NCBI RefSeq assembly: GCF_029867415.1
Contig: NC_081182.1
Span: 9,430,646 to 9,494,645, forward strand
Origin: Vicia villosa
Lineage: Eukaryota; Streptophyta; Magnoliopsida; Fabales; Fabaceae
DNA length: 64,000 nt
Reading direction: 5' to 3'
The notes under the pieces are model-generated. The model did not search any database. It was not told the DNA's origin and was given only the letters and a program-made list of their open reading frames with translations. The position numbers were made by a program, and so were the translations under genes. Below, in pieces: positions 1 to 64,000 of the stretch (positions are counted from its first letter, which is position 1; each line of letters starts with the position of its first letter).

Positions 1-1163
1 TCAGAAAATACCTCTTCAGAATCTGATTCTGATGTAGATTCTGATCCGTCATCTTCTGTCGCCATCAGCGCACAGTTAGCCTGCTCATCTTCTGAATCAT
101 CTTCTGACTCATCCCAGGTTGCCATAAGACCTTTCTTCTTATGAAGCTTTTTCTTGGGACTTTCCTTCTGAAGATTTGGACATTCGTTCTTGTAGTGTCC
201 AGGCTCATTGCATTCATAGCACATGACCTTCTTCTTGTCAAATCTTCTGTCATCAGAAGATTCTCCACGTTCAAATTTCTTTGAACTTCTGAAGCCTCTG
301 AACTTCCTTTGCTTGGTCTTCCAGAGTTGATTTAGCCTTCTGGAAATCAGGGACAGTTCATCTTCTTCTTCAGATTCTGATTCTTCAGGATCTTCTTCTC
401 TAGCCTGAAAAGCGTTAGTGCATTTCTTGATATTTGATTTTAATGCAATAGACTTACCTTTCTTTTGAGGCTCATTTGCATCCAGCTCTATTTCATGACT
501 TCTCAAGGCACTGATAAGCTCTTCCAGAGAAACTTCATTCAGATTCTTTGCAATCTTGAATGCAGTCACCATAGGACCCCATCTTCTGGGTAAGCTTCTG
601 ATGATCTTCTTTACGTGATCAGCCTTGGTGTATCCCTTGTCAATAACTCTCAATCCAGCAGTAAGAGTTTGAAATCTTGAAAACATCTTTTCAATGTCTT
701 CATCATCCTCCATCTTGAAGGCTTCATACTTCTGGATTAAAGCTAGAGCTTTAGTCTCCTTGACTTGAGCATTTCCTTCATGAGTCATTTTCAAGGACTC
801 ATATATGTCATAGGCCGTTTCCCTGTTAGATATCTTCTCATACTCAGCATGAGAGATAGCATTCAGCAAAACAGTTCTGCATTTATGATGATTCCTGAAA
901 AGCTTCTTCTGATCATCATTCATTTCTTGCCTTGACAGCTTTACGCCACTGGCATTTACTGGATGTTTGTAACCATCCATTAGAAGATCCCATAGATCAC
1001 CATCTAGACCAAGAAAGTAACTTTCCAGTTTATCTTTCCAGTATTCAAAGTTTTCACCATCAAATACCGGCGGTCTAGTATAACCATTGTTACCGTTGTA
1101 TTGCTCAGCAGAGCCAGATGTAGATGCAGGTGTAGGTGTAGACTTTTCACTTTCATCAACCAT
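1..1163 (-). CDS. copia gag polyprotein (partial)
   Basis: Open reading frame of about 387 codons from the ATG at 1163 to the window edge without a stop. Gag proteins package retroelement RNA in cytoplasmic virus-like particles. Visible in order: a Ser/Thr/Pro-rich start (MVDESEKSTPTPAST), the copia gag core (FDGENFEYWKDKLESYFLG at about residues 34-52), helical UBN2/DUF4219-like sequence, an acidic Glu/Ser-rich stretch, and a CCHC knuckle (CYECNEPGHYKNEC) near residue 315. A Lys-rich then Asp/Glu/Ser-rich tail runs off the edge. The start was chosen because it is the first ATG downstream of the LTR and primer site and gives the usual gag N-terminus. Confidence 0.85.
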   Translation of the reverse strand, partial: MVDESEKSTPTPASTSGSAEQYNGNNGYTRPPVFDGENFEYWKDKLESYFLGLDGDLWDLLMDGYKHPVNASGVKLSRQEMNDDQKKLFRNHHKCRTVLLNAISHAEYEKISNRETAYDIYESLKMTHEGNAQVKETKALALIQKYEAFKMEDDEDIEKMFSRFQTLTAGLRVIDKGYTKADHVKKIIRSLPRRWGPMVTAFKIAKNLNEVSLEELISALRSHEIELDANEPQKKGKSIALKSNIKKCTNAFQAREEDPEESESEEEDELSLISRRLNQLWKTKQRKFRGFRSSKKFERGESSDDRRFDKKKVMCYECNEPGHYKNECPNLQKESPKKKLHKKKGLMATWDESEDDSEDEQANCALMATEDDGSESTSESDSEEVFS

Positions 1164-1235
1164 CTTTTACCGAAGCGTTTTTCTCTTCCTGAATCTTTTC
1201 TAAACACGGTTAAGTGCTTGCACCTTAGAACCGAC

Positions 1236-1249
1236 GCTCTGATGGCAAT
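1236..1249 (-). other. primer-binding site of the SIRE-type element
   Basis: Immediately after the LTR end the minus strand reads ATTGCCATCAGAGC, similar to TGGTATCAGAGC, the initiator-methionine tRNA complement used by most plant copia elements. Two or three mismatches are present. Confidence 0.6.
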
Positions 1250-2461
1250 TGAAGGATAGAAAAACACTTAGAAAGGGGGGGGGGGGTTTGAATAAGTGTA
1301 GGTTTAAAAACTTGACAGATAAAAATAAATTGCACAGTTATTTTTATCCTGGTTCGTTGTTAACTAAACTACTCCAGTCCACCCCCGCAGAGATGATTTA
1401 CCTCAACTGAGGATTTAATCCACTAATCGCACGGATTACAATGGTTTTCCACTTAGTCAGCAACTAAGTCTTCCAGAGTCTTCTGATCACACACTGATCA
1501 CTCCAGGAACAACTGCTTAGATACCCTCTAAGACTTTTCTAGAGTATACTGATCCACACGATCACTCTAGTTACAACTGCTTAGTTCACTCCTAAGACTT
1601 TCCTAGAGTATTCTGATCAACACGATCACTCTAGTTCCTTACAACTTAATGTAATCAATTCTAAGAGTATTACAAATGCTTCTTAAAAGCGATAATCACA
1701 ACTGTGATATTTCTCTTAATCGTTTAAGCTTAATCTCACTAATATATTACAACAGCAATGTAGTGAGCTTTGATGAAGATGAAGATTCTGAGTTTTGATA
1801 TGAACAGAGTTTCAGCAAGTTAATTTGAATTGTATTGTTCAGGATCGTTAACCTTGCTTCTCATCAGAACTTCATATTTATAGGCGTTGGAGAAGATGAC
1901 CGTTGAATGCATTTAATGCTTTGCGTGTTCCGTACAGCATCGCATTTAATGTTATACGCTTTTGTCAACTACCTCGAGCCTTGTTCACGCTGTGTCTACT
2001 GACGTAGCCTTTAATAGCTTTTAACGTTCCTTTTGTCAGTCAGCGTAGCCTGCCACTTGTACTTCCTTCTGATCTGATGTTTGTGAATACAACGTTTGAA
2101 TATCATCAGAGTCAAACAGCTTGGTGCATAGCATCTTCTGAACTTCTGACCTTGAAGTGCTTCTGAGCGTGATACCATCAGAACTTCAGTGCTTCTGTTC
2201 TCTTGTTCTTCTGATGCTTCCATAGACCCATGTTCTGATTCTGCTTCGACCATCTTCTGATGTCTTGCCAGACCATGTTCTGATGTTGCATGCTGAACCC
2301 TTTGAGACAAAGCTTCTGAGCGCTGAATTATGCGTACTCTTTATATATTTCCTGAAAGGAAAATTGCATTGGATTAGAGTACCATACAATCTTAAGCAAA
2401 ATTCATATTATTGTTATCATCAAAACTAAGATAATTGATCAGAACAAATCTTGTTCTAACA
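1250..2461 (-). repeat. 5' LTR of the SIRE-type element
   Basis: 1212 bp, beginning TGTTAGAACAAG at 2461 and ending ...CCTTCA at 1250 on the minus strand (TG...CA ends). Rich in short CATCAGAA/TTCTGATG-like motifs at 2060-2330. It contains a poly-C run on its own strand (seen as a G run near 1275-1287), a feature prone to sequencing or slippage error. The second LTR is outside the window, so identity between LTRs cannot be judged. Confidence 0.8.
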
Positions 2462-2535
2462 AATATAAGCTGAAATTGAAATATGTATAACGTTTTTGAA
2501 TCTCTGTTGTTGTTTCAGCTTTACATACAAAGCAA

Positions 2536-3602
2536 ATGGCACGACCAATTGAGTATGTTAGGGATATATACGACTCCAAATATTTGTGGAAGATAGCTGT
2601 GAGGTGTAGAGAATTGTGGTATGTCACAAAGTGTCTCTAACAAAGAGCATTTGGAAATGATTTTGATTGATGCAAATGTATGATGATATTTCATGGTGAA
2701 TTATTCTTATATTTAGTTGATTATTGCCTTTAAACTGTGTTCTTCTCTAATGTGTCTTTAACATATTTGATTTTATAGTGTGACGTGATCCAAGTAACTG
2801 TACCACCTCATTTGATTTCGAAACACAAGTAAGCTCTTTTGTTGGAAATACCTACATCAAGCATAATTTCAAGGTTCCCAATAACGATTTCTCTTTTAAA
2901 TCAACTAGTCATAGTTACAAGTTAGTATTTTGTGGTTCACCTTCTGTAAAGATTACAGATTTGTCCGACATACCTGTAAATCACTTGAACCTAATGTGTT
3001 AGTTGGTAAGTTATTCATATAAAATTATTGTTTTTGGTATTTATTCCTTACAAGGCAATTATAGTTTTATTTTTTGTTAGATATTTTTGGAGGGGTTACT
3101 AAAATCAATCAAACCCAAACCCAAATTAATGCTCAAAACAACAAAAACAAGATAGTATTCACTATATTTGATATGAGGTATCCACCTATTATTCTATTAT
3201 TAGCTTTTGTACTTAATTAACAAGCATTTGTGTTTACATATTGACCTTAATATATGCTTGATCAAATATTTTACTACAGTAAGTCTTTTGCTAATGTACT
3301 CTTTGGGATGAGCTTGCATCCCAGCTCTACAACTACTACAACAGTCGTAAGGATGTTGATAATGTTGTTGTACTTTTGCATAATGCAAGAATCAATGGAG
3401 CTCAAGGTATTGTTGTTTGATATTTGTAAAATACTACATTATGTCAGTTGCTTCACTAAATTTCTAATATTATCATTAACAACCATATTCTAATGTACAT
3501 ATGTATAAGTGGTTTCTATTGATTATATCTAACGCATGGAATGGCACAAGGTTGACAATCGATGATGTTTGCATAGTTGAAATTAAGCACTTAAAAGAAA
3601 GG
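2536..3602 (+). pseudogene. RPA1-like gene, 5' part (DNA-binding OB domains)
   Basis: Decayed exons of a plant RPA70/RPA1-like protein (DUF223 class), which binds single-stranded DNA through OB folds. ATG at 2536 begins MARPIEYVRDIYDSKYLWK, followed by NKEHLEMILIDANV. An exon near 2784-2999 gives GNTYIKHNFKVPNNDFSFK and VFCGSPSVKITDLSDIPV. One at 3079-3180 gives GGVTKINQTQTQINAQNNK. One at 3300-3407 gives LWDELASQLYNYYNSRKDVD. One at about 3503-3602 gives ISNAWNGTRLTIDD. The frame is broken between exons, for example a stop where FKSEL would be expected near 2830. The gene is cut at 3750 by a copia insertion and resumes beyond 11498. Confidence 0.75.
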
Positions 3603-3750
3603 TGATTGTTTTTCAACTAAAAAATCAATTGTCGTATATGATATATTAGTTATTCACTCTTGATTGTGTGACTTTTATGTTTTGTTTTATTAATCACAAC
3701 ATGAAAAGGAAGATTTCTTTGTTATCCTCGTCCAGTTTGCAAGTTAAAAT

Positions 3751-3927
3751 TGTCATGAAAATTGGCTTGATGTCTTTCTCTATTGCATTCGATACTATAT
3801 ATAATAGTATCATAATTACACGTAATTACAAACTATAATGACAAATATTCTATTGCCTAATTAATCTAACCTATTATAGGAAATTAGATAATTTACAAGA
3901 AAGGATAAAATCAATTCCTTATTAACA
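3751..3927 (-). repeat. 3' LTR of the short-LTR copia element
   Basis: 177 bp, minus-strand ends TGTTAATAAGG...CATGACA. It aligns along its length with 11315-11493 with scattered substitutions, so this insertion is clearly older than the element nested within it. Confidence 0.88.
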
Positions 3928-3934
3928 TCCCCTC

Positions 3935-6690
3935 AAATCAATGCGACTGGCCAATAAGCATCAATTTGCTAATAAGAAAGTGATGGTGTGGGCGCGGGAC
4001 ACCTTTGGTAAGAATATATGTAAACTGAAGCTGAGTAATGATGTGAGGAAGTGATATAAGTCGGTCATCATAGGCATCACGAATTGAATGACAATCGACT
4101 TCGAAATTTTTGGTGCATTCGTGAAAGACAGGATTTGCAACAATTTGGATGGCAGTTGTATTATCGGCATAAAGTGATGTAGACTATGTTTGAAGAAATC
4201 CAAGTTCTGCCAAAAGACTGCGTAGCCAAATAATGTTCGAGCAAGCAGCAGACATGGCGTGATACTCAGATTCAACATAGAATTTATAGACTCTTGCTTG
4301 CTTCTTACTTTTCCATGAGATCAACGAAGAACCAAGAAACGTGCATCAACCAGTGACATATCAACGAGTGTTCGGACACTCTGCCCAATCGACATCACTA
4401 TAAGCATTCAATTTAGGAGTTATTCCATTGGGGAGAATTTACCACAGTGAGAGGTTCCTATCAAATAGAGAATTATACGATGAACCGCTGTCAAGTGAAG
4501 ATGTCGAGCAGAATGCATGAATTGACTTACTTGCTGAAAAAAATGATATGTCAGGACGAGTAATAGTCAAGTAATTTAGGCTACCCACAAGTTGTCGATA
4601 TAATAATGAATCAAGAAAAAGATCTCCATCATTGTCACGGTGATATTTAACATTAACCTCAAGGGGAGTATCTACCAAATTAGCCGATTGAATACCAGCC
4701 ATAGAAATCAAACCTGTAGCATACTTGTGTTGATGGAGAAAACTTAGAAAGAATAACAATATCATTCATGGAAGGAGAAACACAAGAAAACATAAACTTA
4801 TTATCAAAAAATGTCACATTCATAGATATGTGAAAATGATGGTTAGAGACATCATAACATACAAAGCTCTAATAAGAGTGGTTATACCCCATAAATGCAC
4901 ATTGAACAAACTTTTCTCCAAGCTTACGCCTTTCAAATGGAGGTAAGCGAACAAAACACACACACCCAAAAGTATGTAAAGCATTATAATCAGGATGAAT
5001 TTTAAAAAGACGAAAGAAAAGGAGTATCAAAATCAATAACCGTAGAAGAAAAAATGATTCATCAAGAAGACAGTTATGGAAAGAGCCTCCACCCAAAATT
5101 TGGATGATACGGAAGCTTGGAGAATCAAGGTGCGTGTCATATCAAGCAAATGACGACTCATATGTTCTACCATACCATTTTGTTGAGGAGTATTCAAACA
5201 AGATCGTTGAGACATGTTCCCTTTTTGTTGAAGGTATTCTTGAAACTCATGAGACATGTACTCACCACCAGAGTCAGAGCGAAAAATTTTAATGCTTGCT
5301 TGAAATTGAGTTTCAACATATGTCAAAAATTTCTTAAACATATAAACCACTTCAGATTTAGCACGAAGAAAATATATCCAAGTAAAACGACTATAATCAT
5401 AAATAAATGTGACAAAATATTTCTAGTGAGCATGAGAAACTACATAAGACATTTCCCATACATCACTATAAATCATCTCAAAACAAGTGGACGCACGATG
5501 AGCACCGGACGTAAAAGGAAGCAATTTGCTTTTAGATAATTCGCAAACGGAACATTAAATAGAAGCATTAGAAACAACATTTTTATTTCCCAACAAACCA
5601 ATTTTACATAAATGAGACAAAACATCACAATTTAGATGACCCAATTTTCTATGTTAATCCTCATAAGAATTCAAAACGCTATTACAAGCAAAAGATAAAT
5701 GATTAGAAATAAACTGCAGTCGAAATAATCTTCCCACTTTAGGCCCCTTCACGATCACCTTCCCCAACACTTGCTCCTGCACAAGACAACCAGCACGAGA
5801 AAAATTAACATTATAATTTTTATCCACCAATTGACCAACAGACAATAAATTGGAAGCAAGACTAAGTGATACAAGTACATCCCAAAAATTAAAGTTTTTG
5901 TCACCAATATTAGTGACAGATAAGGTATTACCATCAACAATTTGAATTTTCTGATTACCATGAAATGCTTGCACCGAATGATGTGTTGGTCGCGGAGGAA
6001 GTGTGGGACAATCAGATATAATATGACCTTGTTGCTTATAATAATTACATCTTTTTACTGCAGCTACGAGAAATATGTCCAAATTGTTTGAGAAACATTG
6101 AACATGTCTCATATCACAACCTTTACCTCTACTTTGAGCAACATATGCAAGGGCTAGAGGCTCCTTGAGTAATGAGACGTTGTTCCTCCCTTAGAAGTTC
6201 TCCAACACATGTATCCAAAGAAGCAATGGTATTTCTATTAAGCAAAGCATATCTTACGACCTCAAATTTTGGATGAAGTTTCATGAGAAACTGATCTCGA
6301 CTACTGGTGTTGTAGACCTCTAGGACAGTCACAAGAGAAGTCTTTGGAACATCAACATGAATAAGAGCAGGATGTTCTGTCCACAGATTCAAAAAACCAG
6401 AATAATATTCTTGGATAGAGAAATTACCTTGTATGTAATTGGTTATCTCTAACTCAAACTGAAAATGTTGGCTGTGGTGTCCTAGTTGTAAATACGTTTC
6501 AAATAGTTCCACATTTCTTAAGCAGTTGAAAATAAGCGTAAATTATTGATCATATAAGGATCAATAGTTCTGAGGATCCAAGTAATTATTTAAAAATCTT
6601 TGATTTCTCACTCATCTAATGCAGCTTTATCTGTTGGTGCCTTGGAGACGGCATCTAAGTGACTCCATAATCCCTTTCCTTTGACATAAT
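3935..6690 (-). pseudogene. decayed copia gag-pol remnants
   Basis: Domains appear on the minus strand in copia order but in several frames with stops. Gag core: 6690-6129 (IITWILRTIDPYMINNLRL, then FELEITNYIQGNFSIQEYY). CCHC knuckle remnant near 6050 reads CNYYKQQGHIISDC, with the second Cys replaced by Tyr. The GAG-pre-integrase part contains LLSVGQLVDKNYNVNF. Integrase core at 5350-4870 shows RSDSGGEY and TPQQNGMVEH. RNase H at 4765-3935 shows GSLNYLTITRPDISF, SLYADNTAAI and HECTKNFEVDCHSIRDA. Between integrase and RNase H only about 100 bp of reverse transcriptase remains. No product expected. Confidence 0.85.
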
Positions 6691-6777
6691 TTTTTAATTG
6701 AAATTTCCAATTTGAGTAATAAGTATCGGTAAAACGGACACAAACAACTTTTCTCATTTTCTGAAGTCCTAATACAA

Positions 6778-7340
<563 letters not shown>

Positions 7341-7609
7341 TGATAGGAAGCTAATCCTACCAAGACTATCAATTTAGGGTTCAACAATAAAAAGAGAAAG
7401 ACATTAAAATAAACTAAGAAAATAGAGAATAAAAATAAACTTTGATTTTTTTGATTGATCCCAAATGTCTCTATGAGACTACATTATATAAGACTCTTCA
7501 TGGATAATAATAATAACATAAAAGCCCAAACACTACTAAAAGCCCAATAACTATACTAATAATATAAGTTCTATTATTACCATCTAATTAATATAATGCC
7601 TTTCTATCA
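7341..7609 (-). repeat. 3' LTR of the gag-only element
   Basis: 269 bp with minus-strand ends TGATAGAAAGG...CTTCCTATCA. Compared by eye with the other LTR, the only difference is one extra TAA in a short TAA run. The long reading frame ends with a stop inside this LTR. Confidence 0.9.
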
Positions 7610-10136
7610 TTGCCGCGGGGTTCACATGAACCTTGTCCTCAAGGTTCGAAAATAAATATGAGAGTGGAGATATTATTCCCGGATCCCATTGGAGAACTTT
7701 CAGTGTTGCATCAGCTTTCAGTAAACTCAGTCGCCTATGTTGAGCCAAAGCAACTGCCAATGCTTCTTCTACCTTCAGAGAAGCCAATTCCCGCAAACCT
7801 TGCTCAACAAAAAGAATGTTCTTAATCTTTCCCGCAAACCTTGCAACTTTCCTTGTAGCTATGACATTAATCAAATTCCTGGTGATTAAATCATGGACAA
7901 TGGCCATAGCTTTTGTACCATCTTCACCTAAGTCGTGCAGTTCTGCCCACATATCAATGAGGACGGTAACAGGAATCCTCTGATCTTCAGGAAAAAATCC
8001 CATATCCATGAAGCACTCCTTCTGATTGATATCCTCCAATATATCCAAGCTTTGTTGAAGGAAACAAAGCAAGTTAGTAGTAGTAATATTAAATTCCAGA
8101 ATGGATTGACTTTGTAAAAACCTTTTCATATTTTGCCACTTCTCAAAAGGCTGCTGACGAAGTGATCCAGCAATGATCTGAAACGCTAACGGCGAACCCT
8201 TACAAGCTCTCACAATCTCGCGAACAAGATTTTGATCAGGCATGTATGAGCTGTTGTGATTCAATTGCACGAAATGAAGGAAAAGGGACTCTGCAGGACC
8301 ATAATCGAGCGGATCCAATTGGCATGGGGTGCCAAATCTTCTGAATGCAACCCTTGAAGTCACCAAAATCTTATAATCTAACATTTGGAATTTGAACTTC
8401 TCAACAAAGCCTTCCGGGTTAGGCCAAACATCATCCAAGACTAACAATTTTGGTTTTCTACCAAAATGCCTCAAAAGAAGTCCCAATCGGGTAACTGCTT
8501 CTTCATCGGTTTGAAACTCAGGCACACGACATCCACAATGCTCAAATAGTGTCTGTACAATGTTCTTCAAGTTGAGATTGTTTGAGACAGTAACAAAGAA
8601 AATGGTTACACCAAACTTGCCTTTGATTTGTGGATGCCAACACCGCTTCTTAGCAAGAGTGCTTTTACCAGAACCACCCAAACCAGTCAAAACAAGCACA
8701 GAAACACCATCTTTAACCAATTCCATCTTGAACTTATTCAGAGGCTCAACCATTCCCAAATACTCAGGCTCTTCCGGAGCACCACACAAACCCCTAACTT
8801 GATTCCCATCAAACTGACCCAAATTCTCCTTCCTCATCAAAATCTCCAAAATCCCATTCACCTTATCCAAAACCTCAATCAAATCCTTATGCGACATTGT
8901 ATCAAACATCTTACGAGCAAGCTTTACGCACCTATATCGCACACACATATCAATCAACGAATTTGAAAATCTAACATTGTCTCTGAAATCTTTCTTCATC
9001 GCAAGCCTATGTACGCACAGTCCAAGATCAAGTGCACCCATATGAGCACAAACAACAATGATAGCCATAACAATCATGTAATCAAGAACAACACCGGCAA
9101 TCTGCATTTCTTGAAAACACTCAAGAGCTTGTTCATAATAGTCCTTCTCGCGATCATAAATTTTGGTGTGGGGTGAAAGAAAATGCTTGTTCTTTGTGTT
9201 CTTGAAGTAAACAAAGATCATTAGACACATTAAATTTGTTTTAGTAGATGATATCATTGAAGGAAACAGGGGAAAGCTTGTACAAGAGTGGGGCAGCTTT
9301 TGTCCAAAAGCTGTTTGAGAGTGTGACTTTGTGTGGAGAGAGAGAAAGTCTTGGTGAATTAATGTGAGGGGTGTTAGAGAGGTACACGCAACCACTGTAG
9401 CAACATGTGGGACATTTTTTTGAATAAGTGGTTGTGATAAATTCTGCATAAATTGAGGGAAATTAAAAGGTGGATGATGGTTTTCAACGGATAAGAAGGA
9501 ATCTTTTTGTATTATGGGAGAGTGCACAGACTGACGTGCGACAGGTGGCAGGCGCGTGGGCCTTCTGTGACTGGCGTGCAGCAGGCGCGTGGTAGGCTTG
9601 AATTGGATCGTTGGACGATGAGTATGTGAGCTAGTGGAGAGATCAGGACCGTGTGATTTAGAATAGCTTAGATCATGCGTTTCTGAAGGGATAACACTAG
9701 ATATTTGAAATTTATTATATAGTAATAGTTGATATATTTTTGGAATTACCTTTTTCCCAAAATTACATAGTGGTGAGAGGTGGATGAATTCATTCTGCAA
9801 ACATTGATATGGTGGCTCTTGTAGGGAAATAGATGTAGTTGTTTTTACTGCGTGAGATTTCATCGTAGGCTGATCAAATATTAACTCCGGTGGTGTCTCC
9901 GGTGGTAATTTCTCTCCTTGTGCTTCCTCGGAGATATTATAGATCTTGGTTCTTGTAATGGTGGTTTTAATGTTGGATTTCGATTTCATCTTCAAGAAGC
10001 TTGGATCTGGAGGTTTTAATGGTGGTTTAAAGGGTGGTAACTCTGTTTCAGCTGGGAGCGGCGGCGGAGTTACCAACGGTTGATCATGTATCAATGTTAG
10101 TGGTGGGAGATTAGAAGTTGATGAAACTAAACCCAA
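7584..10136 (-). CDS. chimeric PPR-NB-ARC ORF captured in a retrotransposon
   Basis: 850 uninterrupted codons. Residues 1-325 are Pro/Ser/Thr-rich, probably element-derived or non-coding sequence read through. About 330-415 resembles pentatricopeptide repeats (ALECFQEMQIAGVVLDYM, GALDLGLCVHRLAMK, SNSLIDMCVRYRCVKLARKM). PPR proteins bind organellar RNA. About 420-800 is an NB-ARC ATPase of the NRG1/At5g66900 helper immune-receptor type: P-loop GLGGSGKST near 482, kinase-2 LLVLDDVW near 563, KILVTSR, GSPLAFQII, and CFMDMGFFPEDQRIPV. The RPW8 domain and leucine-rich repeats are absent. The last residues look like a gypsy pol tail and end in the LTR. No introns are visible, which fits capture through RNA. 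Host ancestry of both parts is clear; a function for the chimera is not shown. Confidence 0.75.
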   Translation of the reverse strand: MGLVSSTSNLPPLTLIHDQPLVTPPPLPAETELPPFKPPLKPPDPSFLKMKSKSNIKTTITRTKIYNISEEAQGEKLPPETPPELIFDQPTMKSHAVKTTTSISLQEPPYQCLQNEFIHLSPLCNFGKKVIPKIYQLLLYNKFQISSVIPSETHDLSYSKSHGPDLSTSSHTHRPTIQFKPTTRLLHASHRRPTRLPPVARQSVHSPIIQKDSFLSVENHHPPFNFPQFMQNLSQPLIQKNVPHVATVVACTSLTPLTLIHQDFLSLHTKSHSQTAFGQKLPHSCTSFPLFPSMISSTKTNLMCLMIFVYFKNTKNKHFLSPHTKIYDREKDYYEQALECFQEMQIAGVVLDYMIVMAIIVVCAHMGALDLGLCVHRLAMKKDFRDNVRFSNSLIDMCVRYRCVKLARKMFDTMSHKDLIEVLDKVNGILEILMRKENLGQFDGNQVRGLCGAPEEPEYLGMVEPLNKFKMELVKDGVSVLVLTGLGGSGKSTLAKKRCWHPQIKGKFGVTIFFVTVSNNLNLKNIVQTLFEHCGCRVPEFQTDEEAVTRLGLLLRHFGRKPKLLVLDDVWPNPEGFVEKFKFQMLDYKILVTSRVAFRRFGTPCQLDPLDYGPAESLFLHFVQLNHNSSYMPDQNLVREIVRACKGSPLAFQIIAGSLRQQPFEKWQNMKRFLQSQSILEFNITTTNLLCFLQQSLDILEDINQKECFMDMGFFPEDQRIPVTVLIDMWAELHDLGEDGTKAMAIVHDLITRNLINVIATRKVARFAGKIKNILFVEQGLRELASLKVEEALAVALAQHRRLSLLKADATLKVLQWDPGIISPLSYLFSNLEDKVHVNPAAMIERHYIN

Positions 10137-10195
10137 ATCTGTATAGTTTTTGTGTGTCTCATTTTTCTGTTTGAACCTGCAAGCATCAAATGACT

Positions 10196-10715
10196 TCAGA
10201 GTTGGATATGGAAAAAAAATTCTACTGCATCTGTAACCTCTTTTGCACCTTTGTGTTCTTCAACAACAACTTCTTGTTCTGGAAAAATGATTTCGATGGA
10301 TTTCATAGATTTTAGATCCGGCTCTTTCAAGAGTGACGAAGCAGATTCTTTTTCTTTCTCCTCAACAGAATAATTGGTTGAATATAAGGACTCCGTTGAT
10401 TCATATCTTGGTTCCTCTTCTTCATCCTCAAGATGTAAAATGGGTCTCCACTCCGGCTTGAAACGCCATAACAGTGCTGTCGTAAATGTATCCCAATTAT
10501 ATATGCGATGAACACGACACCACCATATCCACCATGTGAAAGCAGAACCTCTCAATGCTCCAACAGCTTTTAAAACCTTCAATGATTTGGGTGTTTCATG
10601 CTCCTTGAAAAATTTCTCCAAACACAAAATCCACCAATATGCATCTTCTTCCCCATCAAACAATAATATTGTCATGACTTTAATCGGAAGTGAGATCGAA
10701 AATGAAAGCACCAAT
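10196..10715 (-). CDS. gypsy-type retrotransposon gag protein
   Basis: Open frame reading FDGEEDAYWWILCLEKFF, then LKVLKAVGALRGSAFTWWIW, then NWDTFTTALLWRFKPEW, the usual layout of the plant retrotransposon gag domain (PF03732-like). A Glu-rich tail follows, and the stop lies at 10196. The frame is open up to the LTR; the likely start is a Met just before the ILLFDGEEDAYWW segment, near 10676. About 160 residues, shorter than an autonomous gag and lacking a CCHC knuckle. It probably supplies particle protein for this non-autonomous element. It lies about 60 bp upstream of the large chimeric frame. Confidence 0.8.
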
Positions 10716-10981
10716 TGATAGGAAGCTAATCCTACCAAGACTATCAATTTAGGGTTCAACAATAAAAAGAGAAAGACATTAAAATAAACTAAGAAAATAG
10801 AGAATAAAAATAAACTTTGATTTTTTTGATTGATCCCAAATGTCTCTATGAGACTACATTATATAAGACTCTTCATGGATAATAATAACATAAAAGCCCA
10901 AACACTACTAAAAGCCCAATAACTATACTAATAATATAAGTTCTATTATTACCATCTAATTAATATAATGCCTTTCTATCA
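10716..10981 (-). repeat. 5' LTR of the gag-only element
   Basis: 266 bp, matching the 3' LTR by eye apart from one missing TAA unit. Directly inside it the minus strand reads ATTGGTGCTTTCATTTTC, a candidate primer-binding site whose tRNA I cannot assign. Confidence 0.9.
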
Positions 10982-11314
10982 TATACACACACACACACAC
11001 ACACGACCTATCATTGCACGTGATTTTTTAATGTGCAACAAATTTGCTAATACAAGTGGCAGACAGGAGCAGTAGCAATCCCAAACAATAACTACTATCA
11101 TCGAACAACGAATTGATAAAAATAATTTTGAGATACACACTAAATTAGTTCAGATAAACACCAAATCAAGATGACAGCACAACAACGCTACAAGGTTTCG
11201 ATTTCCGAAGAAACGATTTCAAAACAACCACAATTTTGAGAGCAAACCAGTGGGATGTCGCTGTTCAACCAAGATAACAAGACTTCGCTGGTTTGATCGA
11301 ACCTTCTGATATCA
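10982..11314 (-). other. 5' untranslated leader of the short-LTR copia element
   Basis: Sequence between the nested gag-only element and the copia 5' LTR. Contains an (AC)n run at 10983-11004 and, next to the LTR, the minus-strand primer site TGATATCAGAAGG (11302-11314), resembling the initiator-Met tRNA complement. No coding sequence is recognised. Confidence 0.6.
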
Positions 11315-11493
11315 TGTCATGAAAATTGGCTTGATGTCTTTCTCTAATGCATTCTATATTATATATATAATAGTATCAGTATTAGACGTAATCACAAATT
11401 ATAATGACAAATATTATATTGTCTAATTTACCTAACCTATTATAAGAAACTAAATAATTTACAATAAAGGATAAAATCAATTCCTAATTAACA
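11315..11493 (-). repeat. 5' LTR of the short-LTR copia element
   Basis: 179 bp, partner of 3751-3927. Flanked outside by AAAAT, matching the other side of the insertion. Confidence 0.88.
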
Positions 11494-11654
11494 AAAATGA
11501 CCCAAAACTCACAATTTTCCGACATTGATAAGTTTATATGGAAAATCAAAATACTAAGTCTTGCTAAAATTATCAATCTCTAGCATGTATGTTATTTGTT
11601 CACACTTGGATACTTTATATTTCAGTTTCATCAAGTTTAACCTTTATTCATATT

Positions 11655-11822
11655 TTCTCTAAGAGACGACATGTGTGATTGTTGCCATATTAGAAAATTT
11701 TGAAACTGGCCAAACTGGATGGTATTATGATGGTTGTGTTGAGTGTATCAAAAGTGTTCCATTTAAAGATGGAAAGATGAAGTGTTTTGCAAATCAACAA
11801 ACAAATGAACCAAATCCCAAGG
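11655..11822 (+). pseudogene. RPA1-like gene, zinc-ribbon (DBD-C) exon
   Basis: One exon-length stretch reads CVIVAILENFETGQTGWYYD, then CVECIKSVPF and MKCFANQQTNEPNPK. This is the zinc-ribbon of RPA1-like C-terminal domains, with paired Cys in CVEC. It lies just beyond the copia insertion and is on the same strand as the 5' part at 2536-3602, so it belongs to the same broken gene. The next part is displaced by the Helitron. Confidence 0.7.
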
Positions 11823-11909
11823 TATGAGTTTGAGCTAGCTTTAATATTACTCTTCATAATACTATCTTATAGGTCACATCTGAAACCTATGTTCATAAAC
11901 TAAACATGT

Positions 11910-12166
11910 TAGGCTATGTACAATGTGGGGTGTTGAAAAACAAATTCATTAGTTGAATCCTTGCAATAAGGGTGTTGAATAGGGTGTTTAAAGTGAGGTG
12001 TATTAATTGGTGTTGAAAATTTTTAACATGTTGAATGTGGAAAGAGTGTGGTCCACAAAATACTTTGTAAAATTTTATTGGTTGTTTTGAATGTTTAAAT
12101 TTTTTAGTGTGTTGTAAATGGTAGTGGAATATGATGTTGAATTTTACTAAACAAAATCATTGTAGT
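11910..12166. mobile_element. possible MITE
   Basis: AT-rich sequence with weakly complementary ends (GGCTATGTACAATG... and ...CATTGTAGTGAGTAT) and repeated GTGTTGAA motifs. It fits a small non-autonomous DNA transposon, but no clean target duplication was found. Confidence 0.3.
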
Positions 12167-12839
12167 GAGTATAAATTGAATGTGTGTTAAATTATTAGGT
12201 GGAAGAAAGAGAAGATGATGTGTAGTATAAAAAATGAAAAAGAAGAATCTACTATCTATCTATCTACTCTACTATCTACCCATTATTATTAGATTGACCA
12301 AACTACCTAAAATACCCTTCTCACAAAAATAAATTACACTACTAATTGGACATTTTTGTAATTAACAAATTAACTCTTCACTTTATCCTTTGATTCCCCA
12401 AGTGTTCAATTCTCATTGGTTAGAATTAAAATATACTTTTTTTCCTCCAACATAACTCATTCTTTTCTCTTTTCACTGGATGCTCTCTTCTATCTTTTCT
12501 CCCAAAACCCTAGCGCAGCCGCTGCTTTCATCACCTTCTTCAAGTTCCTTCTGCATCAGCTTCAGGCATCTTCCTCCAACTCATTACTTTTTGTTATCAA
12601 AGCTTGAAAGTTTTAGTTGGTTTGTTGTCGTTTTCCGTATTTCAACATCAAATTCAACTTCATGACAATTAATTGTTTTTTGTTGTTCATCTTCCATGAA
12701 AACACTGAAATAATATTTCACCTTTATGTTCTTCTTCTTCTCTTTCAGTCAGAGCACATGAAAACACTGAAATAAAGTTTTGATTTATTTAGGGTTTTTG
12801 GTTATTTCTATTTTTTAATTGTTTTTCTTTTGTTGCAGA

Positions 12840-12953
12840 AAGTGTTTTCAAGAGGTTTTCTGGAAATCAGTTGCCTGGGTATGATGATGGTGATGTGGGT
12901 TCAGCAAGGTTTGACAAACCTATAAGCTTTGCTGTTGATGTGAGACTTGGACC
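12840..12953 (+). pseudogene. captured NHL-repeat protein exon
   Basis: After a TTGCAG acceptor-like site the sequence reads FSGNQLPGYDDGDVGSARFD, then KPISFAVDVR. This resembles the NHL beta-propeller repeats of plant NHL-domain proteins (GYxDGDxxxARFxxPxxxAVD). The 400 bp upstream, pyrimidine-rich with no long frame, could be captured 5' sequence of the same gene. A single exon only; no product expected. Confidence 0.5.
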
Positions 12954-13727
12954 AAAGTGTCACGGGTCTCTCTAATTGTTCTCTCCATTATTTCATTCGG
13001 TAATTTTTCACTACTTATTATTAGATTATTAGATCTTATTGTTTAATGGGGGAAAATATAACTGATTGATTTTTATAATTCTTTCTCGATCCGGTTTTGT
13101 TAACTGTTTGTGTGATTGTTTATGATCAATTTGCAAATTAGTGAACTGAGATCTATCTTACAGGAAACAATTAAGGATTAATAGCACTAGGGTAGGTTAG
13201 TTTTAAGGATTAATAGCATTAGGGTAGGTTAGTTCACCATTCCAGTGAAATGCTATGGGTTTGTTTTGCAAATGCCAAGTTTCGTTTCCTTCTTCTTTCT
13301 ATTATGAGGTAAATTTAAGTAAAGATTTGTGTGAGAAAAGGGTCCAATATTGATTTCTTTAGAAAAGAGTTATTTATCTAAAAATGTATGATTTGTGGGT
13401 CTGTTATAATTTTAGAAATTGAAACATGTTTTTTTTTTAATATTGATATTGATGGTGTATGCGGTTTAAACGAGAAAATTAGAATGCTTAGTAACAATGA
13501 ATTGTTTGTAACTGTGTTGTCTTTTCCTACAAATGAAATATCATTGATTTACATGAACATTTTGATAATGCAATGCTATGAATTTTTACCTTCCTGTCAC
13601 ATTTCATTTGTTATGATGCAGAAAGTGAATGGGAAGGAAGTTCAAATACAACTTACTAGATTCATGGAAAAAATACAGCTTCAAATAATGGTCCTTTGTT
13701 TTTTTCTCATTCTACTTTTTCCTTCTT

Positions 13728-14722
13728 TTTTAGATGTTATAGGATGCTTATATGAAGTTATCAGAACACAGAGGCCTGATAATGGCAAAAAAGTGTTGCA
13801 AACATTGCTCTAAGTGATGCAGCTGGAAATACCATTGAATGTACTCTATGGGATCATTATGGTTCCCAACTAATGAATTACACCACCTAACAGTGTTGTT
13901 GGCCCAAATATTGTGATCCTTACTCATGCTTTGTGCAGACCAAACGCAGGTATATTCAGTCAATACATCCATATTTATCTGATATATTATACCATTTCAG
14001 TTCTTATTTATCCGATATATTATCTCATTCTTAGTTTGACAACTGCGGCATTAAGGACTATCATGAGAGAAGTGAGTCTCATATGTTCCCATTCTAAATA
14101 AATTTTCTATACTATAAAATGCATTTAGTTTTCAGCATCCCATGTTTCTAACTAACTCATGCATCATACTTAACCTTTTAGGCAAATGAGGATAACCCGT
14201 TAATCTACCCTGCAATGCTTGACAAACTTTTAAATAAAAAGTTTACTTTCCGAGTCAAGTTTCAGACCCTGTACCGCCAATGCTCTATTGTCTTACTAAA
14301 TGATGACGAATACATCGACAAAACTATTGATGATTTCTTAAACCCCAACGACGTAATGTTAATATAACATTGTTTATGATTGTTAGCTTGCTAATGATTT
14401 AATTAACCATACCCCTTTTTTACTTATTCCTGCAGCAAACCTCAAAAGCTCCACTTGACTTACACTCTCCTATCAATGCAATTCTTCCAAATGATCAACC
14501 ACGCGTCTGTTTGCCTTACCTAACAATCTTCGGTTCTTTCACATTGTCATTGTGCAATTCCAACTAACTTCTAATTGTTACTATCCATAGGTGACCCAAA
14601 CCACTGATGTCACTATCTCTACAGAGCCCACCATGTCAAATGTTCCAAGCTGCAACCCTGAATGTAGCTCAACGATTACACCGGCGAAACGTGCTGCTCC
14701 TGCAGCCCTGAATAAACCTTAA
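13728..14722 (+). pseudogene. RPA1-like gene fragment inside the Helitron
   Basis: Exon 13731-13920 reads DVIGCLYEVIRTQRPDNGKK, then after a frameshift ALSDAAGNTIECTLWDHYGS. An exon at about 14182-14353 reads LIYPAMLDKLLNKKFTFRVK and IVLLNDDEYIDKTIDDFLN. An exon near 14434-14505 reads SKAPLDLHSPINAILPNDQP. The last, near 14591-14722, ends in a stop after PAKRAAPAALNKP. These are the central and C-terminal OB domains and tail of a plant RPA1-like protein. RPA-like genes are common passengers of plant Helitrons. It differs in sequence from the host RPA1-like pseudogene around it. Confidence 0.7.
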
Positions 14723-16235
14723 GTTTTGAATGATATATTTGAATCCTTATTTCAGTATGTAGCTTAAGAACTTTTAAAGCTGTATAATCTTAATTGTCAC
14801 CATTAGAATCTCTTTTTGAATGATATATTAGTAGTACAAGCAAAGTCATTATAGTCTAGAAGGGATTTTATTACAAGAAAATACTACTATGATAGTTTGT
14901 GTTATATTTTGTCATCAACTTTATGCTGTATCTATTTTCTGTTTATGATTCAGCACATATATTATTTTTGTTCATAATCAAAAAGCTCGTGGAACAAGAA
15001 AACTGTAAAAGCAATGTATTGTTTTATGATTTTTTAATATACTTTAACACTTGGGCTACCTAAATAAGAGTAGTGGATAGACATTTCACTAAGTATCTAT
15101 GGCAAGTTAATGAATTATTACATTTTTTTGGTTTTATTAGGGTGCAAAATATATTGTAAAGACAAAAATCATTGTTTTAAGAGATGTTGGAGCTGCCTGT
15201 GATCATTTTATTGATCCATCATACTTAGAAGGTGCATACCTTACCAACATTCTGTTGAGAGTTTCATGAGCATTGTTTGTACCCTGTTATTCATTTGATT
15301 TCTCCAATGTAATCATTGTTATATTGATTTGTTTTCCTGTAATTAGTTTTAAATATCAAATAAGTGTTATATTTGAAATCTATTAACCACATAGTATCAC
15401 AACATCATTGTTGTATTAAGTTTATATAACAATTGTTTGTCTTATTGGTTCATATATTTTGATTTTTAGCTTATAATTAATAATTTTGTATATGTACTTC
15501 TGTTTAAGAAATTAGAGATTTCAGTATATTTGTGTTCAAGGGAAAAGATCTATCTTCAATTTTTTGTTCGAATTTTATGGTAAAAAACTTCTCATGCAGT
15601 GAACGTGGGCCAAAGAACCTTTAGTATATATGTTATATTTGCATTTATATCTAAAAATTTATATTTGTATTTGTTAAATTTTATTTTTTTTCCAACTCAC
15701 ATATTCTCTTTTTATATGATTATTTAATATAGTTGAATTTTTATGATTATTATTCATTCCATATTTACATGTTTTTAAATTTATTTATACAATATTAAAT
15801 AAATTTATATGTTATTAGGATGTATTTTACGGGTCACTATCAACCGAATACATGTTTTATTTTTTTTCAAATATTAAAATTCTTTTTATTCTCTTTCAGT
15901 CTCATGAGTCAATTTAAAAATCTCAATATTTATTTTAGTTTAATCCATCTTTATTTTAATTTAAGAGACAAAATTTTTATTTTTAAATATTAATTTTTTT
16001 CCCATCTCACAATTATATTTTTTTCTTCTTTCTGTATGATTATTTAATATAATTAAATCTATAAGATTAGTGTTCATTATAAAAAAAAGTAAATCATTTC
16101 AAATTTTGCATTTATATCTAAAATTTTATATTTTATATTTTTATTTGATACTATCTAAGTGTTATGACATTAATAAATATTTTGTTGTTATTTCTTTTTA
16201 TTTCATGATTATTAGTTGAAGATTTTAAATTACTA
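14723..16235. other. non-coding Helitron interior
   Basis: AT-rich sequence with long T-rich runs. A short open stretch near 15140-15230 (KTKIIVLRDVGAACDHFIDP) is not recognised and may be a further captured exon. Nothing else is supported. Confidence 0.4.
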
Positions 16236-16382
16236 CTCCCTCTGGCCATTATTATAAGCAAATATTCTCTTTTTAGGTTCATTGAATAATGAATGTATCT
16301 GGTCTTTTATGTAGACCAAATACATTCATTACTCAATGAATCTAAAAAGAGAATATTTGCTTATAATTCAGGCCGGAGGGAG
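16236..16382. mobile_element. Stowaway MITE
   Basis: 147 bp with ends CTCCCTCTGGCC...GGCCGGAGGGAG and flanking TA dinucleotides (16234-16235, 16383-16384), the hallmark of Stowaway elements moved by Tc1/mariner transposases. The arms extend inward (AAGCAAATATTCTCTTTTTA and complement), so the RNA would form a hairpin. Lies within the Helitron and is therefore younger than it, or was carried by it. Confidence 0.9.
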
Positions 16383-16421
16383 TATATTTTTTAATTATTT
16401 ACATAATATCATAATGAAATT

Positions 16422-16451
16422 ACCCGTGCGGGAGCACGGGTCTCATACTAG
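16422..16451 (+). other. Helitron 3' terminus: hairpin plus CTAG
   Basis: Stem ACCCGTGC / GCACGGGT with a GGGA loop, then CTCATA and CTAG. This is the rolling-circle termination signal. Confidence 0.85.
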
Positions 16452-16639
16452 TGTTGAATAATAAAACCTTTGTACATAGGTTTATAGGTACACACTTGAG
16501 GTTTTGGCTGTGGATTGTAAATTCAAGGAAAGATTAGTCATTTGAAACAGCAGTTGTGTGAGCAGTTGTGTGAAGTTGGTTGAAAAATCTCTTTGTTCAC
16601 CGCGTATTATTTAGTTAATGAATTGTTAATAGAGTATTG

Positions 16640-17263
16640 TAAGAATACATGCTGGTGAAGATAACTCCCTGAAATTTCCTTATGCACTTGATCAAGTATT
16701 GAAAAAAGAGTTGGCAATTAGAGTTGTGTTTTAGCCAAAGTACGGCAGATTGTCTGTTATTGGCTTCAGAGACAAAGAAGAATCGCATAGGAAAATAAGG
16801 GACAATTTCAAATGTGAAGAAGTAATCTGATTTGAATTATTAGGTTGAGAATATCAATCATAAAAATTGAATATCAGACCAATCCTAATCTGAATTTTAT
16901 TTTCTTTTTTAGCATACATCAAAACTCCAAACATCTGAGCCTTCATTACAAGAGGAACTTACAAGTTATTCTATATCTATTAGAAGTATATTGACATCAA
17001 ACATTCTACCCTGTGTTTTGTATTTTCATTTCCAAACACATTAAGTTCACATTTCAGTTATCGTTACATACTCTAATTACTAATGGATATCAATCTTAAT
17101 GCAGGAACCACTGTCTGCAACTGCAGATTATGATCCTGCTAGTGCTTGTGAGAATGCAAGTCTGACTCCGTCGAAGCACACTTTGACTGATACAATAGAG
17201 GATCTGGATAATGTTTAACTGTCATCCACAAAGTTAATTAAAGACAATAAAAAGGAAAAATAA
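16640..17263 (+). pseudogene. RPA1-like gene, 3' exons
   Basis: Two exons of the same gene as 2536-3602 and 11655-11822, resumed after the Helitron. At 16647-16825: LKFPYALDQVLKKELAIRVV, then a stop, PKYGRLSVIGFRDKEESHRK and IRDNFKCEE. At 17103-17263: EPLSATADYDPASACENASL, TPSKHTLTDTIEDLDNV, a stop, then LSSTKLIKDNKKEK and a final stop. This is the C-terminal half of the RPA C domain plus the Ser/Thr/Lys-rich tail. In-frame stops and two large insertions make the gene non-functional. Confidence 0.7.
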
Positions 17264-19762
17264 CTGAACTCATCCTACTCGAGAATGTTCAACTGTCATC
17301 CACAGCAATGAATCACCAAAGAATATAAAATTCAGAAACACGCAATAGCCAAATAGCGAAAAGGATTTGAATCAACAAACAGGCATCACTGAATACTAAC
17401 TTCCTATCCTTTTTCCCTCTTAATTATTTCCGCTAACACAAAAACAAGTTGGTACCTTTCCAATCATAAAAGTGGATCTGTAAGAGGACAGTTACAGAAG
17501 AAAAAGGAATATGTACATTGCTAATTTGACTCAATGTCACAGTTGAAAATAGAAGAGTAGAGAAAAATACAATTTGTTTTCCTCGTTGAAAAATACAATT
17601 TGTTCACTAAAAAATTGTCCAGTTGTAGCAAATCATATATTAAGAATAAATAAACTTAATATGAAAGCCAAAAAGGAAATACTAGTAACTTGGTCCAGAA
17701 CATCTACTATTGTACCATAATGATTGGCCATAAATTGTTTTGAAGGCCTGTAGAAGAACATTTACCTATTTATATAAGATTGCATTGTAGGCCATAAATT
17801 GGGAGAAATTGAACCTACTCCAAACTTACAACAGCATACCAAAAATGATAATAGATCTTGCCATTATTGTTAATTTCAATGTGCACTCAACAGTTTAATA
17901 TCTTCATTTCCTGTTTAAGCAACCAAAACAAATAACACATTCAATCAGCATTCTAAAAGGATGTAAAACAGTTGTGAGCATTTCAAGCACAAGACAATCA
18001 TGAAAACCAAAATACAGATACTGATGAAAGTAACCTTTTAATTAAAGTGCAACTTTTCGGAGCACTAAGAAAGACCAATTGTAAGCAAATGCAAAGACCT
18101 GTTTGAAAGTTTATCTACTGACCTGCAATCTAAATATTCCTGGAGACCCCTTTTACGCTTTAAGATTTCCTTAAATCTTATTTTCTCAACCGGACCAGCT
18201 TCATGGGCTTTCAATCCGTAGGATGTATACAACCACCGGAAACAGCAGATTTTTTTCAGCAAATCACCTGAAACAAAATTTTGCACTTCATCCTGTGTAA
18301 GTGTGTATCTATAATATTCTGATCACCGAAACTTCTACCAGGGACAAACTTAGTTTCAGAATACACACCTATATCTGATTCTGGTTGGCATCCAAAGAAC
18401 CACATAACTCCATGTCTTGAGGATCCCTGTAATACTTTTTCAGAAACCTGATGGTTATTTTCACACAGCATATTCTCGGATGATTTAATTTTAGCCAATG
18501 GCTCGTAGTCACAAGGGGAAAACTTTTCTTTGTCCTTGGAAGTAAAATCTCTGCATTTTGAAGGAATATTACACAATTCTACTTGGTCATCAGTCAATCT
18601 TTTCAGCTCACCCTCAATAATTGGAGACACCCTTTCCCCCATTTTAGGAAGAGACATGGTGTCAGTGATTTCTTCAACTTCATGCAATATGACAGAACAC
18701 TTCTTTAAACCATCATTGATAATCATTTCTTGTAGTGTGGCCTTTTGGTCAGAAGAAGAACAAATGTCTTCAGATCTTACACAGGTCAACGGTTGGCTAC
18801 CTCCATAGCAGACGTTGGCTGAAAAACAGCGATAAGCTAATGGCCCGTCAAGAATGTTTGAATTGTGAATACCATCAGCAGTTTTGCTGGCACTTCTAGA
18901 GTCAGGGCTCAACCTGTCATCCAAATTCTGGCCCCCACTGTCACATTTCTGCTCTGAACTGACAGCAGTACAAGACTTGCTAACAAAACTAGATTGTGGT
19001 GTTCGTAACATTTCCGGCAAAGAATCTCCCATTGTTTCTTCAGAAGAGTGTTGCAGACCAGCATTAAGCAAAACACAAACCCCTTTTTCATCTTTTGGAG
19101 TATTTCTAAACTCCTGTGCAACCAAATCACCTTCAGACATGTCACCCCATCCTTGATTCCCTTCAGTGCCAAATCCACATTAGGTGCCTCTACTTTCATA
19201 TCCTTATCCAAATCAGAACCATTATCCCCACCACCCCTCCCCTCACATACACCGTCCTTAATCAACAAAGATCATTCATCCAACCTTCATACTGGCATAA
19301 AACGTTCAAAGACCCATCAGAAGAGTCCGCCGCCACATTCAAAGTAGACACATTCCCTCCCGCATCTCTAGAACCCCGATCTCTCTTAGGACCCTTCAAC
19401 CTCTTCCGAAAGCAAGCTACGGTATCATCCATACCTCCCAAATCCTTCCGTGCTACATCAACAAATTCCCCCAACAGCATTCTCGCCTCCTCCATTACCG
19501 CATATCTCCTCCTCCGTCCCCAAGCAAATCACACAACGCGGCTTCCTTAGTTTAAATATCAGCTCATTATCATCGGAATCGGTACCATCCTCCACCTCTT
19601 TAGTCCTCTTATTATTACTCCCAGAAATCATATCTTCACCATCCATATTTTCACCACAACCCTAGCTTTCCAACAAAACCTTAACCCCTACTTCAATATC
19701 CCAATGCGAAAAACACCTCATGCAAACCATAATTTTCCACTTACCAATCATAATAAAGTTAA

Positions 19763-19932
19763 GGGTTAATAGTAATTCACCCTCCTGTAATGTTAGCGAA
19801 TTTTGCTTTTCCCCCCTCCCTACCTTTTCGCAACGGTTTTTTCAAAAAAACCGTTGCCAAAACCTGTCTTTGGCAACGGTGGGGGTAAACCGAAACACGC
19901 TCATATTACAGGGGGTAAACTACTATTAACCC
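19763..19932. mobile_element. MULE-type MITE in the LDL3 copy
   Basis: 170 bp with terminal inverted repeats GGGTTAATAGTA...TACTATTAACCC and a perfect 9-bp target duplication TAAAGTTAA (19754-19762, 19933-19941). The functional LDL3 copy has the empty site, with AAAGTTAA present once near 54270. An inner inverted repeat built on CAACGGT is present. The 9-bp duplication points to Mutator-like transposase. Confidence 0.85.
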
Positions 19933-20374
19933 TAAAGTTAAAAACCATGCCTCAACCTCAATCCTAATCCGAGCATGAACATCAATAGATACATAATAAA
20001 CCAACTTAAACCTAATCCAACTATCTCAACGAAAATCACAGCATAAATACTCCCAAACACAAACAAAAATTCCAATAATCTTAACTAAATGTTGCAGTTA
20101 CAATCAATCAGTGAGTGGAAGAGCAAGAGTGAAGTACATGTAGTGAGTGAAATTGGTTGCTGAATGTTGAAAGCAAAACCGATAGGAAGACTTACACAGA
20201 GCACAATACACACTGTGGTGCAGTAGTGAGAATAGATTGAAAGAGAGTTTGTCAGAGGTGGAGTCTTCCTCGGCAAGGGTGAGTCTGATGATGACTTGTA
20301 GAGGGTGTTTGGGGGAGGAACCGTTTCTCTTATAAATTGTGCCCACCAAGGACTTGGGTGAGGAAAAATAATAG

Positions 20375-20600
20375 TAAAATAAAATAGTATAACAAAAAGT
20401 TGTGCCCACCAACTTCTCTACCCATCACAAAAAGTTTGGTAGTATACCTTCAACCAATCATAAAGTTCCATTTAATTTTAACACATTTAATTAATTATAA
20501 AATAGTACTATAATTTTTCGGTTGTTTCCAAGAAATTTTACATTGAAGGTAACTTTACCCAACTTTTTGAGTTGGGTAGATAAGAACTCACCAAAATAAA
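20375..20600. mobile_element. possible MITE upstream of the LDL3 copy
   Basis: Segment absent at the matching position of the functional gene (54715). The ends are loosely complementary (TGCCCACCAACTTCTCTACCCA and TTGGGTAGATAAGAACTCACC in inverted sense). It could be an insertion here or a deletion in the other copy. Confidence 0.4.
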
Positions 20601-21194
20601 ATTATCAAATTTTTTTACACAAAATTTTCAATATTAATCACTATTTTTTCACACTTTCAATTTATATTACTATCTTCATTTGATTTTATTTTTGATTGAT
20701 ACTAGTGTATATTTAGTAGATGTGACAAGATCTAGCATTGGAAATTATAAATTGGTTTATAAAAATTGAATCTATACCCAAATAAGTTTTAAATTTTTGA
20801 TTTTTAATGGAGGGTGGATGATTTTACTTGTAAAAACTTTTGACTTTATCAATTTTGTTAGAAAGACACTGTCCCTCTTCATAAACTCTTAACATGTTTT
20901 TGGCTTCTTTTTAATAAAAGTGTTTCGGATATAAAAGTTAAGTTTAACATTTTTTGACGAAAAAAGTTAAGTTTAACATTACTGCAAGATAAAAAGTAAA
21001 TTTTAGATGTTTGCAAGTCATGCATGCTCAAAAATTTATTCTAACTATTTCTATTGATGGTTATGTCAGTATTTGTCACCGATAGTATAGAATATCGTGT
21101 TATTCTTATATATTGTCTATTTGTCTCATGATTCTATTATTTATTTTTATGATGAGGTTTGTCTTATTTTTCGTAATGCGTGCTTAATACCTTT

Positions 21195-21570
21195 AAGCCA
21201 TGTTTGGGAGTTTGGAAGGAAGGGGAAGGAAGGGCTTCGAAAATTGATTTTTTTTAAAAATATAGAGAATTTTTTAACATTTTTTTAAAAAAAGATTTTA
21301 CTTAAAATGATAAAATAATGTTTATCAGTAGTGTATTTTTACTTTTTGAAATACTATAACAACAAAAATTATATTTGAACATTTTGTCAAAACCCTCCAA
21401 AACTCTCCTTTAATATAAATTTTGAGTTCCCCCAAATTAAGGGGTGTTATGAAGAAAACCAAACCCTCCAAAACCCTCTAAACTAAAATCTTTCTATTCT
21501 TTTCCCCTAATCTTTCCTATTTTTCAAAGCCCTCCCCTCCCTTTCTCTCCAAACTCCCAAACATAACCTT
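21195..21570. mobile_element. MITE with G/A-rich terminal inverted repeats
   Basis: About 376 bp. The left end (AAGCCATGTTTGGGAGTTTG) and the complement of the right end (AAGGTTATGTTTGGGAGTTTG) match over more than 20 bases, followed by G/A-rich arms and an AT-rich centre. Flanking bases suggest a short TTA/TA duplication but are not conclusive. Non-coding. Confidence 0.7.
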
Positions 21571-21741
21571 AGGGTGTATTTGTTATAATAGAAGTTGTGA
21601 AGAGAGAAACATTGAAGAGAGAAGTACAAGAAAAAAGCATAATTTCTCCCGCTTAGAATGTAGATAAGTTGAGAAGAGAGATTAGATTTTAGTGGGACCC
21701 ACGGCATTTTCTAATAGCGAAGAAAGCAACACTGATAGCTC

Positions 21742-23655
21742 ATAAGGTGAGTATTTGATTACGTTTATAATTATCAAAGTTTCATAATTGTCTGGTAACA
21801 GAACTATGAAGAAAACTCTAAAACTAGAAAGACATTAAAAACTAACTAAGAAACTAAAGACATTTTTCATTTCATTTGCAATGTTTCAATAACACTACAA
21901 TATATAATGTTACTAGTAGATGACAAACTAAAAGTAAAAAACAATACAAATAAAAAGTACTATTTATATAACTTATCAAATAAACTTAAATACATAAATA
22001 TAATTTTATACTTCATCATCCATGCCCTAAACCACCTCTCAACCATCAATGTTCCATCCCTTCTAATTCCTGTTGCTTTTTAAGCCGATCCTTTTCTAAA
22101 ACCTCTAGTTGTTGCTCCTCTTTCACATCAATCTCTTTAATCTAATTTTCTACTTGAAAAGATTCTTTAAGGACTTCAATTTCGAACTTCAATGTATGTT
22201 TAAAAATCCGGTTTTCTCTGGTGGTCAAGAAGAGTCATGTGAAGTTTCTTTCTCATTTTGCAACTTCAAACCAAAAGAGTTCTCAAAATTTAATTAAATA
22301 CCGCACATAAAAGAAAAATATGTAACTTAATTAAATACTCTAGATAAAAGGAAAATAAAATTCATACTTTATATTTTTTTCCAAAAGCATCATTATGTAA
22401 TTCTCTGTTTTGGCCATCTGAATTTATAGACAACTAGATGAATAACAAATTTAATCAATCTAAAGTTATCAGCATTGTTATCATATATTAAAAGATCTGA
22501 ACAAATGGAATTATATTTCTCATCATAATATAATCATCTCTTTTATGTTTCAGATTGAGTTCGTCCCTTCGAACCACCCGTTCCAGCATGGTTTATTCAT
22601 GATTCCTGACCACTTTTTCCAGATAAATAATGCCTTCAGCCTTCTGCATGTTGTTTATTTCTAATGAAACTAAGTGAAACAAACTCAGCTACGACAAAAT
22701 ATTACTACAAGCTTTGGTTGAAACATTCATACATGTTCTCCATTTCATTCGACGAAATAATGTTCAATATTTCGTGGTAGCTGAGTTCGTCTCACACTGT
22801 TTCATTATATATAAACAACATCCAGAAGGCTAGAGGCATTAATCTGGAAAAAGTGGTCATGAATCATGAACAAGACATGCTGGTAGTTCAAAGGGACGAA
22901 CTCAAGCTGAAGCATAAAAGAGATGATGATATTACGATGAGAAATCTAATTTCTTTTCTTTGAATTATTTTAATTTATGGTAGCAATGCTGATAACTTTA
23001 GATTGATTGAATCAATTTTTCATCTTGTTGTCCACGGATTGAGATGGCCATAACAAAGTAAAAAAGGTTGATTGCAAAATAATGTTTTTGCCAAGAAAAT
23101 AAGTATGAATTTCATTTTCCTTTTATGTACATTATTTAATTAAGTTTTAATGACTCTTTTGGTTTGATGAGTCAGAAATAGAAAGAGGAACTTCACATGG
23201 CTTTTCTTGACCAAAAGAGAAGACCGAATGCTAAACATGCATTAAAGTTGGAAATTGAATTCCTCAAAGGACATTAAAGAGACTGATGTGAAAGAGAAGC
23301 AACAACTAGAGGTTTCAGAAAATGATATGCTTAAAAAACAATAGGAATTAGAAGGGATAGAACATTGATGGTTGAGAGGTTTAATGCGTGGAAGATGGAG
23401 TATAAAATTATATTTAGGTATTTAAGTTTATTTATAAGCTATATAAATAGTACATTTATTCGTATTGTTATTTGTTTTTAGTTTGTCATCCACTAGTCTC
23501 TCATTGAAACATTTGCAAATGAAATAAAAAACGTATTTAGTTTTTAATTTTTTTCTAGTTTTAGTTTTAGAGTTTTCTTCATAGTTTTGTTAGGGTTCAC
23601 CAGACAACTAGGAAACTTTGATAAATTATAAACGTAATTAAATACTCACCTTATT
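21742..23655. repeat. 1.9-kb inverted repeat with FDM/IDN2-like remnants
   Basis: Left arm about 21742-22713 and right arm about 22768-23655 are inverted copies separated by about 55 bp. The outer ends are AAGGTGAGTATTTGATTACG and its complement. Arms differ by many substitutions and small indels, so the structure is old. Read outward from the centre, both arms carry a Lys/Glu-rich coiled coil: LKFEIEVLKE, KEIDVKEEQQLEVLEKD and LKKQQELEGMEH in the left arm; KHALKLEIEFLKGH, KETDVKEKQQLEVSEND and QRDELKLKHKRDDDIT in the right arm. This resembles the coiled coil before the XH domain of FDM/IDN2 proteins, which act in RNA-directed DNA methylation. Stops break the frame in both arms. The family assignment is moderate. 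Confidence 0.7.
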
Positions 23656-23730
23656 AATGAACCTGGCCTAATTGAAGTTGGTTTAGTGTCAAATTTGATA
23701 ATCAATAAATATAATTTAGTTTTGATGTAA

Positions 23731-23912
23731 GGTAATGCTAACTTGTGTCCTAGGAGCACAAGTTAAGAACTAATTGAAGAAAGAATATTTTGGAAATTGT
23801 ACACTAATTTTAGTGAAAGTATAAAATTAACTTTTTATTACTTTTATCAAAATAAATTTTCTATAAGTGAGTTTCTTAACTTGTGCCTTTGGGACACAAG
23901 TTAGCATTACCC
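23731..23912. mobile_element. MITE, 182 bp
   Basis: Near-perfect terminal inverted repeats: GGTAATGCTAACTTGTGTCC...GGACACAAGTTAGCATTACC with extended arms through CACAAGTTAAGAA. The centre is AT-rich and non-coding. The target duplication is not clear. Confidence 0.8.
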
Positions 23913-24962
23913 AACGTACAGAAATGAGAGATGGGACTTCATAATTGTCATAAATGTCATAAATGTAAGAGGAGTCAAATGTATGGGTGCATTAAACTAG
24001 AATTATTAGAAAATAGAATTTCTACTTTGACTAGAAACAACCTATTATCAATTTTTAATGAAAACAATGCACAATTTCAAAGAATTTTTTTTTTCATATT
24101 TAACTCTTAACATGTGCTCTTAGAATTACCCTTATTAGTTTTATACTACTAGTTAGAGATGCGACAGATCCCCGAACTCCATTGATGTGAGACTTTGGAA
24201 CTATAATGAACAAATTATAAAACAATAGAATAAGTTTAAAATGTGAGTCTGCAAAAAACAACAAAAAATATGTAATCAATGTGGAATAGTTATTGTTATC
24301 TTTATATTTCCTATAGTTTTTTCTAACATCTTTATATTTTAAATAGTTTGATTATTTATTTTGTGTTTATCATTTTGAATATAATTTTTAAAACATGGCA
24401 CACATCTCAGTGTATATATATAATCAACATAATTTTAAATGTCTGCAAATTTCTTGACCGATCCACAAGAGGATTGATATTTAGGTCAATGAATGATCTA
24501 GGAAACGAGTGGGTATGAAGAAAAGATGTATGTGTGGACTTCCCTGGGTTTCCCAAGTTGTAGGATTGCGGACATGGGATTTTACCGTGGAACAGAAAGT
24601 CCTCAAAGCCGCTTGAAGCAAAGTGGGCAGACATCAGCAAGTGTGTTCGGACAACCAACATGTTTTTATACTATTTGTGTCAGACACTTTTTACTTTTTT
24701 GAAATTGGGAATCTTTTAGAAGAGTTCAAAAGGTCATGAATAACAAAGTTGTGTTTTCAGAGGCCTAAGATAGTTAGAGACTCTACAGTTTCAACAAACT
24801 GAGCTAATCCCAAGGAGGTACAATAACCCATATAATAATGGATAATGGTATATATTATGAGGAACCTAAGCTTCATTATAAATAGAATTATACACAAACA
24901 TCACAAAGCATCTTAAACTGTTTGATTTAAAAAAATTGCTAACTTATCGGAGGATGATAAAA
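23913..24962. other. intergenic, one unrecognised ORF
   Basis: AT-rich sequence. A minus-strand frame of 84 codons at 24407-24661 has less AT-biased composition than its surroundings (it includes SSGFEDFLFHGKIPCPQSYN) but matches no family I recognise. It may be a decayed exon. No other gene seen. Confidence 0.3.
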
Positions 24963-26408
24963 TGGGACATAATAGTCTTACCTGACAATTTTTTGGGAGT
25001 AAAATTAGATTCTCATAGATGGTTTAGAATTGCTCCCTTCCATGTGGCTTGAAACTTTTCAATAAAATCAGTCTTTGCATCTGATTCTGATGTAAATCCA
25101 ACTGGTCCCACCAAAATTAAGTGATGTACATGCTCAGGGTGCTATATTCAAACTAATAAAATAGTACATCATATTGAATGGTAGGAGAAAGTTATGGAGT
25201 CTTTATCATTTTAAGCAATGCAGCAACAGACTGCTTACCTTGAGCGCGCATATTTGGCAGCAACATAACCACCAAAAGAATGTCCAAATAGTATGAAATT
25301 GCTCAGACTTTTGGCTTTTCTCCATTCCTTAAAAGAATCAATGAACCATGCCTCAGTTTCTGCAAGATGAACAACAAATTTTAAGCAGGTATATAGTGAA
25401 CATAAAGTCGAGCAACAAAGTAAAATTCTAAATTAACTGTAGCATCATATTCTCTCCGGTGACAATGTAAGCATAATTTTTAACTAACCTTCAGTATTTC
25501 TGCATGTGAAATTAGGCCTGCTTGATCCACCCCAACTGCCAAAAAAATAAAAGTTTCAAGGCTTTTAAGTAAAATATACATGCCTCAGTTTGATGAATCC
25601 TCTCCCCTCAAAATTTATAGCCCCTTAAAGGACTGAAACAACATACCTAGTATTAGTAAAGTACCTAACTAAGCTCAAAAAGCATTCAGTCACTCATTTC
25701 AGTTTCCTTGAAACATAAAGTATATATTCCAACAAAGTGTGCTTATACATCTAATTCACCATTCTTCTCTTACAACAGAATGGATCATAATAGCTCAGAA
25801 AAGTACTAGGATGTATAAACATAACTTACCCAAGTTGATCAACAGCAATGGTTCCGAAACGAGAAGCGAGAGCATCAAAATTCCGAAAGAAGAAACCCTG
25901 GGAAGCAGCATATCCATGAACCATAACAAGCATAGGCGAATCAGGTTTACTATCAAAAGTAACCGTGTTGATAAACCGCGGCTCATCGCTGGATGAATGA
26001 AAAACACCCAAATTTATGTTTGGAAAAGTACTTTCAATAACTATCATCCAAATAAATTACATAAAAAAAAACTACCCAAACATAAATCACTTGGAGCAAA
26101 ACTCATTTTAATCAATTTTAATGAGATCTAACCAAACATAACTTTACAAACTTTGATCCAAACATTGCATATTCAGATGAAAGCATACAACAAAACTACC
26201 ATCTATCCGAAGCTCCAAATCAGAGAGTGTGTATGAAATTGATAATATAAAATTAACAGTGTAAAAGAGGGATGAAGAATTGAAATTACTTGACAATGGA
26301 GAGAATGCGTTTCTCGGTGACGATGATGTGAATGTGATCAGTAGAAGTGAGAATCCAACGGAGTGAAGACCAGAAGCTTCTAGATTTGGAGGATGAAGCG
26401 ACGGTCAT
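24963..26408 (-). pseudogene. ABHD5/At4g24160-like alpha/beta hydrolase, decayed
   Basis: Exons on the minus strand match a plant ABHD4/5-type lipid acyltransferase/hydrolase. Exon 1 (26408-26290) begins MTVASSSKSRSFWSSLRWIL. Exon 2 (about 25988-25830) has DEPRFINTVTFDSKPDSP, MVHGYAASQGFFFRNFDALA and the splice QLG/GWGG. Exon 3 (25535-25489) and exon 4 (25359-25239) contain the nucleophile elbow GHSFGG. Exon 5 (about 25150-25000) has HPEHVHHLILVGPVGFTSES. The segment joining exons 1 and 2 (expected substrate-side residues) is missing. A TGA replaces the expected Trp after GAILNHL near 25020. The C-terminal third, with the usual HxxxxD motif and catalytic His, is absent. Non-functional remnant. 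Confidence 0.75.
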
Positions 26409-26824
26409 TTTGCCTAATTTCTTCCGCCATTTTTTTGATAAATATGAATCGCCGGTGTTACAGTAGAATCGATTCTATGGTTCAAAATACGAAGACGGTA
26501 GATTGCGTAGGAAGCAATTCCAAAACGCGCTTAAATTGGAAGTGTGGAAGAGTAAACGTGATTAATTGATTAGTTAATTAGAACCGTGACAAACAGTTCT
26601 TTCTGTGACATTTCTATTAGTAACAGAATCAAGATGAGTTTCGAGAAGCAACTGCTTGCTCAGGCCGTAACGCACATCCATGGGGCAGTCAATAGCGATA
26701 TATTTGGAGAATTTTACTTGCCACCACATTTATACCGGACAGTGCGGGTCTTGACTTTGACTTACTATAGGTCCCACGGTAAAAAAAATAAAAATTAAGC
26801 TCTAATAGAAATTAAGCAATTAAT

Positions 26825-26904
26825 CGTTAGTTGGTCCAATGGTGATTGGCGCCGGATTTGGTAGGGAGAACCACGGTTCGATTTGCTATAAAGCAAAAAT
26901 AAAA
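26825..26904 (+). mobile_element. ultrashort tRNA-derived SINE
   Basis: 80-bp insert between perfect 16-bp direct repeats AAATTAAGCAATTAAT (26809-26824 and 26905-26920). The body has a pol III A-box-like TTAGTTGGTCCA near its start and a B-box-like GGTTCGATTT about 35 bases later, and ends in an A-rich tail (AAAGCAAAAATAAAA). Long target duplications and an A-rich tail indicate LINE-mediated retroposition. The length is near that of the tRNA-related head alone. Confidence 0.75.
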
Positions 26905-27064
26905 AAATTAAGCAATTAATCTTCAATTTTGAATTTTTCTTTTTCTTTTGTTTTAGGGAGAACAGAAGGTTATAATGTAACATTTAAAAAGAAAGAGCGG
27001 TGATAGTGATTGTCATTGGAGATGGCGGCGGTGCAATACTCATTTGATAAAATTGTCCCTCTGC

Positions 27065-27663
27065 TTTCGTAGATGTATTTTCGAAAGTTTTTTTTTTGTT
27101 TAACGTTGTTTTGTTTCGTAAATGTACATACGGAAGCATTTAATGTTATATTCGCGTCAGACTCTTCCTCTCCCCCTTCTTCACTTTCTCATTCTCCAAA
27201 ATCCTACTTTCTCTCAAACTCAAAAAACAAACTGCAAGAAAAGTTCATTTCTTCCTCTCGAGTTCGGTCGAGAACGTCAAAGTCAACTACCAGTACATTC
27301 CAACAAGTTCCAACCTACATTTAATAGGTAAATTTTCGACGTTTTGGGTTATTTTAGAGTTTTTTAAAAATAGAGATTGAATTTGATTTGAAGGTGTAGG
27401 AATGATTGAGTAGTGTTAGAAATAAGGTTTAGTTATAATGTAGGTCTTGTTTAAAGTATAAAATGGATGACCGATCCATTCAAAAGGGGTTTTGAACCCT
27501 CTGCAACAGTGACCAGACACCATTGTTGCGATTGGAAGGTTTCAAAACCTTCCGTAGATGCACCTACGGAAGAGTGGAACGTTGGGTCATTTCGTAGATG
27601 CACCTACAAAAGAAACCCATTTTTTCAAATGTAACATACTTTCGTAGATGCATCTACGGAAGG
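27065..27663. repeat. dispersed palindromic CGTAGATGCATCTACG motif
   Basis: Palindromic units resembling TTCCGTAGATGCATCTACGGAA occur at 27549-27572, 27590-27612 and 27641-27663, with two diverged copies near 27065 and 27115. They lie upstream of the plant-mobile-domain pseudogene and probably belong to the terminal part of the same transposon. Confidence 0.7.
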
Positions 27664-27749
27664 TTCTATGCTGATTGTTTTTCCTTTCTTTTTCTTGTTA
27701 TTAGTACCTAGTAATTTACTCGATTTTATTAAATAACAATGCACACATT

Positions 27750-29933
27750 ATGGCAGACCATCTTGACAGGGTTATACATGAGAGGGTTGCACAGCATGCA
27801 TGCGTGCGGCGTGAACGGATGCGTGTAGTATCACAGGTGGCGGATGGAACTACTTTCCAATACAGGTACCTGATACACCCGATAAACCTGCTACATCTGT
27901 TCCAGTCGAGCCGTCTCCATCCTTTCCAGTTGACGGGCCTTCTTCGTTCGTTCCAGTTGGGAGGGCTACTCCATCTATTACATCATCACGGAGGCCTCGC
28001 GATGATGCAGAGGGTTCCTCACAGATGTCTGCCACCTGCAGACGTCGACGGGGTAGTTCTTCCACATATGTGCATGTGCCAGTGACGGATGCTCCGATGC
28101 TAGTAACGGATGTTGCAGGATCTTCGGTACAACCATCTGCTGAGCTACGCGAGGATGATCCGGTGCTGGAGTTGTTTGGTACCCGCAGGGTCCTATAGAT
28201 TCGTCCCTACTAACAGGGTATACAGATCACTCGACTAGGCATTTCTGGGAGCAGAAGGTAAATTTTCTTTGTTTATTACTTATTATTATTTTTATTCAGA
28301 TAATGACTTTGCTTGAAAATAACAACCCCGCCCAGAAGATTGCTGCTCTCGCGCAACCTAACGAGTCGTGGTTTCGGGATGCACTCGTAGCTTCTAGTTT
28401 GAGCGACCTTTGCACGGTCGGCTACCAGACGATTCATAACGAGATGTTGATGGAATTTGCGGAGAGGTGGAATCCAGAGACCTCGTCCTTTCATCTTACT
28501 CACGGTGAGATCACCATTACTATGGATGATATTGCATGCCGGCTGCATCTACCTATCAGGGGTATCCTACTTAGTCACGGTAGGCTGGCGAAGGAGGAAG
28601 CGATGGAGATGCTGTTAGAGGAGATGGGGGTTGATCCTGATGATGCGCTTGAGGAGGTGGAGAGAACTTGCGGGGCACACGTGAGGTTTCACACCTTGTA
28701 GGGGATATATGATACGGAGCTTACAGCGGCACAACAGGCTGCTGGTGACGAGGCAGAGGCTAATATACACAGAGAGTGGGTGCTGAGATGTTACTTTCTA
28801 TATTTGATAGGCACTTAGCTCTTTGTGGACACGAGCTCTTTCTACACCGACGTCGTTTACCTGACATACTTTTCGGACATTGCACGTGTCCGTAAGTACA
28901 ACTAGGGAGTGGCTACACTAGCCTACACCTACCACCGACTAGGAGAGGGATGCTTGTGGAACACGAGGACTGTGGCTGGTAGTTGTACCCTCTTAGTGGT
29001 AACAAACTTTTATCCTTCTACATTTTCTCAGAGTTTATTATATATTTGTAATAGTATGTTTGATCACCATGTATTTTTTTCAGGCTTGGATACTACAACA
29101 CTTCCCTGATATTATTGGTTGGGGAGAGGTGTCGGGTTACACTGAGGACGTGCCATGTGCTAGAGCCTATGCCCCTCAGAGGGAACCGAGTGCCAAATCC
29201 TAACAAGTTTTGTCTTGACTGCATGGTTGCTAAGGACATCCACTTTGACTACTATGCTGATCACCGTGAGACGGCTCCGTTTGATGAGATCGTTCTATAT
29301 TCTGAATGGTTGGCTGCCACTTCGACCATCATTATCTGTTATCTTCCGGAGCGCGTCATGCATTAGTTCGGCTACCAGCAGACGATACCTCGCCACCCTT
29401 CTGAGTCCGCTCCTATCTCCATGACTCGTCGACACCTAGATGATATCTTTGCAGACTGGGAGCACCATTTAGTTCCTGTCGAGGCTCGGGCGACGACATC
29501 AGAGAGGAACCGGAGCTGCATTGAAGGGTACATCACCTGGAACTACAAAGTGTCCCACTCATACATGCTTCCCACCGCACCTGGATCACCGTCCAAACCA
29601 GCCCACGAGGAGATTCTGTGGGCTCATCAGGCTGAGATGGACCATACTCAGGATGTTCTTCCTCGGTGTCGTGAGATAGTTATTATGACGCGCGCAAGCA
29701 TTGCCGATGGTTTCTTTTCCAATAGATATGCTGGCTTGCGTCTTATGGGGGGTATCCTTACGGTGGCAGAGGGGACATTTTTGTATTGTAGAAACCGTTC
29801 CAGGACAGGTGGGCCACTCGATGCTATAGGAAGAGTAGCTAGTAGACGACGCGGTGGACGTGGAGGCGGTGCTAGAGACAGCAGAGAGGCTCAGGATGAT
29901 TCAAAAGTTATGGCCCATCACTCAAAAACATGA
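27750..29933 (+). pseudogene. plant mobile domain (MAIN-like) transposon gene
   Basis: Plant mobile domain proteins are encoded by MULE-type and some retroelements, with MAIN as the domesticated form. N-terminal exon 27750-28257 is Pro/Ser-rich and frameshifted. Exon 2 (about 28303-29009) starts MTLLENNNPAQKIAALAQPN and contains MEFAERWNPETSSFHLTHGE, ITITMDDIACRLHLPIRG, then in-frame stops after VRFHTL and before LFVDTS. Exon 3, from 29084 after TTTTTTCAG, has AWILQHFPDIIGWGEVSGYT, VPNPNKFCLDCMVAKDIHFD and YSEWLAATSTIIICYLPERV, a stop, and an intact frame 29421-29933 ending in an Arg/Gly-rich tail (RRRGGRGGGARD). At least four disablements. Confidence 0.8.
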
Positions 29934-30778
29934 ACTTTGTCAATTAAAGCCTTATGCATTTCTCAAAATTTTCCAACTTCTGACGATCATAACTCGCTCA
30001 ATTTTTATTCTATGAAAGTGTTATAGTACTTTTTGGAAAGCTCAAGATGTCCTCTATAAGCCACTTTGGAATCTTTTTTGCATTTGGAGATTTTATCTTG
30101 ATGATATTTGTTTTGACAAAAAACAGCTTTTGTGAACCTTTAAAAGGACCTGTAATGTTTTGGCTCATATATCTCAAATGAAGCATTTTTGGCCTTGGCT
30201 TTATAGCGGCAAAGTTGTAGAGAATTCAATTTCCTTTAAAATAGGCTTTGATTGGGAAATTTCTGATGTTCCATGTGAAAGTTATGGCTGGTCAAAGTTG
30301 GATTGACTTTTCTCCTTAAAACCCTAATTTCGAAACTTTTTCCGTTGATGATTTTTTAGCTTTTCCTGATGAATCATGACCAAACTTTGATCAAATGATG
30401 AATGTGACTTTAAGATATTGATGTTGACCAAAAATCAGGAGTTTTGACTGTAATTTGACCATAGTTGACTTTTAGGTCAAGCTGATCGACTGTTGACTTC
30501 TGAGCAATTAACCGAGTAATCTTGTGAATCAAGGCTTGAAAATTAGTATGTGGGTTCTTTGAAACATATAAGAAGCTATGAAATCCACTTGAGGTCTTAG
30601 AACCTGATTTTTTTTCTTTGAAAGAAGCAAAACGCTAGTTGTGGGTTGATTGCTTAGGAGAGGGTTTGTCTACCCAACCCTTGAGGGAAATCTTGAGTAT
30701 GGAGGTGTATAGGAATCTGAGGAGGCTGCTTGAGCCAGAATATCTTGAAATATAGTGGGCAAATTTTGGGGTATGACA
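29905..30778 (-). repeat. Ogre-like gypsy LTR fragment
   Basis: On the minus strand an LTR starts at 30778 with TGTCATACCCCAAAATTTGC, typical of Ogre/Tat-type elements of legumes. It runs to about the end of the mobile-domain gene at 29905-29933, with repeated GTTGAC/TTTGAC motifs. Only about 870 bp are present and the 3' end is not a clear CA, so it is truncated. It interrupts the second mobile-domain gene. Confidence 0.65.
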
Positions 30779-31755
30779 CCAGGTTTATAGTTTTTTATTT
30801 TCTCGCTTGCAGATCCTAAACTCTCATATAAACCTGCTAAAAGAAGTTCACTTAAACATATTTTTCGACCAACATGTAATTGGTTAGCAAGAGTCAGGAA
30901 TCTCTTTGCAACTTGCAAGGATTTACACCAAAAGACGAATTTAGATAACCATATACCTAAGAATGCTATGTGTTCTACATCGGAAACGGTTTCTTCTTGA
31001 GTATGGTAAAAATTAATGTCAGAACTGAAAGCAGCATTCTTGACGGTAAATCCGATTAAGTTATCATTATCCTGATAAGGGTCAAAGGTTTCTCTTGCTG
31101 GAGGAAGTCCAGAAATGGCAGCGATGTCAAAATATGGGAGTTATCATTCCACATGGGAGGTGGAAAGTGTTATATGTACTGTCCCAAAAGTACAAGCTAG
31201 ATAACAACAAAGGTTGACGATAACTAAACCCTAGTCTTGACATTTGAATCAGGTCGAAAATACCTAATTCTTTCCAAAGTGAAACCTTTTGGGTTTCAAC
31301 TCTATCTAACCAAGATAAATATGATTTATCTAAAGATGGACAATAGCGAAATGGCCTAAAGTTGTCTGTAATATAGTCTAGTTGAAAGGCTTCTCTCGTT
31401 CCCCTGTTCGAATCAGCAGATTGCTAGGTTGAACCTTTTTTCTTGGAAGAATTGGTTTTGTTCACTATGGGTTTTGTGTCAAAGTGACATGGAAAAATTT
31501 TACGCATTTTTCCAGATGACCTTCTGGGGATAACGGTCCTAAAAACCCTAATGTACTTTCAGAAAGAAGAGATGGAATCATTACCTGAGAAGCCATGATA
31601 ATTCTTTGTTCTTTCGTAAGTTTTGGGGGTGTGATGTTCTCCCGATTTCCAGTAGTCACGATCTTGCTTGTTGGAGTAGGGTGAGGACCAGAACTCTTTG
31701 AGGAGCCAATGTCTGTGGTTTGCTTTAGTTTCTTTGATTGCTTATCAGAAGGCAT
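30779..31755 (-). pseudogene. aminotransferase-like plant mobile domain gene, truncated
   Basis: ATG at 31755, Lys/Ser/Thr-rich start, then SLLSESTLGFLGPLSPEGHL, a stop after VTLTQNP, and continuing homology: YLSWLDRVETQKVSLWKELG, IFDLIQMSRLGFSYRQPLLL, TYNTFHLPCGMITPIFFDIA, VSDVEHIAFLGIWLSKFVF, SLQVAKRFLTLANQLHVGRK. This is the longer 'aminotransferase-like' branch of plant mobile domain proteins, different from the one at 27750-29933. The 3' end is replaced by an Ogre-type LTR at 30778. Stops and frame changes make it non-functional. Confidence 0.75.
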
Positions 31756-32087
31756 GGTGATTTTTAGGGTTTTGTTTTTTTAAAAAAAGGAGTTTCTGGA
31801 AAAGAGTTGCAGAGATTGTAAGGGAGAAGGAAGTTTAAAGACAAAGTTGTGTAAAAAGAGAGGTTTGAGGTAATGATGGGCTTTTATAGAGTCAGCTCAC
31901 AAAGAGTAGGTTGCATTCGTCAGAAGTCTTGGGTCACGTGTCAGCCGTTTTAAAGGACAGCTGTGAGTTCACTGTTTAGTTTCCTCGAGAGTGGGAAGTT
32001 ATGATGAATAATAACTGCACGCACGTCTCGATGAGAAATTTTAGAAAAGTAAACCACGATTGATTGACAATTATTACTGTAGGACTG
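31756..32087. other. flank of the mobile-domain pseudogene
   Basis: Likely promoter/leader side of the minus-strand gene at 30779-31755; continues after the solo LTR at 33547. No gene seen. Confidence 0.4.
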
Positions 32088-32459
32088 TGTCATACCCCAA
32101 ATTTGACCCACTAAGACTTGTCCCTTCTTATTGGCGCATCATTTAAAATATGTATGTATTTAAATATATAAGTATATAAGTGTGACCAAGATTATAAAAT
32201 GGGGGTGTGCATTAAATAAAAGTGTGTATTTAATTGGGCTTATTATTCATAAAATATGAGGCCCCATTTCAAATTTCAAAATTCAAAATTATTTTTAAGC
32301 TTGGATTTTATAAACTTCCTTGGTTTATTTACAATAGTTTTGGATTTTGTAATTATTTATTTAAAAATATAATAGTTTATTTGTAAATTATTTGTATTTT
32401 AAATAGAAAATATTTGCCTATGCTTTATACACTTTCAATTGACTTTTTATTTCAAATAA

Positions 32460-32520
32460 ATAACATAGAACAATTGGTAAGGAAGCAAGGCTTGGAAACA
32501 AAAGGTCACGGATTCGAATC
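32460..32520 (+). other. tRNA-like promoter motif within the solo LTR
   Basis: CAATTGGTAAGGAAGCAAGG and, 30 bases on, GGATTCGAATCTTG resemble pol III A and B boxes. No foldable tRNA was found; it may be an old SINE piece incorporated in the LTR. Confidence 0.35.
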
Positions 32521-32814
32521 TTGCTTAGTGCATTTTGGATATGGGTTATTTCCTTCTATGGATTTTTAACCTAATTTCCATCTCTATAAAAAGGGGTCTT
32601 GGCAACCCTAAAAAATGACATTTTTTTACTTCACGTACAATTTTCACACATTCACAACACACAATTTTTTTCATGTTGTTTCACTATGCTTCTCTTCTCC
32701 CTCCGAGGGTTTGTCTTAGGGTTGTCTTGAACAACCATAATCCGCCGTTGTCGATTAACTGACAACGGCCGACAAACCCTTTCCCCTTTTCAAACTCAAT
32801 CTCAAATTCAAACC

Positions 32815-33290
32815 TTTTGGCCGATGATTAATCTTTGAGGCCTCCCTTTCTTAAAACTTTTTTAAAACATTTGGCCAATGATGATAACTGAGGCCTCCCC
32901 TCTTTTCAAAAATGTTTTTTCTTCGTTTAATACATATTTTAGCTAATGATTTCGTATGCTCTAAAAAAATATTCATTTTGGCCAATGATTTCTATGAGGC
33001 CTGCTTTTTTTTAAGATGTTTATTTTGGCCAATGATTTCTATGAGGCTCCTTTTTAAAAAACTTTATTTTGGCCAATGATGATACATTGAGGCCCATTAT
33101 TTTTGTTACAATTTCGTTTACTTTCCTTTTTGGCATTTGACTATTGTTGTCTCGATCTGACAATGGCCCTATCTTATTTTTGTGACCATTGTTGTTTCAA
33201 TCTGACAACGGTCTATATTTTTTACTATCCATGGTTTTTGGCCTTTAGTCATTGTTATCTCGATCTTACAGTGACTCTATTAAAATCTTT
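32815..33290 (+). repeat. degenerate tandem repeats inside the solo LTR
   Basis: About six units built on TTTTGGCCAATGATTTCTAT followed by GAGGCC and a T/A run (32815-33095), then three units built on CATTGTTGTCTCGATCTGAC with AATGG/AACGG (33125-33280). Confidence 0.7.
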
Positions 33291-33546
33291 AGGGTTTTAC
33301 CCTTTTGGCCAAAAGCATATCACTTTTAATTTATTAGTCAACAATTGTCAAAACCTTTTTATAAAACCTAAAGGCATAATGGGTCCCCTTGAGTACAAGG
33401 GAGGCAAAGGGTGCCTAACACATTCCCTTTGCCTAATTTACCTACTTACCCATATCTCTTATTTTTTTTGTAAGGGTTTCTCACTTGCCCAAATAAAGTG
33501 GGTGACGACTCTCGTTTAAACCTAAATTTTTAGGCAGGTTGCTACA

Positions 33547-34395
33547 GATTGAGAAAGCAGTTGAAATCTAAAGTCACAAGAAATGCCTATCTCTGCATGA
33601 ATTCAAAATAGCCATTTATTAGGGGCAATTTGTTAGCTAAAGATTTCGACTAAAGGATTATGATACCTTGAAGTGTTGGATTATGATGAAGGAAGAGTTT
33701 TCATAGAGCTATTTAAGGTTTTTTCTCTTAGGAAGAAGTATTATTCGACCAAGAGTAATGTTGGTAATATTTGACAAGTATCCTTCGACATAGGCGCTGG
33801 TATAGTCGAAACACGAGAGCGGGAAGATTTGAAATTCAAATGGAGCGGTTTCGTCCAGCGAACACGTGGGAACGTCTGAAGTAAAGTAAAACGTTCGAAA
33901 CGTCGAACGTGGCAAACATCTATGTAATGACCGTTAGGGTCGAAGTAGTATAAATAGGAGTACTATTGTTCAGTTTAGGATATTCGAATCAATATACAGA
34001 AAATTCACAAAAATACTCGAAGTACCGGTGCGAGAGAAAAGAGTCTTTGCTGAAACAATGTATGTGTGAAGAACGTCGTATTTGCGTTTCATGTTATTTG
34101 TTTAAATGCAAAGTTATATTTAACAGTTCTTTGTTTATACGTTTGCTTTGTTTCGTTTCAAAGTCATTTACTTATTGCAATTTACATTAGAAAGTTGTAT
34201 ATTTCTGCAAATTAGAAAGATTATTGAATATGAATCAAATCACTAAAACACTATTCAACAATGTCCTAGGATCAATCTAGTCGATCCTGCGAGTAACCAA
34301 ATTGTTTAGACATTTTGGAGGATTAGCGGTTGTTTGTCAGAAATCACTGGTAAACACTTACATCTATACATCGATGACATTATCGATGTTGGTAA
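33547..34395. other. non-coding, TATA-containing repeat DNA
   Basis: Continues the flank of the mobile-domain element and is rich in TCGA/GTCGAA. A TATAAATAGGAG box at about 33949 suggests an old promoter or LTR reading right. No coding sequence. Interrupted at 34396 by another solo LTR and continues at 36209. Confidence 0.4.
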
Positions 34396-36208
34396 TGTAA
34401 CACCCTTCTAAACCCCGCGGCAATTAATAATTATATCAGAGTACATGCAACCAAGGGTGCCACAATTGATAATAAAACAAACATATTATGTCACTGTCAT
34501 GCGTTTACTAGGGAAATAATTCTTCATAATTCATCAATCTCATGTTTACACAACGAAATAAATTATCAAAATAGCATTTCATTATCAATACTACTAATCC
34601 TCAAAATTAACTCAAAACAAAACAGAGTTATTAAATTAATTTTAAAATATAACGTTCCCCAGTGTTACATCTATCAGAGCATGACACCCGACGCTAACTA
34701 ACGAAGACTCATGAGCTAATCCTCACCAAGTCGAAGCCGCTATCCTCAATCTGAAAAATATAGTGTAATGGTGAGCTTCATCGCAATTAACAAATATTAT
34801 TGCATCATAAATAATAACACATCATAGTTATATTAATCACCCAATTGTATTATATTCAAACAATTCCATAATTACATAATCAACACATCATCACTTCATA
34901 ACACTGAAACATATTCAATCATGTTATGAACATCATGCATATGAATAAACTGACACTATGCATGTGGTACCAAACATCATCAATGGGAATAACCCACCGA
35001 CCGATCCAACATCTTCAAGATACGGTCCTGCCAGCACAAATTCCACACAATGGGAATTATGCCCTTCACTAAATCCTCTCATCATCGGGATTCAGCCCTC
35101 AACAATGATTATGAATGAATGCAACCTATACAACATACTTATACCATCATCATCATCATCATCAAGTATGTTTAAATTTTTATATGCATCATTTAAGTAT
35201 TATCCAATCATCATCATCATACAACTCATAAATCATCACACGATTATTATTTCAAGCATAGCATGTAATTAACATATCTCATCACATATACGTATAATAC
35301 ATCATTCGTCAAGAAATAAAATCATGTTTCAAAATAATTTGAGTTACACCTCATTTCATCATTTATACACATAGGTTATCTCATGAGGTTCATTGTATCC
35401 GAAACAGCACTAAAAATATACTGACGGTTCAGAAGATACGTCATTTTCAAGTTTGGACAATTTTCTACACAGCAAGGTCCGCTCAGCGGACCACTAGCGA
35501 CATTAGACAGAAGCGAACTTCCTTCAGACCTCCGCTCAACGAACCACTAGCGACCTCGGATAAAAACTAGCTAGGTCAGGTCCTCCGCTTAGCGGACCCC
35601 CATCCGCTTAGCAGACCTGCGATTTTACCAATTCTCAGGTCTGCGACAGACCCTGCGATCTCACACCTTCTGAGTCCAAAATCGACTCTAAACATCATTT
35701 ACAGACAGTTAATCATCAATTGCATCATTATTCATCATCACACATCAAAACAACACATTATTAACCAATAATTTATGCAATTCATCAATTATAACCTCCC
35801 TAAGCCTAACATATAATCCAATTAACCTAGACAATATCCTTAATCCATGTTACTATCCAAAACACGATAAGAAATGCTAACCGGAGAGTCCCCCCTTACC
35901 TTAGCAAAATTCTTGATTTTGGTCTCTCCCTCTTCCGTTCCTCTTTACGTTCTTCGTTCTCCCAAACCTTCAGCTCTTCTTTCACGTTCTCCCCTTTCTT
36001 TCCCAATTCCTTATTATTTTATGAAAAATAATATTTTAATTTAGTAACGGGCTTTACTACTCAACACCCCCTTCACTTGCTAACCTCTCACATGGCCCAA
36101 ATGCCATAAACCATTCTTGTCCAATTATTTCCATAAACTTCATAATAATTCTAATTTTTAATTCAATTTCCAAATTAAATTAAAATAAAAAAATATACGG
36201 GTGTTACA
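34396..36208 (-). repeat. gypsy-type solo LTR (TGTAACACCC type)
   Basis: 1813 bp with ends TGTAACACCC...GGGTGTTACA. Read on the minus strand it begins TGTAACACCCGTATATTTTT, as in chromovirus LTRs of legumes. Flanks GGTAA (34391-34395) and GGTGA (36209-36213) form a target duplication with one mismatch. Contains repeated CCGCTCAGCGGACC-like units at 35470-35640. No coding domain, so a solo LTR; orientation is judged from the start only. Confidence 0.75.
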
Positions 36209-36690
36209 GGTGACGATCGTGTTAACCCTTGATTTTGGTAAACAATCGCTAGTCTTCTTAATTCAATACTTCAGTTGCTTGCAGGATCAACTAGATTGAT
36301 CTTATGACATATGTGTATAGTGTTTGTGTTTTGTTTTAGGTTTTCTGGGCGCTAAATGTAAAGGAAATTTTAAAGATAAAGATGCGCAAATGTAAAAAGC
36401 TTGTTAGTAAACATAAATGACAAAGAAAGATAAATCTGACTGAAAAGTAAAGGTTTTGGTTGAAAATGTAAAGGAAAAGAAAATGACTTTGAATGCGAAT
36501 AAACTCCTTTAGAAATAAAGACGGTGTTTCAAACGTACATTTTTCAGTGACTTGTTTGTCAATACACTGAAATACTTTGAGTGTTTTGAGTATAGTACAA
36601 TATTGACCACACGAAAAATCTATTTATTAAGACTTCCATTTATACTAATTTGATTATAACGGTCTCAGAAGATGACACATTTTCATATGT
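36209..36690. other. non-coding continuation
   Basis: Continues the sequence left of the solo LTR. GGATCAACTAGATTGATCTT near 36280 is an inverted partner of GGATCAATCTAGTCGATCCT near 34270, so the pre-insertion locus could fold into a hairpin. No gene seen. Confidence 0.35.
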
Positions 36691-36910
36691 ATGCGCTTCG
36701 TTTCTATGAGTGAATCCAAATTTATTACTTGGATAATTGTTTCAGTTATGAGTGAATCCAAATTTATTACATGGATAATTATTATGTTATTGTGTTAATT
36801 TCAAAGAGTAATTAAAGGTTATTATGAATGAATCCGAGTTTATTATATGGACAATTATTCGTGTTAGTGTGATACTGTAATTTCTAAAAGAAATTAAAGG
36901 CCATTATGAA
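36691..36910 (+). repeat. imperfect tandem repeat
   Basis: Three units containing ATGAGTGAATCCAAATTTAT followed by TACWTGGATAATTRTT, with unit lengths of about 50 and 110 bp. Confidence 0.7.
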
Positions 36911-37878
36911 AAATAATGGCAATCTCTCCATATTATAATGCCATATTCTACAAGGCTCAAATTAAAAAAATATATAATAGTGGGAGAGGGTCTGGTACAA
37001 CAAGTTAAGAAATGGGAGAGAAATTAATTAATAATATTAATAAATGTAAACACGTCAATGATTCTAAATTGGGTTGTGTGTTGTGTGACATCTATAAAAA
37101 TCAATAATTCAATTTTTCTCAAACAAATAATTATAAAAAAATATGCAACTGTCAAATCTTCAAATCTCTAAATTCAATTAAAATTAAAAAATATGGAAAT
37201 GAGACTGATACAATATAATATAAACAAACAAAGGTAAATTGATAAAATAGAAAAACTCATCATGTAATAAATTATAAAATGTAATAATTCAACAACATTA
37301 TTAAAAATTATCTTAATTTCATGTACAAATATTTTTCCATGACACGTTGATTCTCTTTGTTATCACAATACTTTCAAGTGTATCCAAATTCAAACTATGA
37401 ATTGAGACAATACTAAAAACAGGGTGCAGTTACCGTGCATATATAAAAACCTATGCACCATGCATAGATTATTATGGATCCTTGGATCAATGGATCAAAT
37501 TCTAGACATCAATTGTTATTACTCAATACTCAATACTCAATACTGGATTAAAAATATGATTCAATGGCTTATGTAGGCTTATGCATTGTGCATAAGTAAA
37601 ATTCTTATGAATATTAGCCAAAGCCCTAAAAACAAGTTATCACAATGTTGATTCTTTTATAAAATTACCATATTTTATAAATAAATAAAATCACATGATA
37701 AGAGGAGGATAATATAGAATTTGTTGAGATGTAAGAAAATGAAAATTGCATGGTGGAGGAGGGTTATATAAAATAGGTTTCATGTTCCATATATAAAATA
37801 ATGGGAATTGAGAAAATCAAGTTTAGAAAGTAAAGTGGATGGATTATAACTTTCTGCTAATGAATAAATGTTATAGTT
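36911..37878. other. AT-rich intergenic sequence
   Basis: No gene. An ACTCAAT microsatellite lies near 37520-37545. Inverted motifs CCTATGCACCATGCATAG and CTTATGCATTGTGCATAAG (37469-37595) may mark a small MITE, without a clear target duplication. Confidence 0.35.
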
Positions 37879-39610
37879 TTTTTTTTTGAATAAGGAACTT
37901 TACTAAACTAAAAAATTAGGAATACAAGGCGATCCTAATATCCAGTCAAACAAGACTACCAAGAGGAAAAAAGAACCCAATCACACCATAAGCCTAACTA
38001 TGTGATTCTTAAGGTCCTTACAATACCAACCCCTATACACAATGTTATCAATAATATCATTCAAGACACGATTTTTATCTATGGTTTGCCCAAAACACAA
38101 CCTATTTCTACAAATCCAAAGGCCATAAATGATTTCAGTAGTAATAAGCTTGAGTAACTAAGCCCTCTAACCTTTACCCGACCCATGCTTGATAATCCAC
38201 ATAATCTCTTCATCCCACTTATTTGCCTTGTGAGTAATATGAGCCCAATGCAAAACATCTAGCCAAATATTCTACAAGGTAACACACTCAAAAAACAAAT
38301 GATTGAGAGTTTCCTCATGCAGACAAAATGTTCAGATGCTATTATCGACCATGCAAAATCTTAACAATCTTGCTTTTGTCGCAAGCTTATGATGACAATT
38401 AAGCCAAAGCACAATTCTGGCTCTAGGTCTAGTAGGGTTATACGATAAAAGCTTGCACCAGTTAACATCCACGCTGTTGAAAAGATTCAAGTAAACCAAC
38501 TTACAATTAAATTTACCTTTCAAATTCATGTCATTCCAAGTGTTTGAATTGGCATTGATAAAGTCCCTTTGTAGTAGAATGTTACGCATAATCCATGTGT
38601 TATCAACCTTTACCTTAGCAGCCAAGATGTCATTGTTTTTTATGTAATATGCATGAACCTATTTCACCCATAAACTATCTGACTTATCACAAATATTCCA
38701 CATAAGCTTCAACATCATGCACTAGTTCCAAATGGTCAGATTAATGATCCCCAACCCACCTTTCTTAACAGGTTTACATACCTCAAACCACGCTACGGGG
38801 CTCTTTCTACTGACTGTATCTTTACTTATCCAAAAAAAGGAGTGGCAGATCGACTCATCTTCTTAATGATAGCCTAAGGGAGAGGAAAGAAAATCATACA
38901 ATAATTAGCCACTGCAAACGATATACTCTTAATTAACTGGAGACGACCAGCATAACTCAAGAGCTTCGAAGACCAATGACTGATCCGATCAACACTTTTT
39001 TCAACAAGACCCAAATAATGAATGGATAACTTTTTGCAAGTGAGAGGGACACCTAGATATCTAAAGGGAAGGGAACCTTCAAGGAGGCCAGAAATTCTAA
39101 GGATGTTCATTCTAGTCACAGGATCTACTGAACCGAAATAGATCTTGCTTTTTGACGTATTGAGCTTCATCCCTGTTGATAAAGAGAATTTGTTGAAGGC
39201 CTCAAGCAAAAGCTCAACAGATATCACATCCCCTCTAGAAAAAAGTAAAATATCATCAGCAAAGATGAGATTAACCAGATGCAGCTTCTCACACTTTGAG
39301 TGGTGATTGAAATTCGGGTTAAGTTGCATTTGAACCATACAACGATGCATATATTCCATGACAATAGAAAAAAGGTAAAGGGAGATAGGATCCCCTTGCC
39401 TAATACCTCGATTGGCTTGCAAAATTTGAGAAATAGAACCATTCAACTTGAATCTGTAAGAAACAGTCGACAGTGCAACCATAACCCATTTGATAAATTT
39501 AGAGGGAATACCAATTTCATACATAATGGATTCAAGGCCTTGCCAATTAATCATATCATAAGCTTTCTGCATATCAATTTGAAACATGCACCTAGGGGGC
39601 CACCCGCTCT
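37879..39610 (-). mobile_element. L1-type LINE fragment (reverse transcriptase)
   Basis: 5'-truncated non-LTR retrotransposon on the minus strand. A T run at 37879-37889 is its poly(A) tail. The RT part at 39597-38874 begins CMFQIDMQKAYDMINWQGLE and contains RGIRQGDPISLYLF, LIFADDILLFSRGD (the FADD catalytic motif) and FRYLGVPLTCKKLS. Downstream, with stops, is the zf-RVT region (RPRARIVLWLNCHHKLATKA, LNHLFFECVT). The endonuclease and ORF1 are missing. A dead copy; the target duplication is not evident. Confidence 0.85.
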
Positions 39611-40796
39611 ACCATAACCTTTAATCAACTATCAATTTTAACCTTGAAGGTTTTGAAGGGAAAAGTTAATACATTGCTCAATATAAAGAGGTTTAGCTTA
39701 TGGTGAACATAAGAAATACAGGAACACAAGTTCTTACAATCAACATTTCCAAACACAAATGAAAATAAAATGTAAATCTAAGTATGACACTCAACTCCTT
39801 TCAATCTTTCATATGCAAGAGTCAAGTTTGGTCACGCTAGAAAGCTAAACATTTTTTCAATGGAGGAAGGAAGAAAGGATTTTGTTAACTTTTGGTTCAG
39901 TCTTCTTCTTCAGCGAGATATTTTTTCTAAGTGATTTTCTAATCTCTCAACTTCTGGACCTTCTTTCATTTTGTCCAAGAGGTCGTTTTATATCCTCTAG
40001 CTTTTAGGGTTTTTTGCCTTGTCATTGGATCACGGGCCTTGAGAATATTTATTATTTTGTCCCTAGGAAATTAGCATATTCCTTCTTCTAACCCTCGAGT
40101 TAGTATGTAATGCAACTCCAGCATGCAAGGGATAATACGTCATGTGGTAGGTCTGATGCACACACACACAAGCAGCGTGTGTAATTCAGTGTGCAACAAC
40201 TTTTGAAAACTTTTGTTCTATAACGTTTGATCTTATTCTTCTAGTTTTCCTCACTTGTGCTCCATTCTACACATTTATGCCACATATGCCCTAATGCCAA
40301 GGATCTTCACTCCTTACAGCATCTTCTGGCCCTAAGGCCTGCTGGAAAATGAGATTGAATTGATGCATTTGTTCTGTTGAGTCAGAACTTATCATAGAGG
40401 AGTCCTACACAAGTGACAAACAAATAAAACTTACAAAAGATGGCACATATTACGCTCTAGAGAAAATGAACTAAAATAGTAAAATCTACTTGAATTATCT
40501 TAATAAAGCTTGCTAATCTAAATATAAAGTCAAGTAAGAAGGGTTTTAACCTCTCACAAATATCATTTATACCTACGATTTTTTACTGTCACTAAAAATT
40601 AGATGGGGCGTCGGTGTCATTTTAATAGACTTCTAATAGAGTTCGTGCATATTTTAAAATTAGAGGGGTCTCAATGTCATTTTAATAGACCTTAAGAAAT
40701 GTGAGTATAATTCCCACTTTGATAAATACAAGGTGTTCATTAAATTCGTTAAATTGTAAATTTTAAAATTATTTCAGTCGTCTTTTCTTTTTGGGT
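39611..40796. other. intergenic, no gene seen
   Basis: No recognisable frame. A 29-bp phrase built on GTCATTTTAATAGAC is repeated at 40614-40632 and 40674-40692. Confidence 0.35.
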
Positions 40797-40806
40797 ACAT
40801 ATTACG

Positions 40807-42275
40807 ATTTTTTAAATAACCATGTATTAAAAAAATACGCAAATAACCACGTTTCGGAGAAAATTACGCAAATAATCATGTTTCAAAAATTGCTAAAGTG
40901 GATCAACCATATGGAATGGCGCCTCCATTGTAACTTCTAGAGTAGGCGCCATGTGAGATGGCTCCTACGTGCATTTGTTTTGCACTAAGCCATCTCAGAT
41001 GGCGCCTAAGTGCATTTCTTTTCTTTTTTTTATATTTTTTTAATTTTTTTTAATAAATGACAATTGAGAAATGAGACAACGATTTTCATTAAGATAAAAT
41101 GATTACATCATAGGAATAAAGTTATATAGAATTTAATTGTCGTTCGAATTTTGAAAACGACTAGTGCGAGATCACCTAATTCGTTGTTGCACTCTAGGAC
41201 ATTCTTATTGTGGTTGGATCGAGGGCCCTGCAAAATCAATGCGTTCGGCATCTATGAAATCCTTCAGATCAAAATCTTCCGAAGTCCCGCTTGCAAATAA
41301 TCGTTGACCCATGTTGTCAAAGTTTGGTCGCATCGGTGGGGGTGGGGTCTATGCGCACTCGATGGCATTGCTCATTTGAAAAAGTGAGGTAAGTAGGAAT
41401 TGGATTTTGTGGAGTTTGGTACACATATATTTGTTGGCTGCTACGGTGTGATGGTTGGTTGTATGTTGGGTCGGTTGGGGAATATTGTTCATGTATGCCC
41501 ATGTCTAGGCTAAGGTGAGATGATGAAGGGCCCGCATCGGGATGTCGAAAATATTGTCTTTGTTCTTGGTATTGTGGTTGTGTGTGGGGCATGTGGGTGT
41601 ATTGGTTTTGATATTGGCTTTGGGGTTGGGTGCTCGTGGATCTCCGTCATCGTTGTGTTTGGTGTTGGTATTGTTGTTGGGTGGTGAACGGTTGTTGGTA
41701 TTCTTGTTGGGTGGTGTATGGTTGTTGGTATTCTTGTTGTATTGTTGTTGGGTAGTGTACGGTGGTTGGTATTGTTGTTGTTGATTTGATGTCGATGCCT
41801 AACGTGTGTGTGGGTCGACCAAATACCTCGGCTCAGCCACAAACATTTTAGGGTTAGTAACTGAAATTTCATTTTTATCGCCAGTTTCAGGGGAGAGAAA
41901 AATACATAGCCATCTCTTGTGAAAATCTCATAGCCCATTATGACAAAAGTTAGGAGGAAACATGAAGATATAATGAGAAAGTGTGAAGAATGGTGGAGAA
42001 ATGGGGTATTATTTATAGAAAACACATATACAAGGAGGAGCCATATCAGATGGCTCATCCTCCTAAAAAGTGAGTGGAGGCACCATATGACATGGCTTGG
42101 TTGTACTGTAGGTGTCATGTCAGATGGCGCCTAGGGCAAAGTTAAAGTGAATAAACCATGTCAAATGGCGCCTCAGTGCTAACAATTTTTGAAACATAGT
42201 TATTTGCGTAATTTTCTCCGAAACATAGTTATTTGCGTAATTCTTTTTAATACATGATTATTTTTATAAATTAAT
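40807..42275. mobile_element. MULE-like DNA transposon, non-autonomous
   Basis: 1469 bp flanked by a perfect 11-bp duplication TACATATTACG (40796-40806, 42276-42286). The ends are inverted repeats of about 120 bp or more, with ACGCAAATAACCACGTTTCG and TCGGAGAAAATTACGCAAAT in the left arm and matching complements on the right. Multiple GGCGCCAT...GATGGC units occur in both arms. No transposase is recognised. The 11-bp duplication and long arms suggest the Mutator superfamily. Confidence 0.85.
41317..41935 (-). pseudogene. Gln/Asn/His-rich protein remnant inside the MULE-like element
   Basis: Minus-strand reading in two frames. The first has PKMFVAEPRYLVDPHTR, a stop, then Gln/Asn/Pro-rich repeats (NNNTNT, HHPTRIPTT-type in the neighbouring frame). 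The second, at 41592-41317, begins MPHTQPQYQEQRQYFRHPDA. Low-complexity sequence of this kind follows the mobile domain in some plant mobile domain transposons, so this may be the C-terminal relic of such a gene. No catalytic domain. Confidence 0.4.
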
Positions 42276-42286
42276 TACATATTACG

Positions 42287-43364
42287 GTCATCTTCTCATA
42301 TAATAAGTGTTCATTTATATTTTATTAAATTGCATAAATTGAATTTAGTTAAATACTCTTATACCTTTTAGATATGTAGTCGGTGCAATTTCGTTTAGGG
42401 GTTGACACTTGACATGGCAAATTGCTGCCATCAAATGCTTACTGAATAAATCCTCATCACTTGATAAAAGTGACTGCTATTTTTTTATTTTTTTTTTTGA
42501 TGTAGCCTCAATTCCTCATCACTTGATAAAAGTGACTTTGCTATATTTTAAATAAAAGTGACTTGCAATATTTTAAATTTCGTAGTATAATGTACTATTG
42601 GATACTTGATATGTTTCATATTTTTAGTTCTATATAACGGATTAAATTTAAGTGACTTTAGGAAATAAAAAGGTTTAGAATACTTGTTGGAAAAAAACAA
42701 GTAAAAGAAAAATAGTAATTAAAATGAAAAAAAAAATAATATAGGAAAAGATAGGGAGACTTTCCACCTGTATCTTTTAAAATTTCACTCATTAAAAATG
42801 AATAAATAAAAGATAGCATTTTCAAAATCTTTCATTCAGGTGTGAGGTGTTCCTACAACTATCAATCGAAAAACGAATTAACAGGATAAATATTTACTTG
42901 ATTAGGCTAACTTTTGACCTAGATGAACTGATTTCAAAATTAAAATATTATATTAGATTAAAAAATTACAAATATTTAAAGAATTGAGGACACAACTTTT
43001 TAGAATATTTATATATATATATTTAGTTAGGCTGTGATAACATTTTTCTAATATAGTGAGACGACGAAAGTGTAACTCGCAATCGCATTACCATCTTAAA
43101 AGAACGTTCAAGTGGAAATAGCTCCACCAAAATTAAGTAATTGGTAAATAAAAGTTTTATTTGGACAGCCGTCATCAAGGGTGCCAATTGAATCGATTAA
43201 AACAAAATTCATTTTTATCAATTAAAGAATACATCAAATTCATGTCCACATAAAACATAAAAAAATGAGTTAATAGATTGGATTAAATCTATTCATTAAT
43301 AGATATAATAAATAATTTTTTCTTATATTTTAAATTTATTAAATTATTTTTAAAAATACAAAAA
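42287..43364. other. AT-rich intergenic sequence
   Basis: No gene. CCTCATCACTTGATAAAAGTG is repeated at about 42452 and 42513. Confidence 0.35.
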
Positions 43365-43785
43365 AAATAAGTTTTTTCGGAAATCAAGAAAAATCAAAAA
43401 ATTAAGTTTTACGAAAATAAATCAAGTTTTTTGAAAAATATAAAAAATCGAGTTTTTCGTAAATACAAAAAATAGAGTTAAAAAAGAAAAAAAACGAGTT
43501 TTTTCGAAAAAACAAAAGCTCGGATTTTTTGGAAAAACAAAAAATCGAGTTTTTTCGAAAAATACAAAAATCGAGCTTTTGAAAACACGAAAAATTATTT
43601 TATTTTTTAAAAAAAACCGAAAAATCGAGTTTTTGAAAGAAAAAAATCAAATTTTTTTACAAAATCAAAATTTTCAAAAATACAAAAGTCTGAGTTTTTC
43701 CATAAATACAAAAAATCAAACTTTTTCAAAAAAAAAAATCAATTTTTTTGAAAATATGAAAAATCGATTTTCCAAAAAAACCATT
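43365..43785. repeat. degenerate A/T-rich tandem repeat
   Basis: About fifteen imperfect units of roughly 25-30 bp, built on ATCGAGTTTTTTCGAAAAAT with an AACAAAA linker. Each unit is itself nearly palindromic (TTTTCGAAAA). Frames through it are artefacts. Confidence 0.8.
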
Positions 43786-45153
43786 AGCTATGTTTTGTGT
43801 GTATTTGATTATGCCGTAAAAAATATGATTTTAAATGAATTGATTTTATAAAATTTATTTAGTGAGTTAAAGGAAAGTGGTTTAAATTCGAATAAACTTA
43901 TGTAAAAGTGTGTTGATTAGTAAATTTTAATATAAAAGTTACTTTAAAATATAATCAATTTTGGAGGCAAAATTAATTTTATTTTAGAAGAATCAAACAC
44001 TTCAAAAATTATTTCAAGATCAATTCTTCATCTCTAGAATTGCTATTGGTTTTCAAAAAGCTAAACCAAAAATGCACATGGTTGAGTAAAAATAATTGCT
44101 TTTGAGGACAAGAACATACTCACCCCCATAAAGATACCAGTGGAATTTAATTTCCCAGGTAGCACCATTTTTTCAGTCCAAGATCACATTTGATTGGTAC
44201 TGAACACAGTCTGCAAAATAAACAAAAGCATGAGGACCTGAAAATTAGTTGTGAAGGTAAGAGCTGCAATAAATTTCAAATCACATGTAAAGGACCAGAG
44301 GAGAGAATTCTTCTATTACATCCCTCCCATCTGCGATTGACACGATCTTTCCCAGTCTACCAGCAAACGACATAAGCATAATCAAAAAGAGAATGTTAGA
44401 TTTTACACAGCGCAATTCAAAAGGCATAGGCCATCTCATGAGGCGACGAATTCTACTATTCTAGATTTTTCGTAGCATATTTGACATACAACATAAGAAC
44501 ACGCACAAAACAAATGTCACGGAAATAAGCTAAAAAATACAATGGTTAATCAAAGATTTCATAGAGCTAGCATAACTTTTTCCCCATTCTGGAGAATGAA
44601 ATAAAGTTAGTAATTCATTTTGGACTCAAAATCTGAACAATATCTTGTTCCAACAGCCCACACTGAAATGGATATGTATACTTGTCAGCGCTAAAACAAT
44701 CCTAAGCTGTACAAATAGAAGGAATTCATAAGGTTAAGTCATGTCTTTGTCCATGAAAAACAAAACCCTTCTATAAAAATGGGGTTTTCAACCTTTAGGG
44801 GCACAGTATTGACAAAAGGTGAAGATGAAAAGATGGGATTAATGGAGTCTATTGTCATATACAAAGTTCCAGAAGCTTGGCACCCAAAGGATTCAACTAG
44901 TGTTTGCATTGAGCTTTAACTTTAAATAGTAAAGCACGTGTGCAGAGTACGCTGGTATTCTGTTGAGCTGCAAGAGTGCTGAGAGAAAGTTGCATTTCAC
45001 TTCATTTGAGCTGTGAACAAAATAGACTATCTATTTCTCTACATTGGAAGATTGAAGTGCTCAAGTGAGAGCAAGCATGTGGCCATCAAAACTGAGAGCT
45101 GAGACAGCAAAAAGAAACAGATTCTGAAACCCTTCAACAGAAATGCAAGAACT
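43786..45153. other. downstream of LDL3, possible 3' UTR
   Basis: Non-coding sequence following the LDL3 stop at 45154-45156 (minus strand). The 3' UTR probably covers the part nearest 45153; no clear poly(A) site was assigned. Nothing else recognised. Confidence 0.4.
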
Positions 45154-48100
45154 TTAAGATTTCACATCTGGTTTCATTTCCATGTGTCTCTCGATCAATT
45201 TGTCCACAAAAGGTCGAATCTGCATGTGTTAAGCATCCAGCCCAAACTCAGTGACGATTGAAAGAATTGATGGTTAAAAGCAAGCAGATAATCATTCCAA
45301 AATTAGGATTATTGCACAAATTTACAATAACTAATGCCAAAGTACCTTATTCTTCCGCTTGAAATCTAGAAACTCGCGAACAGTCATGGCTTTATCCGCA
45401 TCTGTGGATTGCTCCATGACCTGAAATTCAATCCCAGTAACATAAGAAATGGACAAAAGTGTTGACAAAGGTATACTCTAGAAAGGAGAAGTAAAGAATT
45501 GACGGGAAAAAATCACCTTGGCTATACTTTTCTTCATTATAGCCTTGTATGCATCCCTATCTAGTTTCTTTGCCTTATAAAGAGGCATAAGTAAAGATGC
45601 AACATAATCCGCAACCGCCTGTTTGATACAATCTGCTCCTCGAGAATGACTTTTTGAATCATGAGAATGACTTTTTGAATTCTCCTTATTCACAGTAACC
45701 TGTGAAATTGAGCTGTCATTTGCCACTCCATCATGCTTCCAGCTGGGTAACCTTGAACAGGCATTTGAATCCTCTTCATGTTTCAAATGTATGGCTGGAT
45801 TAGAAAAATCAGAACCCGCTGCCGCTGCTTGAGATTGCCACCTCTCTATGGCATGGTAATCTTTTACTCCCTCACCATTAGCCGAGTCAATCCAAGCTTT
45901 GGTGTATAAACTACTGTCCACGGCAACACTTTCTCCCGAGTGCTCTCTGAAATTCAAATGGCTTGCGATCTCAGTTGAATGACTCCGCTGTGACAGGTTA
46001 TCAGCTGACATTCTGGAATTATCAAGGTTAACACAAGCAGCAGAGAAATCAACAGACCAGTCCCTAACTCTGCAATTTCTAGAATCAATCTCTGAAATAC
46101 AATCTTGCTTTCCCGACAAGATACCACCAGACCGTTTTTTCCTAATATCATTCTCACCATTTTGTGAATATTGCTCCCGACTCTTAAATTTGTGGAATGA
46201 GGGTATCTTCGGAAGCTGGAGTTGCGTATTGCTCCTAACTTCAGCAGAAGTATATGCCTGCAATGAACAAAAACTACTGAATCTTTTGTGGAAACATGCA
46301 ACCTGTCAAGAGACAGTTAATGATCTTTGGATTCTTAATCAGTAATCGTGCATTATAATGCATGGATACTAGTACTATTTGATATACACAAATTTGATCT
46401 TTTAAAAACTACAAGAAAAACTGACAAATAACAATACAACAATTTATGTGTGAATTGTGCATTCTCTATAGTGTAAACTTGTTTCTGCTGTAAACATACT
46501 CTACCATCAATAGAAGTCAGTTTCTATAATTAAATTGTAATTTGGTACCTGTTTCTAACACGCATACAGTATTTTAGCACATGTTTATAGAAGTATTAAT
46601 TGATTTCAAGAAGCGCAATAAACATACCAACAGATTATTAGATTAGTATCAAAGCTTCAGAGAAACAAACCTCAGCCGCGGCAAGTGCTTTGGCACGAGC
46701 AGCTTCTGCAGCAGCAATAGCAGTTTTTTCTTCCTCGGACATAGCACAGTGGGTATCCTTCATCTCAGTGTCTATTGTTCCTGTCGAACCTTGGGATTTG
46801 GAAGAACTGATATCACGCCTTAAGTCATTTGCCGCTTGCTGATTCCCTTGCTTGCCATGTGATTTCTTCATTTGTACAATGGAAGCTGAATTAATTGCAG
46901 GAGTTAATATGCTCCCTTTATCCTCAAAAGTACTATGATGCATACTCAGAGGTGGTTTTCCTGATGCTGGGTCGTTAATTGATTTTCTCTTCGATATATC
47001 TCCAGCATTTGCCTGCCTTGACAGCTTTCGTCCTCCACTAGATGCCTTTTCCTTGCGGAAGACTTCAAGCCATACGCTAACCAACTGGCTTGCTATAGCA
47101 CGAATATCACGGCTAGTATGTACACAAACTTTTTCCTTTACTGTTTTTCCAATGCCTACACCAATAACTGAAAAAGTTAAGCCAAAAAAGTGAGGAAACT
47201 GTGGATAACATATTAAAAAGCCATTTGGAAGAGGGGTATATCTAGTGAGAAAGGGGCTTCTTATGTGAGAGTGAGGAACAATTATTAACCTTTAGATCAA
47301 AATAGATGGTTTAGATTAAAACACTCATTTTAATTAACACATGTGTCGCATAAAAAACTCTTTCACATAAGAGCTCATTTGGAATTATCTTATGATAGAT
47401 AGTAATTGTGATTTGTGAAGTGTTTAGAATGTCTTAAAGATTATTTCCCAAAATACCCATTAGCTGTTTTCAACCTATTTTCACAAGTTTTCAACTCAGG
47501 ATTAATCCTCATTCCCTCTTCGAATATATAAATAGTTTATACATAAGCCTTGATATAATAAGCGCTTACAGAATAAGTGCTTCATTGAGTAATTCACCCA
47601 ACTCTTCCTTAACATATAACCCCATCAGGACAGAATACTCTACCGAAACATAAACATATATATCACTAGATAAGAAAGACACCAACAAAGTTGATGTCAA
47701 ACTAAAATTATTTTTTGAAACATAATACACATTTTCATGCATAACACATCACCAAAACAATAAACATAGATACCTGATGAGCGCACAGCAAGTAAATCAG
47801 TCGAAACAAGCACAAGAAGACGCACACAGTGCCGCAAGAGTTGGGTGCCATCCTTCCCCATTGAGTCCTGTTTAAAAACATTAACCATGAAATACAAATA
47901 TACAATTTAAGAAAGTATCTCACCAAAGATAAAGATGTTTTACTTTTTCATGGCAAAGGGGGCAGGCACTATAAATAAAATTTGAACAAATTTGAAAATA
48001 ATACATCCAATGAGACAGTAGTACCAGTATCCATGAATTGAGAATGCTTAGCCCCCTTTTACTCCCAGCAAAGGACTTCAAGTTTTCAACAGGAAGACGT

Positions 48101-51100
48101 AGCAACTGTTTGGCAACATGCAAGCGCCCAGCATTGGTTTTTGCATTTAGGAACAAGTCCCTTAGTAAAGTTTCCCGGCTTAAGAGTCGAGCACCGTCCA
48201 AAGACTTCTTGTACAATATGTTAGAAAGCTGTGCTGCATCAAGTCTCTTTACAATGTCCCTAACTTCTTCTCTTTCAGTATCTGACTGTTTCAGTGCAGC
48301 CTCCACCGCCTCCACCTCTGCCGTATAATCATTTCCAGTGCTAAATAAGTCAATTAAGCGCACAGCCTCTCGGAGTCCACTCATCATTGCACCACCAACT
48401 GTATCCGGGTGCTCTTTGCAGGTTGCTTCACCAGCAAAAAACAGACAGTTATCAACTGGCCTCCCTAATATATCATAGTCTTCTCCCGATGCTCCAATAG
48501 CAACATAAGAGTAAGCACCATAGCTAAACGGATCCCTACCCCAATCAGTCACAACATATGCAACAGGATCAGGTACTGAAGCCTCCCCAAAAAGTTTTCG
48601 AAGAACCGTTAACGCATGGTTGGCGTGATCGGAAGAGCTTAAATTCTGACCATCTATGGCTGCTTTCCCAACCACTAATGCTATGAGGACCGGAGCCCCC
48701 ACTGTCTTCCTGACATTCCAGAACATAAAGCAGTGGCCTCTTCTGCTTGTCTCCTCAGCTGTTGCTCCAAAGTAGTCAACAGCATCATCCCAAAACACAC
48801 TTGGAAATTCCAAGACCACTTTATTGAGAACTCCAAATCCAAGACGCTCAATGGAAGAATATTTCCACGGGGGTAAAGGTGGAGAGAATTTTATAGTTTC
48901 AGCCTTCAAGCAGCCCAATGGAACAGTAATCAGAACAGCATCTCCAAAGAACTCATTGCCATTTGATGTAGAAACTTTGACTTTATTACCCGGGCCTGAT
49001 TCTGTGCTTCCATAAGACACATTTGTTACAGCATGGTTCAAATGGATGTCAAGCCCTTCTCCTAAAGATTCGACAACAGTGCTGTAACCCCCTTTAATCA
49101 TACAGTGAGCTCCTCCAAATCCTCCATACACATCGTCTTGATTCCAGTAGGGAAGAGAAACCTCCTTCAGCAGAGCAGCGCATCCATACTCCAAGTTAGC
49201 AAAGTGCCAATCCATAACCCTTCTTTCGAGGGGACTCAAGATCTCTTCCATTTCTCTGCCATGAATTATACCTCTTTTCGAACCAAATGAACCATCTGCG
49301 TAACTATTTTGTCTGTTATTTCTTCGAGAGCGTTCTAAACGGCGCCTCTTGAGGGCATATTCTAAACCATCTTCAAGGGACATTCGCATGGCCTGGTCAC
49401 CCTTCTGGGCAACAAGCAATACCATGTCATCAAGAAGACTATTGTATTCAGCTTCCAGTGCTTCATCCATATCTACAGGAACTTTTTGTCCCATCGCTAT
49501 GTCATATAGAGGACAGTCACTGTTTAGCACGGTCAACTCAAGACCCAACTGAGCACAAACCAATGCAGAAGGATCTGGTCTTCTCTCAGTAGCCACATCA
49601 GCCTCAACACCAGTGATTATACTAGCACCAAGATCCACAGGGACAGAAAGAGATGAGCGGTCTGTAAATACTCGACCCCCTATCCTACTCCTTGCCTCAA
49701 GTACAGTTACAGGAAATCCCAGACGTTGCAAGTGGCGAGCAGCAGTTAGACCAGCAGGACCGGCTCCAATGACAATCACTCTCTTTCTAACCTCTGAATC
49801 AGGATTCACAATATCACCTATTTGATCACCCAAGACAGATTTAACACAGGTAGACTCATTGCTTTGCTCAGAACTGTTAGCATTCCCGTGTATAATTTCA
49901 CTGAATCCATCCTGAATCCCACCTTTTTCCTGGCAATCATCACTCTTTCTTACTTCATGCTGCGTCATGTTTGATATATCCAGTGTCACCACATTAGCAT
50001 TCCTCCTGTCTTCTGTAGCATCAGTTGCCGGGTCTTTATTACCAACTATAAGACCGCACTTAACTTCTACAAAAGCATCTGATTTTTTAGCCTGACCAAC
50101 AATAAAGGAGACTCCATCTTCAGAGTCAGCAACAGAAGCATTATAACTTTCTTCATATCCTTTTTCTCCTACAAGTGTATAAGTATGCCTTGCACTATTT
50201 TCAGCATTGTCTTTTAGAGAAGCAATTCCAACATTTATATAACCCTGGGAAAAAAATGATAGAGTTCCGGTGATATCAATATTGACACAGTATGTTTTTG
50301 CCCAAAAAGAAAGCTATTGTGTGTTAATAATGACAAAAAAACTGGAAAAGTATACATTTAAATGAGCAAATAAAATGACAATCCATAGCTGAATAACATG
50401 AGGAACAGACTTACACATTGATCAAGAAATGTGTAGATATCCCTAATAAGAGAAGAGCGGGGAGGTTCATCCTCAGAAGGAGTATTATGAACCCCACAGT
50501 CAGCAAGAAGCAAAATACGAGTGATATCACAGCCCCAAAGAGCTAGGATCTGATTTCTGCAGTATATAAATTAAAAGATGAAGAATTTGTTTTTTTGAAT
50601 AAAAACAAAGAAGTATAATTTATAAGAAAAGGCTTTCCTTTTTTTAGCAAAACATATCTGTTAAAAATAAACATAAGCCTGAAGCTGAATCCAGTATATC
50701 CTAGCTTAAGAAACATATGTATTTCACAGCAAAGCTAAGCCGTTTCTAAAGATGCTCACGTGAATCTTTTAAGATTCATTATTTAAAAGAATTTTGCTTG
50801 AGTGCAAGAAGCAAAAAGAAACTAAAAATTAAATCCCGTCAAATAAAAGAATAAATCAACACTAAAAGCTAATCAAGCAAAAAATAGCAACGATGATACT
50901 GTGCAACAAGCAATGTGATAAAATAGCAACCGTAACGAAGTTCTGAATAGAAATAAGAAACAATAAGTAAGGATAGCAGCCCATGAACTTGAATAGAGTG
51001 AACATGACAGACAGCCCTCACAGCAATACATCCTTAAAATGTGAAAGTAAAAAGATAGCAATAAAGAAACTTTTTCAAAAATAAAAAAACAACAAAGGAG

Positions 51101-54100
51101 AGAAAGAGAGATGCTATTTGCAATTTAATGAACGCAACAGGTAAGGAACTCATAATCATACCATATAAATATACAATTGATCATCAATTAAAATCAGTCA
51201 AAAAAGGACTAAAATATTCAGTAGAAATTTAAGAAAAGTGACCATCTCTTAAATCTTTCAATTTCTAGGCAAATATAGGAGGAAGAGCCTGGGCCCTTGC
51301 CCTCCACAGCAATGAATCATCAGAGAATATAAAATTCAGAAACACACAATGGCCAAATAGTGAAAAGGATTTGAATCAACAAACAGGCTTCATTTTATAA
51401 CTGCTAACTTCCTATCCTTTTTCCCTCTTATTTATTTCCACAAACACAAAAACAAGGCGGTAACTTCCCAATCATAAAAGTGAATCTCTAAGAGGCCAGT
51501 TACAGAAGAAAAAGGAATAAGTGCATTGTTAATTCGATTCACTGTCACAGTTGAAAATAGTAGAGTAGAGAAAAATACAAATTATACAATTTGTTTTTCT
51601 TATTGAAAAAGGAGTAATTACTAATGACATGTTCACTAGAAAATAGTCCATTTGTAGCAAATCATATGCTAAGAATAAACAAATAAACTTGATATGAAAG
51701 CCTAAAAAGAAATACCAGAACATCTACTAGTGTACCATAGTGATTGGCCATATATTGTTTTGTAGCCTGTTGAAGAACATTTACCTATTTATTTGAGATT
51801 GCATTGTATTTGTAGGCCATAAATTGGGAGAAATTGAACCTACTCCAAACTTACAAAAGCATACCAAAAATGATAATAGATCCTATCATTACTGTTAATT
51901 TCAATGTGCACTCAACAGTTTAATATCTTTATTTCATGTTTAAGCAACCTAAACAAATAACACATTCAATCAACATTTTGAAAGGATGTAAAACCAAAAT
52001 ACACAGTGAATCATGTGAGCATTTGAAGCACAAGACACAGAGAAAACCAAAATACTGATACTGATGGAAGTAATCTTTCTATTGCAGCGCAATTTTTCCG
52101 AACACTAAGAATGGTGTAAGCAAATGCAAAGACTTGTTTGAAAATTTTAGTACTGACCTGCAATCTAAATATTCCTGGAGACCTCCTTTACGCTTTAAGA
52201 TTTCCTTAAATCTTATTTTCTCAACTGGACCAGCTTCATGGGCTTTCAATCCGGCAGATACTGCTACTGCATCACTTTCAGACTCTTCAACAACATTCAA
52301 AGAACGTTCAAGCTTCCCTCTTGGTTTAAGAATGCGCTCACCATCAACAACACCTTGGCTTTCAAGAAAAGCTTGGTCGTTTATTAAAACCTCCCAATCA
52401 ACATCCCCTTCATACGCCATGTCTCCATGCCGGCGCTTTTTTGTCTTGCGGCGAATAACAGCCGATGTCCTATCATCAAAGTTGGCTACCTCAGACGCAG
52501 AGGCATCATTTTCTGCAGAATTCTCATTCTCTTCTGGAATTGTACCCGGAGGGGAGGCACCTTCAGAGCATCTCTTGGCATAGAAACAATCACCACTTGC
52601 AAGAGAAATATTTTTAAATGTATTCTTGGAAGGTTGAGTCGGATCTAATACCGAACTGCATTTTGGAACATAGGCATCAGAGTCCTTTGGAATATTGAGT
52701 GTTTCTGAAGGTATCTCTGGGTGATTCGGCTGAACAGCCAATTCAGATTTATTTGTTTCATTGGACACTGAAGGATGTAAACAACCACCGGAAAAAGCAG
52801 AATCCTTTTTCAGCAAATCACCTGAAACAAAACCTTGCACTTCATCCTTTGTATCTATAGTAATCTGATCACCACAACTTCTGCCAGAGACAAACTTAGT
52901 TTCAGAATACACACCAGCATCTAATTCTGGTTGGCATCCAAAGAACGACATAACTCCATGTCTTGAGGATCCCTTTAATAATTTTTCAGAAACCTGATGA
53001 TTATTTTCACACAGCATATTCTCGGATGATCTAGCCAGCGGCTCGTAGTCACAAGGGGAGAACTTTTCTCTGTCTTTGGAAGTAAAATCACTGCATTTTG
53101 AAGGAATATTACACAATTCTACTTGGTCGTCAGTCAATTTTTTCTTGAGCTCGGTCTCAATAATTAGAGACACCCTTTCCCCCATTTTAGGAAGAGAAAT
53201 TGTGTCGGTGATTTCTTCAACGTCATGCAATATAACAGAGCACTTCTTTAAACCATCATTGATAATCAATTCTTGTAGTTCGGTCTTTTGGTCAGAAGGA
53301 GAACAAATGTCTTCAGATTGTACACAAGACAATGGCTGGCTATCTCCATAGCAGACGTTGGCTGGAAAACGGGGATCAGCTAATGGCCTGTCAGGAATGT
53401 TTGAATCGTGAATACCATCAGCAGTTTTGCTGGCACTTCTGGAGTCAGGGCTCAACCTGTCGTTCAACTTCTGGCCCCCACTGCCACATTTCTGCTCTGA
53501 ACTGACAGCGGTACAAGACTTGCTAACAAAATTCGATTGTGGTGTTCGTGACATTTCCGGCAAAGAATCTCCCATTGTTTCATCAGAAGTATGTTGCAGA
53601 CCAGCATTAAGCAAAAAACAAACCCCTTTTTCATCTTTTGGAGTATTTCTAGCCTCCTGTGCAACCAAATCACCATCAGACATGTTACCATCCTCGACTC
53701 CCTTCAGTGCCAAATCCACATAAGGTCCCTCTACTTTCATATCCATATCCAGATCAGAACCATTATCCCCACCACCCCTCCCCTCACATACACTGTCATT
53801 ATTCAACAAAGATCTTTCATCCAAACCTTCATACTGGCAAGAAACATTCAAAGTAGACACATTCCCTCCTGCATCTCTAGAACCCCGTTCTCTCTTAGGA
53901 CCCTTCAATCTCTTCCTAAAACATGCTAGGGTATCCTCCATACCTCCCAAATCCTTTCGTTCTACATCAACAAGCCCCCCAATGGAGTCAGCATTCTCGC
54001 CTCCTCCATTACCACCCGCCTCCTCCTCCTCCGGTGCCAAGCAAACCTTCTTATTCACACCGCCCGGCTTCCTTAGTTTAAATATCAGCTCATTATCATC

Positions 54101-54172
54101 AGAATCAATACCATCCTCCATCTCTTTAGCCCTCTTATTATTACTCCCACAAATCATATCTTCACCATCCAT
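45154..54172 (-). CDS. LDL3: LDL3-type lysine-specific histone demethylase
   Basis: FAD-dependent amine oxidase of the nuclear LSD1 family; Arabidopsis LDL3 removes H3K4me2 along transcribed genes. Minus-strand exons: 54172-52158, 50556-50415, 50244-48025, 47867-47774, 47167-46671, 46257-45517, 45420-45346, 45219-45154. All junctions are GT-AG and frames match, giving 5850 nt, 1949 residues. Residues 1-660 are low-complexity with a KTKKRRHG basic patch. The SWIRM domain spans exons 1-3 (FKEILKRKGGLQEYLDCR, NQILALWGCDITRILLLADC, then GYINVGIA). The FAD motif VIVIGAGPAGLTAARHL is near 875 and FAGEATCKEHPDTVGGAMMS near 1320. After it comes a helical TFIIS-N-like segment (LLRLPVENLKSFAGSKRGLS) and an Ala/Glu helix. 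The C-terminal region (VASLLMPLYKAKKLDRDAYK) resembles the RNA polymerase II-binding SRI domain. The start is the first ATG with family-like sequence. No disablement seen. Confidence 0.92.
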
Positions 54173-54199
54173 ATTTTCAACACAACCCTAGCTTTCCAA

Positions 54200-54530
54200 C
54201 AAAACCTCAATCCCTACTTCAATTTCCCAATGCAAAAACACCTAATGCAAACCATAACTTCATAATAAAGTTAAAAACCAAGCCTCAACCTCAATCCTAA
54301 TCCGAACATGAACATCAATAGACAAATAATCAACAAACTTAAACCTAATCCAACAATCTCAACGCAAATCACAGCACAAATACTCCCAAACACAAACAAA
54401 AATTCCAATAATCTTAATAAAACGTTGCTGTTACAATCAATCAGTGAATGGAACAACAAGAGTGAAGTACATGTAGTGAGTGAAATTGGTTGATGAATGT
54501 TGAAGGCAAAACCGATAGGAAGAGACTTAC
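54200..54530 (-). other. 5' UTR intron of LDL3 (candidate)
   Basis: A strong donor, CTGT|GTAAGTCTCTTCC (minus strand, GT at 54529-54530), lies downstream of the TATA-like box. AT-rich, T-biased sequence follows to near the start codon, with possible acceptors close to 54200. Transcript data are lacking, so the intron is inferred. The same donor context exists in the degenerate copy near 20190. Confidence 0.45.
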
Positions 54531-54655
54531 ACAGCAGAATACACAGTGTGTTGCAGCAGTGAGTAGATAGAGAGAGTTTGACGGAGGTGGAGTGTTCCTC
54601 GGCAATGGTGAGACTGATGATGATTTGTAGAGGGTGTTTGGGGGAAGAACCGTTT

Positions 54656-54665
54656 CTCTTATAAA
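54656..54665 (-). promoter_or_regulatory. TATA box of LDL3 (candidate)
   Basis: Minus-strand TTTATAAGAG about 480 bp upstream of the start codon and 120 bp upstream of the candidate UTR donor. The surrounding sequence is the most conserved non-coding part shared with the degenerate copy at 20320-20345. Confidence 0.5.
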
Positions 54666-55095
54666 TTGTGCCCACCAAGGACTTGTTTGGCTGAGGGAAA
54701 ATAATAGTAAAATCAAATTATCAATATTAATCACTTTTCACTTTCAATCTACTACATTAGTATCCTCATTTGATTTTATTTTTGATTGATACTAGTGTAT
54801 ATTTACTTGATGGGACAAGATCTAGCCTTGGAAATAAATAAATTGATTTTTAAAAAATCAAATCTATAAAAAAATTAAATTTTAAAATTTTGATTTTTAA
54901 TGGATGATGGAAGATCTTAGTGATACAATTCTAACTTTTGATTTTAGTAGTTTTATTAGCAAGACAATGACCGACTTTATAAAGTCTAACATGTTTTAAC
55001 TTCTTTTTTTTAATAAAATTTAAGTTTAACATCACCGCAGGACAAAAAATAATTTTTAGATGTTTATGAGTGATGCATGTTCAAAAATTTTAAAT

Positions 55096-55374
55096 TGTGT
55101 AATTTGTTGTTAGATATAACATTCAACTTTCACCTTAATATTAGAAATACTTCTCATTTTTCTAAACTTACATTTTATATATTTTATCTTACTTCTACTT
55201 AGATAAAAATCATGCACTTCTAAGACTCGTCCTCAAATTTCCAACCTCTTATTTAAATTCTCCCTCAATTCTTTAAGCCTATTGATGTCATCTGCAATGA
55301 ACTTATATTTCAATTCTAACTCTTGAATATTTTTTTGTAAGTACATCCAAGTCTAAATTAAAAATGTAAAAGGC
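55096..55374. other. intergenic, no gene seen
   Basis: AT-rich spacer upstream of the region duplicated at 17298-21040. Confidence 0.35.
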
Positions 55375-56560
55375 TTCGGGTTGATCCTTCGTGCAACCAA
55401 GAGTTATCGAAAAATCATATGTCTCTTCGCCCAGTGTCCTCCCACTAATCAAGACCACCTCATACATATCATGAATAGCTCGAATATAGTCAATCTTAAC
55501 CCTTTTTTATTCATGAATTCTCTTAAGACCTTTATAGGCACTCTATCATACGCCTTTTTCGAGTCAATGAAAATTAAGTGCAAGTCTTGTTGATCAATCT
55601 AACTTGCTTAATTACTCGTTGTAGTAGATAAATCGCTTCCATGGTCGACCTCCCAGACATAAAATTAAATTGATTACCAGTAATTTAAGTCTCTTCATTT
55701 AGTCCTAGTTCGATCATTATTACACATAACTTCATATGATGACTCATAAATTTAATCTATTTATAATTTGCACAAATTTACTTATTCCCCTTGTTTTTAT
55801 AGATCAAAATTAAAGTGTTTATTCTCTATCCATCCAACATTTATTTTGTCCTTATTATTTGTTAAAAAGTTTAGTGAACCACTTAATACATCTATCTCGA
55901 AGACTTTTCCACACTTTAATAGGTGTATGTTGTCCAACTCAACTACCTTATTATTACTCTTCATTTTTAATGCCTATTTTACCTCGTGTTTTTTAATCTG
56001 CCAATAATTAAAATAGTTTTGATCCTCTTGTTTAATGTCTAGCATGTCAGAGTCTGGTGAGATCTAATATTCTTCATTAAATAAATTGTAGAAACACCTC
56101 CACATCTATACTTTATATCTTTTTCTTGAACCAAAACTTTGTCTTCTTCATCCTTAACACACTTCACTTAATTCAAGTATTTTGTCTTTCCTTCTTTTCC
56201 TTTAGCAAACTTATATATTGATTTTTATTACTTCTTAATACCCAATGTTTGTTATAATATGTCAAAAGCTTCGATTCTTGTTTCTCTCACCACCTTTATA
56301 GTTTTTTTTTGTTTTTTTTATAATTTTCACAAGTTTCGACATCTTTACACTTGGATAAATCTTTAAAACATTTTTTTTAACTCTAACTTTACTCTGAACA
56401 TTTTGTGCTCCACCACCACGAGTCCTTACTCCTAGGTCCAAAATCTATCTATTCTTCCAATGTCTTTTTTGTGGTTACTTCAAACTTCCTTTAAAGATCT
56501 TGTGCTGGAAAATATTTTTTTTTCCACCCTTCAATATATGGAGCCTCATGGTGGCTTTTT
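55375..56560 (-). mobile_element. RTE-type LINE reverse transcriptase remnant
   Basis: Minus-strand homology in several frames: VKCVKDEEDKVLVQEKDIKY (near 56150), TLILIYKNKGN (near 55800), GRSTMEAIYLLQRVIKQ (near 55650) and IFIDSEKAYDRVPIKVLREF (near 55570). These are the pre-RT segment and RT motifs of RTE/L1-like plant elements. Many stops and indels; the catalytic FADD part is beyond the decayed end. No clear tail or target duplication. Confidence 0.7.
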
Positions 56561-57737
56561 ATATTCACTCTTTTTATTTACTCTTACATTCACAACCAAT
56601 ATTCTATGTTAGACAGTCAAATTTTCTCTTGATATAACCTTATAGTTCAAGCAAAATTCTAATATGAATTCTTAAAAAGAAATAAATATGTCAGAGAATA
56701 TGTAACCACACTCCTGAATGTGATAGGATAATCATATTGTTTCATAAATAAGGTATTAGTTATTGTAAGACCAAAAGCCGGAGAAAATCTAAAATGGATT
56801 CACCTTTCATATTTACCTCTCCTAAGGTAATACCCTTTATGCACTCTCTCATATCCTCACAATACACTTCCTCACTCCATTTATTGATCTAATTTATCAA
56901 AGTCCCAAATATTAAATCATAAGTTATCTAATCATTTTGCCTTTTCATACATCCACTTAGTTTCTTATAGGGACTTATAATCGATCTTCCTATAGACTAA
57001 TTCATACCACACAAAAAATTAATCTAGATATTAAAGGTTTGCAGTCATCATATGATGCATTATATGGTGAAGACTTTGTCCCACTAACTGGTTGTTCTGC
57101 CATAGAGGGTTATTTTTATTAGCACAACCTCCATTTTTTCATTGCTTCAACTTGGTTTACTCACGTGGTAGTTCAACTTTCTAATATTTTCTAATTGCAT
57201 TGAAACATCTTCAAGAAGGTACATTTCGTCGATGCCTTGCACTGAGAGAAATCATCTAGTTTGGATTTCATCATTAAGTAGGAAATAGAGCAAAAAATTT
57301 GGAGAATGGTTCTTATAGAGAGAGAAAAATTGATCCAATAAGACATTTTTTTCTTCAAGTGATGTTGTTGATGACGATGAATCTACTAAAAATATTTGGT
57401 GTGGTTTCCTTTGTAATATACTTAGTGGAGGGGTGTATCTACCATCACTCTGAAGATTAAGTTGTAACAATAATAAGTGTGAGATTTAGGGTTTTATAAT
57501 AGTGTGTACATGTATTTGAGTCCTTCTTTGGACTTTATAGTTATTGTTTTAGGCCTAGAGGCCTTAGAACCTTCTTTGGGACATGTTTCTCAAGGAGGAA
57601 GATGTCTTGATATCCTATGGTTGTTAGAAGACCATCCAATTAGGATCCTCTTTGGCTATAAAATGTGTCCATATCATAGTCAACCTTGCCTCCAGAGACC
57701 CGTGTAATCCAATTTTACATGGATTATGCATGGGTTT
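56561..57737. other. intergenic, one short unrecognised ORF
   Basis: AT-rich. A minus-strand frame of 72 codons at 57252-57470 (VDSSSSTTSLEEKNVLLDQF) could be a gene fragment; no family recognised. Confidence 0.3.
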
Positions 57738-58200
57738 TGTGAGAATTAGATTGAACTCTATTATGTCGAATGGTAGTTTATGGTTCGACAGGATTTATGC
57801 ATGCCGTCAAAGTATGTTCACATGTTGGTGTCGAAGACCTACATACTATAGTCGAAGTGTGTTCTAGTATGTGGGTGTCGAAATTCCAGGAATGTTAGTA
57901 TTTTGATGTGGGCCTTTTTGTAATGTTCAATTGTGTTAAGTTAGCTTGTAATGGGTATTTGTGTAAAAGACCATTAGTTTAGTATGTTAGGTTTATTATA
58001 AATAGCATATTATTTTTTCACCGTTGCATACTGCAAATCCTAATTTAGGGTGAGAGGATTATTTGTTATACTTATAACACTTGTAATCTTGATTTAAAGA
58101 GAAAGTAAAGAATAACAGTTATAACCAATTCCTTGTTGTTATTCTTGCTTCCCATTGGGTTCCATATTATACATTGTTTATGGCATCATTTTTCACAACA
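57738..58200 (+). repeat. 5' LTR of the Tork-like element
   Basis: 463 bp. Contains repeated GTCGAAG/TCGAC motifs, a TATAAATAGCAT box near 57999, and GTAATCTTGATTTAAAGAG before the end. The following bases (AAGTGGTGCGGTGAGC) give a poor match to known plant primer sites. Confidence 0.88.
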
Positions 58201-58216
58201 AAGTGGTGCGGTGAGC

Positions 58217-61200
58217 ATGGAGAAGATGTCTTCAACAAAGTATGAGATTTAAAATTTCATCGAAGTGGATGATTTCGGTTTGTGGCACTTAAAGATGAAA
58301 GCCTTACTGGTTCAGCAGGGAGTGACGACTATGGACGATGCGTCAAAGGAAAAAGAAATGATGGCCATGATAGAGAAATCCCAAAGTGCAATTTTGTTGA
58401 GCCTTGGTGATAAGGTTCTTTGACAGGTATCAAAGGAGACGATGGCATCAGGGTTATGGATGAAAATTAAAAGTTTGTACATGACGAAATCGCTGGTAAA
58501 CCAACTCTACCTTAAGCAAGCTTTATATTTATTTAAGATGATTGGAGACAAAGTGTTGGCTGAGCAGTTGGATATGTTCAACAAGCTAATTCTTAATCTT
58601 GAAAATATTAATGTGAATATCAATGATGAAGATCAAGAAACGTTGATGTTGTGCGCTTTTCCTAGGTTACGTGCTCACTTCAAAGAAACTCTCTTGTATG
58701 GAAGTGAGTCCCAGACCTTCGAAGAAGTTCAATCAGCCTTGTATTCTAAGGATTTGAACGAACGAAAGGAGCATAGACCTTTAACGGTTGGTGAAGGTTT
58801 GGCCGTTAAGGGAAAATTCTTGCGAAAGGATGATAAGTTCGACAAGAAGAAAGGTAAAAGTTAACAGAAGTCTTACAATGGCAAAGCATCTGGTATTCGA
58901 TGTTATCATAAGAAGGAGGGTCACACAAGAAAGTTATGCCCTGAACGCCTGAAAGGTCATGGAGGTAAGGATAATGGCAATGCAACCATTGTTCAAGATG
59001 ATTTAGAATCATCTGATGTTCTTGTGGTTTCAAGCAGTGACTCGAGTAAGGAGTGGATTATGGATTCAGGTTGCGCTTGACACATGAATCCAAATAAATA
59101 CTTGTTTGAGGAATTATGTGATCAAGATGGTGGGTCTGTATTGTTAGGAAACAACAAAGTTTACAAGATTGCAGGTGTTGGATCTGTGAGATTCAAGCTC
59201 TATGATGAATCAATATGGTTGTTGACTGAAGTCAGGTATGTTCTTGATTTGAAGATAAATTTGATTTCTATTGTGAATTCGACAAGAAAAGGATATGTTT
59301 TCCAAGGAGATAAAAGTATATTAAGAGTTATGAAGGGGTTGAAGGAAGTCTTGAGAGGCGTGAAGAAACAAGGCTTATATACCCTTGAGGGTGAAGTTGT
59401 AAGTGGTTCGAAAAATGTTACATCTATGAAACCTTTGTCAAAGACAAATATTTGGCATCATGAGATTGGGCCATGTCGGTGAAACGGGTATGGTCAAATT
59501 GGGAAAACAAAATCTGCTTGGTGGAGACAAAGTCGAAAAGCTAAAATTTTATGAACCATGGGTACTTGGAAAATCTTGCAGAGTGAAGTTCAATAAAGGC
59601 AAACAAATAACACATGGATCCCTTGATTACATCCATGCTAATCTTTGAGGGCCTGCAAGGTGTCCATCATATTCAGGAGCGAGGTATTTTCTATCCATAC
59701 TAGATGATTATTCCAGAAAAATATGGGTATTCATCCAGAAGACTAAGGATGAAACTTTTGAGAATTTCAAAAGTTGGTAGACTCTGGTCGAAAATAAAAC
59801 TGGCAGAAAGGTTAAGAGGTTGAGAACCGATAATGACTTTGAATTTTGCAACGAGGCGTTCGACAGTTTTTATGCTGCCTCTGGTATTGAAAGGCACAAA
59901 ACTATTGCAAGCACTCCACAATAAAATGGTTTGGCTGAAAGGTTTAATCGAACTATTTTGGAAAGAGTTAGATACAAGTTGACTAGTGATGGGTTAAAGA
60001 AGTTGTTTTGTATTGAGGCTGTTTCGATAGCAACATATCTAATAAACAGATGTCCTTCAACTGCATTAGATATGAACACACTTGAAAAAGTTTGGTCGGG
60101 ACATCCACCAGATCTCAACAAACTGAGAGTATTTGGCTGCATAGCCTATGCTCGCATTAGACAAGACAAGGTCGAAACTAGAGCTCTAAAATGTATGTTC
60201 ATGGGATAACCTGAAGGAGTCAAAGATTATAGGTTGTGGTGCCTAGAGTCAGGTCATAAGAAGAGTATCACTAGTCGAGATGTAGTTTTCAATGAAGCAG
60301 AAATAGCTTTTAAGAAAACTGATGATGTTGGTCGAAGTGTAGAAATATTTGATGAAGAGATGGAATAGATATAGATTCCTGTTGAGGTGGAGCGTGTTGA
60401 TGTTGAATTGCATATCCCAAATGAAGTCAAAGAAGAAGTAAAAGATGCTGAGGAAGTTTAGGAAACTGTCGATGACTACCTGTTGTCAAGAGATAGGTCG
60501 AGAAGAGTCATCAAGCCACCTCAGAGACTTGGGTATGCATATCTTATAGCTTATGCTTTAATCTATGCAAGTGAGATTCTAAATGAATAACCTATTGACT
60601 ATAAGGAAGTTACGAGGAGTCGAAATAATAATGAATGGATGAAGGCCATGAATGATGAAATAAAATCTCTTAATGATAATCACACTTGGGAACTGATCGA
60701 AAAACCTACTGAAGCAAGGTTAGTCAACTGTAAATGGATTTTCAAAGTTAAAGAAGGAATTGAAGGAGTGACGTCGAAGAGATACAAGACAAGGTTGGTC
60801 GCAAGGGGTTTCACTCAGAAAGAAGGTGTCGACTTCAATGATGTGTTTTCTCCTGTCGTGAAGCATGGGTCCATCTGAATGTTGCTTGCCATAGTGGCAC
60901 AGTTTGATTTTGAATTGGAACGGATGGATGTGAAAACAGCGTTCTTGTAAAGTGATATAGATGAAACAATCCTGATGAGGTAACCTGAAGGGTCTGTCGA
61001 AAAAAGGAAGGAAGAATATGTGTACAAGCTGAAGAGATCCTTATATGGACTAAAAAATCTCCTCGATAGTGGAATAGGATATTCGACAAGTTCATGGCAC
61101 ACATAAGTTTCAGTAGAAGTCACTTTGACCATTGTGTTTATTTCAAATTTTGACATGCTAATTCATTTGTTATTTTGTTGCTTTATGTGGATGATATTCT

Positions 61201-62164
61201 CATAGCAAGCAACAATGTCGAAGATGTGATGAGGGTGAAGATTGAACTCAATAAGGAGTTCGATATGAAGGATCTGGGAGCTGCATCCAAGATTCTTGGG
61301 ATTGACATTCAAAGAGATAGAAAGCAATCAAAATTATGTTTATCTCAATAGGCATACCTACGGAATATTCTAGAAAAGTTTGGTATGTCGAATTCAAAGC
61401 CTATTGTGACTCCAACAAACCCTCAATTCAAGATGAGTATAGATCAATGTCCCAGTACTGATGTCGAAAGAGCTTATATGAATAGCATCCCATATGCTAA
61501 TATAATAGGTTATTTGATGTATGATATGGTTTGTACTATACCCGACATAGCATACGTAGTAAGTCTTGTAAGCAAGTATATAGTGAATCCTATAAAGGCT
61601 CACTAGCAAGCATTAAAGTGAATTATAAGGTACATAAATGAGTCTCTGAACAGACTCCTAATTTATGGTAGAGCCTTGGGTGAAGATAGTAAAGTAGTAA
61701 TTGAAGGATATGTCGACTCTGACTATGTAGGTTGTATGAATTCCAAAAAATACATTTCTGGATATGTCTCACTATGTTTGGCACATCAATTAGTTGGAAA
61801 AAACACTTCAGAAGGTGTTGTTTTATCAACCACTGCGGAGGAGTATATTACCCTCACTGAAGTTGTGAATGAAAGATTGTGGCTTGAAGGCTTTGCGGAG
61901 GAGCTAAAACTTCAAAATTGAGGTAGCATTGTTTAATGTGATAGTCAAAGTGTTATACACCTATCAAAGAACTCAACATATCATGAACAAACCAAACACA
62001 TTGACGTGAGGTTGCATTTCGGCAGCTGAGTAATCGGGTGTGGTAAAGTCCAAGTGCTGAAGGTTTCGACATATCACAATGTTGCTGATATAATCACTAA
62101 GACATTGCCGAGTTGCAAGTTTTTCCATTGTATGCAGTTGATAAAGTTGCATGACAAAAGCTAG
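58217..62164 (+). pseudogene. copia gag-pol polyprotein, many nonsense changes
   Basis: ATG at 58217, natural stop at 62162. Gag: LWHLKMKALLVQQGV and LENINVNINDEDQETLMLCA. CCHC remnant CYHKKEGHTRKLC, second Cys lost. Protease region: EWIMDSGCA. Integrase: RLGHVGETGMVKL, with zinc-ligand Cys changed in FYEPWVLGKSC; ILDDYSRKIWVF; RTDNDFEFCN; NGLAERFNRTILER. RT: NDNHTWELIEKPTEARLVNC, KARGFTQ-type motif, LLLYVDDILIAS with the YVDD active site, and SLYGLK followed by a frameshift. RNase H: GYVDSDYVGCMNSKKYISGY and STTAEEYITLTEVV. Many stops fall at expected Gln or Trp codons. No function expected. Confidence 0.88.
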
Positions 62165-62204
62165 TTTGTTCTTTGATATTAGAGTTTGTTCCAAGGTAGA
62201 GATT

Positions 62205-62666
62205 TGGGAGAATTAGATCGAACTCTATCATGTCGAAGGTTAGCTTCTGGTTCGATAGGATTTATGCAGGGCATCGAAGTATGTTCACATGATGGTGTCG
62301 AAGACCTACACATTATAGTCGAAGTGTGATATAGTATATTGGTGTCGAAATGCTAGGGTTGTTAGTATGTTGAATTGGGCCGGTTTGTAATGTCCAATTG
62401 TCGAAGTTAGCTTGTAATAGGTATTTGTGAAAAAACCCATTAGTTTAGTATGTTAGATCTATTATAAATAGCATACTAGTATCTCATCGTTGTATACTGC
62501 AAATCCTAATTTAGGGTGAGAGGGTTGTTTGTTATTCTTATAACACTTGTAATCTTGATTCAAAGTGAAAGTAAAGAATAACAGTTATAACCAATTCCTT
62601 GTTGTTCTTCTTGCTTCCCATTGCGTTCCCTGTTATACTTTGTTCTTGGCATTGTTTTTCCCAACA
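62205..62666 (+). repeat. 3' LTR of the Tork-like element
   Basis: 462 bp partner of 57738-58200, differing by scattered substitutions across its length. TATAAATAGCAT occurs near 62464. Confidence 0.88.
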
Positions 62667-64000
62667 GGTTTAGTCATGAACGATAATGAAAGAAAAAGAG
62701 AAATGATGATGACTTTTCTTTATCATATATTTCTCTCTTAATTAGTTTGAGGGATTGACCATTTTCTTAAGTCATTAATCACCGTTGTTAAATTTGAAAA
62801 TCCTACTTTTCATCAATTTAAGTCTTTGATTGGTAAATCTCTCTCGTGAATTTTGTTTTTATGCTTTCTCGAATCTATGACAACTTTCATCGTTGCAACG
62901 CAATCCTCGTAACTTATTTCCCATTATATTATTTCATGAAGAAAGAGATAGTAAAAATGTTCAAATATTGACAAAGTAGACATTAACATACAACAATTTT
63001 ATTTTAAAATTAAGATTTTGATCGAGAATATAATAGTGATTCGTGTGACCAATCAATGTGGGGGGGTTCTCTACAAAACATTGGTAGGAAGAACTCTTAA
63101 TTGGTGTTTCAATGCTACTAATAATGATTGTCCATAAAATGCAACAACTCTAGTACACAAAATAAATAAATAAAATATTAACAATAAAAATGCATTACTC
63201 AAACGAAATAGGATATATCACAAGATTGTAAACCAAATATTATATAGTATAATCAAAAGTAAAACTTTAAACATTGTTATATGACAAAGTAAATATTTTT
63301 ATTTAAGATTGTGAGTCTTATAAAAAAACTATAGTAGTCATGTTCTTACAAATATTTTGTGTTACTTTATCAAACTCTTATCACACCATTTTTTGTTATA
63401 TGATATGATGTAGTTTTCGAGCAATATGAGAGTATGTGGAGTGGGTGTAGCTACTTATTACTTCATCTTTAGATACAAAAATCCACTATGTTATTGTATC
63501 ATCTTTTAGATATAAATAAAAAAAGATATAATATTCATGGTTGAGGAAATTGTTATAATAACCCACATCGACCGCAATTATCAACATTTACTCACCAATG
63601 ATACAACCATGAACATACCCAGAACATTAAAAAAAGGTTAATAGGTCAACATTGTAATTATTTATAAATGCAACATATTATGTTATGCCATATATTTTTA
63701 AAACACACAAATCATAAAACATACAAAAGATGTTCCAAATTTTAAGATGAAAAATAATGATTGCCTACTATAAAAAAATATAAAAAGTAAAATATTACCT
63801 CATTAGCATGTTTTGTTCTTCTAATAATTCATCTCCATATTGCAAAGTTACAAACCGTGCAACCTAAGCAAAAATATGAATATTGTTAGTAGAATATTTA
63901 AAATGAAATGTAAAAAATCATACAACACCTCATCATCTTAAATCTCAAATAAAGATCAAACATAATGAATTATAACAATCAGTTATTTATGAAAAAATTA
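62667..64000. other. AT-rich intergenic sequence
   Basis: No supported gene. One possible minus-strand exon of 65 nt at 63863-63799, bounded by TTGCTTAG and GTAATATT, reads VARFVTLQYGDELLEEQNML. It has plausible splice sites but no recognised family, and its gene would run off the right edge or be a remnant. Confidence 0.3.

Follow-up and report, generated by a model that had tools for sequence, protein, structure and literature searches.

The window, the 64,000-nucleotide stretch of hairy vetch (Vicia villosa) DNA analyzed here, contains a complete and very young LTR element at positions 7341-10981. The original prediction had placed a TSD-flanked LTR element at these coordinates, and its reading direction is that of the minus strand. 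Its features, in the reading direction of the element, are:

10982..10986, no strand: right copy of the target-site duplication (TSD) TATAC, inside a CA microsatellite
10716..10981, minus: 5' LTR, 266 bp, TGATAG...CTATCA
10196..10762, minus: gag-like frame, first ATG at 10675, weak Retrotrans_gag match
7584..10259, minus: long frame of mosaic content, 891 codons between stops, with its first ATG at 9989 and its stop within the 3' LTR
9616..10136, minus: Pro-rich linker after gag, with pieces common to relatives (9750-9922)
8895..9615, minus: PPR-A segment, upstream sequence plus PLS-type PPR
8886..8913, minus: recombination zone, a 19-bp PPR-motif stretch found in PPR-A and PPR-B elements alike, then a PPR-B sliver
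7841..8886, minus: NRG1-type NB-ARC running from the P-loop to a point before MHD, with 88-90% identity to an intron-bearing gene at C2:133.827-133.829M
7712..7833, minus: piece of host gene 3 (no family name), 92-97% identity with two exons at C6:154.359M
7694..7721, minus: putative eIF5B-type sliver; the same stretch in L004 continues into eIF5B-type sequence
7610..7693, minus: tail relic, LQWDPG...NLEDKVHVNPAA, common to relatives
7341..7609, minus: 3' LTR, 269 bp, differing from the 5' LTR by one ATA repeat unit only
7336..7340, no strand: left copy of the TSD TATAC, inside a TA microsatellite

Results

A young element with a gag-like frame and no detectable pol

The two LTRs differ by zero substitutions and have TG..CA ends, and the element is flanked by a 5-bp TSD, as in non-autonomous LTR retrotransposons. 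Because the TATAC duplication sits in TA/CA microsatellite sequence, it is weak evidence when taken alone; two relatives have 5-bp TSDs outside microsatellites (GAAAG at C1:168.06M and GAGTA in C17). Several family copies show zero or few LTR differences, indicating recent movement. A TGG-starting stretch 2 bases past the 5' LTR, with no tRNA matched to it, is a possible primer-binding site, and no clean purine run that could be a polypurine tract precedes the 3' LTR.

A Pfam scan of the element's two long frames reported no pol domains, in line with the predicted gag-first element lacking pol. The relic expected before the 3' LTR is also there, and we take it to be a pol tail. For gag, the frame itself was found but the Pfam match is weak (E 0.39; E 0.004-0.05 in relatives, all under the curated cut-off). 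TR-GAG elements have gag and lack pol, a layout that the weak gag match suggests here too; the vetch element differs from them by its long host-derived frame after gag.

The predicted 850-codon frame joining PPR to an NRG1/At5g66900-type NB-ARC (7584-10136, counted from a TTG start) is present and reaches 891 codons from stop to stop. By comparison, 300 trials of a first-order Markov model of the internal region averaged 103 codons and peaked at 227 codons. The longest antisense frame in the element's internal region is 126 codons. Gag and chimera lie in different frames, with a 14-bp length difference between them that is present also in L008 and absent from L084; the gag start does not share the chimera's frame, even though the insertion is recent. 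The linker part 9616-9750 occurs in the window and at C4:130.06M, but C7_80, C2_180 and the second copy of the chimera, described below, lack it.

Spliced host pieces joined in one frame

The NB-ARC in the window frame is detected by Pfam (E 3.1e-23), and its best solved relative is the NRG1-type At5g66900 (E 1.1e-55, residues 427-787). Similarity to NRG1 ends at 7841, ahead of the MHD region; of the parts of an NRG1-type RNL receptor (RPW8, NB-ARC with an MHD-type motif, LRR), the element carries only the NB-ARC before MHD. The two introns of the NRG1-type gene are excised exactly, with exon joins at 8620/8621 and 8216/8217, which indicates that spliced RNA was captured. One intron of host gene 3 is likewise exactly excised (exon join at 7772/7773), and the proposal of an intron-free NB-ARC derived from a host transcript is borne out.

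The PPR segment scores 19.8 bits by Pfam, below the cut-off of 25; against solved-structure sequences it matched a PLS-type designer PPR (E 4.3e-40), and we take PPR-A to be CLB19-like. The search for parental genes succeeded for the NRG1-type gene at C2:133.827-133.829M but not for PPR-A, whose parent was not found in the genome; C3:29.87M (L034) matches it in three pieces at 76-85%. With gene 3 and the eIF5B-type stretch besides PPR and NRG1, the element holds more than two host pieces and, like Bs1, fuses spliced sequence from more than one host gene into a single frame.

Recombination between two capture lineages

The V. villosa genome holds a second chimera copy together with PPR-only and NB-ARC-only relatives, as the prediction of further copies required. 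The PPR-A-only relatives (C7_80, C17, C6_85, C5_6 and C2_180) carry ~153 bp extra at 9266-9271. At the switch from PPR-A to PPR-B, the 19-bp stretch includes 13-14 consecutive identical bases, and the PPR-B sliver extends to the start of the NRG1 similarity. The PPR/NB-ARC junction is the product of recombination between two older capture elements within the 19-bp PPR-motif stretch. The window element is a recombinant of a PPR-A lineage with a PPR-B/NRG1/gene-3/eIF5B lineage, and a young member of a multi-gene capture family. Of the proposed capture of two transcripts, spliced capture stands, while uptake of both transcripts by a single element is replaced by recombination of two capture lineages with more than two host pieces.

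The PPR-A/PPR-B junction is common to two copies, and the NRG1/gene-3 junction to at least seven. Between the window element and the second chimera copy, Ks is 0.94 in gag and 0.11 in the linker/PPR part. Only two junctions show microhomology when viewed from both sides, and one of these, 3 bp long, may be due to chance.

A family that carries pieces of many plant genes

Across the hairy vetch genome, the family consists of LTR elements without detectable copying enzymes that carry spliced pieces of many plant genes. We counted 14 architectures with recognizable pieces of 19 host genes, among them EDS1, DNMT1, ClpB and TOPLESS; 10 of the 14 contain at least two host genes, and single elements hold up to 4-5 host pieces. 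Parental introns are removed exactly for three host genes (NRG1-type, gene 3 and EDS1), the EDS1 piece in L055/L075 having lost one intron. Host pieces were identified by Pfam and solved-structure sequence searches of long frames only. Presumably, the AA_kinase match is P5CS, the GATase match PurF and the CKAP5 match MOR1; the L015 zinc finger, whose Pfam zf-C2H2 match falls under its cut-off, we assume to be STOP1-like.

Many family members, but not every one, have long stretches in a single sense frame. Five architectures keep one sense frame open all the way between the 5' leader or gag and the neighborhood of the 3' LTR (827 to about 1,100 codons); the other nine, including the window element, lack one. 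In six internal regions, sense frames span 344-973 codons versus 75-152 for antisense frames, and the sense bias rests on these frame lengths since the domain searches covered long frames only. In a survey of 20 gag loci (L065-L074 left out), a frame of at least 650 codons over gag was found at 7 and was absent, within the fetched stretch, at 13. An autonomous partner for the family was not found in the genome; the 13-kb candidate C308 was rejected on account of Ty1/copia-type coding sequence in its middle, as read from the translation.

Tests of selection on the frame and on the protein

Between lineages, the frame has fewer stops than a substitution null predicts, and amino acid changes are little constrained. 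The best pair test gave 1 stop versus 14.5 expected; further tests gave 3 versus 8.9 and 0 versus 4.7, the pairs having sequences in common and so not being independent. For the NB-ARC part alone, depletion was not significant (P 0.11-0.32, 6 pair tests). Among pairs with more than three differences, Ka/Ks is 0.52-0.88 in the part after gag and 0.25-0.78 in the more constrained PPR part. For the NB-ARC, 21 pairs were computed (those with the two shortest pieces only partly included), and the window copy against four other element copies gives 0.78-1.18. Compared with the one close EDS1 gene that was found, the EDS1 piece has a Ka/Ks of 0.13, a hint of either constraint on the protein or a donor missing from the assembly.

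Discussion

We favor, at a probability of about 0.7, a young non-autonomous Ty3-type LTR element from a vetch family that repeatedly captures spliced host mRNA and in which an open frame is favored. An autonomous partner would supply particles, host mRNAs would be co-packaged and reverse transcriptase would switch templates. Recombination of co-packaged element RNAs could then have produced the PPR-A/NRG1 chimera, with the window copy later gaining a different gag. Copies whose frame extends from gag almost to the 3' LTR would be favored, probably because their RNA is kept translated and shielded from nonsense-mediated decay, or because a gag fusion is required; mainly sense, native-frame host pieces would persist as a result, and the host domains would, as proteins, be mostly passengers. 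A broader rule can be offered tentatively, with the odds somewhat against it: if element RNA propagates best with one frame from gag to the 3' end (through translation or escape from nonsense-mediated decay), the family might be a continuing exon-shuffling engine that collects sense, native-frame host pieces, swaps them between lineages and generates new multi-domain proteins genome-wide.

The selective step is what separates this reading from purely neutral passengers, in which template switching captures sequence, the frame is unselected and long frames reflect recent capture of coding exons. An NB-ARC Ka/Ks near 1 without significant stop depletion and the 13 of 20 gag loci lacking a long frame fit neutrality; it is nevertheless rather unlikely, as reading continues without interruption through several unrelated pieces and a single stop stands where 14.5 were expected over a Ks of about 0.3 between lineages. 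Selection on the captured domains as proteins, whether as decoys or new chimeric immune genes, with the NB-ARC or EDS1 piece acting on the parental pathway, would suit the stretches readable in the window frame that we take to be P-loop, kinase-2 and GLPL-type, the capture of both NRG1-type and EDS1 pieces (their solved relatives co-occur in entry 8yl6), and the low Ka/Ks of the EDS1 piece and of the PPR part. We regard it as most unlikely: the NB-ARC copies evolve with Ka/Ks near 1, leaving the suggested decoy role unsupported, MHD, RPW8 and LRR are missing, the gag start lies outside the chimera's frame, and the other 17 captured genes are for the most part not known to be linked to immunity.

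Element transcripts might instead feed small-RNA silencing of parental NLR genes. The NB-ARC part is identical to the NRG1-type gene in 131/1022 24-mers and 162/1025 21-mers, with a longest exact run of 56, yet such sharing is expected of any fairly recent capture, and we think this role improbable. DNA-level capture or an assembly artefact is scarcely credible; the genome is heterozygous and one third of the assembly is unplaced, but against this reading stand exact intron loss for three parental genes, junctions recurring in two and in at least seven copies, and TSDs with near-identical LTRs.

The closest known counterpart is maize Bs1, an LTR element described as holding pieces of three host genes in a hybrid frame (PMC13317346). 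The vetch element shares this organization; the family differs in its at least 14 architectures and 19 host genes, its pieces shared and exchanged between lineages, and its up to 4-5 host pieces per element. Work on pepper, tomato, potato and rice describes retroduplicated NLRs within LTR retrotransposons, reports purifying selection on them and notes single elements with two or three genes (PMC5664825). In both systems an intron-less NLR was taken up by a mostly non-autonomous LTR element, whereas the vetch NRG1-type fragment lies in a multi-gene fusion with Ka/Ks near 1 between copies. LTR elements with host gene fragments were also surveyed in maize (425 elements, at least 189 captures), where, under that survey's conditions, no element was found to combine fragments from two or more standard nuclear genes (PMC2774510); 10 of the 14 vetch architectures contain at least two host genes. 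Multi-gene capture by one LTR element is rare in the papers compared here: Bs1 is one case, pepper is mentioned as another, and the maize survey has none. No report of the vetch family was found in open-licence PubMed Central papers.

A young family with serial, recombining captures offers a natural series for studying capture order, junctions and frame selection, and makes it testable whether transcript surveillance shapes retroelement cargo. For annotators, NRG1, EDS1, DNMT1 and other pieces in vetch may be transposon passengers rather than genes.

Structure and age of the element

The original prediction had placed a gag-only LTR element with a PPR-NLR chimera at 7341-10981. This feature is real and correctly placed, and pentatricopeptide (PPR) and NB-ARC sequences were correctly assigned to its frame, but its interpretation was misread in part.

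10981 to 7341, minus strand: complete LTR element, 3641 bp
10196-10762: gag-like frame of this element

Apart from one ATA unit, the LTRs (266 and 269 bp) are identical, with no substitutions. At a rate of 1.3e-8, as used in PMC5664825, three substitutions correspond to 0.43 million years, and the insertion is therefore recent. An 891-codon stop-to-stop frame ends inside the 3′ LTR and is beyond chance expectation (Markov maximum 227 codons, 300 trials). Gag and chimera are mutually out of frame via a 14-bp difference, also found in L008 (L-numbers denote loci extracted from the same genome). Before the 3′ LTR, 7610-7640 holds no clean purine run despite the recent insertion, and the coding tail there is common to L015 and L016. 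Beside the element, 6893-7289 is an inverted repeat (two 167-nt arms, 98% complementary, 63 nt spacing) between TA runs that looks like a foldback/MITE element.

Origin of the chimera

The expected NRG1-like parent was located at C2:133.827-133.829M (contig and position in the same genome), where the translation, read by eye, has an N-terminal region, an NB-ARC and a leucine-rich part. Three exon pieces of this gene match the element (88-90%), with both intron positions joined exactly, and the similarity ends at window 7841, ahead of the MHD region. Window 7712-7833 corresponds to two exons of another host gene, gene 3 (C6:154.359M), with the intron removed; gene 3 has no confident Pfam name, and one upstream frame matches DUF2917 weakly (E 0.0014).

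Three loci (L004, L005, L019) carry PPR-B, a different PPR gene, upstream of the same NRG1 piece. The window element and a second chimera copy match PPR-A as far as a 19-bp PPR-motif stretch, where the lineages share 13-14 consecutive identical bases, and PPR-B/NRG1 from there on. The fusion is therefore a recombinant of two capture lineages; the predicted origin from spliced host transcripts stands, but not the direct capture of two transcripts. At the NRG1/gene 3 junction, GAC (3 bp) is common to both parents; the PPR-B/NRG1 and gene 3/eIF5B junctions were compared with one parent each, and microhomology there is not established. Further downstream, L004 reads on into a stretch of eIF5B type (25 residues, E 1.6e-4), of which the window keeps only a sliver ahead of the tail; the PPR-B and eIF5B identifications have weak scores.

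Copies and captured genes

Other copies exist in the species, as the prediction required; their counts are lower bounds, with 40 of 1906 first-look candidates scored in the whole-element search. The second chimera copy (C3:180.697-180.701M) is ~94% identical to the window, has its own frameshifts and has an LTR age of ~0.8 million years. Its gag belongs to a different type (Ks against the window 0.94 in gag and 0.11 after it) and it misses window stretch 9616-9750; the 5′ part of the window element was therefore exchanged once the chimera already existed. PPR-A-only elements include at least C4:130.06M, C7:80.54M, C17, C6:85.72M, C5:6.03M, C2:180.13M and C53; NB-ARC elements without a PPR-A match include at least C1:168.06M, C3:187.63M, C261, C4:108.54M, C3:183.10M and C1:36.20M.

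A hand tally over the loci examined, which is no census, gave 14 architectures in which a host piece was recognised (at least two pieces in 10) and 19 captured host genes: PPR-A, PPR-B, NRG1, gene 3, eIF5B, ClpB, DNMT1, CKAP5, pTAC3, DDX54, TOPLESS, amino-acid kinase, EDS1, aldo/keto reductase, aromatic lyase, ARI1, glutamine amidotransferase, serine carboxypeptidase and RSN1_TM. In 5 of the 14, a single frame extends from the leader or gag almost to the 3′ LTR.

Host pieces and frames at individual loci
L028, L031: 980-983 codons (C2:180.13M copy also 980; C6:85.72M copy broken by a 1-bp gap); weak gag match, PPR, pTAC3 (E 1.4e-16), DDX54/DBP10 (E 2.5e-6)
L015 + L035: 916 codons; ClpB (1.6e-15), DNMT1 (1.3e-64), NRG1-type
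L016 + L036: 827 codons; DNMT1, PPR, NRG1-type
L019: separate frames; PPR-B, NRG1-type, CKAP5 (4.7e-7)
L051, L053: TOPLESS zinc-finger, amino-acid kinase; L051 plus continuation about 1,100 codons
L055 + L075: EDS1 (2.5e-54) within about 850 codons
L058 + L078: aldo/keto reductase, aromatic amino acid lyase, ARI1-type; gag broken
L080: glutamine amidotransferase, serine carboxypeptidase, RSN1_TM in a 500-codon frame separate from gag

No host name was found for the post-gag sequence of L060, L061, L063 and L064, nor an autonomous partner for the family, and L052, L057 and L058 have only short frames over gag. L035, L036 and L004 make up a second subfamily, which has a Pro/Tyr-rich leader of a different kind and the same NRG1/gene-3 cassette; the L035 and L036 leaders, the two scanned, had no Pfam match.

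Tests for selection on protein and on open frame

NB-ARC Ka/Ks of the window element against other copies was 1.09 (second chimera), 0.83, 0.78 and 1.18, with 1.07 on a 105-codon stretch. The proposed decoy function of the NB-ARC is thus unlikely on present evidence (0.78-1.18). Among the remaining copies the values were 0.51-1.23, or 0.47-2.96 where a pair included the short C1:36 piece; the only stop lies in C261, and C3:187, C261 and C1:36 contain frame-shifting gaps. For pairs with more than three differences, Ka/Ks was 0.39-0.81 in gag plus linker of eight copies (except three C53 pairs, 1.90 on 8 differences), 0.52-0.88 after gag and 0.25-0.78 in the PPR part.

Stops were compared with a substitution null in 12 tests, with large gaps in the alignments of diverged copies. 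C2_180/C17 had 1 stop against 14.5 expected (P below 1/5000) and the C7_80 test 3 against 8.9 (P 0.015), these two, both against C2_180, covering the gag-to-PPR stretch only. The second chimera had 0 against 4.7 (P 0.007), C53 0 against 2.8 (P 0.05), C2_180/window 0 against 2.9 (P 0.05) and C17/window 0 against 2.4 (P 0.08); six NB-ARC pairs gave P 0.11-0.32.

Our reading is that the open frame is maintained more than the amino acids. We favor, at a probability of roughly 0.7, template-switch capture of spliced host mRNA followed by recombination between elements and selection for an open frame. The alternative that the captured pieces are neutral passengers with no selection on frame, which we consider unlikely, is at odds with the stop deficits. 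Counting against frame selection are the window's own out-of-frame gag and chimera, the failure to find an autonomous partner, and the survey of 20 of 30 gag loci, in which 13 had no frame of at least 650 codons over gag and seven did (L046, L047, L048, L051, L053, L055, L060; L046-L048 are one element type). A stronger version of capture with frame selection, in which family RNA propagates best with one frame from gag to the 3′ end as its way of life, is tentative and somewhat doubtful. Because microhomology was seen at few junctions and complete single frames in 5 of 14 architectures, both frame-selection readings are less certain and neutrality more probable.

For the EDS1 stretch, an intron-bearing gene (C315:659.1-660.3k) matches at 96.5-98%, and the intron inside the matched region is exactly absent from the element; no LTR match was found in the 3.7 kb surrounding that gene. 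Over 342 codons, element and gene differ by 20 synonymous and 10 non-synonymous changes, and Ka/Ks is lower (0.13) than for NRG1 (0.33). This may reflect a donor allele outside the assembly or constraint, the two being inseparable here. The EDS1-carrying stretch is present twice, in near-identical form and ~7.5 kb apart, at C4:138510718-138519708.

Relation to known captures

In maize, Bs1 contains fragments from three host genes (PMC13317346). LTR elements that have captured NLRs are on record for peppers, tomato, potato and rice, and two or three genes within a single element are also mentioned (PMC5664825). Among the 425 maize LTR elements with gene fragments counted in one survey, none, under its conditions, combined fragments from two or more standard nuclear genes (PMC2774510); transduced pieces usually lie in the sense of gag-pol (PMC7264820). 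The kind itself is therefore known. Our searches of open-licence PubMed Central papers turned up no description of a family-wide, serial and recombining form, and the finding is this wider family, beyond the single reported element.

Other features of the window

A large duplicated block (17299-20912 and 51303-55008) is 81-90% identical in pieces, and its 51-55 kb copy holds a 697-codon frame with no Pfam match. Adjoining that copy, 47920-49992 is a flavin amine oxidase frame (Amino_oxidase, E 5e-92), perhaps an LSD1-type demethylase gene. The window also contains a weak pol beta-barrel fragment (5654-6112), a plant mobile domain frame (28303-28701; PF10536, E 4e-12), a reverse transcriptase frame (38874-39587; RVT_1) and a copia-type gag (58442-58864).
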